Shown here piece by piece: positions 1-64,000 of a DNA stretch of 64,000 nt; within the stretch, counting starts at the first letter, position 1; the number at the start of each line of letters is the position of its first letter. The notes under the pieces are model-generated. The model searched no databases and had not been told where the DNA came from. It saw only the letters and a list, made by a program, of their open reading frames with translations. The DNA is from Sipunculus nudus (Eukaryota; Annelida; Sipuncula; Golfingiida; Sipunculidae). The DNA lies in assembly GCA_026874595.1 (NCBI GenBank), contig CM049313.1:56689159-56753158 (forward strand), in the 5' to 3' direction. The position numbers and the translations under genes are program-made.

Positions 1-277
1 ATGTTCATCAACCAGGCCACAAGCAATAATAACTAGACCTTGCTGTATATATCTTGTTGCTTTCTTACATGTTTACAATGCAGGGAATATACATCAGAAC
101 AAATGATTCTTAAAATAAAAATACAAATAATGTATAAGTAAAAAAATTATATTCTTTGCTCAACCATAGAAAAAAAGCAATTTGTTCAATTAAACTATGA
201 TCAGTGACAAGCAAACAATCCTCCATATAACTTGTATGCTTGTTCAGAGATTTGAAGTGAAAAAAAGTAATACCACA

Positions 278-1432
278 TTATGTCATTGGTTGGGCACCTC
301 TTTCACATGATGGTCTGACAACTTCTGGATGCAGAAACAACACAGCTGTCACTGTCCCATATCCTAGGATAACAAAGAAAAACTTTAACATTCGATGAGG
401 TTCATGATGAACTGTGTTGAATTCATGTGGTAAAATTTCAAAGAAAGTCACATACAGAAATGTTCCACAGGCCAAGCCTTGTAAAACTCCATTTATAAGA
501 CTAGAAGCTGTCATGTCTCTGGTAACATCTGTGATACCGATTCCTATTGCAATTCCAACTGGTGCTGTCATTGCAAACACTGCATTTGATTTTATTATAC
601 TTTTTATGGAAAGTGAGCTCTGGACAAGGTTTAATCCCAAGCTGAATGCCAATATAGACTTGTGTAAGCCTAATGCACCAAATATGCCTAATACACTGTC
701 CCTGGTAGGCTGTAACCCTACAGCCAGTCCTTCAAATATGGAATGCAATGAGAGTGCCAGCAACAGCATGACTGACCGGATTGGAGAGTGAGAGCTTGGA
801 TCTGGGTGAAAACCACTTTCTTCAAGCGACTTCTGATGGAGTAATGCTTCAGTATCTGCATCTGTGTCAGATCCAGCATCAATTTCATGATCAGCAGTTC
901 CATAGATCTGTGTGTCTCCATTAATACAATGCTGTACATTACTTTGTATATCCCCACTTCTGTTTACTCCATCTGTGACAGGTTTCCTGGCTCTTGGGTT
1001 GGAGAAATGTGGTGGAGAATCCGTAGTTGACACAGAATCTGATTTTGAAGGCATGAGTCGTTTATACCCACTCTGTTCTTGTCTGCCAGCTTTGTACTGC
1101 AGCACCAACTGTTCTGTTAACATGATGATAAAAAATCCAAAGCACATCACAAACTCAGCAAGAGGAAATGAAGTCGAACTTTCAGCACTGTCCAGGCCAT
1201 CAGCAATCTGAGATCGCACCTCGGGGAACAAGTCCAGTAAACAAGTTGCCAGGAACACGCCAGCTGCGTAACAGCTCAAGATACTAATAGCGATTTTATA
1301 ACGCCTGGCTTTAGATGGATCCCCTTGTTTTCGCAACGCAGACATTAAAAGAAGCGGGATCATGCTGAACAAGAAAGTCAGCCCCAACATGGCAAACAAG
1401 ACGATAACTTTTGTTATCTGTACGGACAACAT
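278..1432 (-). CDS. SLC39/ZIP zinc transporter, ZIP1/2/3-like, single exon
   Basis: This 384-residue protein is predicted to move zinc (possibly also iron or other divalent metals) into the cytosol across the plasma or an organelle membrane. It reads as eight membrane segments, roughly residues 5-30, 45-66, 90-112, 219-241, 247-270, 284-303, 311-335 and 349-368. A long polar loop (113-218) with scattered His/Asp/Glu separates TM3 and TM4. The family signature in TM4 is present: H230, then SIFEGLAVGLQ with E234 and G235. TM5 carries H257-K258. These polar TM4/TM5 residues form the metal path in ZIP proteins. The length fits ZIP1-3 (about 310-390 residues). The start is the first Met and is followed directly by TM1. 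The frame has no intron and no break, so it looks functional. The ZIPII (ZIP1/2/3) assignment is firm; the exact orthologue is not. Confidence 0.93.
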   Translation of the reverse strand: MLSVQITKVIVLFAMLGLTFLFSMIPLLLMSALRKQGDPSKARRYKIAISILSCYAAGVFLATCLLDLFPEVRSQIADGLDSAESSTSFPLAEFVMCFGFFIIMLTEQLVLQYKAGRQEQSGYKRLMPSKSDSVSTTDSPPHFSNPRARKPVTDGVNRSGDIQSNVQHCINGDTQIYGTADHEIDAGSDTDADTEALLHQKSLEESGFHPDPSSHSPIRSVMLLLALSLHSIFEGLAVGLQPTRDSVLGIFGALGLHKSILAFSLGLNLVQSSLSIKSIIKSNAVFAMTAPVGIAIGIGITDVTRDMTASSLINGVLQGLACGTFLYVTFFEILPHEFNTVHHEPHRMLKFFFVILGYGTVTAVLFLHPEVVRPSCERGAQPMT

Positions 1433-1791
1433 TTCGGGATCGGCTTCTCTTAAAGATTCTGGAGACGTAGAAGTCGTTACAGCAGCTGAAACTGTGGCTT
1501 CTCACGACCTTTCACGGTTCGCTCATCTCAGAGGGCTAATTTACCTGAAAGTTCTGCTTCAGTACGTTAGGACTCACACCTCCTCTCATCTTCGCTTCGG
1601 CTGTGTTGTCGTCTGCTCTGACTGGAGTCACGATCACACGCTCTCCATGCATAACACCTTGTTCATGTGACTCGAAGAAGCGTAATAGAATGTGTATGGA
1701 GAGTGGCCGAGAAAACAAACGCCCCATTGCATTCATTATACTCGGGTAAAATTTAATTCATCCGAATACCCTGCTTGGTTTATTTGACATA
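1433..1791. other. Upstream flank of the ZIP gene
   Basis: This is the presumed 5' untranslated and promoter side of the minus-strand ZIP gene. I see no further coding exon and no convincing TATA box. A non-coding leader exon cannot be excluded. Confidence 0.35.
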
Positions 1792-2319
1792 GACTGGTAC
1801 CCTGCTCTATTAAGGCCCTCAAGCCAAGCATAGAGACAGGCGTACAACGCCATCTTAAGTACTTAAGTACCTTTAGACTGGTTCCAACTCCAGTCTGCAC
1901 GCTCACACCGATTGTCATGGACGTTCTCGAGGTCCTGGCTGGTTATCCATGAAGATTACTTATACAATTACTTTCTTTAATTACTTAAAGTTTCCAAATA
2001 TTGAAAAATGAGTTTTTGCACAAAAATTGACTGATGGATGTATAGATGAAACGAATCATACGATATACTGAATACTTGATATTCCACTGTACGAGGCATT
2101 GGTTTATTATCAATATCTATTAATCTAATCATAAATGTCACACGAAATGTAAAGCCAACTTTTAACAACTTCTCTGAGCTAACGATATGCTTATTTTTAT
2201 CATATATAAATCATACTTGAGTTGGAACCAGTCTGCCGGGAGTCCTGAAGATGGCGTTGTACGCCCGTCTCTATGATTGGCCTAGAGCAGTGGTGCCATA
2301 ATAGAGCGGGGTACCAGTC
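1792..2319. repeat. Foldback repeat with about 100-bp inverted arms
   Basis: The arm at 1792-1890 is the imperfect reverse complement of 2219-2319. Both share gactggtacc, gcgtacaacgccatctt and gactggttccaactc in the same order. About 330 bp of AT-rich non-coding DNA separates them. The right arm ends about 35 bp before the Ty3 insertion at 2354. This is probably a non-autonomous foldback/MITE-type element; no transposase is seen. Confidence 0.65.
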
Positions 2320-2353
2320 TATATTTGACAGTTCCCTGAAATCAGCATCACTT

Positions 2354-2585
2354 TGTTCTATTACCGTAGTATTACTATAAGCCCAATAGTGTAAGTAAAT
2401 ACGTGTACTTGCGGTAAGCATGCTTTCGGTGTAATGTGACACTATAAGGAGCAGTGTCGACTGGTTGTGACATAGAGGCTGGAGTAATAAAAAAACATGT
2501 GTAGCGGACAAAGCGTTGTTCTCTTCAAGTGAGTCTGTGATCGTCAAGTCTGTGTGTCCTACAACTAAATACAACTAATACAACA
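2354..2585 (+). repeat. 5' LTR of element 1
   Basis: This 232-bp LTR begins tgttct and ends acaaca. It holds an aataaa polyadenylation motif at 2486-2491 and a tataag box-like motif near 2450. I found no difference from the 3' copy. Confidence 0.95.
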
Positions 2586-2603
2586 TGGTGGCAGCGCAGT
2601 GCG
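2586..2603 (+). promoter_or_regulatory. Candidate primer-binding site of element 1
   Basis: The LTR is followed directly by tggtggcagcgcagtg, which begins with the TGG expected opposite the CCA end of a tRNA. Which tRNA primes was not determined. The rest of 2604-3028 is untranslated leader. Confidence 0.6.
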
Positions 2604-3028
2604 TGATCTAACGAACCTCCTGGACTTTAATTGTCGGACTGGTGGTCCAAACACGGTTGTTTTTTTCGCCGTAAAAAACGAGCATACTGCCACGCAAGAG
2701 GCCGCACCCTGAACGTTTGTCTTTTTACCAGGCCAAAACAGACTGCAGCTTGCAGGACAATCACCAGCATTACCGCCCGTTATGCTAGCCAGGAACGTTT
2801 GCTAACAACGTCAGGAAGCATTAAACATTACAAACACAGGTGATACATACGCAAGAACGGCGGAAACTGGCGAGTATTAACTTTCTTTGCTCTTAATGCC
2901 TTATACTGATACAATAAAACCCCGCCGTAACGAACGTTGTAATTCGGGCCAGACAAAGTGAATCGTTTAGTATCACTGTGTATATACTTTCTCGGCTATA
3001 GCCTGTATGGACAATCAAGGCCTGAAAT

Positions 3029-6000
3029 ATGGCATCCGGAGATTCAACAAGTGCTACTTATGTGTGTGTCAATGATCTGGCTGGAATTAAACCTCCAAGT
3101 TTCAACTGGGAGGCCAGTGAGCTCCCACAGCAGTTCAAGGGATTCCGTCGGTATTGTGAGCTAATGCTCTCAACACCAACCTTTGCCTCAAAAAACGGTC
3201 GTGAGATCGTTAATTACATCCTGCTGTGGATGGGCCCACAGGCAGTAGAAATATATGACAACTGGACTCATCTGTCTGAGACACAGAAGGAAACACCCAG
3301 TGACGTTTGGGCTGCTTTTCAAACTTATTTTGAGCCGAAATCAAACTTCCGGCTATCACGGTTCCAGTTAAGGGACATGAAACAACAACCGAATGAACCA
3401 ATTGACAGCTTCATTACCAGATTGAAAGTGCAAGCACAAAAGTGCAATTTTGATACACAGGCAGCCATGGAGGACAATCTAATAGATCAGATCATCAAAG
3501 GGCTCGCCCATGGCCCCGTTCGTAAACAACTTCTTGATCATGATGCAAACAAACTCACACTGGATAAGGCACTTGACATAACCAGGACATATGAAGCCAC
3601 CCAGACCCATTTACAGCAGTTTGAAAACACTGCAACAGTTGGAGCTATCCAAAAACACACTACCTCGCGGCGAGTACAATCGCAGTTCAATGCTTGCTAC
3701 TTTTGTGGTGGTCCCAGACACAGGAGAGACGACTGTCCTGCCAAAGACCAAAAATGTAACCGATGTGGTAAAATTGGCCACTGGGGCAAAGTTTGCCGTA
3801 ATTCACGGCGGGGACAGTCCAGGAACAGGAACGATATGAATGAGAAACCAAGAGGCCAAGACAGACGCTCTAGGTCACCCAAACGCAGAATCCGGCATAA
3901 CAGCAGAAACGGGGACCGAAGAGTCAACAGTGTTGACGTCACAGAACCTTACAATCAGCTTCCTGCAGACTTTGAAAGCCTCACATTCAACACTGTCTCT
4001 GTGAAAATCGACAGTAGTTACACAGGCATACAAGAAACAGAGGCATATGCAACAATTCAGATACAGCCATACCCAGGCAGGCAAACTAACCTTCAGGGTA
4101 AAGCGGATACAGGGGCACAAGGAAACATTATACCCCTGAGAACCTTCAAAGCCATATACCCAACTTTCATCAACAAACAAGGTTTCCCTACAAACACGCA
4201 ACCTTCTGATGTCGAACTGATTGCATATAATGGCACTGCTATTCAGCAGTATGGAACGATCAACATTCCATGTCAGTACCAAAGAACGACATGGCAGGAT
4301 ACTATCTTCTATGTGGCAGAAACCACAGGCCCAGTTATCTTTGGGCTCCCAACTTGCACATCATTAGGTTTGGTCACAATGAACTGTGCAATGAACTTTT
4401 GTTCGTCTCAGACGCAAAATGGTGACAAGCCCGTCTCATCGTTGCAGGAACTGAAAGAATTCTACCCAGACAGATTCTCTGGATTGGGCAAATTTCCTGG
4501 GGAACACAAACTTGTGCTATCAGCAGAGGCCGAACCGGTAATACACCCTCCAAGGAGGGCACCTGTGCAGCTGCAACAAAAGATCAAAGACGAACTCGAG
4601 CGAATGCAGTCATTGGACGTAATTCGTCCAGTCCAGGAACCTACCGATTGGGTCTCCAGTATTACATACGTCCAAAAGGCCGACGGATCGTTGAGGATCT
4701 GCCTCGATCCCAAACACATAAACGAAGCCCTGAAAAGAGCTCAGCATCATACACCAACACTAGAAGAGCTGACTCATCGGTTCTCCAACGCAAAAGTCTT
4801 CAGCAAACTCGACGCTAAGTCAGGATACTGGTGTGTACAACTCGATCCAGCTAGTCAACTGTTGACTACCTTTAACAGCCCGTTTGGCAGATTTTGCTTC
4901 AAACGGCTCCCTTTTGGCTTAAAGACTAGTCAAGACGTGTTCCAGAAGGCGATGGATCAAATCCTTGAAGGACTACCCGGTGTCGTCTCGATAGCAGACG
5001 ACATTACAGTATTCGGTGCTGATGAAAAGGAGCACGACCGCAACATGCACGGTCTAATGAAACGTGCAAGAGAGAGAGGCCTCGTTTTCAATCCAAACAA
5101 ATGTATCATCAAAGCAGACGAAATTCCTTTCTTTGGCAACATATATAGCAAAGATGGTGTACGCCCGGATCCAGCTAAAGTGCAAGCAATAAAAGACCTG
5201 AAAGCACCAGGTAATGTCACTGAGCTGCAGTCTTTTCTTGGTATGGTAACATACCTGGCTCCTTATGTGCCACACTTGAGCAAGCACACTGCACCACTTC
5301 GCCAACTCCTGCAGAAGGAAATTGAATATCAATGGCACCCAGAACATGAGGCATCTTTTGATCAAATCAAAAACCTGATTTGCAGCGCAGGCACCCTTGC
5401 TTATTTCGACCCAAACAAACCAACAGTATTACAAGTGGATGCTAGTCAAGAAGCTTTGGGCGCAGCTCTTACCCAAGATGGACGCCCAATAGCGTACGCG
5501 TCAAAGAGACTCTCTGAGACAGAGAAAAGATATGCTAACATTGAGCGCGAACTCCTAGCGTGTGTATTTGGTGCAGAAAGATTCCACACATACGTCTACG
5601 GAAAGCCATTTGTAATACAATCTGACCACCGCCCTCTGGAGATGATATCAAAGAAAAATCTAACTGCTGCCCCAGCTCGACTGCAAAGAATGCTACTTCG
5701 CTTGCAGAAGTACGACTTTGACATAAAATACATACCTGGAAAACAAATGATACTACCTGACAGTTTGTCAAGATTGCCAAATGAAAGCAACACAAAGGAT
5801 ACGGAAATAAATCTGAATCTTCAAGTGTGTTTTGTGCAGTTCAGCCAACCAAGATTGATTGAGCTTCGAGAGGCCACAAGAAACGATGAACAACTGAATG
5901 TACTAATGAAGTACATTATAAACGGTTTCCCGGAGAAACGCAAAGACGCTCCACAGCTTGTTAGAGATTTTTGGCCTTTTCGAGACGAGCTTAGCATAGA

Positions 6001-7204
6001 GGAAGGCCTGATCCTCAAAGGCACACAAATCATAATACCAAAGGCACTCAGGCAACAATACTTACAAAACATACATGAAGGTCACCAGGGCATCACCAGG
6101 TGCCAGCAAAGAGCAAAGTCCAGCATTTACTGGCCTGGGATAAACAAAGATATCGAACAAATCACATCACTGTGTGCGCCTTGCCAAGAACACCAGGCAT
6201 CTCAATCAAAACAGCCACTAGAGCAAATTATTCCAGATGTGCCAAACATACCCTGGCATACGCTGGGGACGGACCTGTTCACGCTAAACGGTAGAGATTA
6301 TCTCATAATCGCCGATTACCATTCAAAATTCCCCCTTGTGGAAAGGTTGGACAAAGATACAACCAGCAAAACAATCACCGAGTTGACAAATAAAGCTTTC
6401 TCACTCTTCGGAATCCCCAACACTATCATATCGGATAACGGACCTCAGTTCATTGGAAAGCAGTATAAAACAATGGTTCAGCAATATGGCATCAATCACA
6501 TCACCAGTTCGCCATTACATCCCAAGTCGCACGGTTTCATAGAAAGAATGATCAGAACCATCAAATCATTGATTACGAAAACGCCTCAAAATACAGATTA
6601 TGCCATCCTTGTTTATCGCACTACTCCACTAGGTCCGCAGATGCCATCACCTGCAGAAATCCTATTCAAACGACAAATCCAGTGCAACATGCCCATACAC
6701 ACGAAAGCATCCGTGACCGACGAATACAAAGTAAAGATGGCAGACATGCAAGGCAAATCTGCCAACAGATACAACCAAACCAGCTCTGACTTATCAGACC
6801 TTAGTATGAACCAACCAGTTTTCTACCAGGACGTCGCCCAACGAACATGGTCACCAGGAGAGGTCATAGGCATTGGGCCTGAACCTCGTTCATACACAAT
6901 AAAGTGTAGTACAACAGGAAGGCACTTGAGACGAAACAGAGTACTAATTAGGCCGAGATCAGTTACGTTCTCTGAAGAGAGAACACAGAAACTAAACTTC
7001 ACAACACGTTCAACGCCAGCGACTGTTTCTAACTTGACGCCAACTTTCCAAGAGCCTTTCAAACCAATGAATACCTCAGTTATGCCATCAGGCACCGGCA
7101 CCATCTCGAGACCCGATATTCCCCAAACGCGAGAGAAACCAAGAAGCACTACTCGTTTTGGCAGAGTAATCAAACCACCTGAACGCCTGATTGAACAAAT
7201 GTAA
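3029..7204 (+). CDS. Gag-Pol polyprotein of Ty3 element 1 (single 1391-aa frame)
   Basis: This is a capsid, protease, reverse transcriptase, RNase H and integrase polyprotein for retrotransposition. The Gag capsid occupies about residues 20-200. Two CCHC zinc knuckles follow (C223-C236 and C243-C256), then a basic stretch. The aspartic protease motif DTGA starts at D360. The reverse transcriptase has IADD with D657/D658 in place of the commoner YxDD. RNase H begins near D804 (QVDAS). Integrase has the HHCC zinc site from H1016 and the catalytic triad D1082, D1136 and E1172 (D-D35-E spacing). Gag and Pol share one frame with no stop or shift, so Gag must be released by protease cleavage or made in excess some other way. 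The start at 3029 has an A at -3 and a G at +4. All catalytic residues I can check are present. Confidence 0.95.
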   Translation: MASGDSTSATYVCVNDLAGIKPPSFNWEASELPQQFKGFRRYCELMLSTPTFASKNGREIVNYILLWMGPQAVEIYDNWTHLSETQKETPSDVWAAFQTYFEPKSNFRLSRFQLRDMKQQPNEPIDSFITRLKVQAQKCNFDTQAAMEDNLIDQIIKGLAHGPVRKQLLDHDANKLTLDKALDITRTYEATQTHLQQFENTATVGAIQKHTTSRRVQSQFNACYFCGGPRHRRDDCPAKDQKCNRCGKIGHWGKVCRNSRRGQSRNRNDMNEKPRGQDRRSRSPKRRIRHNSRNGDRRVNSVDVTEPYNQLPADFESLTFNTVSVKIDSSYTGIQETEAYATIQIQPYPGRQTNLQGKADTGAQGNIIPLRTFKAIYPTFINKQGFPTNTQPSDVELIAYNGTAIQQYGTINIPCQYQRTTWQDTIFYVAETTGPVIFGLPTCTSLGLVTMNCAMNFCSSQTQNGDKPVSSLQELKEFYPDRFSGLGKFPGEHKLVLSAEAEPVIHPPRRAPVQLQQKIKDELERMQSLDVIRPVQEPTDWVSSITYVQKADGSLRICLDPKHINEALKRAQHHTPTLEELTHRFSNAKVFSKLDAKSGYWCVQLDPASQLLTTFNSPFGRFCFKRLPFGLKTSQDVFQKAMDQILEGLPGVVSIADDITVFGADEKEHDRNMHGLMKRARERGLVFNPNKCIIKADEIPFFGNIYSKDGVRPDPAKVQAIKDLKAPGNVTELQSFLGMVTYLAPYVPHLSKHTAPLRQLLQKEIEYQWHPEHEASFDQIKNLICSAGTLAYFDPNKPTVLQVDASQEALGAALTQDGRPIAYASKRLSETEKRYANIERELLACVFGAERFHTYVYGKPFVIQSDHRPLEMISKKNLTAAPARLQRMLLRLQKYDFDIKYIPGKQMILPDSLSRLPNESNTKDTEINLNLQVCFVQFSQPRLIELREATRNDEQLNVLMKYIINGFPEKRKDAPQLVRDFWPFRDELSIEEGLILKGTQIIIPKALRQQYLQNIHEGHQGITRCQQRAKSSIYWPGINKDIEQITSLCAPCQEHQASQSKQPLEQIIPDVPNIPWHTLGTDLFTLNGRDYLIIADYHSKFPLVERLDKDTTSKTITELTNKAFSLFGIPNTIISDNGPQFIGKQYKTMVQQYGINHITSSPLHPKSHGFIERMIRTIKSLITKTPQNTDYAILVYRTTPLGPQMPSPAEILFKRQIQCNMPIHTKASVTDEYKVKMADMQGKSANRYNQTSSDLSDLSMNQPVFYQDVAQRTWSPGEVIGIGPEPRSYTIKCSTTGRHLRRNRVLIRPRSVTFSEERTQKLNFTTRSTPATVSNLTPTFQEPFKPMNTSVMPSGTGTISRPDIPQTREKPRSTTRFGRVIKPPERLIEQM

Positions 7205-7299
7205 ACAGTAATGTTCAGTTATAAATACATATATCTTGATACCCAAGAATAGATATATAGATACCTAGAACTTTTATCATGGACTCGTGTATCTTAACA

Positions 7300-7301
<2 letters not shown>

Positions 7302-7346
<45 letters not shown>
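7302..7346. repeat. (AT)n microsatellite in the 3' untranslated part of element 1
   Basis: About 22 uninterrupted AT units lie between the pol stop and the 3' LTR, inside the retrotransposon itself. Confidence 0.9.
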
Positions 7347-7347
<1 letters not shown>

Positions 7348-7465
7348 CATGCATTTTTGTTTGTATTATATGTTATCATTTTTAGTCACATTAGTGCATG
7401 GCAATATTTTATTAGATGTTTGTAATTGCTGACCAGAATAGTACCCACATTACTTCATTTTTTTT

Positions 7466-7476
7466 AATGAGGGGGA
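7466..7476 (+). promoter_or_regulatory. Polypurine tract of element 1
   Basis: The sequence atgaggggga abuts the first base of the 3' LTR, as expected for the plus-strand primer of reverse transcription. Confidence 0.75.
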
Positions 7477-7708
7477 TGTTCTATTACCGTAGTATTACTA
7501 TAAGCCCAATAGTGTAAGTAAATACGTGTACTTGCGGTAAGCATGCTTTCGGTGTAATGTGACACTATAAGGAGCAGTGTCGACTGGTTGTGACATAGAG
7601 GCTGGAGTAATAAAAAAACATGTGTAGCGGACAAAGCGTTGTTCTCTTCAAGTGAGTCTGTGATCGTCAAGTCTGTGTGTCCTACAACTAAATACAACTA
7701 ATACAACA
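7477..7708 (+). repeat. 3' LTR of element 1
   Basis: This is a 232-bp copy with the same sequence as 2354-2585. It is followed by the cactt target duplication at 7709-7713. Confidence 0.95.
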
Positions 7709-7713
7709 CACTT

Positions 7714-7982
7714 CAGCACGTAGGTCAATTACATGGGTGGTATATATACATACCCATGCAATCATGTATTATTTGAATAACAGTTAATAGTCATAAAGTA
7801 ATTAAGGGGTATGTAAATTAACATGCGTATGTTTACGGCACATATTTTTAATTTTATGAGAAGAACATATCATTTTATTAGCTTGTGTGTAATTATCAAC
7901 TATCAGGTTTTATTTTACTTTGTCATTATAAAATACTCATACTTACACATCATTAGTATTATTATTATTAAATTAAAATTAA

Positions 7983-8017
<35 letters not shown>

Positions 8018-9500
8018 CATTATTATTATTATTATTATTAGTGGTAGTGGTAGTAGTAGCATACAAAAGATTTTAAGTTGACTTTCTGAATATGCCCAAC
8101 GAAGGAGATGCCTCTTTGCCAAAGTCTTTACCACAAGAGTGCACTCTCTCCAACCAGGAGAGAATTGCTTTAGTGCAGGCAAATACAGAAAGGTTAACCT
8201 TCTAGGGCCCAGGTGATGTACGCCATTTGTGTTTACATAAGCATCGTATGCAAAAATTTATGATTAATAAGTACGCCTGATTTCAGGAAACTAGGTGAAA
8301 CCATAGCCATATGAAACTACACGTTGGGATTTCTGTCTGTTGAAGGTCTCAAAAATAGAGGAAAGGATGCGAAAACAAATTATTAGGTGATGGTGGCGCG
8401 ACAAGTCTCCAAGAAATGAAGAAACGAAACATGATCCTACCAGAGCACTAAATGAAACCACAGCAGAGAAACTAACACATTGATGTCCGTTCCATGGCAG
8501 TTTCAAAATTACAGGTAAAAATAAGAACACTAGAAGACAAAATTAATTGCGCAGTAGCAATGATGGTTGATATTTAATTTAATTACGTCAGTCTACTTAA
8601 GAATAAATTCAGAATGTGAACTCTTGTTCATACTTATACTTAAATGAATAATGATTTCCAACGTAAAAAAATACTTGCGGTTCTCTCACGGATACAGATA
8701 TCAAACAACAAACACTTTAATGTATATTTTGTAGAGACTTTTTTATACAGGGGAATTTCTGTTTTGATTTTGCATTATTAACCACTCATTTAATTTTTGT
8801 CAATTTAAATAATTCCTGATAAAAAATAATTCATAATGTCCATGTTAAATGCACATGTTAGAAAAACAAGGTGATAATTTTAGACTTTCGGCCGCTAAGA
8901 GCAAAGATCTTACATTAAGAAATTAACCGTTCTGAGGTAATCAAATATGAAATGTGTGAGTGTATGCGTGTGTGGAAAAAAAGGGGGGGGGGGTCATTAA
9001 TGCACCAAAAAAACATGAGCAGAGGTTGTAATTTTTAGGGAGGCTTAAGGATTTGGTCTAGACTTACTGAAATGTATAGAGCAGTATTAATGAGTGTCAC
9101 TGTGTGGGAAGGATTAATTGCAAAGAACGGAATCTACTGAAGGATTGTTTAAACGGCTGCGAATATAATCTGGAATACTTTACCATCAACGGAATAAATC
9201 TCACCACGTGAGATTACCCAAAAACACTAATATCAAAGATTTGTAACTGCCAGCGCACCATTTGTTTTAACTCATGAAATCTGTCGTTTTCAGAAAGAAC
9301 AGTAACTAATACTTATGTAAGCGCCTATACCAACCATCCGGAAACTGAACCTATTCCTTGCGATCCGATTTTATGCACTAGTTTTATTTTAAAATAAAGT
9401 TTTCTTCTACAACAAGCTGTTCAAATCATATACTACTGTATGTAATATTTTAAAACGCACAAACACCCAACTTGGAGCTGAGGAGTCCATTGCTTCAGAA
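7714..9500. other. Gene-free AT-rich stretch with (TTA)n microsatellite
   Basis: I see no gene here. A (TTA)n tract at about 7984-8040 has one TCA interruption. A run of about 11 G follows an A-run near 8975-8992. The remainder is unremarkable AT-rich DNA. It contains a tttatt at 9383-9388, which on the minus strand reads aataaa and could be the polyadenylation signal of the gene ending at 9931, but that is weak. Confidence 0.5.
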
Positions 9501-9634
9501 AATCCCCAACAGATGTCATTCTGTTACATTCAATTGGCAATAAAATTGGATGAGCTAGTTCATAGCTAATCCCCAACAGATGTCATTCTGTTACATTCAA
9601 TTGGCAATAAAATTGGATGAGCTAGTTCATAGCT
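9501..9634. repeat. Perfect 67-bp tandem duplication
   Basis: Two adjacent copies, 9501-9567 and 9568-9634, begin aatccccaacagatg and end gttcatagct. I found no difference between them, so the duplication is recent. It lies in the 3' flank of the cyanophycinase-like gene. Confidence 0.9.
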
Positions 9635-9930
9635 AATGCGTTTGATCATAATTTTTTAAATAAACACACCAGTAATACCATTACTCATCTGATAAATGAT
9701 CAATTACTTCTCTTCCTTGCATGCGCGTGCAGTGCACATGCTACGGTCGTCACTACACTGGATGTTCGGGCACTGTGAACTATCGGTTTAGTTGTATGAT
9801 ATCAAATAACTGACAGAGACATGTAATTGGAGAGTTAGCGTCACAAACAGATATCAACTCATTCTTTTCAAAATAAAAAAAATAGACATTCAAATTTAAA
9901 TTTTAACGACAAACGTTTTATCAAATGTTT

Positions 9931-10198
9931 TTAGTCTCGGGCAATGTCTATCCTGAGGTCGCTGTAAGCAATTTGCCATCTGCCATGGACTGGGTTGTAG
10001 CCTCCACGGCCAACAGAGGACGCCTCTTGCGTGAATGTCACCCGAAAAACCGGTCCAGATTGTTCTGTCCGACCCCAGGTGGTTGTGGACCGACTGGCGT
10101 CAAATATACTTCTGGCCACTCTGACGAATTCAGGGGCACTGGCAGAGCTGTCCCGATTTCCATTGAAAATCCTTTCTGTGGTTATTCCATCCTCATAC
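9931..10198 (-). CDS. Cyanophycinase-like gene, exon 7 with stop
   Basis: This exon encodes residues 311-399 and a taa stop (9931-9933 on this strand). This C-terminal tail has no motif I recognise and is probably specific to the eukaryotic proteins. The acceptor is attttag. Confidence 0.82.
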
Positions 10199-13017
10199 CT
10201 AAAATACATAAGTAAATATGTGGGAATATATAATACCTTTTAGTGCATCAAATGCATTCACTAATGAAAGTTGTCATCTGTGTGTTAATTTTACGTACTT
10301 TCTTTATGGACAGATTTTCTTAGGGAAATTTTGCATATCAAATTACGTTTAAATGAATATTTAACAGAATTTTTAAAAACAACCATGGATTTTATCCTCT
10401 CGATGATCCGTGTCTTCGTTAGCAAAATTGATATATAACCTTGGTCATGAACTTTTTTTCTGTTTGATTAATTATAGCTATGGTCTAAACAAAAGCCAAC
10501 GAGCAGCCTCGTTGCACATGAATGCGAGTGTGTGTGAAGTTGCGAATCCAGGATTTAGACGTAAATGTGCACCCAAGGACGACTTATGACAAAACCTAAA
10601 ACCTAAAATAAAGTTCCAAGTTCCGGAAAAGGGGGTATAAGCCGCAAAAAATGGTCTAAAACCTTGAAAAAGGTTTCGACGGCTGAAGGGGGGGGGGGGG
10701 GGGGGGGAGGGGTTCAGCATCCCAAGACCTCCCACCCCCTATCCGCTTCTGATGTGTATTATTAAAGAAATTCCATACCAGGCCGAAGCGCCACCATTTA
10801 GTAATCAAAGAATCATAGTTAAGGTTGCCATGATGTTTCCGTGCTTTAAAAACAAAACTATATTAACATAAGCATAAAATACACATAGATAAACAAAATA
10901 CCTTTCAGGAGAGAGGCTCCTCTTCCATGACGCGAAGTTGACGTCCATAGTATTTAAGTCGATGACGTCACCGTCAGTCAGGTAGTTGGCACGGACATTG
11001 CTGATGGACCAGTAACCGCCTGTACTGCCGGAAACTGCCGAGGTCAAATCTGGAATGAACACACCGTTCTCCCCGACTACCTGCTCCATGGAAAATAGGC
11101 TATGTTAGAACATTGAATACATTTTGAGAAATGTTATCATCCGTTCAAAGAATAGGGCTTCTTTTTGTCAACGTTTGTATCAACGTACAAAAAAAATTAT
11201 ACACAAAAAATATTCTAAATATAAAATAAAAAAAGATAGGCAGGCAGCCCCCTTTGTTAGGCCCGACAGTCATGGCACATGGGTTTTCAGGTGACTGCCC
11301 GAACCATTAATTGTTACGTCAGCAGTGTCACCATCTGATGGCTCCAGTAGTAGACATATCAATAAATCAGAAAGCGCGTCCTCGGTTGTTATGCCATGGC
11401 TTAACACAAGGGCTTCTTGCCTTACTCTCTCAAATATTACGTAAATAATTAAGAAGTGGACCATATAGTGTGAAAAATGCTAGGTAAATGTAAGATAAGT
11501 GATAGTTATATGGAAATGACCCAGTAAAGTAACAAATTTAACCGAAATCTACTCTAATGGCAATGCAAGCGCCCGTGGAAAAACATCCAATTTCGACCGA
11601 CCATCCGCTGTTTGCTTCAGTTATTGATATCTCATTCTAATTTAGCGATTACCGATTTATAATTACGGATAAATCGGAGAGGTTTTTATGTTAAATTAGA
11701 ACCCACCATATGCAAAAATGTTTCCATCAAACTGAACAATTATCTCATTGTAGATAATAAATAAATACTGTTGCCTGAATAATGAGGATCATATTGATTA
11801 ATTGCTGAACCCTAAACACTGCACGTGTGTATTTAAAATTTATTCTTAGGCACTGTTACACTGTACTCTGTCTGACTGTCTGACCTGTCCCTGGGCGTTG
11901 CTGCCGCCAACATTGTCCACGAACAGAGCCGTGTTCTCATCAACGCCAATACCACGGGTCGCCGCATTAGATCGCCCCCTGGTGTCCGATATCAAAACAA
12001 TCAAACGTCCCTCTCTGCCCCTTTCGCTGGAACAATCAAACGCCTCAGGTGAGCCAAATACACTGTGAATATTTATTTTTCGCTGCGCGCTGTGAATTCA
12101 CGTTGAACTTGAATTGTAGTGCTGTATCTATACGCATCGTTTACCTAATATCGCCGTGTTATTGGCATATTTAATAAAAAGTTTCAAATTTTCACTTTAA
12201 TTTATGATTATGATGCAACAATGATCATTTCATTATCAGGTGACTCTTATGTGGTGAAACAGTCATAACAAATATAAATATTCATTATATTCATATACAT
12301 TACCAAGCACAACATTTTCAAATTTTCCCCATTAGCTGCATGGGCTATTGACAGTAACGAACTGTCATTTAGATATCAAAGGGAACCTGAAAGTTTCTGC
12401 TGAGATTTTACCACCAAAAAGGCGAAATAGGGACCTTCGTTTCCAAGTCAAACGTTTACATTACTGGCGACAGGAACAGTCGAAATGTTCATCAAGAGAA
12501 AATAAAAGGAATTTAAGCTGATTATTTGGCTGATTTTTAGGCCAGGTTGGTTTGCCAAAGCATGTTGAAACTACATTGATTAAGGAAGAACAAATTCTTT
12601 GATGAGTAAGGAAACTTGTGTTACCTGAAATGCGTGTCAGTGATAAATCCATCCAGGACCCGGATCCCTCCATCTGGATTAAACTCCACGTCATCCCTGC
12701 CTGGAGCGGGAGCCGGATAAGCTCCGTACCTCAAACCATACCAGCTCATCCCTCCTGCACACAAAGATATAACAGGCCAATCAGAACGCTTTTCTTGATA
12801 CGCTGACCAATCAACACCATTTATGTAGCTTCTGTGTTCAGGTATGACATTTCATATCCACGCACGTTGGCATTTGTTTCACTGTATTATATACAATATT
12901 GGTTAATGACAAGCATCAAAGGATAAAAACGATTTTTACCCTTGTCTCATAGTCCTTGAAAATGTAAGAGTTTAACAAATATTAGAGGTGACATAAAACA
13001 TTATATTTTAACGTTTC

Positions 13018-13081
<64 letters not shown>

Positions 13082-16000
13082 TATATCTAGATTGAGAATT
13101 ACTGCGCTTAAAATTCTTCACAAAAGTTTAAGGATATGAATAATACTGAAACATGTAACTGGCTTATAAATTTACAATATTTACCTTTAAGTTTTATATT
13201 TGATTTAGTTTGGAGCTTTTCAGAAAAAAATAATAATGAATAGTTTAAAGGATTGAGGGTGTTGCAACCCACTATAACCCCCTGCATGGACCCGGCGTGA
13301 ACAGACATATTCACATAAACACACGTAAAGGACAGATCTTAACCGCTCTTTTGTACCAAACGTAGGAATGCTAAACAATAGAAGATTCAGTAGTAACCCA
13401 TGATCATTGGAGCTGACGTCATCACGGCAGTTCCGGCGCTGCTTCCTCCGATGACCGCCCCGGCCTCGTATCGAGCACGAATGGCGGCCAGAGCGGGGGA
13501 CTCCTCTCCGCTATTGTAAAAGCTGGAAAAAGAGACGGATGACAGTTTACTATTCAACACCGAAAGGGATCTTCATATCATCCGATTACTCTGATCACAG
13601 GCGCTTGATATCTATTAGTGTACGTAGATTTCGGTTAGATTTGATACTTTTCTAGGTCATTTCCTTATAACTACATGTATTAGTTTTACTTATCCGACAT
13701 TTTCTTAGCGTGTTTCACGCTCTAGTTCCATCTCTTTATTATTTCCGAAATATTTAGTAAATAATAAAGATATGGATCCTATAGTGTGGAAAACGATAGA
13801 AAAATGTTAGATTAATAATAGTTATAAGGAAATGACCCAGAAAAATAATAATAAAAAAACTAAATCTACACTAATAGCAATTCAAGCGCATGTGCCCTGA
13901 TTATAGAGAAGGCTTCTGTTTTTATTTATTTTTTAACACACGTTTAAATGTTATCTTTACAGATCAAACATGCTCATGTCAGCATGTAAGTAAGACCGGG
14001 ATGGGGATCAGCACAACACCAGTGTTGACTTCACATTTCTTTATTGCTACAACAATGCAACTAGCAGGAGGCATAAGGCTGGTCTTGTCTGGTTGGGCTT
14101 TCAACCCTACCCCTTTTATCCCTGTCCAGAGGGGGGCAAGGGTTCCAGCTCTGACTCCCTGCCATGGTATGCATAAAATTAATATTACAATATACAAAGT
14201 GACCAATAAGGTAATGCAGACTCTGTGAACATCTTTCTGTTGACTAAATATGGTAAATGAGGTGACTAGCACTGTACAGCTTGTGTCCGCTGTCATGCCA
14301 CAGGAATGTGGGTACCCTGCTTACTCAGCCGAGGTCAGCTTCAAGGCGTGGCCCTTAGTGCTGAATAGAATTTACTTTACAAGAATACTCTGTTCTATTT
14401 CCTTTATATTAAATATATTTTCAAGTATAAACATTTATTTCATATTCTATAACAATTTTCAATAAGTTAAGATTCTGTATAAAGATTGTAATATTACATT
14501 GACTTTTAATCCATGAAATTACTTACTGTTAAGTTAATATAGTTATTAGTCACATTTTAAATGACAGCACATTTCATTTGGTTATATAAGCAACAATTAA
14601 GAATTAAGATCCAGAGATATTATTTACATGAATTTTAGATAGAAGATCTGGTCGGCCTACATAAAAAGATGCTCCGAGGGACGATATATTACCGTTTACG
14701 AAAAAAATAAATTTCAATGCGGAGACCGATGGCTTTAACTGCATTAATTGACTCAGGCTCAAGCTGGTTTTCAACGTCTGGTTAAAATGGCGTGTGAGCA
14801 TGAGTTGGCGGTTAATTTTATAACACGTGAACAGTCGCTGATGGGTCAGACATAAGCACTGGAATGTACACAAGTTGAAAACTGAATTACACGGATGTTA
14901 ATAATATAACTCCTACAGATAGTCTAGCCTACATTTGTTCATATTATAAATGACGGTAGTACCATTCGACCTTTTCACGCAACCGCTCTGTGACCTCGTC
15001 TCGGATATGCCGGTGTTTTGGTCTCGAACTGTCGGGCAGAATGACAAATATGTTCTAAGGAATTACATGGATTCCGTGTAATATTCATCATATTTAATCC
15101 AAAAACCTGAGGAAGTGGACAATATTTCGCCATGGAAAATTGAAGCACCGTCAGTTAAGACTACGTAAACAAAACAAATACGTGTAATATGCTGGTTGTT
15201 TGATAATATAAACATAACTAATTGGACATACGAGTTAACGATCCTGGCCTGATCACCGCCACTAAAGAAAAATCCAGTCATTGAGTTGATGAGGTCGACA
15301 ACTCCCGGATCACTGTTTGCGCCAGTGTTACCCTCATGGACGGGGATCCACCGCGCGTCTGCGGCGCCGTATGTGATGAGATGGTTCACGTAGAAGGACG
15401 CGCTGGACTCGGGCGTGGACGACGCCGCCGAGACAACGCCGATCCGAGCCACCCCGGAGCCACCCTGGAATAGAGATCAAGCCACGACTCTCACCCTCTG
15501 TACAATTAAGAACTAGGGACCCATTGGTAAAGACTCACTGTTTAAGAATATACCACATTAATTAAGCCACAGTGACTTAGTTGGAATTTACAAGAAGAAT
15601 TCACTGTATGGATGCTATGTTCCGCGTATTATGTTTTGATATCACAGGTATGTCCTGCATTACACTGACATCTGTACACGCGACCCAACGGTCATTTGAT
15701 CTCGTTCGAAATACTCTGGACCATTGTGGATAAAAAGTAAAAATTTCGGCTGAAGTACAGCATAAGTGTAATGTTGTATTGTTCAAACCATCCAAAAAGG
15801 GGAAAATACCCGTTATGGCTAACAAAAATTTAGTCATCATAAGTGGCGCTACATCCCTCCTGCATACACATGCACGTCACATGATCAAAATTTTATATTC
15901 AACACAGAAATCAGCAAATATTGCATTAAGGTCTCTGAAGCTACCATAAAAAATGATTAAGTTCATTTGATTCTATTCACATAATGGAATGATTCAATTT

Positions 16001-17699
16001 TACAGAAGGGCAGAATTGTTTATGTGTCTGATTTGAATAGGAAAAAGTGAAAAAAAAAATGTTTAAATTAAGAGAAACGAGGTCAATATTCGATCAATGT
16101 GCCTGTTAAATGTGCTAAAGTCTTTTGTCCGTCGTTTCTCCGCCGAGTCGCCTTGTTCTTATATCTCGGCATCCGTCAGTCAATAGGGCACCGTTAAATG
16201 CACAGTTTTGAATTAGACTTGTATATACCTAAAAATCACATGAAGTTCCAAGGAAAGCTCCATAGATACGCGAAATCAGGGTATGGTCATCTATATTTTG
16301 CCAGTTAAAGATTAATTCATGATTTTGAGTATCCTGAAAGTCAGACTCTTCTATATGTTCAAGGTTAGTGTGTATAGATATTCTGTGTTGTTTCATAACA
16401 AGGTGCCCCACTCTCACCTCTAAAACTGTCAGCATGACAAATCTCATAATATGATGTAGCTATCAGCTACAAATATTACATTTACATGGATTATATAGCT
16501 GGTATACTTATGTAAGCCGCAGGTAGTGCCACCTGCTTTAAAGAACCATTTTTTGTATTCCAGGTAAGCTTGCATGACTACAGTTCAGCTTTCATACCAT
16601 TCATACCATGGTGTTAACTATTTCTTAGAGAAAGTGCAAATGAACTGTTATGATTTTGATGAAATTATTCGTAATATAGTTTTTACGAAACTGCCTAATT
16701 TCGCTTATTACTATTTTTTATGATTTCTAGTGTGTAGGCCTACATTCTGTTATATCTTTTGCCAGAAGGTGTTGGGGTCAGGGTTGGGTCCAAATACTTT
16801 TAAAATAATCGATTACAAATACAATTACTTTTAAAAATAATCGATTACAATTACAATTACTTTTGTGTTTTCAAAAAAGGAATCGATTACAATTACAAAT
16901 ACCATTTGAAGTAATTGGAATTACTTTTGCAATTACTTTTGTGCTTTCAGGGGATTAACATTGTGATAGTGACAAAAAACAACTTGGTATTACATTGTTT
17001 ATTTTCAATAAACACACATATCAAAATCTGATAACAAAAATGCATCACACAGTGGTGAATTTACTCTATACAATTTGAACATGGGTCTTTCCAAAATCAT
17101 TACGCATTGTTACATATTTGTAATTTGGTGTAGACATTTCTCTGCTCATGTTGACTCCTGGATGTTTAGTCTGAAAAAATGTGAACATACTCATCAGGGT
17201 TGGGTTTAGTTCAATTTTTATGTAAACATTACTTTTAGTTTTATTTTATTATTTTGCTATTGCTATTACTAATTTACTATTACCACAGTTTCTCATCTAT
17301 TACTTTTAAGTGACATTACTTTATTACTTAACTTGATAACAAACCAATTTGGAATGAGACATTTTTTAATTTACTTAATTATTACAAAAAATGTTACATT
17401 TTAATACTATCTGTCAAATAGTGGTGCAAGGGTATTTTCAAATTATAAAAATTAAGCATTAATTATCAAATAATTGAACTGTCAACTAAATTAACAACCT
17501 TCTCATAAGTATGACTGTTTATATGACTTTTATGTAAATATGATTCTCTATTCTCATCACTGTCTAGAATGAATTCGAGCAATATAATCTATTGTCAAAA
17601 CTTAAAGTAGTTATATTGAGTGTTGTGGAAAAATCCATCAGAGCCTGGATAATTAATACTATACAAACACAAGTCTCCTGACAAAAACAAATTATATGT

Positions 17700-17772
<73 letters not shown>

Positions 17773-20700
17773 ATATATGTAACGGCTCCGATAACACGTA
17801 TTATATTATCAGGTATAACTGAATTGCCTGGCAGGTATCATATCATCAGCTTGGACTAACTGGTCAATGAATTGCCCCGCAGTTGCCTTGGTTGCCTTGT
17901 TTGCTTGGTTCCTCATTACTCAACCGGTTTTCCGTTGTTCCTATTGTTTTCATTCGGACAATGACACGAACCGCGACGCGAACCCTGCCCAGCCTCAGTC
18001 TCGTGACATAGAGAACTTGTCAGTATTCGTTCTCTGCTTGGCAGGTAAGGACTGTTTTTACTAAACTCTTAAACTGCGATAAACTCTATCATTTAGCCAA
18101 TTCATTACTTTCAGTATATCACGTACGTACTATCATGTAAACTGTATATTCCATATTCTAATTGCACACGTTACTGGTAAATTCATACTTGTTGTACGCA
18201 TGGATATTTGTATTCATGGTAATATGCAACGATATCTTAAAATGTGGTTCCTAAATATATAGGCTCATTTGTATAATATGTAATGTGTTTTCTTGTGTAA
18301 TGAATACCAAGAAATGTGCAAATGTATATTCTGTATATTCATGCCATTTATTGTATTTTTGCACCATATAGAAATGTTAATATGAAATGTTTAATGTGAG
18401 TATTCGTTCTCTGCTTGGCAGGGACTCCGGCTTGGAGGACTCCAGATTGGTATATATATACGGCTGAATAAACACTTTTATATATATACATCGCCTTGCC
18501 TCGCTTTTCACTCACGCCGGGTGACTTTGGCTCTTGCCGGGAACACCCGTTACATTTTGGTGCCCCGAGTGAGGACCATCTCTCCTGTGGATCGATGTCC
18601 GTGTGTGCGTCTCGACGACTCTATGTCCGTCTGTGCGTCTCGACGACGATATCACAGGAGATGATTATTTTCTGAACTTCCATTCCACCGGTGGATATTA
18701 TTTAATTGGTGTCTGTGCACAACACCATAACACAGGGCCAGAGTGGACTTTTCGCGGGCTCGCTTGGACACAGATTTTGCATGCATGCGTGTTCGTCGCT
18801 TCGCTTCGCTTCAGTGCCTTGCACTGTAAACTCTGCTTCGCCAATGTGTTCTTCGCTCGTGCATTCCTGGACTATTGTCACGCTTTTCGCCGTACGCGGA
18901 GACATCGTTTAAAGGGCCCAGACGAACGTCACTCTCTTTGGAGAAGATAAACGGTAATTGTTTGACATTTTCCTTGTACTGCATGAACTTTTCTTTTTGT
19001 ATTTGCTATTGTCAGCATGGCTATGGACTTTGTGATTAATTGTGTATAATATTGTTGCATGTTTTGTAATTGAAGTGATCATTTCTTTTGTTAGCTGTAA
19101 ATTATTTTTGCAGTTTATTATGGAGAATTTTATGCATGTAAAGGGTAATAGCTTTGGCCCGGTTTGAGGTTATCGTGATTGGTCACGTGATGTTCCATTG
19201 TCTAATGTCAATAGGTCTTGTGGTCTGTGTAATGTAAACAGTAGCATTGCAACTGAATACTAACATTTGCCCTTAAACCTGCTGGTATTTGACCATTGAC
19301 AGATGACTTAAGATAACATTCATCATTTCTTTATTGTCTTTAAAGATCACATTTTATCTCCTCTATTCATACATTCGCATTAAAGAGAGATGGAGGGTAA
19401 ATCAGTTGACATAACACGGGTCGTCTCCATACATGGACTCCCTTCTGATGTCAACGAATCTGAGATTATTGAAAACTTCTCACAAATTGAAACTCCTACT
19501 CATGTTTTGTTTGTTCGAGAAGCACATACTGGTCGTTGCACTGGCCGCGGGTTTATAGTTTTTGAGACTAAAGACACTGCCAAAAAGGCCATAGATAAGA
19601 TATCAGGTAGCTTTTTAGAAAGGGATTCAAGCATCAAAATCTCTCTTGAACATGCTAGGGATTTCTCCATCACTGAGGTGTCTCATCTGATTTCAAATAA
19701 GTTGCTCGATTCGTTAAATCCTTTTTTTTCATTTCAGGTACCCGAAGGTAGACGTATCTCAGAGATAGTAACTAAGCTCGATTTTCTTTCAGATTTCGAG
19801 ATAAATCAGATGTTTGTGGAGTTTAAACACCGAAGGGGTGATGTTATACAGGGGCCATCTGGGGCTACTGGTTACAGTGTTATCTCTCCAAAACTGCCCC
19901 CATTTTCAGGGAATCAAGATAAAACCGGTAGCTACGAACAATGGCGTTCCCATCTCAAATCTATGATAAAAGCTGGCGTAACACCAGAGCCTCAGATTTT
20001 GTCAGCGATTCATCAGTCTGTTAGGGGGACAGCAGGAAATGTTCTTTTACATATGCCCGATGAGTCCACTCCCACAGATATACTGAATAAATTTGACAGA
20101 TACTTTGGTAATGTGCTCCCCACAGAGGTTCTTATACAGCAGTTTCACTCATGTAAACAAGATCCTAAAGAGGATATTGTCAACTGGAGCTGCAGGCTTA
20201 CTAGACAGTTAGACCTCATAAACCAGAGAAATCCTACTCCTCATAGGGAATATGAGCGACTTCTTCGGTCTAGATTCTGGAATGGGTTGTATTCTAAGTA
20301 CATTAAGGAGGCTTTAAGACACAGATATGATAATGGGGAAGAACAGGATGAACTCTTTGCAGCAGCACGAGCCTTAGAGTCTGAACTTGTACATCACTCA
20401 CATATGAGTGACAAGAAAGTTGCTTCATCCAACCAAATTTCTCAACAAGGGGTTAAAACTTTGTCAACTGAAAGCTCTGTGCTTGAGCAGATAAATAACA
20501 AACTGTCAATCCTAGAGAATCGCTTATCGAAACTTGAACGATCTCAAATGTCCAAACCAAACAAACCATCACAAACTCAGGCTGAAGTTCGTAACAGTAA
20601 TACTGTCTCGGACGAAGTCTTTTGCTCTCGTTGCCTTCGTCACACCCACACTGTTGACAAATGCCATGCCAAACGAGACAAAAATGGGAAAATCCTAAAA

Positions 20701-23700
20701 AACTAAGAGTCGCCCGTGATCATTCGTGGGAGAACACGGGGTCAGGTTATAAAATTCCCACAACAAACGTATGTACTGATAATGTCCCTCTTGTAGGTGA
20801 AACACAGGTTGTTGACATGTTTGCAGATGGTATTAACTGCCAGGGTCTTTTAGATGCAGGTTCCCAGGTCTCTACCATTGCTCAATGGTTTTATGAAAAA
20901 CACCTCAACCCGTCAGAATTAGTCCCTGTGGAGGAGATGATGGATCTCCGGCAACTGGACGGCCAGCAGGTAGAGTACTGTGGTATCATCGCTGTTGACC
21001 TTAAATTTCCTGAAATAAATTCATCTCAGACATTCTCTGTGCCAGTATTGGTAATGAAAAACACACATTTCAATGCCAGTGTTCCATTTTTAATTGGTAC
21101 GAATGTGCTAAACTCTTGTTTAAATTTTCTTCAGACAAATGCTGGTCCAAATTTTATTCAAAGTTTACACATGCCCCAACCATGGAATATTGCATTTAAA
21201 TGTTTGACAAACAGGGAAAAGAAATCAGTGAATAAAGGAGGTTATGTATTATCCACCAAGTCTACAGTAATACCTGCCCACAGTGATGTTACTATAAATG
21301 GTTTAACCAGAGGTTGTACAACAGGCAAGACCCTTGTTATAACTGATGTGAATGTTCTCCACAGGTTACCAACTGGATTGGTTCTACTTCCTTGTGTCCA
21401 AGAGCTTGATTTGTCGGTAGGTACAAGTCACAGAATTCCAGTACAGGTCAGGAACTTAACATCACATTCCATCATTATTCCATCAAAAATGATACTCTGT
21501 AACATACAAGAAGCTAGCCTCGTAACCCAACTGACACAATCACCTGACCCATCTGATCAACAATTCTTAAACATGTTCAAATTTGGTCAAGATTTGTCAC
21601 AATCTGAATCTGAACAACTACAACTTCTGTTGCTTAAATGGAAACACATATTTTCCTTAAGTAATACAGATATTGGTCACACTAGTGTAGAAAAACACCG
21701 TATCGTGTTGACAAAAGATGAACCATTTAGAGAGCGATATCGTCGCATCCCTCCACAATTATATGATGAGGTAAAACAACATCTGAAAGAAATGCTAGAG
21801 TCAAAAGTAATTAAGGAGAGCAAAAGTCCGTTTGCTAGTCCAGTAGTCCTTGTCAGAAAACCTGACGGAACTCTTCGTTTCTGTATTGATTATAGAACCC
21901 TGAATAGCAGAACTGTTAGAGACTGAAACCTTAGATTCTTTGATTGGCGCTCGTTACTTTTCCTCTCTAGATTTGAAGTCTGGTTACTGGCAGGTTGAGT
22001 TAGCCGAAGAAGATAATGATAAAACAGCTTTTACAGTAGGCCCTCTCGGTTTTTATCAATGGGAAACCATGCCATTCGGCTTCGTGAACGCCCCTGCCTG
22101 CTTCCAAAGACTGATGCAGAAGACTATGGGTGATCTCCATTTAAAAGAATGTCTTCTCTTTCTTGACGATATAATCGTATTCCCTACCTCCTTTGAAGAA
22201 CACCTAAAACGCTTGAATAACATCTTTCAGCGTCTGCATGACGCAGGCCTAAAACTAAAACCTTCAAAGTGCCAGCTGATGCAAGATAAAGTAAAATACC
22301 TAGGACATATAGTCTCAAAAGAAGGTATACATACTGACCAGAGTAAAATCAGCGCTCTTAAAGAATGGCCTATACCTAAGTGTGTCAGTGATGTACGCCG
22401 TTTCTTGGGCTTTGCGAGTTTCTATGCTAAAATCGCGAAACCATTACATGACTTACTGAAAGGCCACCATATTCAGAATCAAACAAAAACCAGGAATCGT
22501 ACCAGAAAGAAAGTTCCATCTCAAACAATATATAACTGGTCAAATAACCACCAACTAGCATTTGATCAATTAATAGGACTACTATCTTCTGCTCCTGTAC
22601 TAGCGTTTGCAGATTTCTCTCGTCCGTTTATTGTTCATACTGATGCAAGTTTTGATGGGATCTCTGATATTCTGTACCAAGATCAAGATGGCCAGAAAAG
22701 ACCAATAGCTTATGCGAGCCGAAGCCTAACACCATCAGAGTCTCGGTACCCTATTCATAAGTTAGAGTTCTTAGCTTTAAAGTGGTGTGTAACCGATAAA
22801 TTTAAAGAATATCTGTATGGATCACGGTTCACAGTGTTCACTGATAACAATCCTCTAACTTACATAATGTCCTCCGCAAAATTAGATGCAACAGGTCAAA
22901 GATGGGTATCTGAATTGGCTAATTACGACTTTAATATTCAATATAAAGCCGGCAAGCATAACATCGACGCCGATGCACTTTCGAGAATCCCTCGGCTTCT
23001 AGCAGAAAAGAAAAACCACAATCAATGTATTACCAATGATGTAGTAAAAGCTGTTTGTCAATCAGTGACCATACCATCACCTGTAATATGTAGTCTTTCT
23101 TGTGACCAATCCAAAGCTGTTCCATCCACGGATCCTGTCAATTTGCTCGGACAAACACGATTAAACGTAGCAAAGGAACAACTTCTGGATTCGAATCTGA
23201 ACCCATTCATTGTCCATTTCAGAGACGGTAAGGTCATAAACAAGAAAGACTTGACTCATCCTGATCAAATAATTCTTTTCAGATGTATAGATAGCCTTGT
23301 GCTGCGGGATGACATACTCTATCGTAAACGAACACTGAACGGCAAAATTCAGTATCAAATGGTAATACCTAGCAGTTTGCGACAAGTCGCTTTATCTGGT
23401 ATTTATGACGATGTTGGGCATCTAGGTCGTAATCGGTCTGTCCATCTAGCCCATGACCGATTTTACTGGCCAAAAATGTCTAAAGACATAGATTCATACA
23501 TTAAGAATTGTCCACGCTGTATAAGGCGGAAGTCCCCTCCAGCAAAAGCTCCTTTAGTACCTATAACATCCACACAACCAATGGAGCTCCTATGTGTCGA
23601 TTATCTTAGCCTTGAGCCATCTACAGGTGGAATTGAAAATATTCTGGTCATGACCGATAATTTCACACGCTACGCTATGGCAGTTCCTTGTCGCAATACT

Positions 23701-26700
23701 ACGGCAAAGACTACAGCTAAAATACTATTTGACACATTTGTCCAACATTATGGCTTTCCAGCCCGCATCCACAGTGATCAGGGCAGACAATTTGAATCTA
23801 AAATCATCAAAGAACTATGCAGACTAGCTGGTATCCATAAATCACGATGTACACCGTACCATCCAATGGGGAATGGGCAAACCGAAAGGTTAAACCGTAG
23901 TTTAATCAGTATGTTGGGTACTCTTGAGGAAGAGAAAAAGAAAAACTGGAAAGAATACGTCAGGGCTTTAACTCATGCCTATAATTGTACGAAAAATGAT
24001 GCAACCGGTTATACACCTTTCTATTTAATGTTCGGTCGACATCCACGCCTCCCTATTGATCTAGTACTTGGGACCAACAACAATCCTAACCATCAAAATT
24101 ACAACACATATGTTTCCGATCTAAAAGACCAACTTTCTTCTGCCTATGATATTGCTCAACGTGTCTCTTTATCATCCAGGTATCACCACAAACGATTGTA
24201 TGATAAACGTGCTCGCAATGCGGTGCTGGGTATTGGTGATCACGTCTTAGTACGAAAGGTAGGGATCATTGGGAAACAGAAACTGGTCGATAAATGGGAA
24301 AAGCAGGTGTATGAGGTATTGGAACAACCCAATAAGGATATTCCAGTATATGTTGTTTGCCCCTTGGGTGATAAAAAGCGTACTCGCACTCTGCATCGCA
24401 ATCTGATCCTTCCATATACAGGATTGCCCGTCGACCCTACACAAAAACCAGTTTCCACAACACACAAACCAATTATTACATCATCAGTGTCAGGGTCGGA
24501 AGACTCATCAACAGATGACGACCCCATTTTCACTATAACTCCAAATAATCGTCCCCACATGAGTAGTTCTGAGGATGTGAGCGAGTTGCATTTAGAACTT
24601 GAATTATCGGATGATACAGATGATGATGCAATTGCGTCTGATCACTCTAATACATTCCTGATAAATGGTTCTACTGATGATTGCAATGCAAATGTTGATA
24701 CCGTAAATACTACAGGTCTTGATGATGACGTCACTGGTGTGTTAAACGATGACGCCAAAGGTGATAATGACAATATATCACAACTACACGATGACCATGA
24801 CGTCATCTCAAGGCATGATCATAATAATGATGGTAATAGCGCCCCAATATCTGATCAGAGTGGGGATCCGGATGTTAATCCAGTACGTAGATCTACCCGA
24901 GAACGACGTATGCCAGAACGTTTTGGGGACTATGTACTAAACGGGTGATAATATTTTTAAACAAGTGCATGTGTTAACATAAGTATGTTTAGGATAAGTT
25001 CCTTGCGTAAGCTACATGACTCGTTCTGAGATTTGACGAGTCAGTGATATCATTATACGATTGTTTTTTTTGCGTTATGCTGACTTTCTCCACTGCCACC
25101 AGTTTCTGGGTTTTTCACTTTCATATATGTATAACTCATGTGAACATAATGTTCCAATATAAACATCTATCCGAAATCCTACTAGAGGCCGTCCACTGCT
25201 AATGCTGTCCTGCGCGACCTATCCTTCTTTGCAGTTAGTGTCGGGACGCCACTTCTCTACTGGGGGTAGCGTTTGGTATATGGTGTGGATGATGTGCTGT
25301 TGGTATGGTGTGGTGGATCTGAGTCACGCCGGGTGACTTTGGCTCTTGCCGGGAACACCCGTTACATATATATAAGAGAGAATTACTTTATGTTAAATAA
25401 AATATTTCTCTCTACGCTCTTTTTCAAAATAGATATGGATTCATTGTTGTAAATTTGTAATATATGATGTTCGTGTCAAAACAATAATACACTTTCTCTA
25501 TCTATTCCTATATTTATGGATGTTTTAGTCATCAAGACCCAGATAGAGTTAATTAGGTAGCTTGTGCTGAATCCTGCGTTCCAGTACTCTCATGCAATTT
25601 GCACCAATGGTTATCATTTTTTATATTAACTTGCCTTAACAATCTGTACATCATATAGGCGATCACTCGAATAGAAAAAAGCCTGTTAAGAAATATCATC
25701 AACAGGGAATGGAAAATAAGTGTACATGTATTAATCTAAATACAAATTTGCCTTCTGTTGCGATTATTATTACTGTTTCAGCTCATATTTTAAGGTCTAT
25801 TTCTCTTACTTACTACTATTACCTCATGATTGCCCATTAAACTGAGCCTCATAATAACAGAGTAAAGCTTGGCTGCATGATGAGGACCCCAGTGCATTGG
25901 GCAATCACTAATTAAGACCATCTTAGTGATCAAAGGCCAGACTGTTGGTAATCTCTGTATGTGAACTGATCTATTCAGTAAATTAATTAGCACCATGCAC
26001 TAGATCCCTAGTATCTGACAGCTGGCAAACTTGTGTCCTGACAGTGGGTTGTAGACCAGGTGATAAACCATACCTGCATTATCTGGCCACCTAGCAGGGC
26101 ATGTGAAGTAATAGTTCTATAGTGATATGAGCATTGTGCTTTGTGTACTTTGAAACTATAAAAGATTTTTTTTTACATTTAATAATACCATCACTTTGAA
26201 TGCTGTAATTGTATATTACTCTCACATTTTACACAGAACTTGAAAGTAATTGAAAAGTAATTGTTCAAACAAGTACTTTTCGAAAGTAATCGATTACAAG
26301 TACAATTACTTTTCAGGATTTCAAAAAGTAATCGATTACAAGTACAATTACTTGAAAAAGTAATTGTAATTACAATTACTTCAATTACAATTACTTATGG
26401 ACCCAGCTTTGGTTGGGGTTATGACCCATAAAGGTTATCCCTACAGATTTGCTTACTATTTAATAATAGATAAAAAGAATGACTCATAAAGGAAGATTAT
26501 GGTATGAAAAATGACAAAGGAATTCACTGTCTCTGAATGTTCTGTTTATCTTGGGTTATCTCAATCCAAGGTTTCAAAAATTGAATTGTATAGCATACAG
26601 AATGTCTATGGGTGAAATTGTCACCGAAACTTGGTTAATCTTATACTTAAAAATATATGCAGTACAGGAACTGTTGTGCATAGTTTCCAAAAAAAATATT

Positions 26701-27129
26701 ATGTCCATAATGCATTCTGAAGTAATAAGAAGGAGCTGACAAATGTATATCGTTCACACACACACTCACACACACATATATATATATACATGTGTGTGTT
26801 ACTTTTTCACAATTTCTCGACAAAACGATATAAAATATACCATTTTAAAATAAATTTGATTGCTGATGTTATTACTGAAGAGAATTAACCATACAGGCCT
26901 TTACTAAGAACTGATTTGTGAGAAAGCGAACGCAGGGGACATTTGTAGATCGAATCACGTGCCCGACAACGCGGATGCTTTGATGAAGATAGATAAGGCT
27001 ACTTACGGACCATTCAACAAACCGGGACCACACGTCTGTATTTTCATCAGCCATGCCGCCACCCATCATGACCAACCTCTTGGAGGCCGCAGTGGCCACA
27101 ATGAGTGAAAAAAATATCCAGCAACACAT
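9931..27129 (-). CDS. Secreted cyanophycinase-like protein (peptidase S51), seven exons
   Basis: The coding exons in transcript order are 27129-27007, 15464-15232, 13522-13398, 12754-12625, 12026-11885, 11080-10902 and 10198-9931. All junctions are GT/AG, the phases agree, and the sum is 1200 bases (399 residues plus stop). Residues 1-16 form a signal peptide (start [12 protein letters not shown]). The S51 landmarks are GGGMADEN (23-30), [19 protein letters not shown], the nucleophile motif GSSAG with S147, DTHF with H202, and GIGVDENTA (229-237). Known family members cut beta-Asp-Arg dipeptides from cyanophycin. A role in digesting cyanobacterial food or polymer from symbionts is inference. 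The usual DQHF is DTHF here, so the substrate may differ. Intron 1 carries a hAT and a Ty3 insertion. The family call is strong; exact specificity is unknown. Confidence 0.9.
10686..10709. repeat. Poly-G tract in intron 6
   Basis: A run of about 20 G lies in intron 6 of the cyanophycinase-like gene; on the transcribed (minus) strand it is poly-C. Confidence 0.85.
10902..11080 (-). CDS. Cyanophycinase-like gene, exon 6
   Basis: This exon encodes residues 252-310 plus two bases of codon 311, with [17 protein letters not shown], the closing beta region of the S51 domain. The acceptor is gagcag and the donor gtattt. Confidence 0.85.
11466..11580. repeat. Single diverged arm of an intronic MITE family
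   Basis: The string gtgtgaaaaatg...gttatatggaaatgaccca...ctctaatggcaatgcaagcgc matches 13781-13895 with moderate divergence, in the same orientation. It lies in intron 5. Confidence 0.6.
11885..12026 (-). CDS. Cyanophycinase-like gene, exon 5
   Basis: This exon encodes residues 204-251, with [11 protein letters not shown] and [12 protein letters not shown], both typical of cyanophycinases. The acceptor is ttccag; the donor gtcaga is weaker than the others. Confidence 0.86.
12625..12754 (-). CDS. Cyanophycinase-like gene, exon 4 (DTHF histidine)
   Basis: This exon encodes residues 161-203 plus two bases of codon 204, ending in [10 protein letters not shown] with H202. The acceptor is gtgcag and the donor gtaaca. 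Confidence 0.88.
13022..13077. repeat. (AT)n microsatellite in intron 3
   Basis: About 28 AT units lie in intron 3 of the cyanophycinase-like gene. Confidence 0.9.
13398..13522 (-). CDS. Cyanophycinase-like gene, exon 3 (nucleophile)
   Basis: This exon encodes the end of codon 119 to residue 160, with [13 protein letters not shown] holding S147, the predicted catalytic serine. The acceptor is ttccag and the donor gttact. Confidence 0.88.
13592..13900. repeat. Hairpin MITE-like element in intron 2
   Basis: The two halves are imperfect inverted repeats. The left arm from 13592 (gatcacaggcgcttga, then ctaggtcatttccttataac) is the reverse complement of the right arm, about 13775-13900 (gttataaggaaatgaccca to ttcaagcgcatgtg). 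There is no coding capacity. A related single arm sits at 11466-11580. Confidence 0.65.
13901..15231. other. Remainder of intron 2, no supported feature
   Basis: This is intronic DNA of the cyanophycinase-like gene. Short open frames around 13.9-14.5 kb lack codon or domain evidence. Confidence 0.6.
15232..15464 (-). CDS. Cyanophycinase-like gene, exon 2
   Basis: This exon encodes residues 42-118 plus two bases of codon 119, including IGVVSAAS and [11 protein letters not shown]. The acceptor is ttccag and the donor gtatgt. It joins exon 1 in phase 0 across 11.5 kb. Confidence 0.9.
15465..16778. other. Intron 1 of the cyanophycinase-like gene, proximal part
   Basis: This is host intron sequence between exon 2 and the hAT insertion. 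No coding or repeat feature is supported. Confidence 0.6.
17701..17777. repeat. (TA)n microsatellite at the Ty3 insertion point
   Basis: This TA tract lies inside the hAT element, immediately left of the Ty3 5' LTR. TA-rich sequence also follows the 3' end at 25367. It makes the Ty3 target duplication unreadable. Confidence 0.88.
17778..18554 (+). repeat. 5' LTR of element 2
   Basis: This 777-bp LTR runs from tgtaacggctccg to cccgttaca. It contains an exact 24-bp direct repeat (18022-18045 and 18399-18422, attcgttctctgcttggcag core). The first copy runs into a consensus splice donor, cag|gtaagg. A short frame at 17867-18064 is not considered coding. Confidence 0.75.
18558..18575 (+). promoter_or_regulatory. 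Candidate primer-binding site of element 2
   Basis: The sequence tggtgccccgagtgagg starts three bases after the LTR end, with the expected TGG. The untranslated leader continues to 19389. Confidence 0.65.
19390..20706 (+). CDS. Gag of element 2: RRM-like domain + PNMA-like capsid + zinc knuckle
   Basis: This 438-residue structural protein would build the retrotransposon particle. Residues 10-90 look like an RNA-recognition motif: RNP2-like VSIHGL (12-17), RNP1-like GRGFIVFE (52-59), and a last strand SIKISLEHA. The capsid starts near LPPFSG (169-174), then [22 protein letters not shown] and LNKFDRYFG, the layout of PNMA/Ty3 capsids. A probable coiled coil spans 363-386 (heptad leucines and isoleucines). 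One CCHC knuckle closes the protein (C412, C415, H420, C425). PNMA proteins also combine an RRM-like N-terminus with a Gag capsid; that comparison is from family knowledge. Start: first Met, with a purine at -3. The frame is intact and ends directly after a frameshift heptamer. Confidence 0.88.
20697..20740 (+). promoter_or_regulatory. -1 ribosomal frameshift signal between gag and pol
   Basis: The heptamer A AAA AAC (20697-20703) is in the right phase of the gag frame and the stop taa follows at once. Nine bases later a perfect 6-bp stem is possible, cccgtg (20713-20718) with cacggg (20735-20740). The pol frame is -1 relative to gag and is open across this site. Confidence 0.85.
20704..21926 (+). 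pseudogene. Pol of element 2, first part: protease and start of reverse transcriptase
   Basis: This is entered by -1 frameshift from gag. An aspartic protease follows, with its catalytic motif as DAGS (20853-20864) rather than the usual DTG/DSG. The reverse transcriptase fingers follow, with [19 protein letters not shown] and CIDYRTLN. The frame stops right after TVRD at 21924-21926. The family normally has about seven more residues (an AYPLPRI-type motif) before ETLDSL, which here is found in another frame just downstream. A short deletion of about 20 bases is the simplest cause. It would make the pol product truncated and inactive. Confidence 0.85.
21940..24948 (+). pseudogene. Pol of element 2, second part: RT palm, RNase H, integrase
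   Basis: This 1002-codon open frame starts beyond the RT deletion. Residues are counted from 21940. The RT active site is FLDD (D76, D77). RNase H starts near D235 (HTDAS). The integrase zinc site is followed by D554, D613 and E649 (D-D35-E). A GPY-like C-terminal region follows, then an Asp/Ser-rich acidic tail ending [16 protein letters not shown]. The connection region reads [13 protein letters not shown], where relatives usually have several extra residues between FY and AKIAKPL, so a second, in-frame deletion is likely. The long open frame suggests the lesions are young. It is separated from its protease/finger half by the deletion at about 21925. Confidence 0.87.
24949..25323 (+). other. 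Region between pol of element 2 and its 3' LTR remnant
   Basis: This non-coding stretch lies where the untranslated region, polypurine tract and most of the 3' LTR should be. It shows no similarity to the 5' LTR that I can see. Confidence 0.55.
25324..25366 (+). repeat. 3' LTR remnant of element 2
   Basis: These 43 bp are identical to the end of the 5' LTR (18512-18554), including ggctcttgccgggaacaccc and the terminal gttaca. Nothing further upstream matches. Confidence 0.85.
26420..27006. other. Intron 1 of the cyanophycinase-like gene, distal part
   Basis: This is host intron sequence between the hAT target duplication and the exon 1 donor. A small (CA)n/(TA)n tract lies near 26755-26800. 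Nothing else is supported. Confidence 0.55.
27007..27129 (-). CDS. Cyanophycinase-like gene, exon 1
   Basis: This exon encodes residues 1-41: a hydrophobic signal peptide, then [18 protein letters not shown], the glycine-rich strand that opens S51 domains. It ends in phase 0 at a strong donor (gtaagt, 27006-27001). The 5' untranslated end is not defined. Confidence 0.88.
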
Positions 27130-30100
27130 CTTCCACCCTTACCAATACAATCCCTACAAAACCCTAGTCGTTGGACAAACGCAGCATTATATGTAACCAT
27201 TGACCAAGAAAGATGATAAGCACTGACCAGCGTGAGAACAAAGCAGCCTACACGCCACGCCCATACAAAAGGTCGTCCTCGTCCCACTATAGTCAGTTTC
27301 ACACCTGCTGTCCAGCTGTTTTTTTTTAATAGAAAATTTTCTTAAAAGTTATTTTTCAATTATTCCCTAGACAATTGCATTGGGAAGTGACAACCTAATA
27401 TGGCAATTACGAATGTTACAATAAATCCTCAGTTTATTCTTTTTATTCTCTTCACAATGATCTGGAAGATAAGACGTGTCCCTGCATGAGTAGCTATCTT
27501 TGTTGTAGCTGGTTATATTGTCTAAATGACATCAACCAATCAGCGGCTGTCGATTGAGGCTGTTTTTGAATGTGGCCTTGACCGCCAGAAGTGGGTCTGA
27601 TATGTTGTAAAACGTAGACTGACTTCTCATATTTTCAAATAATTCTGTTTCTTAAATAAGGTATAAGGTAGGTATTTAATTACCTTGTTGAACATTTGGT
27701 TATTTAATCCTCTACTCTATAACATAATTGTTTCCCTTGAATTGTAACTAATACAAATTTTCATAGTAAAAAAACAATTGGACGTAAGGGGATGAATCGG
27801 ACTATAGTAACATTTGTCTGTGACGACTAGCACTAAGCTTTCGGGTCCAGTATATAGACAAAAAAAGATATTGTTTTATGTTTAAGATTATCAAACGTTA
27901 TAACACACCTGGTCATATTTCAATTTTTAGAAGATGTGATGTTGACTTCTTGGATCCTATGACATCGGTTATCATTTGTGATGTGAACGTATCATATTGA
28001 AAATTGTAGTTATTTTCACATGAAAGTTTATAGTTTCTTAAGGCCAAAGTTTTTAATTAGTTTACCTCAGTTCATGTTCATTAAAAAAACCTCTGTTGAA
28101 AATCAACTTTAATATGAAACCTTAAGTGTTTTATTATATGTCTCATCTAAAAACAGTTTCAGTATATAAAATATCATTATATGGCTCTCAGAAAACGGTC
28201 AACACATCTAGCTGGCGCCACCTACAGCTTAAATACAAACTTGCATGCTGATGGCCTTAATTTAAGGGTGTAGATGAGGAACATAATATATATTTTCTGA
28301 AACAATATAAAATATATACCCAACAACCTTGAACACTATGAATATCTTGAAAAGAAAGGTGCAAAAATCATGTTTCTGTCACATACTTCACAGGATATAG
28401 GTAACAGTGACCTAATGTCGTGTCTCCAAGGAGATTTCTCAAGGATCGTCAGCATTTTACATGATAAAAATCTATATTTCAGGGTTACGGTTTGTACCCT
28501 ATTTACAGGTCTCAGATGAATTGCAGTACGCACAGGTAAAAACTGGAAATAAATGATTCCCTAAAGTTCCAAAATTACGGCCCCCACAAAATGTTCCTCA
28601 AAATGGCCATACATGATGCCAGATTGGTCAACATTTATCATTGCGAATAGTCTCAAAGGTACCAATCTTTAAAAGAAAAATTGTTGCAATATCTCATACA
28701 TTTATGGAGATCATATATACAAAAGGATTTAAAATATTTGCCTGGCAGCCTTATTGGATTTCTGAAGGGTCTGGAAATCGATAGCGCACATCCTCTACCA
28801 GCTGTTACTTCAGTAAAGTTTTCATGGCAAGACCTATCTGGAATTCCCTGTACATTGCCAAATGGCCGGAGGCTGGACTCACAGCAGTAGGCTGGACATA
28901 AGGCTGTGTGTATAACCTAGTGCCCCTATCACTTAGATTTATCTGTAAATGACCATAGGTAATTAGAATTAAATGCTACCAGATGGATAACACAGGCAGC
29001 TACTGAAGCCACACATAAAAGCCGTGAGATTTATTCAAATCCAAAATTAAGACCACAGGAGAATAAAATCAAACATGTGCCATTAACCTCTTGAATGTAA
29101 ACAAGATAGAGACAGTGTTTATATCATGCCTTATTTTTACTAGATCTGTCAATTAGGATGTTATTTGGATTAATGGCAGTATTTGGGAAAATACTAATTA
29201 TATCTTTCAAACATAATGACTTCTAAAGCTTAATTACCAAACACATGTATAGAGTTTTTAACACTGGATCCTGAACCACTAGTTGTAAAAGGTATTGCAA
29301 TCAATCAACAGATTAAGAAAATAAGATAGGACATAAGCATAAATTAAGATACATTATAAAAGTCCAGTTATATTAATAAATTGTTGCAATAAGTCATTAT
29401 GAAATTAACATTGACTGAAGAATTAAATATTTCTGAAACAGCTTAGTTCCATTTCCTACTGATTGAGATCGACTTTAAAATATAAATAAGGCTTAAACAT
29501 GTACATCAGTGATTACTTTAAGTCACGTACATGATTGCATCATATGGATACAATACAGACATGTCAAATTCGATTATATTTCATATGTAAACTATTCAAA
29601 TATAATTCAATCACTGATGGGGTGGTTTCTAATGTGTTGGCTCCTCTCACCCTGAGGTTGAAGACCCCACCTTGAAGTTGAAGAAATATCTGGTTTAAAA
29701 CAATTTGACTAGCAGGTTTAAAATATAAATTGTAATTTTAAAGGAGCCGTCGTTCCAATAAACAGAAGCAATCCATCTGCTTTCAAATAATCAAGGAATT
29801 CCTTCACTCATTGTGTTGAAAAAAATAGTTTGTACCACCAGCAGGCTTGACCTGCTAGATGGCATTCTTTAGTGGACAGTTCTGGATCAGATCTATTGTT
29901 GTAAGGGTTCTTGTTATAATGCGCGTAAAAGGAAATCCAAGATCGTTACCTGAGAGTCATATATCATTCCCGATCGGTCTGCCATTTCGCAGGGGGCATC
30001 CTGTCATGGTGTCATCTTCGATCAAATTTTCAAGGTAATTACAGGAACGGCACCAGAGATAAAGAGCACGAAAGAGCTCTAAGACGCTGCCTGGTGGCCA

Positions 30101-30804
30101 TATTGGATTTCCGACGGTTCTGAAATGGCATACATCTCTTGGATCATGGATGTCAATATTTAGTAAAGTTTTCACGGCAACTGCTTAAACGATTCTTTAG
30201 ATAATGCACGAATGAGGCGGAAAACCTCTTGCATTACCTTAAGACGCCCACTAGTCTAACTGTGTGTGTATGTCAGGGTGTTTGTGTGTGTGTTTGAATG
30301 ACCGTACGTAAGAGGACACTATATTGACTGCACACCAAACGCGCGAGGACTCTCTCTTCTAGTGAGGACTTACACCCTGGTCTTCGCAAACGAAATTCTA
30401 TTAAAGCATTTTTAAAGCTTTTAAAAAGCCGGGAAAACTATGCTGTGGAAGTTTCTTGCAAGTCCTCGGGAAGAACGTTTTGCTTTAAATTAGTTTTGTG
30501 TGTGTGTGACAGCGCCATTTATTGAGAGCTGAGCAAGCTGGTTTGTTTGTTTGTTATTTTGTTTTGCTTTGCACTTATTATATCGAGAGAACATGTTACA
30601 TCATTATATTGCTACATTATTCATTGTCTTGTTTCATTTTGATGAAGATTATGAATTGTTTAAATAATCACAACATTAATCTTAATATATTATATCTTCA
30701 CATACTTTAAGTACTTTTCTTGTACCGTGATGTCTTATATAATGTTATGTTTATATATATTTTTACTTGTACCGTGTTCTTATATAATTTTGTGTTTATG
30801 TATA
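27130..30804. other. Upstream flank of the cyanophycinase-like gene, no gene seen
   Basis: The first few hundred bases should hold the promoter and 5' untranslated end of the minus-strand gene. Diverged direct repeats occur at about 28741-28840 and 30090-30190 (both hold ttggatttc and tagtaaagttttcaYggcaa). I found no coding frame with domain evidence. Confidence 0.5.
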
Positions 30805-31108
30805 TGTCATGGTTGAAATTCAAATCCAGGGGAATTTGAAATTCCCCCAGGGGAAGTTAAAATTAAAAGTTCTCCTGGGGCAACTTACAATTTGAAGTTC
30901 CCCTAGGGGAATTTCAAATTCTACCAGGGGAAATGCCAATTGTAAGTTGCCCCAGGAGAATTTTAAATTCCCCCAGGTGTAATAGTTTAAGAAATGTATT
31001 CAAATAGAGATTGTCTAGTTAAAATTGTACAATAGTTTCTGCTCTCATATATTCAGTATAGAGATAAGACAAACACTCAGATAAAAAAGTTTATTCAGGT
31101 ACAGTCAA
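30805..31108. repeat. Left terminal inverted repeat of the Ginger-like element
   Basis: This is the reverse complement of 34391-34693 with few mismatches. The first about 170 bp are an array of alternating inverted motifs of the type ccaggggaattt / aaattcccctgg, spaced about 20 bp apart. Confidence 0.88.
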
Positions 31109-31540
31109 GGAACATAAATTGTATCATCCCTAGACAAATGCATAAAAAGCACAATTTTTCAAATGTTTTAATCATGTACAGTCAAGTGAAATTATACATG
31201 TGCTCTCACAAGTACATAATAAATAGCTTAATAATTGTAAAAAGAGTATTCATGCACAATTAAACTATTGTATCATGACATAGTATAGCATACACATTCC
31301 GGTAAGGCTTATGTCCAAGGCAAAAAGCAAAATGAATCGCATATCTAAAATTACAGTCTAGCTATTTAATGTTTCAGGTAGGTATCACTCTGGGATGAAA
31401 TGCTATCATGTAGCTGCAGTTGTTGAAAAGAAATCATTGTTTATGTACAGCATTCCATCAGACACTGGGCTTATGTACATGGGAAAAGACCATTAATTAC
31501 ACTCTTTACACAAAAATTAGTTCAGTCCAAGTCCAACTGC

Positions 31541-33678
31541 TTAAATACGATTCTGGCAGGTATTACTTCTTGGGTTACACTTGGTACCACAAGCGATGCC
31601 GTTTTTCTTACATCTGCACTTATTAGAAATGCAGCTACCTTTGCATGAACAAATGCTTGAAACAGCAGCTTTCCATCCAGTATTTGCTCTTGCTGCGTGG
31701 ACCAGGGTGATTTCCTCAAGGTTTAATGGATCAGCTTTCTCAAGAGATAGGAAATGCACATACCTCATGTCAACAAGGTCTTCACAGGCGAATGGGGATT
31801 TGATTATGCCTATTTGAATATACCTTGTATGTTGTCTTGTTATGATCTTGTTCTTTAAAATCCAGAACCTTGCATGGAATGGACTTCCTATCTGTATTGG
31901 TGCGGTCAACAGGGTGTATCTGTACCCCTATCGTGTCTCCTTTACTGTAGGTTTTCTTCAAGCTGCTGCATTTCTTTTCGTACCTCTCTTGCTGTTTACT
32001 GGCTGCCTTCAGGTATCTAGTTCTAGCTAGCTTCCATATCTTCTGATGTGGTGTACTGTCAGTGTCCTCTAACACGTCTTTTCTGTCCCAAAGCACAAAC
32101 TGTCCCTGGTCAATTTTTTCTTCGAATGGATTTCCAGCTGGAGGAACAAACTCACTATCCAATACTGCTGTGATGTGTGCTACGACATGTGTGTCATGAC
32201 AAAACTCCCGACCATGTATGGTTGACATGTTTGGAATTTTGTTTCCCTTTGCTACAACCCTGTCTTCATGCAGTAGCAACACATCTTGTCCACGCTTGAA
32301 ACCCAGAGTACTTGATTGCACCCCACTAACTTGTTCCCCTTGTGCATATTGAAGCTCTGCTGGCCCAGGCGCCTGGGATTCATAAAATGTTTCTGGGGCT
32401 GTCACATCAGTTGTCTCTTGAAGGTTAGAAGTTTCCTGTGTTGGGGGATGTTCTAGTGAGGAGGTATCTATAGCCAAAGTTGGTAAGTCTTCATGGATCT
32501 CCATATACTGTGTCAAAGGATGTGCCAGTGCAGAGACATTTTCTGTGATCTCAGTGTCCTGTGTTGGAAGTTGTGTAATTGAAGAGCTATCCAGAGCCAA
32601 GGTTGGGAAATCTTCTACCTGTTATCATTAGTGACTGGTGCAGTGCTGACATCAATGTGGTCCTCATCTAACTGGTCTTGTGCAGCTAAAACTTCAAGTT
32701 CAGCAATGTGGCTCCTAGCAGCCTGACCAAAGACAGTTTCATAAGGGGTAGTGCCAGTTGTTGTAGATGTTGAAGTGTTTATTGAATGCACAACAAACTT
32801 CAATCCATTTCCCAGCTGTCACCATTGCTCTCCATCCATTTCCCCAGTTTTGTTTGCAGGTCTCCGTTTGCCCGTTCTACACATCCTTGGGACTGTGGAT
32901 GTCGTGGGCGTCCGTGGATAATGACAAGGCCTGGCCAAGAATTAGTTAAGTTGTTGATCACAGCAGCAACAAATTCCTTCCCATTATCTGATTGCAGAAT
33001 CCGGGGGGCTCCAAACATACAGAAAACTTCAGTCAATTTCTGTGCAACTTCAGCAGCTTGTTTTGATTTCAAAGGATAGGCCCAACTGAATTTAGTGAAG
33101 TGATCACGCATGTGCATGATATACTTGAATTCTCCATCCGGACGGCTGCTCATATCTATCAGGTCGACCTGGACACGAGTCAAGTATCCCAGAGAGATGA
33201 TCGGTCGTCCTGATGGTTGACTGACTGCAGGTTTTTGTACGGAGCAAGTCGAACAAGTCTTCAGAAAGATGCTGATTGCATCAAATTTGATCCAGGAGTA
33301 ATTTGAACGGACTTCATTCCATGTCTTCTCACGACCTGAATGCCCTACTCGTTCATGACAGCGTCTGATTGTGTCGAACATCTCCTCAGTTGTTACAACT
33401 GGTCGTGCAGTCTTTTTGCAGTACAAAAGCTGTTTGGCTCCAACTCTTTCAAGTTTAAAGTGCTTATTGCACCAGAACTTGTAGGATGCACCATCTACAC
33501 ATTTTTCTCCTTTCTGCAGCTGTAGAGCAGAGTTTGCCTTTTCATAATTGTCCTGACTCAGTGTGAAAGTTCTCTGCCAGTTTTCTTTCAGTTGTTGAAC
33601 ATGTTGATTTAAGAGAGAGTAGAACTTATTCTTCTGATCCAGTGCCATGATGATTTGTGATTTGTGTTCAGCAATCAC
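31541..33678 (-). pseudogene. Integrase-like transposase of the Ginger-like element, broken by frameshifts
   Basis: The first frame, 33678-32800 (292 codons), holds an HHCC zinc site (H108, H113, C142, C145) and the triad D172 (QVDLID), D231 (SDNGKEF) and E268 (CVERAN). It is shifted near 32810; the next piece (32803-32615) continues the integrase C-terminus (FVVHSINTS, TPYETVFG). A second break near 32605 leads to 32600-31782, a Pro/Thr/Glu-rich linker with degenerate repeats and a chromo/SH3-like region (KGDTIGVQIHPVDR). A third near 31820 leads to a piece ending at 31541 with a cysteine-rich CXC-type tail (CSCKGSCISNKCRCKK). KRBA2-like proteins have the same integrase plus Cys-rich tail; that comparison is from memory. 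The break near 32605 (cag|gtagaa) could instead be a splice donor. Confidence 0.85.
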
Positions 33679-34390
33679 TCCTTATATATATACCTGAGCA
33701 TTTACATAGTTAACTGTTTGCATGTGAAGTCACTCAGGAATATCAAATTATAATTAATTAATGAAGAATATTTGATCAACTACTTTCATAACACATTTTA
33801 TAGTCAACACACAACTAAGTTAGACTAATGATGTTTGACAAACTGAACTTCAAAGCAAGGCACACAAACAGCTGTGAGTCCTAACTTGCTTCTCATTACC
33901 AGAGTTCTTAACACCTTTGCACAACAAACTTACCCTGGGAGCATTAGACAGTGACCAGATAATTAATCTGTTGCAAACTGATCATCAAAGCAATATGTTA
34001 TGCACAGACAATTGTAGATCTAATCTTTCAGTCATCCAGTTCTTAACACTTTTTCACAACAAACACAGGAGGTTCAGTCACCCATGACTATTAATTAAGA
34101 TCATATTAGAACTAGCAGTAAAACCGGCAGATAAACAAAATTCAGTCATACTAATAATATTAAAAACGTATATCCCAATAATATTAAAAAGTCATATTAT
34201 TAGTAGCATTATAATATGCAATAATACAATAATAAGGAATTTTGAAGTGCAATATCCCTCTTCCTGTTTCAAAGATAACAATTATTTGTAAATAAATATT
34301 GTACATATTAATGAAAATAAGGAATTTGCTTTCAGAACATTGACTTTCACACCTGGGCGGAATTTAAAAATCTCTTTGGGCAACTTACAA

Positions 34391-34689
34391 TTGACTGTAC
34401 CTGAATAAACCTTTTTATCTGATTGTTGTCTTATCTCTATACTGAATATATGAGAGCAGAAACTTTTGTTCAATTTTAAATAGACAATCTCTATTTGAAT
34501 ACATTTCTTAGACTATTACACCTTGGGGAATTTCAAATTCTCCTGGGGCAACTTACAATTGGCATTTCCCCTGGTAGAATTTAAAATTCCCCCAGGGGAA
34601 CTTCAAATTGTAAGTTGCCCCAGGAGAACTTTCAATTTAAACTTCCCCTGGGGGAATTTCAAATTCCCCTGGATTTGAATGTCAACCAT

Positions 34690-34693
<4 letters not shown>
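34391..34693. repeat. Right terminal inverted repeat of the Ginger-like element
   Basis: This is the partner of 30805-31108. The outer end is ccatgaca, followed by tata. Confidence 0.88.
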
Positions 34694-34731
<38 letters not shown>

Positions 34732-35951
34732 CAGTGGAACCCCGCCTTGCGACCACCCCACAATTGCGACCACCCCACAATTACGACCATTTTGCTTTGT
34801 CCCGATTTTTTTAGTTTATTTATGTTTAAAAATGACTCAAAATTACGACCACCCCTGAATTCAGAATTACGACCAGATTTCCTGGCCCCAGCGCTAATGC
34901 GACCCCGCTAATGCGACCACCGCCGAGAAGTACTGAAACAACATTTGTCACGAGTCAATGGCTGTGTCTTGTCACAGACGCCTTAACGAAAGATCAAAGT
35001 GGGTAACAAGGTTTCTTAACCCGAGTGTTAATCTGGTCCCGCATATCTTCCCGACTCGGTGTATTCGCTGGGACTCGTTGAGGTGTAGGTTATAGATCAA
35101 AGAGGGTAACCATCGGCCTGATTACTTAATGAGCCGGTCTGACCTGGGGTCAGATGCTAATTGCCCCTCAGTGATCACCTGTAATACAGCTACCCTAAGT
35201 GTGGGGTTGCGGGCTTAATATTTCAACTCATCACATATTGTTCGATCCTCATTGGTAAAATTAACTACCTAGTTAATCCTAAATGTGTTCATACCTTACT
35301 TACACTGAGTATTGAGCAGTCAGTAAAATGTATAAATAAAGCTTGCATGGGGGGAAAATCCCTCACATTAACTTGCCATTTCTGATAGATCGTTGTCAGT
35401 TTATTTCTCTACTGGTTAAGTTTGCATTTAATTGCTTGCTGTTAGGCAACCATGCCTCTGAAAGAGCTCTCCTTGAAGGATAAAGTGGCGTTTATCAAGG
35501 CGGCAACACCACGCGCAGTCAGCACCAAATGGCTCAGCAGTTTAGCGTCGGGAAAACTCAAGTGCACGCAATATATACTCAAGCGGAAGGCTAAATATAT
35601 GACAGCCACGTTTTAGGTTCAATATGCATTCAGTAGGTTGTAATCGTATTGCCTTAGTGTTATTATTTGTTAATCATCAGTCACTACGTATGTGTACATG
35701 TATATTAATTTTTATCATGAATAAATATGTTCAGCTACACACACAAAAAAACATTCATAATAAGGGTCCTCCGCTAAGTAAAATATTTTGTTATAATTCA
35801 CATTAAAGATATGCAGTAGATAAACTCTGATACACATTAAATATCAGCGTGTTATATGCGACCACGGTAAGAGTTTCACAAATACGACCACCCCCAAATT
35901 ACGACCACTTTGCTCAGTCCCCAGGGTGGTCGTAATTGTGGGGTTCCACTG
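34732..35951 (+). mobile_element. Tigger/pogo-like DNA transposon, internally deleted
   Basis: This 1220-bp element has terminal inverted repeats: cagtggaaccccgcc at the left, and the reverse complement of the right end reads cagtggaaccccac. Both continue with repeated (g)cgaccac/ttacgacca motifs. TA flanks both ends, the normal target of Tc1/mariner/pogo elements. It sits in the TA tract next to the Ginger-like element. Only the start of a transposase remains. Confidence 0.85.
35452..35616 (+). pseudogene. Remnant of pogo/Tigger transposase N-terminus (CENP-B-type HTH)
   Basis: This 54-codon frame opens MPLKELSLKDKVAFIKA and continues STKWLSSL...QYILKRKAKYM. That is the pattern of the first helix-turn-helix of pogo/CENP-B proteins, which binds the element's ends. 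The DDE domain is missing, so it is a deletion relic, or at most a small DNA-binding peptide that could compete with full transposase (inference). Confidence 0.75.
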
Positions 35952-36539
35952 TATATATATATGAAAGTACGTACATTAGCCTGATTGGCTACTTTTGTAA
36001 TCCTGCTATAAATGAATGTTTAAACCAAGTATGCTTGATATGCTGATTAGTAGGTCCTTTCTATGACACGAAGACATGACATAAACTGAAAGTCCTCGCA
36101 GGTTGTCTTCGCAAGTTATGCGCTAAGTCAATGCATCGGTCTCACCTTTAACTAGCCTTTTTCTTTAAAAAAGTATGCGAGGAAACATCCGTTCCCTAAG
36201 CGTTTCAGATCTCAATAGCTCTTCTTGCTAACTCTGGCAGAACTGTTAGTCCTCGGAAGTATGTGAAAGTAAGGTCCTCTCTTGTATGCACATGAGTATG
36301 TGTGTGTGTGTGTGTGTGTGTGATAGAGAGAGAGAGATAGACCGAAGCAATGGATATCCTAATCCATTGATCTATGGCGCGAATATCTTCTTATTCTTCA
36401 TAATTAAATGTACATATTCTTTTCACAAATGGAACACGTCTACTATTCTAACTTTATTAATTTGTGATAATCTTCCGAATTATTCATGTAAGGGACGTGC
36501 AATTACCCATTTACAAACCTCAGGTAATACGATGCCAGC
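35952..36539. other. Non-coding spacer with (TG)n(AG)n microsatellite
   Basis: I see no gene. A short (TG)n tract followed by (GA)n lies at 36299-36340. Confidence 0.55.
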
Positions 36540-39485
36540 CCAACAATGAAGTAGGTCGTGGATATCTTTTATCGGTCCGTGCTAACCCAGAAGCTGAGAC
36601 AACATGTCCAAGAAAATTGATCTCTCTCTAGAAAAACGCAAACGTTAACCAGGCTCCATCAGTCTCTTAAACATAACCTATAGTCTATGTAGATGCTCGG
36701 AGAGTGTCCGACTATACACAATAACATCATCCAGATAAACCGATAAAATATCCAAAATCTCAGCACGAAAATTTGTTCCCATGCGGTTCTTGAGCGTTGC
36801 AGGGTCGTTTGAAAGCCCAATTGGCATTCTTTCATACTCGTATAGACCCATTTGTGTAATAAATGCAGTCTTGGATTGATAAATAGAATGAACTTCGACC
36901 AGGTTATTGGCAGCTGCAAAATCTGCCATCTGCAAACTCTTCTATAATCAACACACAAGCGTGACGTTCCTGTGTTCTTCTTCCCCAGATTGGAGATGCA
37001 AAATTAGAAGAACACTCTTTGCTAACACCTTTATGTAGCAAATCTTGTAGATGCCCCTTCACCTCCATCCTCATATGTGGTGGTACACGTCATGGGAGGT
37101 AGGCAAATGTAGAACGAATAACCCTCTTGTGCCTGATATGGCAGCTTGGGTTGTATGCTCCCCAGGGAGCCGAGAAAAGCTACAAGAACGAACAGGCCCG
37201 AAAGACCACGAAGGCAAAGTCGGATGAGACTGACACCGTCGGTGATATCAGACTATAAAAACCCTCACCCCTACCTTTACACGTCGATACGGTTGCGATA
37301 TTGCAGTCTTATCAACCATTATTATCCTGTGTTGGATTGTTGGCGTACAGCAAAGCTCGTCGCCTTCACGGTGGAACACGCCCTTGTATGTCGATATTAA
37401 TTTTAGGAACTGCTGTTTCCCCCTTCCGCTGTACCATCAAAATTTGTGAGACCTGCCATCTCAGGTATATCACGCGGATATGCAGGATCGTCGTTAAACT
37501 TATTCTTGTCAACTTCCACTGGTTCTGCCTCATTGATGAGGTCTGTCTCACCGATTTCCATCATTGTTTGTACGATCTTGGCTAACCCTAGTCTAGTCTT
37601 TGGCTGCAATACCACAACTTTGCTTGTGCTATTGGCTACTATTACATAAGAGTACCCTTCTGGAAAATCTGCTAACGTAGGAGTCACTTACAGTCAATGA
37701 GGTGGTTGGGCTGAGCCCTCAACAAGAATAGGAGCTTCTCCACTAGGCCTAAGTGTAGCCCTGATATCACACACTGAAACTGCCAGGATAACCAGTGGCC
37801 CTGTACAAGTTTAACTAAGCCTGTTTTAGCGCAGGTCTCGCTCTCTTGTAAAGTGGCAAGGTTTGGCAGGTACGTGATGACATTTTTACCAAAAATGCCT
37901 GAATATGCACACTTATCACCCTCTCTGCTAACCAAAACACCGCGGTTAGGGAATGTTAGCCCGTGTACAACAATATCCATCATTACAATTCCAATATATG
38001 GTATCTCTAAACTGTACACAGCTATTTGGTGAGTGGTTGTTCAGTTTTGAAGGGTTACCCCTTACTTTAACCTGAGCAGGGATGGTATCTGTACAGGTTT
38101 TGTCTAATTACTGGCCAAGAAATTAAAATATGGTAAAAAATTTTAATAACTGTGCTAGGTATTTTTATTGTACATAAGTGTATTAAGCTTAATTTAAATG
38201 TCTTCATTAGCAATGGAGAAATGAGCCGAACAAAGCAAATTTATCCCTGACTTTTTCATGACTAAGGGGGACCTGTGAGCTTGAACTTTGACCTTTTGAT
38301 CCCAAAATCATAGGGAGAATAATAACCACCAATACAATACAAATGTGTAATATGAAAGCAATCAGGTCAGTGGTTGCCGAGTTATAGACTTAACAACAAA
38401 CTTTAACCTGGGATGTCTACGGACGACGCTGACGTCGGGGTACGGTATAAACTCTCCTGATGTCATCACTTTATCTGCTTGACTGTGTTACCTAAATGTC
38501 ACTCAAATCCTGGTCTACTTACAGGGTCCTACCGTCACCGTACCTCTCAGTCTGATTTTCGCTATTACGGGGAGGAGCATTTACAACTTTCGTTTCCAGG
38601 TCTGGACAGCGATTACGTTAGTGTCCATACTGTCTACAGTTATAACATGGTCCAATTTGTCTTTGAAACCTTGGTCTGCTGATCTGTTGCCTAGAGGGTG
38701 CCATATTTGCAATACCCTGCCTAACCGGCTCTACTAGACTGTATCTGTCTTGCTGTTGAGTCATGTTTCTCATGATCTTTGAGAACTGCTGCTGCTGTGC
38801 TTCTAACAGTTTAGTTAGAGTAGCCTGGCCTTCCGACAACATAGCAATATCCTTTGTGAACATGCTGTTTTCGGCCATTATGTCATATTGGCCTGCATGA
38901 ATTTTCAGGTAATCCTTACCAAAAGAGAATTTAGTCTGGAACTTGTCTTTTTTTGTCTTTTAATTACTGTTTACTTCTTGGTAAATTTCTCTACCAACAC
39001 CTCATTCCTATCATGCACACTTGCCGTTTATTGCTTGGCTATATATGCCCCATCAAGGCATGTGGGAAATCATGGAGGGATTCCCTATCCCATTGACTTA
39101 TGGAATGAAAAAAGATCTAAGATATCTGTGGCAGACAACTGCTCTCCATATTCTCGCCTCAACATTTAATCCTATCAGCGATCAGTCTCCCTTGTCTAGG
39201 TGAATGCTTTACCTCGCGTCTCGCAGGCCCCTCTAAATGAGGGAGTAGAAACTGCACAGCATCCTCGCATTTCAGAAGCTGAACCCTAAGAGCTGCCCGC
39301 GCATCTACTATCCAGTCCTCTAGACTAATAGGGGATGCCCCATCAAAAACAGCTTATTTTCTGGGAGCCACAAAGACATGGACCACTTGTTGGCCCTGAC
39401 CATTGGCAGCTTCAACTAGACCTTTCAACTGGTCAATTTCCCCTTGTAATCTAGCTTATTTATTCTGTTTGCCACTCTCTGCCAT
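36540..39485 (-). pseudogene. Heavily mutated Ty3-type gag-pol remnant
   Basis: Reading leftward, a Gag start at 39485 (MAESGKQNK, with internal stops) leads to a region with EDWIVDARAALRVQLL. A Gag tail at 38878-38520 has half of a CCHC knuckle (CYNCRQYGH) followed by a stop. A post-protease region at 38019-37684 (IPYIG, NRGVLVS) comes next, then a linker at 37687-37403. Reverse transcriptase pieces follow at about 37090-36540 with NFASPIWG, KTAFITQMGLYEYERMPIG and the active site YLDDVIVYS. Stops and shifts occur throughout. RNase H, integrase and LTRs were not found, so this is an old truncated copy unrelated in detail to elements 1 and 2. Confidence 0.8.
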
Positions 39486-42400
39486 AGTGAAGAACTAGAT
39501 ATTTCTTGGCACCGCAGGTACCATAGTATCCATAGACAATTAACCCCCCCCCCTTAAGAAAAGCCCCCCCCCCATCCTCAGTTGCCTATACTGAAACTTG
39601 GCATGCATTATTTTCCACAAAATATGGGGGCCATATGTTCAATCTCTCTTGAGAAAAGATCATTAATTTATTTTACGGAAAAGGGAAAGTGGGTGGCGCC
39701 AGCTGTCTGAATATGAGAAAACGTTCCAAGTTCGATGGACATGCCAAATTTCAGACCTATACCTTGAACCACTCCGGAGATATGAGCAATTTTCACCCAA
39801 AGCACATGAACAGATGGACGCCACGCTGAAAGATTGCAGAAGCGTCAAGTCTTGAGTACAAGATGCAGGAGTCAAAGATATGCACAATTCCAGGCCAATA
39901 AGGCAATTCAAGTCAAGTTGATTTTTTTTTTCAATCAATGCAAGATTTCTTGAAATATTTAAGAATTTGTATGATTTCCACCGAACAATTGACATATTCA
40001 AGGTCAAGGTCACTCTCCTAATGAAGGTCATGACCCCATTTTAAAGAGGCTTTGCAATCTCACCCATATCTAATCACATGTTTAGTTTGGTAAAAATCCG
40101 TAAAATATTTTTTGAGTCATCTCGTCAAAACAAAGTCTCTGCGGCGGCGGCGCGATCGTTCTTAAACCATAGTATTCCGACTTTGTCTGGGGATAAATAA
40201 TACAACCAATCAAACAATCAGGACCTTAATATATTTGCCTACAATGAGAATACAACACGTGGTGCCTCCTGCCTATACTACTGACACCACTAAGCTCACT
40301 GAGATTTCTGCTTTCCCTTGTGGGGAATAATTAATGCAATCAGAACCACGGAGCAACTGCTTCATCTCCAACAATATGAACTGTTATTCGAATACAGGGC
40401 CCCTAATACACTGTTATTGTCAGAAAATTCACTATAGCTCCGGAAACCTATAACAAACTTACCACCAATAATGAGAAAAATCAAATTAAATCAACTCCTT
40501 CTTGATAGAAATGCATTTTGCTTCAAGTGTCTCTTGCAAACGCAGAATTATTGCAGACACCCCAATAACTGCCTCAGTACCAATTATTCTCCGCACACAA
40601 CACAACAAAACCTTGTAATCTGCGAAGACATTGTCGATACTAGCCTTGCACAATTGTTGTACCAACAAGTAATATGACAATTTCCAGACCAGCGAATCTC
40701 ACTCTCCCACGTCCTGCTTGTCACACCACTAGAGATGTGAACGATCAGGTTCTTTTAGCTGTCAAACCAACTGGCTGAACCTCATGCATATGCGCATACA
40801 TACACTCCAAAAACAATGGTTTTACAAAATAATTCAATATATTAAAGATAACATACACTTACGTTTCTCTGGAGATGTGCTCCATACATACAACCACTGA
40901 TGATAATAAACGTCCGATAATAACCACATAAATAATCACCAAGTTCGTTAACCACAGTACACAGCGTAGTCCTTTGTTTACACGTACTTCTCCTGATCAC
41001 ACGACACACGCGACATCGGAATACTGGGCTGTACAGCCCATGGTATGTTCGCGCTGTGTTCACAGTACGATCAGTACACCTTTAGATACACGGAGCTCCG
41101 ACCGCCAACTGTCCCTTGTTGGTACACTGGTAAAACTCTCAAGACATAGCCCACTTATCACCGCACAGACGATTCTGTCTTGACTAAGAGTCCTGTCTTT
41201 CACAGCTGATGTCTCCTGGAATCATCCAGTTCTAGGTAGCCGAATATGCTTCCACACGGGGATATACAGTAGCTCCACAGTTACGGGTTTAAACAATGTC
41301 CTCAGTGTGTTCCTGGAGGCGCTCATAACAGGTGTAAAAAAATCGCCAGATTATCAGTCCGTCGGCAAAATGCGACACTCATTCTGAAGTCCGTTACAGA
41401 GAAATCACCGTGGCCTTCCCCAGACACCGACAATCTACACTTATATAGACATCATTTCTCAGCTGTCTAAACTCTTATTCACGCAGACCTGCCCCTGCAC
41501 TGCAGATATCATCAGGCTACACGAACTACCGCGTTGATCGTGCATTTTTCGCGAATTTCGTCTCAATCACGACTTATATAAGCTTGCTGACATCACAAGT
41601 CCTGACCGTCTTCATGCAAATCACCACTTCCTATTAATACCGACTGCCAATTATTACATGAATCTTAATATGGACACCCCTCCTGAAACAAAACCCTGGG
41701 AAAACCAAACTAAACAGGTGCACCTCCTTGAAGGTATATACAACAAACAATCGTTACTATAGAAACCGCCATCAGAGACGGATCCCACGGAATTAACTCT
41801 ACTGAAATTAACATCAAACGAGATACGTGTGCTCTATAACCAGAGTTCTCACATTAATATCTAAACATGATACTTCAAATAAATGTACAGTAAACTATCA
41901 AAACAATCGTCTGGTTATCCTCCCTAGTCCCTACTAGAACATGCAATACAAAAAACTCAGTCACAGTCCTCTGGTGACAATGCTGACCGTACCCCTTGGA
42001 AAGGCTTGAAAAAGCACCTGGTACGTCTGGTTAATATATTTACATAGACTGTCACTCACAATCGTGAAGTTTCCTTTTAGTACCGCTGGCCAATAGTAGG
42101 CATGATGCTTGTATGGACATGCATAGCCAACATCGTTAATGTGCTTTACATCATAAACATCTGATTTCAGGCATGTGATGCGGCTCCTCTCTGTATTCAA
42201 CATTAAGGGTCAACCACCTTCTTGATACGTCACCCGGTATCAGGTTCGTTGACCACTTCTTGACCGTATCACACTAGTGCTAAATCCATGCTTGACGTAT
42301 CTCACACCTCTTGTACCAAACCTTTAGGGTAACTCTATAGGCCGAGATAACTAAGTCAAGTAAAACAACACAGTGTGTTACGTTGACGGGTGTATTGTGT

Positions 42401-43248
42401 AACTGTTCTTAATACAAATACTGTTCATCAGAAAATACAGGTATCGTAATCCAGGGGTATCGTACTCAGTCTCAGAAAGTATCGTAATTAAGTATATGAA
42501 GAAAGTACTTAAGTACTACTTATCAGCAGAAGAAGTGACAAAGAAGAAGGTGACGTAAAAGGAGAATTTGGTTGACACACGACTGATTGAATGACTCACC
42601 TAGAAATATCTCATTCAAATGTTTTAATTTTAAAATTATGAGTATTCGCTCTATTGTATCTATTCATATCCTGAATGTATGCACGGTAATAATTCTAAAT
42701 GCTACAATTTTAAGTATGCAAAGCAGAAATGTGATGAAAGTTTTATTTAATTGAATTTGTTCATCAATTTTATATTTTAACTGAAAAGGTAGAGATTTTA
42801 TTTTCGCAAATGACATTAAGACTTTTTAATTCCTGTGAAGTTTTATTTGTTTGTAAATTTTATTTGAAAGTTTATATTAAAACTTAAAACTTTCATGTGT
42901 AATTTCAGTTCAGTCGAATTAAAGAAAACATAAACCAATTGCCCCTTCCGTTAATATGGAATGTATAAATCATGTTTTTTCTTAAACCTGATTTATACCC
43001 TGAATATAAACAAATAATCACTTATTGAAAATTGTGAAATTAAATGCTTGAATTGAGCTGAATGGCAAAAAAAATACTTTTATTCCATTTGGTTCATCAA
43101 ATTGATAATTAAGACTAATATTGCCTCTTTATATCCAAAATAACACTGAGGTGTTATATTGAAATATATATAGCTGTTAAGGGGTTTTATAAGATGGCGT
43201 GGAGTAATTGATATATTAGCATTAGATTATAATAGGGTGACTCGTATC
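39486..43248. other. Gene-free stretch upstream of the gag-pol remnant
   Basis: Part of this may be the leader and LTR of the 36.5-39.5 kb remnant, but I found no matching copy downstream to prove it. C-tracts lie at 39545-39575. No coding exon is supported. Confidence 0.45.
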
Positions 43249-43332
43249 GTTCTAATGGACCTCTACAAAGCATTCGATTGCATTCTGCACTCGCTGGTTT
43301 TATATAAGCTCCATGCCTATGGTATGCATGAA
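43249..43332 (+). pseudogene. Short reverse transcriptase relic of a non-LTR (LINE) element
   Basis: The frame VLMDLYKAFDCILHSL, then KLHAYGM, matches the RT motif of Jockey/CR1-type LINEs (usual form LMDLSKAFDCIPH...KLHAYG). It is about 28 codons long with no flanking LINE sequence recognised. Confidence 0.7.
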
Positions 43333-43715
43333 AGGGGCTCACTTTAAGTCACATGCTGAACAACACAAAAACGTTACCAAATACTGAATTTACATAATGT
43401 ATGCCAAATTGATAATAGTATTACCCTGATACATAAAGTTTTCTTTAACTTTGAATAAAACTTCAGATCCGTTACTGAGTTTTTTATTGTACGGTACTCA
43501 AAACCATATAGGCGTGCATGGTATGAAACATGAAACAAATATAATGAAAGGAAAAATATATAAAGTACGGAAGCGTATTGCTGCCACCTAGTAAAAGAAA
43601 AATAAATAATTGATCTCGTACGTACGACATACCATCTCGTACGGACGACATATAATCTCGTTCGTACGACATATTATCTCAAAGATTAATCGCACGTCCA
43701 TAAGTTATAGTCTTT

Positions 43716-44590
<875 letters not shown>

Positions 44591-44726
44591 ATAAATCTAG
44601 TTTTTAGATCAATTTACAATATATGAAACGGTATTGAAACCTGCCCCACAAATATCCACTCCCAAAAAAGAAAATATTCATTCTCAAACACTTACAGTCG
44701 GGCTGTTTGTAACTGTATCTCTTGTA

Positions 44727-44956
44727 CGAAGCCCGGGAGACGACATCGTGAAATATATTTATTAATATAATTTTTTAATATATATTATTAATAACTAATC
44801 CGTGCTCACGAATTACTAATTCTTGGCCACTAATTACTCGTTGTGAAAAAATGAATTTCCAAGGTGGAAAAATATTTATTTCAATTGGATACTAAGTAGC
44901 CGATAAGGCTAATGCAACTGCTCTACTGCATAGAAAGTGAAAAATTAACATGAATG

Positions 44957-45011
<55 letters not shown>

Positions 45012-45054
45012 ATGATCAGATTGGAAAAGTGCACATATATTCACACACGATAAG

Positions 45055-45095
<41 letters not shown>

Positions 45096-45957
45096 TACAT
45101 AATATACGTTAATACAAATTGACATTCCACATACACTGATACTTAAACATATATTATTACTGGTAGGCGTAATACAATAAAAATAAACGTCTCAGTCCAT
45201 ATCATATCAATTAGATTAAAACCATCAGTCTTTCCAATTGAAAATAGGTATTGATTTAAGTAACTGGCGCCTAGTCGTAACCGAGTATGGATAATTTCAT
45301 GTTAACGATGATTGTCGCAATAATAACTGTATATTTCTCGAGAGGCAGTGTTTAAATAGTCACGAACTTTTTCCTTAAAGGAATCGATTGAAGTAGACTG
45401 AATTATAGGAAACTGTTCCAAAGTTTGCAGGCTATTGAAGGGAAAGAAAAGAAAATTGGAATAAAAGAAAAGCGAAGTCTTTCCGTGTGAACCTCGGTAT
45501 CTTTAGCAAATGCGTTTTGCGCGGACTGTATAGGGCTGAGCATGAGACAGAGTTTGAGTTAATTTATTAGCAGATAATCTGGAGCTAGTCAGTTAATCAT
45601 TTCACAAAATGTGGATTGTATAGCCAGCTCTCTTCTTATTTTTATACTTGACCATTATAGCTCTTTTACCATAGCTCCAGTGCTGGAAGTCGAGAGCGCT
45701 CCAGTACATGTTAAACATGCTTTCCGGTGTATACTTTCCAGTTGGTATGACTGTCTGACAGAACAATTGTTAAATATTAACACCACTCTCCAGTACTAAA
45801 CGTGAGCACGAATTAATAAATATTTTTTCCACGTTGGAAATATATTTTTCACATCTAGTAATTCGTGCGCACGGATTAGTCATTCGTGGCCACGAATTAG
45901 TTACTCGTGCGCACGAATTAATAAATATTTTTCACCATGTTGTCTCCCGGGCTCCGT
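44727..45957. repeat. Second, nested foldback element with palindromic arms
   Basis: Arms 44727-44881 and about 45807-45957 are inverted copies running from gcccgggagac at the outside to gtggaaaaatatttatt. The arms themselves consist of sub-palindromes of the type aattcgtgcgcacgaatta. The interior holds two (TA)n tracts (44959-45004 and 45058-45092) and no coding frame. Confidence 0.7.
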
Positions 45958-46472
45958 ATGTTTGAACCTTTTTTTCTAAAAAAAAATAGTTTCAATATGG
46001 CAAAAGCAATATTTTTTTCCTTATCATCATTATGACAGGTCCCCTTTTATAACATCACACGCTTCCAAGAGAATTTATTCACCTTTCTAAAATGAGAGTT
46101 CTGTGTATATAACAGGCTGACAACGATTTGATATATTTCGCTTCCTTAAAATATTTCTGAAACATAGACACAAGAAAAAAAGGAAAAAATAGAATAGCAT
46201 TTAAATATATAGTATATATAAATAAATAAAAAAATATGTGTGTGTTTTCTTTTTAACGGTGTTCCAGCGGTTTGCAAGGAGATGGAAAACATACATTATT
46301 GGACATACTTGTGTATATATTGCTTATACATATATCAGTAGCTGTTGTGTAGTCCGTGAATCAGATTCGTAAGATTTGTTATGTCGCACGTACGAGATAA
46401 TATGTCGTACGTGCGAGATAAATAATTTATTTTTCTTTTACCAGATGGCAGCAAAACGCTTCCGTAATAAAG

Positions 46473-48430
46473 GACCTAGTTTCAATCATATATTATTACA
46501 CATTAAGCAATACGTGAAATTGTTATTTGAAAAGCAGACCTCTCTCAAAGTTATCAGTTTACATATTAAGAATAAAAGTATTGTTGGCCAAAAAGTGTGT
46601 GTGTGTTCCAAAGCCTGTGCCAGGTAAACCCACTTCATAAAATCAGCATATTTTCCTAATATGGAGTCAAACGTTGCAATTCTACGCCATTTTGTAATTG
46701 AGTAATAGAAAAATAAACTAGAAACTGTACTGAGAAGGGTTTGAGATGTACACTAAATGATAAAACGTCTATATATCTGTTCTAAGTTATTTAGATAAAC
46801 CACTGAAAATGTGTAGCCCTGAGGTAGCCCGGATACATGCAATAGTGGTAGAGGTAAATCATTTATATGCCGCTAACATAAGGCCTAAAATAATCAGCGG
46901 TAGATATAACAAGGCCTACAGGCCTTATGCGAACCTGTGCAATCGGATATACACCAGATATAATGCTCCATCTTGACAATTACTTTTCAAGTACATGTGT
47001 AACATGTTTATAAACAATGCAAGTACTAAACATTTTGAACAAGAAACAATTACACAAACACCACTGCTGAAGTTCTGGTATGGGTGCAAACAACACAAAA
47101 ATGATTATAGCTGGCACCAGCAATCTTGTATACAACGAAGCTATCAAAGATATATGCATATGCCCAATTTAAGAAAAAATGTCAAACCCCTCCAGAGAAA
47201 TAAGTAGGGACATACACGGTGCACAAATTATTGTAGGTGGCACCACCAGTTTTGTACACGATAAAGCTATCCGATATGTATAAATATGCCCTATTTCAGG
47301 CCGATAAACCAAATTGCTCCGTAGAAATAAGCAAGCACATACACTGGCAATCAATGGCGCATAGACAGGTCAAAATATCAGGTCAACTTTCCTTGAGTTT
47401 GATGGACTAGGCTGACATGGCTTATGTGAGAAAGGCAGTTGGCCCCAGTGAACCGTGACAAATTGCTGGCTCAAACTACTGCACTGAGTTAGCTTTTGAC
47501 CTGCACCTGGCTAGACTGAGTGAACTTTTGACCTGTACCTGGCTGCACCAAGTGACCTCTTGACCCGTTTCATAACCTGACACAGTTTGCAGTCTGCCAA
47601 AGCTATAAATAGATCAAGGCTGAACTTTGTTGCCATATCTGATGCAGTGGGCAGTTTGTCAAAGCTATAAATAGAATGCAGCTACTGCACTGAGTGAACT
47701 CTTCACCTATAATTGGCTGCACTTTTTCAAATCCTGGCACTGTGCCAAAGCTATTTATAGAGCTGACATCATCTTTGCTAATGGCCAACATCAAGGCACT
47801 GGAAAATCTTGGCAATCTGCCCATGGTAAACCAAGTGCTGCCATCTGTAGTGGTCCCTACTTGAAATAACCTTTCCCAATACAAAAGACTTTTCAGCTGA
47901 CTTATAATCAAAAAGAAATCAGGAATATATGAAAAATTATTACTGATGCATACTGAATGCAAAATTATAATACAGATACATCTCTCTGATGGCAAATTCT
48001 TGATTTAAGGTGGGTATGGATACCAGTTATTTATAATCAATGTACAGCCGTCTTTTTATGGTCACAGAGAGCTAAATATCCATGTCTGTAACATTGCCTG
48101 ATACGATGAGTAAATAAAATAATTAAGCTGTTTTTTAGAGCTTTAAAAAATCATTCTTGTCAATATTAACCACAGATAACCTGAAATCTAAATGTCTAGT
48201 GGCATGATGTAATAGATGCTGATAAACTGGTGCTATGCTATATGTAACTGCTTCGCACAGCTAACATATATGATAAAATGACTCAATTCAATCTCCATGA
48301 TTCAGCCAAAAGTTATTTATGTGGAATCATTAAAGACAATTATTATAAGAATAATTTTGGTGATTATTTTCATAAAATATTAAACAAATTGGCTTCAGTG
48401 GCGTCAGTCAATAAACCTTTTGCAGGTTTA
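46473..48430. other. Gene-free stretch with weak tandem repeats
   Basis: Diverged units of about 125 bp lie at about 47070-47350 (each with a Rtggcaccasca core and gataaagctatc-like text). Short internal repeats of gaccTgYacctggctgcac type lie at 47490-47730. No gene is supported. Confidence 0.45.
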
Positions 48431-48753
48431 TAATTCATATAGGAAGATGCAGCAAACTGGCTAAGTTCAGCTTCCCGTAACTCATCCAAAAAGCACTGAA
48501 CCAAAACCATTTGAACAAACTTGAATTATCAATATCTGAGGGTAATTAATGTGTGAAATTTAAGAATTTGGCTCAGTGGTTTTTAAAGAAGAAGATTTTT
48601 GTAGCCACTGAGCTAAACTGGGCTGTCTTGGCATATGACTAAATTCAGCTGCCCATAACTCAGCCAAAAGTCACTGAACAGAGAACGTTTAGAAAAACTT
48701 CAGAAAGCACTACCCTCGGATCATTTCTGTGAGATATTAAACAATTTGGCCAT

Positions 48754-48999
48754 TGTCACAGATAAGCGACGAAGATGTTGTGATAAAATAGGGTTTATTA
48801 TATAGAGTCCACAATATGCCCTCTCCAGCCACCTACAATCTGTCTCCTCCTCTCTCTCTTGTGCTATCTGCCTGACCCCGCACAGTCCTGCTATATATAT
48901 ATACCAGCCACGCCCCGGTCAATACAAAGACCCCTCTGGGGGACAATACACCCCAGCAGTATACATTTCTACATACCCCAGCCTAGGCTTGGTGTGACA
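48754..48999 (-). repeat. 3' LTR of the Gmr1-like element (with adjacent polypurine tract)
   Basis: This 246-bp LTR has TG...CA ends. On the minus strand the purine tract agaatgggaggta (49012-49000) directly precedes it. Confidence 0.9.
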
Positions 49000-49642
49000 T
49001 ACCTCCCATTCTTATAGAATGAAACACCTTTCATTTAAAAGAAGGCATAAATACATAGCATGTAAGTGCTGACATAACAATACAAAGGTAAGGATCAGAC
49101 ACCTTATATGTCCTAACAACTAAACAAAATTATAATATTATATATGTTCATGCCAATACCATTGATACTTAGAGCTTATATAAGAACAAAACAGAATCCA
49201 CACGAACAATATTCCACACTAAATTGTCAGTATCCAAATAAATGATTTGCAACTCTCCTTTTAAATAAACTCAATATATCAATATCCAGTAGCAGATTTC
49301 TACACTAACTTAAAATATTACCAGACACGTAAAAAATCTAAACTTAAGCAGAACACAACCATCAAGTTAATTGACACATCCATAATTTGTTTTCACTTAA
49401 ACTTGATTCAATTTCATGAAAAATATTTGCTATATCTACACGCCTACGAACAGCAATTCACATTGGGCTAGTAACCAGCTTTCTCATAGGCTACCTTACG
49501 ACTGTGTAAAATAAAGAAATATAATAAAAAACTTCTGTGCTCCCGAACAAATTACACCTTATTCAGTATTTGCTTTTCTGCCAAATTTTAGACTTGCTTC
49601 AAAACCTCCCAAAAGTTTACACATCATCACAACAATAAACTA
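49000..49642 (-). other. 3' non-coding part of the Gmr1-like element
   Basis: This is AT-rich sequence between the RNase H stop and the polypurine tract. No envelope-like frame is seen. Confidence 0.6.
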
Positions 49643-52450
49643 TTAGGAAAAAGCTCTGGAAAGCTCATCTGCATTCTTATTGTCACTTCCTTTCTTATGC
49701 GTAGTGAAAAATGTATATTGCTGTAGAACCAGACTCCACCTGAGCAACCTTTGATTTGATCCCTTCACCTTATTTAACCATTGTAACGGGCGGTGATCAT
49801 TTTGAATTTCAAATTCTACCCCAAAGAGATATGGATGCCACCGTTGTACGGCCCAAACCAATGCAAAACATTCCTTTTCCACTGTGGAATATGACCTTTC
49901 CCTTGGCAACAATTTTCTACTTAGGTACTATACAGGATGATCCTGACCATCATGAGTTTGACTGAGTACCCCACCTATCCCAAGATCACAGGCATCTACC
50001 TGAACCACAAATGCCTTTTCAAAGTCTGCTGTCCTAAGGACCGGTTCTGTCATAAGGGCTACTTTGAGCTTCTGGAGGTTCTCATCACATTCTTCTGTTC
50101 ACATTACTTGGTCTGGTTTACCTTTCTTGGTCAGATCTGTCAAGGGGGCACAAACCTTCTGTAGTACCCAGCAACCCCAAGGAATGCCCTAACGTCTGTT
50201 TTTGTCTGAGGCCTAGGGAATTCCCTGATTGCTTCTACTTTATTCAACTGGGGTCTCACCTCACCACCACCAATCACATATCCCAGGTACTCGGCTTGCC
50301 TTTGCCCTACGAAGCATTTGTTAGGTTTGGCAGTCAATCCGCTCTCCTGCAACTTTTTCAAAACACTCTCAAGGTGTTCTAAATGCTCATTCCACGTTAA
50401 ACTATGAATGGCAATGTCATCGATAAAGGATCTTGCATACCCTTCCATACCTAATATTAGTAGTTTACCAACCGTTAAAACGTGGCCCCTGCGCACTTCA
50501 TAACAAAAGGTGTCACTGTAAACTCAAACAACCCAAATGGAGTTGTGAAAGCTGAAAGCTTCTGGGCCTCCTTACTCAAAGGAATTTGCCAGTACCCTTT
50601 TGTGAGATCTAATGTTGTTTTTACGTGTGACTTACCCACTTCATTAAGCATCTCTTCAATGCATGGCATTGGATATGGATCAAAATTTGAGACTTTGTTC
50701 AGCTGCCTATAGTCCACACAAAACCTAAGTGAACCGTCTCTTTTCTCAATTACTACAATAGGTGAAGCCCATGGACTCTTGGATGGATGTATTATTCCAC
50801 TCTGTAACATGTGTTCTGTCTCCTTCCTTACCTGATTTTTGCGGCTCTCTGGCAGCCTGGACGGCTTCTGTCTGATAGGCTTATTGTCAGTCAGGAACAC
50901 CTCATGCTCAATCAGACTTGTCCTTCCTGGCACATCCGAGAATACTGACTCATACCTTTGTAGTATTTGACACACTTGTTTAACCTGATCTGCAGTCAGC
51001 TCTTTATCTAGATTAACATCTTGCCAAGTCTTATTTGACTTCAAAGTAGGTGCCACTTCACTTAGCACCTCAGCCTCTTCCTGGGAGTAAACATCTGTCA
51101 TTATGTGAGCCATCATGCCACGTTCATGATATGCTCTAAGCATATTGACATGATATCTCCTCACCTTCTTACGTTTGTCACCCATCAGGACTTCGCAGTC
51201 AACTGGACTTACCTGCATCACCACTCGGTATGGCCCCTGCCATTGAGCGGTGAGTTTACTGGATTCTGATGGAAGCAAAACTAACACCTTGTCTCCTTCC
51301 TGGAAAACCTTCCAGTGTTTTTGTCGCTTTTGCGCCACTGCAAGATTCTCCTGCACCAATGTTGTTAATTCCTTCATTTTATCCCTCATACTCATAACAT
51401 ACTCAACCACATTTTCTGCATCACCTGTAGATCCCTCCACCCAGCTGTCTCGCAGCAGGTTAAGGGGCCCACGCACATTATGCCCATAAATTAACTCAAA
51501 CGGACTGAACCCAGTTGACTCATTAGGCACTTCCCTGTATGCAAATAGCATGAAAGGCAAATGTTTGTCCCAGGTAGTTGGTTCATCAGCTACAAATTTG
51601 CGAAGCATTGACTTTAGAGTGCCATTAAATTTCTCAACTAGCCCGTTGCATTTAGGGTTGAATGGTGTGGTTTTAAGCTTTCTGATTTTCAAAACATCGC
51701 AGAGGTCTTTCATGAGTTGGGACATAAAGTTTGTCCCTTGATCGCTTAAGATTTCATCAGGCAGCCCCACCCTACTAAAGATAATGGCTACTTCATCAGC
51801 TATGACCTCAGATTCCATTGAGGGTACAGCCACAGCCTCAGGGTATCGTGTGGCATAATCCACTTGGACCAAAACATACCTGTTGCCCTTTTTAGTCCTT
51901 GGGAGGGGGCCAACCATATCAATCGCAACTTTTTTAAAGCTTCTTCCATTACGGGGATTGGAACCAAAGGAACTTCCTCTTTTGACCTCCTTTTAGCTGA
52001 CTTTTGACACTGGTGACAAGTGCGGACATAAGTCGCTACGTCACGGAAAATTCCTGGCCAGTAAAAGTTTCTCATGATACGCGCATTAGTCTTTTCTATA
52101 CCCAGATGTCCAGCCATCGGAATATCATGAGCTACACTCATGATATGTGCCCTATATTTGTTTGGAACGACTAACTGGTGCTGTTCATGATTTTCACCAT
52201 CCTTATATGAAGACCATTTCCTGTATAACAACTCACCTTTCCTATAGAAGCAAACACGTTCCTTGCTGGCTTCCTCTTCTGACACAGCTAGCTTCCTCAC
52301 ATTTGCCAGTGAAGTGTCTGTAAGTTGTAGTTGTTTAAACTCACCTTGTTTGCATTTGTCAGCCGTTACCTCCCCTAATCCAGGTACTGAGTCCTCTGAC
52401 TCTATCTCAAGCGGCTCCAGTGACTTGGGTTTGACATCTGACCTAAGCAT
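49643..52450 (-). pseudogene. Pol of the Gmr1-like element: integrase, RT, RNase H in broken frames
   Basis: The piece from 52450 to about 51930 holds the integrase zinc site (HDIPMAGHLG...CHQCQK). A shift in a six-base A-run (minus strand, about 51930-51935) separates it from the next frame, 51917-50475. That frame contains the integrase core (LSDQGTNF D59, GLVEKFN E95), a C-terminal beta region, then RT fingers and palm (FCVDYRQLN, TTPFGLFEF). Another shift near 50490 leads to 50496-50140 with the RT site FIDD (about 50421). The stretch 50139-49913 carries RNase H start (VVQVDACDLGIGG) with two stops. The last piece, 49912-49643, ends RNase H (YSTVEKECFALVWAV, NADELSRAFS). Integrase lies N-terminal to RT, unlike standard Ty3 order. 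Confidence 0.88.
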
Positions 52451-52462
52451 AGCTTCCTAAGC

Positions 52463-53879
52463 TTAATTCTGCCTCTCCCTTTCTATCTTATGCTGATGCC
52501 TCGTCACAGCAAAAGCATCAGCACTATACTCAAAAGCCAAATCATTACCCAGTAACACACACTCTGGGAGATTTTCTAGCACACCAACACAAAACTTACC
52601 TTTGCAGAAAGGGCTGTCGATGTGCGCCATGGCCAAAGGAACCTCCTGAACCTGGCCATTTGCATATTTCATGGCAACATTAGTGCCCAAATATGCCTCT
52701 AGGTCCACCAGGTCTGCCCGTACCAACGTCTGCATACAACCTGTATCACGCAGCAAGCTAATTGGGCTTCCATTTACCGAACCCTCAAACACATATGGAT
52801 TGGTCACACTTTTGATTCCCAACCCCTGGGAGAAGTAACCTTTACCGGTCCCCTTCTTCCCATCTTTCCCCTTGGACTTATCCAGAGGTTTCTCAGCTGG
52901 GCATCTGGCCGCGATGTGCCCTACCTGCCCACACCTGGAGCACTTGGGCTTCATACTCTCACTTTTTGCCTCATGCCTTTCCTCAAGGTTACTATTACTT
53001 ACCTTTTTCACCTGAGGCTCCTTCGATGGGTCACCAGATAACGGTCCGCCATCTCCACTTACTCACTTAGGTCCTTAGGAGCCCTCTCCCTTAGCCATAC
53101 CTGTAAATCGTTAGGGGAGGCACTCAGGAGTTGTTCAGTGACGCACAACTCCTTGAGCTTGCCGTAATCAAGGTCAACTTCTTTGGCCTCAACCCACCGA
53201 TTAAACAGACTTGTGACCCTTACGGACCACTCCACAAAAGTTTCATGAGACTGCTTACGGGCTGAGCGGAATTTCTTGCGGTAAGTTTCTGTAGTTAACT
53301 CATACCGCTTAAGAATTGCTGCTTTAACTTTCTGATAATCTAAATAGTCCACTAGGGGAGTCTGGAATATGCTTCCATGGCCTTACCAGAAATGAGGCCT
53401 GCTAATCTAGTTGCCCATGTATCAGGCTGCCAGCCATGAACCCCAGCTAACTTCTCAAATGTTCTCAGGTAAACATCTACATCCTACCCCTCAACAAATT
53501 TTGGCACCTTCGGCCTCTTATACCCCATAGGATCTCTTGGTGCTTGTGCCTGAGCATTTGCGTCCCCGACTTGTGCCTGTGTCTCTAACCTTACTTTCTC
53601 TAACTCTAAAGCCAATTTCTGCCTTTCAATTTCTGCAATTTCCCTTGCAGCCCTGCTGTTTAATTCCAGCGTTTTTAACTCATGTTCTTGTTGTTCCCTT
53701 GCCCGTCTTGCTAATATTTCCGCCACAGTGGCATCCATATTTTGAAATGAAATCCCCCCTTGTGCTGACCCTAGCAATGTTTCAGCTGCTTTATTATCCT
53801 CCCTTGCAGAACCACTTTTAAAACTATCTCCCCCTGATGAAAATATCCCATCATGCTCAGAGGAATCTGAATCTCCCAT
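52463..53879 (-). pseudogene. Gag-protease of the Gmr1-like element: coiled coil, SCAN-like capsid, CCHC, protease
   Basis: The frame from 53879 has an acidic Ser-rich start, then a long Glu/Arg/Leu coiled coil and KVPKFVEG; a stop follows. Sequence to 53353 still reads DVYLRTFEKLAGVHGW and TWATRLAGLISGKA, the capsid. The piece 53352-53059 (YRKKFRSARKQSHETF, SPNDLQVWLRERAP) resembles SCAN domains, which are thought to derive from Gmr1-like Gag. Then 53011-52463 holds a zinc knuckle (CSRCGQVGHIAARC), a protease with RDTGC, and VLLGNDLAF. At least three stops or shifts interrupt it. Confidence 0.85.
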
Positions 53880-55012
53880 TATTAACTTTAAATAGATTTT
53901 CCTCTCTTAAATATGTGGACACCTGACGATTCGAGCAATGTTGAATAAAAAGCCAATAACTTTAGAACCTGCAGCTACCCAGTTAACAAACAATACAAAT
54001 GTCTATATCCATATGAATGTGAATATAAACTTACTTACCACTGGTGGCTGGAGACAAGTATGTAGAATGAACAATATAAAAAATCACAATTTCTATATAA
54101 ACAGAGTCAAATTTAAAATTCCATAGACACATATGGCTACCCCATCTGTTAGAAAGTCAAGCAACAAGTCCATCCAGTTGTTAATATAAACAAAAAGGAA
54201 CAATGTCCCATGCACTTAAGTCGCAGTTTAGCTAGGTGACAGGACAGGTCAGCTCTTCACCCCATCCAGGTCAGGTCAGCATACCACTCCAGGCCAAGTC
54301 AGGTCAGCATACCACTCCAGGCCAAGTCAGGTCAGGTTGCCACTGCTAGCCCTGCACATGCCCTGTTGTCCACTTTCCCACAGGTGTCAAATTATTTCCT
54401 CTACATACCAGAACAACAGTCCTCAGGCACAACTGGTGAGATACAACAGCACACAGTATCTGACACCCCGTGCACTGTACTGTCCAGTACTGCTTGGCCA
54501 CTAATGATTCTTGAATGGTGTAGGGTGACACACTCTGGTTCACAGCAATGCCCCTCAGCAAAACTCAGCCTTATCACCCGTTGGTCTCATTCTGATAGCT
54601 TGATGTGATTAATTCTGGTTTTAGGCTGTTCACTTGTAGAAAAACTAGTTTTGGTCAGTTCCTTAGATGGTGTTTATCTCAGGTCAGCATTTCACAACTT
54701 ATCTCAGTTCAGTGTTTCACTACTTTTCTCAGTTCAGCCTTCCTTTGGAGGAGACAGACCAGATGTTTATTTGTGGTAATGTTCATTAATGGAGTGAGGG
54801 CACAAAACTTCTTCTAGAGATGTTCCAAGTAACATAAATATACTCACACTTGCTGTGGTTTCTTGATGTTTCTTCTTTGTTTTAGAAAGTTCTTTTCCTG
54901 TATGATGTTTATACAGTTGTAAAGTTCAGTATATTTCTTATTCTTTTCACCAGTCTCTTCAGCAATTCAGGTGCAAATTGCTTTTAGTTTAATCCAAACC
55001 GCTGCCAACATA
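53880..55012 (-). other. 5' leader of the Gmr1-like element with primer-binding site
   Basis: This is untranslated leader. On the minus strand the sequence just inside the 5' LTR reads tgttggcagcggtttgg (55010-54994), a likely primer-binding site sharing tggcagcg with element 1. A short repeat, ccaggYcaRgtcaggtcagcatacc, occurs three times near 54240-54345. Confidence 0.6.
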
Positions 55013-55256
55013 TGTCACAGATAAGCAACGAAGATGTTGTGATAAAATAGGGTTTATTATATAGAGTCCACAATATGCCCTCTCCAGCCACCTACAATCT
55101 GTCTCCTCCTCTCTCTCTTGTCCTAGCTGTCTGACCCCGCACAGTCCTGCTATATATATACCAGCCACGCCCCGGTTAATACACAGACCCCTCTGGGGGA
55201 CAATACACCCCGGCAGAATAAATTTCTACATACCACAGCCTAGGCTTGGTGTGACA
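55013..55256 (-). repeat. 5' LTR of the Gmr1-like element
   Basis: This is a 244-bp copy of 48754-48999 with about 10 substitutions and a TA indel. It is followed by gccat. Confidence 0.9.
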
Positions 55257-55800
55257 GCCATGTGGTTTCAGAGATGTTTTGTGTAGCCCTCAGTATGATA
55301 CAGTCACTGATGACCACCGTACAAAAAAGGCCGATGCAGGTGGCGCCACCAATACCTCCATTTCAGATATGACTCATTTGACCAACATTGGCATAAAATT
55401 TGGTGATGATAGCTCCAGCCATTTCTGAGATTGAATTTTGAGTATGCTTTTTTTGACAGATGACTAAGTTCAACTTCCTGTAACTCGGTCAAAAATCACC
55501 GAACTGGAACCATTCGAATAAACTTGAGAAAGATTGTTTCTGGGATTATTTCTGTGAAATATTTGACAATTTCGCTGGTCAGTTTCGGAGAAGAAGATTT
55601 TTAAAGGCTTTAAGCCTTTTCTCTTTAAAATCTAAGTAAATGCAGATAGCCAAAAAATTAACAAAATCCTATAGATTTTTTTAGAAGACTGATTTTTTGC
55701 ATGAAGTTTGGTGATGCTAGCTCCTGCCATTTTCAAGATAGTATGGGTTAACGTACAGACGACACACGACGCACTGACGCACGAAGGACGACGCCGCACC

Positions 55801-57112
55801 ATCGCATAAGCTCACCGGTTCCCTAACAAGGCGAATATTATATTACCGCGTGTTAACACGACTGAATATTGCACACATTTATAATTTTTCTCCTTTCTGA
55901 TATAAGGAAAAGACCCTCAGTTAGCTTTTTAAACGTGGCATCAAAACTGCATTTGAAACTGATTTGAAGTAAAATAATTATAATATTGTTGTTACAATAC
56001 GTGGGTGTTATAAATAGAAAATGAATATCATGGTTAAATAAGTATGAAAGAATTTAAAGAGTTGAAAATGTTATTTTTATTTAAAAAAACAACTTTAGGT
56101 TTAAACATAAAAACATTTTAGATTTTATAATCACACACGTATTAGTATGTAATATATTACCTGTGTTGTATCCCTTTTTTGATACTAGTATATCTTAACA
56201 ATATTTTATTTTTTTTCGAAAAATGATCGTAGAACTCTAACATTATAAAGCACATATCATTTACGTTTTCTGGGGTACATATATGTTTGTTGGTGTTCCA
56301 GCGATATCCTATTATGACATATTGAATTTTCAATATATTATGCTAATATTAAATATATTGAATATTTTCTAAACGTATGGAAAATATATTAAAACTGTTT
56401 TAATATTTAATAATTTTTTAAAGCCGTATTCGGGTTTCTTATATCATATTTAAGTATGTAAAATGTATTGAATTATATACTCTTTACAAGCACAATCATA
56501 AGCAATTTAAATATATGCATGCAAAATATGAAATTGCATTTTTTTCTAACGATACAAATTAAAGTAGATTTTATGTAATAGCATTTTGTATATATGTTTT
56601 ATCGCTTTATTTCTAAAAAATTCCATGGCTTCCGACTTCAACCTTCCGCCTTCCGAGTTTTACACACAGCCCCCCCCCCCCCCCCCCCCCCCCCAGAAGC
56701 TTATGTTGTACCGAACCAAAACAATTGTGTGAGCTTGAGTGGCCTTGCATCCCCGGCTGGGTTGAAAAGAAACAGGAGGCCAAACCAGTATCATAAAGAG
56801 ATAAGGGGGCTCAAGCGGGTTACTAGGGTGCCTTTAAAAGCGCAGGTAAGATGCGAGGCCAGTAACAAATAGGTCTACATATTAATAACAGGTAATACGG
56901 GCTGGACTAAATACCGAAATACACTGAAAAACACCGAAATACAACAAAAAGTACCGAATTACACCAGAATAACAGAAATCCACAGAAAATAGCATTGAAA
57001 AACACTTATATATCACCAAAATACACTTGAATAACACTGAAATACACTGACATAACAGTCAACACCACCAGTATATTTGTTCAATACACAATATATATAT
57101 ATATATATAGGG
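55801..57112. other. Gene-free AT-rich stretch with poly-C and short-period repeats
   Basis: A poly-C run of about 25 lies at 56670-56694. A loose array of aataccgaaatacactgaaa-like units covers 56900-57050. A short (TA)n tract lies at 57090-57108. No gene is supported. Confidence 0.5.
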
Positions 57113-57612
57113 AGCAAAAAACCTGGTCAAAGAAAAAGGGTACAGTCAGAGAGGACTCCTTTAAGGTATTAAACATGAAATCAACATTTAATAAATAGAG
57201 TGAGATGAGCGGGGGTGTAAGAAAATAAATACATGTGTAAAAGGATGGGGGGGGGGGGGTTAAGAAAACAGATTCATGTGTATAAAGAAGGCAGGGGTTC
57301 AATATAGTATAAGGGGGTTTCAAAATAAAAAAAAGATATATGTGTAAGGTGGGGGGGGGGGGGGGTGTCATGATACATGTGTTAAGGCGAGTCTTGGATG
57401 GATTTTTGAAAACAGAGAAAAAGTCAATTCTCAAAAGTAGATGCATGTGTAAAAGGGGGCGGGTCAGAAAATAGGTACTTGCGTAAAGGGGGTGGTGGGG
57501 GGGGGGGGGGGGTAAGAAAATAGATACATGTGTAAAAGGCAGGGGGGGGGGGGGAATGGTGAGTAAGAAAATAGATAAATGTGTAAAGGGGGGTAAGAAA
57601 TTAGATACAAGT
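57113..57612. repeat. G-rich minisatellite
   Basis: Irregular units of about 40-60 bp of the form gtaagaaaataRatacatgtgtaaa are each followed by a run of 6-16 G. At least seven units are visible. Several G-runs stand close together, so G-quadruplexes are possible on the plus strand. Confidence 0.75.
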
Positions 57613-58460
57613 TGTTACGGAACCTAATATCAACATATCACGTATGTGTGATGGACATAAATTTTGTCAAGGAGATATAAAAAATCAGATTCTGTAACAC
57701 CAGGCAGCGTGAAATGTCTAGGGGAATGAATAAAGAAGTCAGTGGTTTTTTGTTAACAAATAACTAAAATTTATTCTTAAAACAACCCTAACATTACAAT
57801 ACACTAAATCAATACAGTTACACAATATAACAGCGGTATAACAACAAATCAGTACAATCACACAGTAAAATAAACAAAGTGCGCAGTACCTGGATATTAC
57901 CACTGTCACAACGATAAGTCCTTTTAAATGTATATGCCGGATGAAAAGTCCACACAAATCCTCTCAGAGAATAACAGTCCAATGTAAAGCTCTTGTAACA
58001 ATCCAGAAAGTAAACTTGAGGCAGGCAGCATTAAATTGTATAGAGTTAGTAATAGTAGAATCCCTTAAATTACTGGATAATCGTACAGGTCCCACAAACT
58101 GACATAAACACATCTGTGTCTGCTGGAATATTCTCTCCCTCTCTCTCTCTGCTTTAAAACATAGCCCCTTTATATAACTTTTCACCTCAAGCTGAGAAGA
58201 TTCTATTTCTCGAACAATCTAATATAAATACACAGTAAACAGGCGTTACAGGAAGTGTCTAGAAACACATCACTGTGTCTCTACATACAAGGGTGCACAT
58301 GTGAGCCTGCCCCGGCTCGACAAGGTAAGAAAGCCCCAAGCTGGCATGACAACGAGAGTTCAACCAGTAGGGATTAAACTGAGATTGCATAAGCGGCCCG
58401 GCGAGGGCGCTACAACACGAGTTATGCCCATGTCACACAATAAAAAGGGCACCTGTAACA
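57613..58460 (-). repeat. LTR of the truncated Gmr1-like element
   Basis: This 848-bp unit has TG...CA ends and the inverted ends tgttac/gtaaca. No second copy is present in the window, so the left boundary rests on the end motif only. Confidence 0.6.
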
Positions 58461-58614
58461 CTCCCCCTCCTGTAAGAAAAAAGAAAGTTTTCTTGGAAAA
58501 CTTTCTTTTTGCAATCACAATCACTTAATTATTACAACATCTCAAAAATCATCTTATTTACAACATTACATAAACATCTTGTTTACAACATTTCATAAAC
58601 ATCATGATAAACAG

Positions 58615-58835
58615 TCAGCAAGTACATTGTCTTTCCCTTTAATGTGTTTGATTTTAAGGTTGTAATCTTGTTAGAACAAACTCCATCTAAACAATCTTTG
58701 ATTTTTACACTTCAACTTGTTCATGAACGTGAGGGGATTGTGAACACTGAAGACAATGATAGGCCTGACTGATGAAGTAACATAAACTTCAAAATGTTGC
58801 AAAGCCAAACATTCTTTTTCAATAGTGGAGTAGTT
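58615..58835 (-). pseudogene. RNase H fragment of Gmr1-like pol
   Basis: The minus-strand frame reads YSTIEKECLALQHFEVYV, then NPLTFMNKLKCKNQRLFRW, one stop, and LKIKHIKGKDNVLAD. These match the second half of Ty3-type RNase H and resemble 49912-49643. Confidence 0.8.
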
Positions 58836-58904
58836 TTTAGCTCAGGTGACTGTAAGTCCAGCCGTCCGGCCGTCTGTCCGTTAACAAGGCTCAAATCGTA
58901 ACCG

Positions 58905-60065
58905 CTGGACCTGGAATCTTCTTACTCTACATCCAGAGAGGTCCATGAAAAATCTCCTTGGAAACCTGGAATTAGGTCTCTGTTACCCATATCCTTATCG
59001 TATTGATCATGAGATGTTCCATAAGTTTCTGCAGACTGGTGGCGCCACCTGTATATTTTATTTTTTACGATTTTTTTTTCTCTATTTTTGAGACCTTTAA
59101 AAATTGGGACATCTGTTAACAGGGCACAAATCGTAAAGACTTGACCTAGAATCTTCATTCTTGACATTCTGAGAGACCTATGAAAAGTCTCCATGGAAAC
59201 AAGAAATTAGGTCTCTGTTACCCATATCCTTTGAGCTATGGGGCCCCAAAGTACCCCCCAGAATAGTGAAAAATTTCATACAAAAACTTCAATATCTCAT
59301 TAACTACATCACTGATGGTCATGATTTTTGGCATACATATTGAACATGAGATGTTTCATCAGTTTCTGCAGACTGGTGGCGCCACCTGTATTTTTTATTT
59401 TTTACGATTTTTTTTTCTCTATTTTTGAGACCTTTAAAAATTTGGACATCTGTTAACAGGGCACAAATCGTAAAGACTGGACCTAGAATCTTCATTCTTG
59501 ACATTCTGAGAGACCTAAGAAAAGTCTCCATGGAAACCAGAAATTAGGTCTCTGTTACCCATATCCTTTGAGCTATGGGGCCCCAAAGTACCCCCCAGAA
59601 TAGTAAAAAATTTCATAAAAAACTTCAATATCTGATTAACTACATCACTGATGGTCATTATTTTTGGCATACAAATTGATCATGAGATGTTTCATCAGTT
59701 TCTGCAGAATAGTGGCACCACCTGTAATTTTTCAAATTTTTACAATTTTTTTTCTCTATTTTTGAGACCTTTAAGGATGTAGTTATCTGACAACAGGGTT
59801 AAATTGGACCTAAAATCTTCATTCTTGACACACAAGGAGACCTATGAAAAGTATCCATGGAAACCTGAAATTAGGTCTCTGTTACCCATATCCTTTGAGC
59901 TATGGCACTCAAAAGTACAGCTCAGAATAATGGAAATTTTAATACAAAAGCTGAAGTATCTGAAAAACTAATGCAGAGATCACCATAATTGTTTGTATGG
60001 ATATTGATCATGGAGTGTTTCATCAGTTTCTGCAGCCTGGTGGCACCACATGTATTTGTTCGGGC
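58905..60065. repeat. Tandem array of about 337-bp units
   Basis: The anchor ctgcagactggtggcgccacc recurs at about 59024, 59361, 59696 and 60025, giving periods of 337, 335 and 329 bp. The middle copies are most alike; outer ones are diverged. Units contain gtctctgttacccatatcc and ttctctatttttgagacc. No real coding frame is present. Confidence 0.85.
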
Positions 60066-63000
60066 TTTTTTAGCTCAGCTGACTATAAGTCATCTGAGCT
60101 ATAGTCGTGGTCCATTGTCCGTCTGTCCGTCTGTCCGTCTGTCCGTCCGTCCGTCCGTCCGTAGATGTGGCACGTTTTGAAACCATAAGACCTAGGAATC
60201 CAAAATTCAGCATAATGTTAGATGTCCCCAAGATCTCCTACCAAGCCAAAAACAAAGTTTAGAAAGCTGAAAGAAATTTGCCAAATATTGTAGCTTTTAT
60301 TAATGTTTTTTATGAGACCCTGTCAGACTTTGGCTCTCTCCAGCCCCTCTTGAGTCACCTGTATGTTGACCTTGTTGACCTTTCATCAAATTATGCACGC
60401 TTGAGGGGAGAATCCAGGCAGCTGATGGCCAGCAACAGTTGATCCAGGTGTTCAACCCAACTCATCTAGTAGTTTTAACCAACAACATAACAATAAACAA
60501 TAAATTAATAAATTTTTATTGGTTTTTAATAACAAATTAAAGAAAAATAGAAAAGGAATTTGTTAGTTTATAATAACAGGAAATTAACTTGCAGTTACTG
60601 ATGATATAAGAATCTTGTATCGATGGGTAGAATGTCACATATTCCAAATAACACCATGCAGTCACCTATGGCATTTTTCAGTTCATTTTTAATGATAAAG
60701 AAGTAAATCATATTATTCATTACTAATCATTAAGGATTATATGAAGGAAATTAATGATAGACAAAGATGCAGTTGATAATATTAATCTAGATTCCTACTG
60801 TGTCTAGTGTGTACATTGATGTGAAATTAGTCCAAAATGAATTTTTTACAGTTATTTTTTAATATAAATAAAAGCCATAAAACCAGGTACTTATGATCAT
60901 TATTTAAATGTGTGAATTTTGTATATTCTGGATTCTCAACATCATTTTTTGGTGAAAACTGAATAAATACCAGACATGGTGCAAATACTTTGTAATTGTA
61001 TTTAAATACGAATATGATTATGTACTCCATTATAAAATTTCTTGCATAAAGAATAGGAATTCAGGTAAAAATGAAAGAATATGAATACTCGTGCAAATAC
61101 TTTCAAAATGTATTCATGAATGCATTCATGAATATATTCTTTAATATTATTTTAATAATCATATCAATTATATTTCAATTTAAAAAATCATATGATTCTC
61201 TTATTATTTTTAATAAAAATTATATTTGGGACAATATTTGTAATTTTTTAGCTCAGCTGACTATAAGTCATCTGAGCTATAGTTGTGGTCCATTGTCCGT
61301 CGTCCGTCTGTCCGTCCGTTCGTCCGTCCGTCCGTAGATGTGGCACGTTTTGAAACCGTAAGACCTAGGAATCCAAAATTTGCCATAATGTTAGATGTCC
61401 CCAAGATCTCCTACCAAGCCGAAAACTGGGTCTTTGCAACTTCGTTCCTTTGAGAAATTAAGGAAAAACCTCAATTTTTTATTAAAAACCTATTTTCACA
61501 CTTTAGGACTGCCTAGTATCAAAACCACTCATCTGTTTTTCCTCATATTTCCTATAAATAATCCTCTATATAATTCCTATGTACATGCCAGAAATTAGGT
61601 CTGTATTATTTAATTAAAAAAAGTTATGGGCCCAAACATAATGCATTTTTTAAATAATCAGGAAAGAAATTTTATCACTTAACACAAAACTTGTTAAAGC
61701 TAAGCACTTTTTTTCCAGTAATATTACTTTTATAAATCAAAATTTAATTGTATACCCAAAATTAGATCAAAATCTTTTAAATTTTTAAAAATATTAGCAA
61801 AAATAAAAAATTGGTACCTTAAATTTTGCCCAACTTTGACCATGGCACGTTTTTTTGCTGTAACTGCTGTGGATTTAATTTTCACAGCATGTTTTTGTTA
61901 GCATTTCAACTGTTAACACCAAAAATTTGAAACCAGTTGATCAAAAACTGTAGATTTTATTCAAGTTTTCAAGCACCATGTCACATATTGCTAGTGTTAT
62001 GCAGTTTGCTAGAGCTCAGCTCCCGAGCTTCAGCTCTAAGTTCCTTAAATTTGGCATACAGTTAGATTTCTCCAAAATCCCCTACCATGCCAAGAATTTG
62101 GTCACTAGGACTTAATTCCTTCGAGATATCAATGAAAAACTTAATTTTTCCATTAAAACCCAATGTTACACTTTAAGACTGCCTAATATCAAAACCACTG
62201 ATCTGACTTTGATCATATATAATATACATATTTTTCTATACATTCACTATGCACATGCCAGAATTGATGTCAGTATTGTGTATTTTTTTTAAGTTATGGG
62301 CCCAAACATAATGCACTTTGTAAAAAATCAAGAAATATATTTACTCCCTTAACAAGGGCATTGCTGAAGCTAGAGATCTTTTTTGTCAGGGATGTAACAT
62401 TATTTAATCAAGATTCAATTGAATACCCAAAATTAGTTCTGAATTTTTCAAATTTTATAAGTTATTAGTATAAATATAAAATTAGTACCTTAAATTTTGC
62501 CAAACTGTGACCATGGCACGTTTGTTTCCCGTGAGCACTGTTGATATAATTTTCATATCATGCACACATAAGGATTTCAGCTTTTAAGTTTAGAAAGCTG
62601 AAAGAAATTTGCCAAATATTGTAGCTTTTATTAATGTTTTTTATGAGACCCTGTCAGACTTTGGCTCTCTCCAGCCCCTCTTGAGTCACCTGTATGTTGA
62701 CCTTGTTGACCTTTCATCAAATTATGCACGCTTGAGGGGAGAATCCAGGCAGCTGATGGCCAGCAACAGTTGATCCAGGTGTTCAACCCAACTCATCTAG
62801 TAGTTTTAACCAACAACATAACAATAAACAATAAATTAATAAATTTTTATTGGTTTTTAATAACAAATTAAAGAAAAATAGAAAAGGAATTTGTTAGTTT
62901 GTAATAACAGGAAATTAACTTGCAGTTACTGATGATATAAGAATCTTGTATCGATGGGTAGAATGTCACATATTCCAAATAACACCATGCAGTCACCTAT

Positions 63001-64000
63001 GGCATTTTTCAGTTCAATTTTAATGATAAAGAAGTAAATCATATTATTCATTACTAATCATTAGGGATCATATGAAGGAAATTAATGATAGACAAAGATG
63101 CAGTTGATAATATTAATCTAGATTCCTACTGTGTCTAGTGTGTACATTGATGTGAAATTAGTCCAAAATGAATTTTTTACAGTTATTTTTTAATATAAAT
63201 AAAAGCCATAAAACCAGGTACTTATGATCATTATTTAAATGTGTGAATTTTGTATATTCTGGATTCTCAACATCATTGGTTGGTGAAACTGAATAAATAC
63301 CAGACATGGTGCGAATACTTTGTAATTGTATTTAAATACGAATATGATTATGTACTCCATTATAAAATTTCTTGCATAAAGAATAGGAATTCAGGTAAAA
63401 ATGAAAGTATATGAATACTCGTGCAAATACTTTCAAAATGTATTCATGAATGCATTCATGAATATATTCTTTAATATTATTTTAATAATCATTTCAGTTA
63501 TATTTCAATTTAAAAAATCATATGATTCTCTTATTATTTTTTATAAAAATTATATTTGGGACAATATTTGTAATTTTTTAGCTCAGCTGACTATAAGTCA
63601 TCTGAGCTATAGTCGTGGTCCATTGTCCGTCGTCCGTCTGTCCGTCCGTCCGTCCGTCCGTCCGTAGATGTGGCACGTTTTGAAACCGTAAGACCTAGGA
63701 ATCCAAAATTTGGCATAATGTTAGATGTCCCCAAGATCTCCTACCAAGCCGAAAACTGGGTCTTTGCAACTTCGTTCCTTTGAGAAATTAAGGAAAAACC
63801 TCAATTTTTTATTAAAAACCTATTTTCACACTTCAGGACTGCCTAATATCCAAACCACTCATTTGTTTTTCCTCATATTTACCATAAATATTCCTCTATA
63901 TAGTTCCAATGTACATGCCAGAAATTATGTCTGTCTTATTTATTTTAAAAAAGTTATGGGCCCAAACATAATGCATTTTGTAAAAAATCAGGAAAGATAT
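60066..64000. repeat. Tandem repeat with 2.33-kb period, hairpin and TCCG tracts, running off the window
   Basis: Sequence from 60257 recurs from 62588 (offset 2331) and continues to the window end with high identity. Each unit holds a hairpin (60072-60100, 61250-61278, 63580-63608; agctcagctgact...agtcatctgagct) followed by a (TCCG)n tract (60118-60161, 61296-61334, 63626-63664). The first partial unit (60066-60256) lacks about 1.16 kb relative to the others. No protein domain is seen. Confidence 0.85.

Follow-up and report, generated by a model that had tools for sequence, protein, structure and literature searches.

A seven-exon gene on the minus strand was found in the window (the whole 64-kb stretch of DNA analysed here, C8:56,689,159-56,753,158, with zero N bases), and its joined exons give an open frame of 399 codons plus a stop, running from 27129 to 9931. 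Exon 1 (27007..27129, minus strand, as are all the exons) holds the start codon, a predicted signal peptide (approximately residues 1-16) and the start of the S51 domain (GGGMADEN), with an in-frame stop four codons 5' of the ATG. Exon 2 (15232..15464) carries the GGDQ loop with the putative binding residue Q113, exon 3 (13398..13522) the GSSAG nucleophile elbow with the predicted catalytic S147, and exon 4 (12625..12754) D200, T201 and the predicted catalytic H202. The binding arginines R206, R208 and R211 and the third catalytic residue, E234, are encoded by exon 5 (11885..12026), the end of the S51 core and the start of the CphE-type C-terminal extension by exon 6 (10902..11080), and the C-terminal extension with the stop codon by exon 7 (9931..10198). 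All six introns have GT..AG borders, their phases being 0, 2, 1, 2, 0 and 2 and their lengths 11542, 1709, 643, 598, 804 and 703 bases for introns 1 to 6. The donor of intron 3, which follows exon 3 (GTTACT), is weak; the exon 3 junction leaves the alignment of the window protein with L013, the homologue from Pseudomonas alcaligenes MB-090714, free of gaps. GC content is 55% in the coding sequence versus 30-38% in the introns.

Bacterial homologues were compared with the 64-kb window by tblastn (E up to 1). The Tumebacillus homologue (L004) matched all seven exons with E values from 1e-15 to 0.007, while L005 and L013 matched six of seven each, missing exon 1 and exon 7 respectively; hence the seven-exon gene model stands. 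Exon 1 is the least-supported exon, with E 0.007 for L004, E 0.005 for L013 and no match with L005. An earlier note on this DNA had described seven minus-strand exons with matching phases and a 399-residue protein; this structure was reproduced, and the motifs quoted there are present as given.

Intron 1 contains a retroelement with Gypsy-type domain order in three overlapping frames (19384..24948, plus strand), which is a host-genome signature; its third frame, the only one scanned, encodes reverse transcriptase, RNase H and integrase. A large coding exon of a neighbouring ZIP zinc transporter gene is located at 278..1501 on the minus strand (PF02535, 217.9 bits), where profile positions 3-320 of 323 fall within one 407-codon open frame. 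Another retroelement (3026-7204, plus strand) has an unbroken frame of 1392 codons with reverse transcriptase, RNase H and integrase as well as a gag-like match slightly under the cut-off, and is perhaps young. Other retroelement pieces with integrase domains lie at 50475-51992 and 32800-33681, both on the minus strand, and in the former the integrase precedes the reverse transcriptase, which is an uncommon order.

The gene lies 56.7 Mb into the 80.9-Mb contig C8 (80,869,746 bases) of a 1.43-Gb genome (1,426,538,692 bases in 153 contigs), and this deep position excludes loose bacterial contamination. Moreover, a dipeptidase E exon was found at a separate locus on C13 (L083), of which 60 residues match the Xenopus enzyme 7c9b with E 2.9e-30 and two bacterial dipeptidase E sequences more weakly (E 5.7e-10 and 7.2e-10); being closest to Xenopus, it supports an animal host. 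A filter feeder and a mollusc host had also been supposed earlier, and nothing in the window shows either.

The gene structure and the deep contig placement are thus directly established. That the locus is bacterial contamination or an artefact of assembly is hardly conceivable in view of the six introns, the retroelement within intron 1, the lack of N in the window and the position deep in the contig, and the earlier claim of a host gene holds on these grounds. A decaying pseudogene or wrongly joined exons would fit the weak donor of intron 3, the poor support for exon 1 and the fact that the gene is known here from genomic sequence alone. However, 399 codons are open, nine out of nine functional residues are retained and the exon junctions restore the alignment to the bacterial homologues, which leaves this explanation very improbable.

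The protein matches Pfam PF03575 (Peptidase_S51) with 28.3 bits against a gathering cut-off of 23.9. A search of PDB sequences (E up to 0.001) returned three distinct ones, all labelled cyanophycinase, and gave no match to dipeptidase E; the best was 7uqv, and its entry title, 'pseudo-CphB', is a reminder that the substrate is not fixed by fold and sequence. The NCBIfam search matched the cyanophycinase model only (TIGR02069, an equivalog) and did not match PepE. The score of 126.2 bits is under the curated cut-off of 126.6, and the window protein is not assigned to TIGR02069. Ten comparators were scored with the same model. Among the seven of CphE type, five also fall under the cut-off (98.2 to 121.4, L013 having 116.8) and L005 and L007 reach 126.6 and 129.3; the two of CphB type have 280.3 and 275.8, with 75.4 for a Priestia megaterium protein. 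The shortfall is therefore weak as counter-evidence, and the scores suggest that the model is centred on CphB-type proteins. An identity as animal dipeptidase E was considered and rejected, since the PDB and NCBIfam matches are to cyanophycinases only and the dipeptidase E exon of this genome is another locus.

Hydrophobicity peaks at the very start of the protein, in a stretch of exon 1 that begins at residue 1 (mean hydropathy 2.47 over 12 residues), and hydropathy is at most 1.3 past residue 21. This is compatible with a putative signal peptide, in an exon that is itself weakly supported. The predicted mature protein has zero cysteines and zero N-glycosylation sequons. The earlier note had proposed a secreted cyanophycinase, of which the S51 family and the cyanophycinase type stand; as judged from sequence, the type can be narrowed from a generic cyanophycinase to the extracellular CphE type, and the protein is probably secreted on the basis of its hydropathy.

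The similarity to the extracellular bacterial cyanophycinases (CphE) covers the whole length of the protein, including the C-terminal extension beyond the CphB-sized core. In a genome scan of bacteria and archaea, which gave 79 loci, the best matches were found in Tumebacillus lacus (44%, residues 5-398) and a Herpetosiphonaceae MAG (44%, residues 3-398), followed in order by Pseudomonas and other gammaproteobacteria, Tengunoibacter, a Clostridia MAG and Kitasatospora, with 35-36% identity for the cyanobacteria Nostoc and Calothrix. The alignments with L004 and L005 reach residue 398 of 399, and L013 shares 173 of 375 aligned residues with it. A plasmid search, with a match in 41 records, had Kitasatospora fiedleri as its best match (88% query cover, 40.5% identity, 231 bits; next row 104). 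CphE-type relatives of nearly whole length come from five bacterial phyla. Both collections consist of bacteria and archaea, and bacterial best matches and neighbours were therefore bound to appear.

Several features of these bacterial loci were also seen. On plasmid 2 of K. fiedleri (L001 188-8250), two CphE-type genes lie around an M20 peptidase, an amino-acid ABC transporter and a binding protein, in what looks like a cyanophycin-use cluster; the annotated form of the second cyanophycinase is without its N-terminal part. The Tumebacillus gene adjoins an ABC transporter ATPase (5146-5865 and 9514-10968 being given for the locus L004), and the Orn/Lys/Arg decarboxylase encoded about 2.3 kb downstream would fit the use of released arginine. 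Nostoc sp. WHI (L018 5944-7359) and Calothrix PCC 7103 (L019 5926-7359) have CphE-type proteins with the C-terminal extension, whose N-termini are hydrophobic by eye, possibly marking exported cyanophycinases. The CphE-specific C-terminal part of L013 (residues 288-420) has a confident predicted fold (pLDDT 90.6), for which no clear PDB match was found; it may serve to bind substrate or granules or to form oligomers.

For CphE of P. alcaligenes DIP1 (CphEal), PMC3235067 proposes Ser171, His224 and Glu251 as catalytic residues and names Gln136, Asp222, Arg228, Arg230 and Arg233 as binding residues, with Thr223 replacing Gln173 of CphB. L013 carries nine out of nine of these, numbered one lower than in DIP1, and so does the window protein, in which S147, H202 and E234 align to S171, H224 and E251 and the binding pocket is retained as Q113, D200, R206, R208 and R211 with the CphE-type Thr as T201. 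The nine residues and the near whole-length CphE homology are direct observations. Across 35 bacterial rows, the window protein keeps 45 of the 55 invariant columns (10 changed) and 24 of the 45 near-invariant ones (21 changed), and a 15-residue loop of L013 is absent after window residue 61. Because of these changed conserved columns, the missing loop and a long branch, the specificity may have shifted.

A careful tree of 41 rows was built with two support measures from the window protein, 36 bacterial CphE-type rows and four outgroup rows, two of which (L086 and L087) are of CphB type by score and two (L084 and L085) by assumption. The window protein and the 36 CphE-type rows are split from the outgroup by a 100/100 branch, and the assignment to the CphE group is firm for the row sets used, all rows besides the window protein being prokaryotic. 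The earlier note had held another S51 group open; in this tree the protein goes with CphE, across the 100/100 branch from the CphB-type rows. Within the group it branches as sister of the 36 bacterial rows together (86/88), a position that carries a long-branch warning and is not firm: the branch of the window protein measures 1.05 in this tree and 1.53 in a quick tree of 89 rows, which pairs the protein with a Clostridia MAG (support 89). Three constrained placements of the window protein were put to AU tests, namely beside the non-actinobacterial rows (p 0.0964), L010 (p 0.239) and the actinobacterial rows (p 0.157), and none was rejected. The nesting within bacteria that the earlier note wished to see checked is hence not recovered in the 41-row tree, but nested placements are compatible with the AU tests, in a row set free of other eukaryotes.

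Transfer from bacteria is, in this prokaryote-only comparison, what we infer to be the best explanation of the gene, on account of the CphE-type genes in five bacterial phyla, the separate animal-type S51 exon and a precedent from fungi, as a cyanophycinase of Pyrenophora and other fungi, predicted to be secreted, is put down to transfer from bacteria in PMC3612039. The transfer called plausible earlier has gained some support from the first two points, while the trees do not fix a donor. In a vertically inherited eukaryotic S51 gene, the relatedness to CphE would be ancestral, and the sister position outside all sampled bacterial CphE-type rows (86/88), as well as the purely prokaryotic collections, would agree with this. 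Nevertheless, the usual animal S51 enzyme, dipeptidase E, is represented by an exon elsewhere in the same genome, the five-phyla distribution and the published fungal transfer (PMC3612039) point the other way, and the sister position falls under the long-branch warning with nested positions unrejected at the three AU values given above. Vertical descent is accordingly improbable, somewhat less so than a pseudogene. The main rival to a cyanophycin-cutting enzyme is a descendant of bacterial CphE that now cuts other beta-aspartyl (isopeptide) bonds, such as those of isoaspartyl-containing peptides in gut or body fluid, or that serves defence, shell or mucus chemistry and not feeding. The long branch and the missing 15-residue loop speak for it, along with the 10 of 55 altered invariant columns, the 'pseudo-CphB' title of 7uqv and the expression of a presumed abalone counterpart (RPKM 1.77/1.23/12.55 in large/medium/small juveniles), recorded by size and not by tissue. 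Against it, the protein retains each of the nine residues published as catalytic or binding, with the three arginines and the CphE-type Thr among them, and a changed substrate is considered unlikely, although less so than any of the other rivals.

The abalone counterpart comes from a 2015 RNA-seq table for Haliotis discus hannai, in which Tsc23 (1804 bp, E 2e-79) is named 'Cyanophycinase' and has the RPKM values given above (PMC4661900). The libraries were poly(A)-selected and the names taken from BLASTx against UniProt Metazoa, which implies that a metazoan 'Cyanophycinase' existed there by 2015 (PMC4661900). Consistent RT-PCR was obtained for six of 34 transcripts, and Tsc23 is not one of them; the word 'Cyanophycinase' occurs once in that paper, in the table (PMC4661900). 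The Tsc23 primers, compared here through their translations, read SSGVVD and YYSLRN and line up, in order and in frame, with DPGVVD (window residues 93-98) and YWSISN (274-279). Since 243 of 20,000 shuffled primer pairs did as well or better, there is moderate support for Tsc23 as a counterpart of the window protein. Searches of the open-licence literature with animal terms found no study of an animal cyanophycinase among the matches listed. The kind of enzyme is known and animal members have already been named automatically, so it is not wholly new; what seems new is the description of an intron-bearing, chromosome-placed animal CphE with the nine residues, for which the open-licence literature matches listed hold no earlier case.

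Taken as a whole, the gene likely encodes a secreted CphE-type serine exopeptidase and would have passed from bacteria to the animal lineage early enough for six introns to be gained since. Secretion, catalysis and the direction of transfer are deduced here from homology. The protein would be exported, and outside the cell His202 and Glu234 would activate Ser147 for an attack on the poly-Asp backbone of cyanophycin while Gln113, Asp200 and Arg206/208/211 hold its beta-Asp-Arg ends, and beta-Asp-Arg dipeptides would be released; a secreted, CphE-like enzyme acting in this way is judged probable to about the same degree. A digestive role on cyanobacterial food is a guess and the most speculative part of the proposal; it fits the published role of CphE in bacteria using exogenous cyanophycin. 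The intron-split gene for such an enzyme on an animal chromosome suggests that a bacterial digestive enzyme was taken over by an animal. Whether some animals digest cyanophycin themselves, by means of a domesticated CphE with introns and a leader in a cyanobacteria-eating invertebrate, can be regarded as an evenly balanced question. Cyanophycin is reported to resist most proteases and arginase (PMC3235067) and its extracellular use has been described for bacterial communities (PMC10206079). If the proposal is true, a polymer rich in arginine and closed to most proteases would be turned into beta-Asp-Arg dipeptides that can be absorbed. Such digestion by an animal is absent from the open-licence literature matches listed, and with it animal nitrogen nutrition would be tied directly to cyanobacterial nitrogen stores. 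An animal encoding its own secreted cyanophycinase would further give a clear example of a bacterial gene that was transferred and whose food function can be predicted and easily assayed. A further bearing would be on aquaculture, in which beta-Asp-Arg dipeptides have been tried as fish feed supplements (PMC7318851).

Among known systems, CphE has been characterised in P. alcaligenes DIP1 and P. anguilliseptica BI (PMC3235067), and the proxy used here, L013, is strain MB-090714 and not DIP1. The window protein resembles CphE in size class (L013 has 420 aa), in its S51 core with GXSXG and the catalytic Ser/His/Glu, in the pocket of Gln, Asp and three Arg, in the Thr that replaces CphB Gln173, in the C-terminal extension and, putatively, in a leader peptide. 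It differs from CphE in the six introns of its gene, an N-terminus that is hydrophobic and lacks basic residues up to position 16, the lack of the loop after residue 61 and the long branch, and in being known from sequence alone. With CphB of Synechocystis (PDB 3en0, 7uqw) it shares the S51 fold, the catalytic triad and the pocket. CphB is, however, a 27 kDa intracellular enzyme with Gln before the catalytic His (PMC3235067), and by its size and location is without the C-terminal extension, whereas the window protein has this extension and a Thr before the catalytic His, and the CphB-type rows L086 and L087 lie across the 100/100 branch. Animal dipeptidase E (alpha-aspartyl dipeptidase, Xenopus 7c9b) belongs to the same peptidase family S51, but its exon in this genome is the separate C13 locus. 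The cyanophycinase of Pyrenophora, compared by its description in PMC3612039 and not by sequence, is likewise eukaryotic, predicted to be extracellular and read as a transfer, while its best bacterial match, Spirosoma linguale (47%; PMC3612039), is absent among the matches listed for the window protein.
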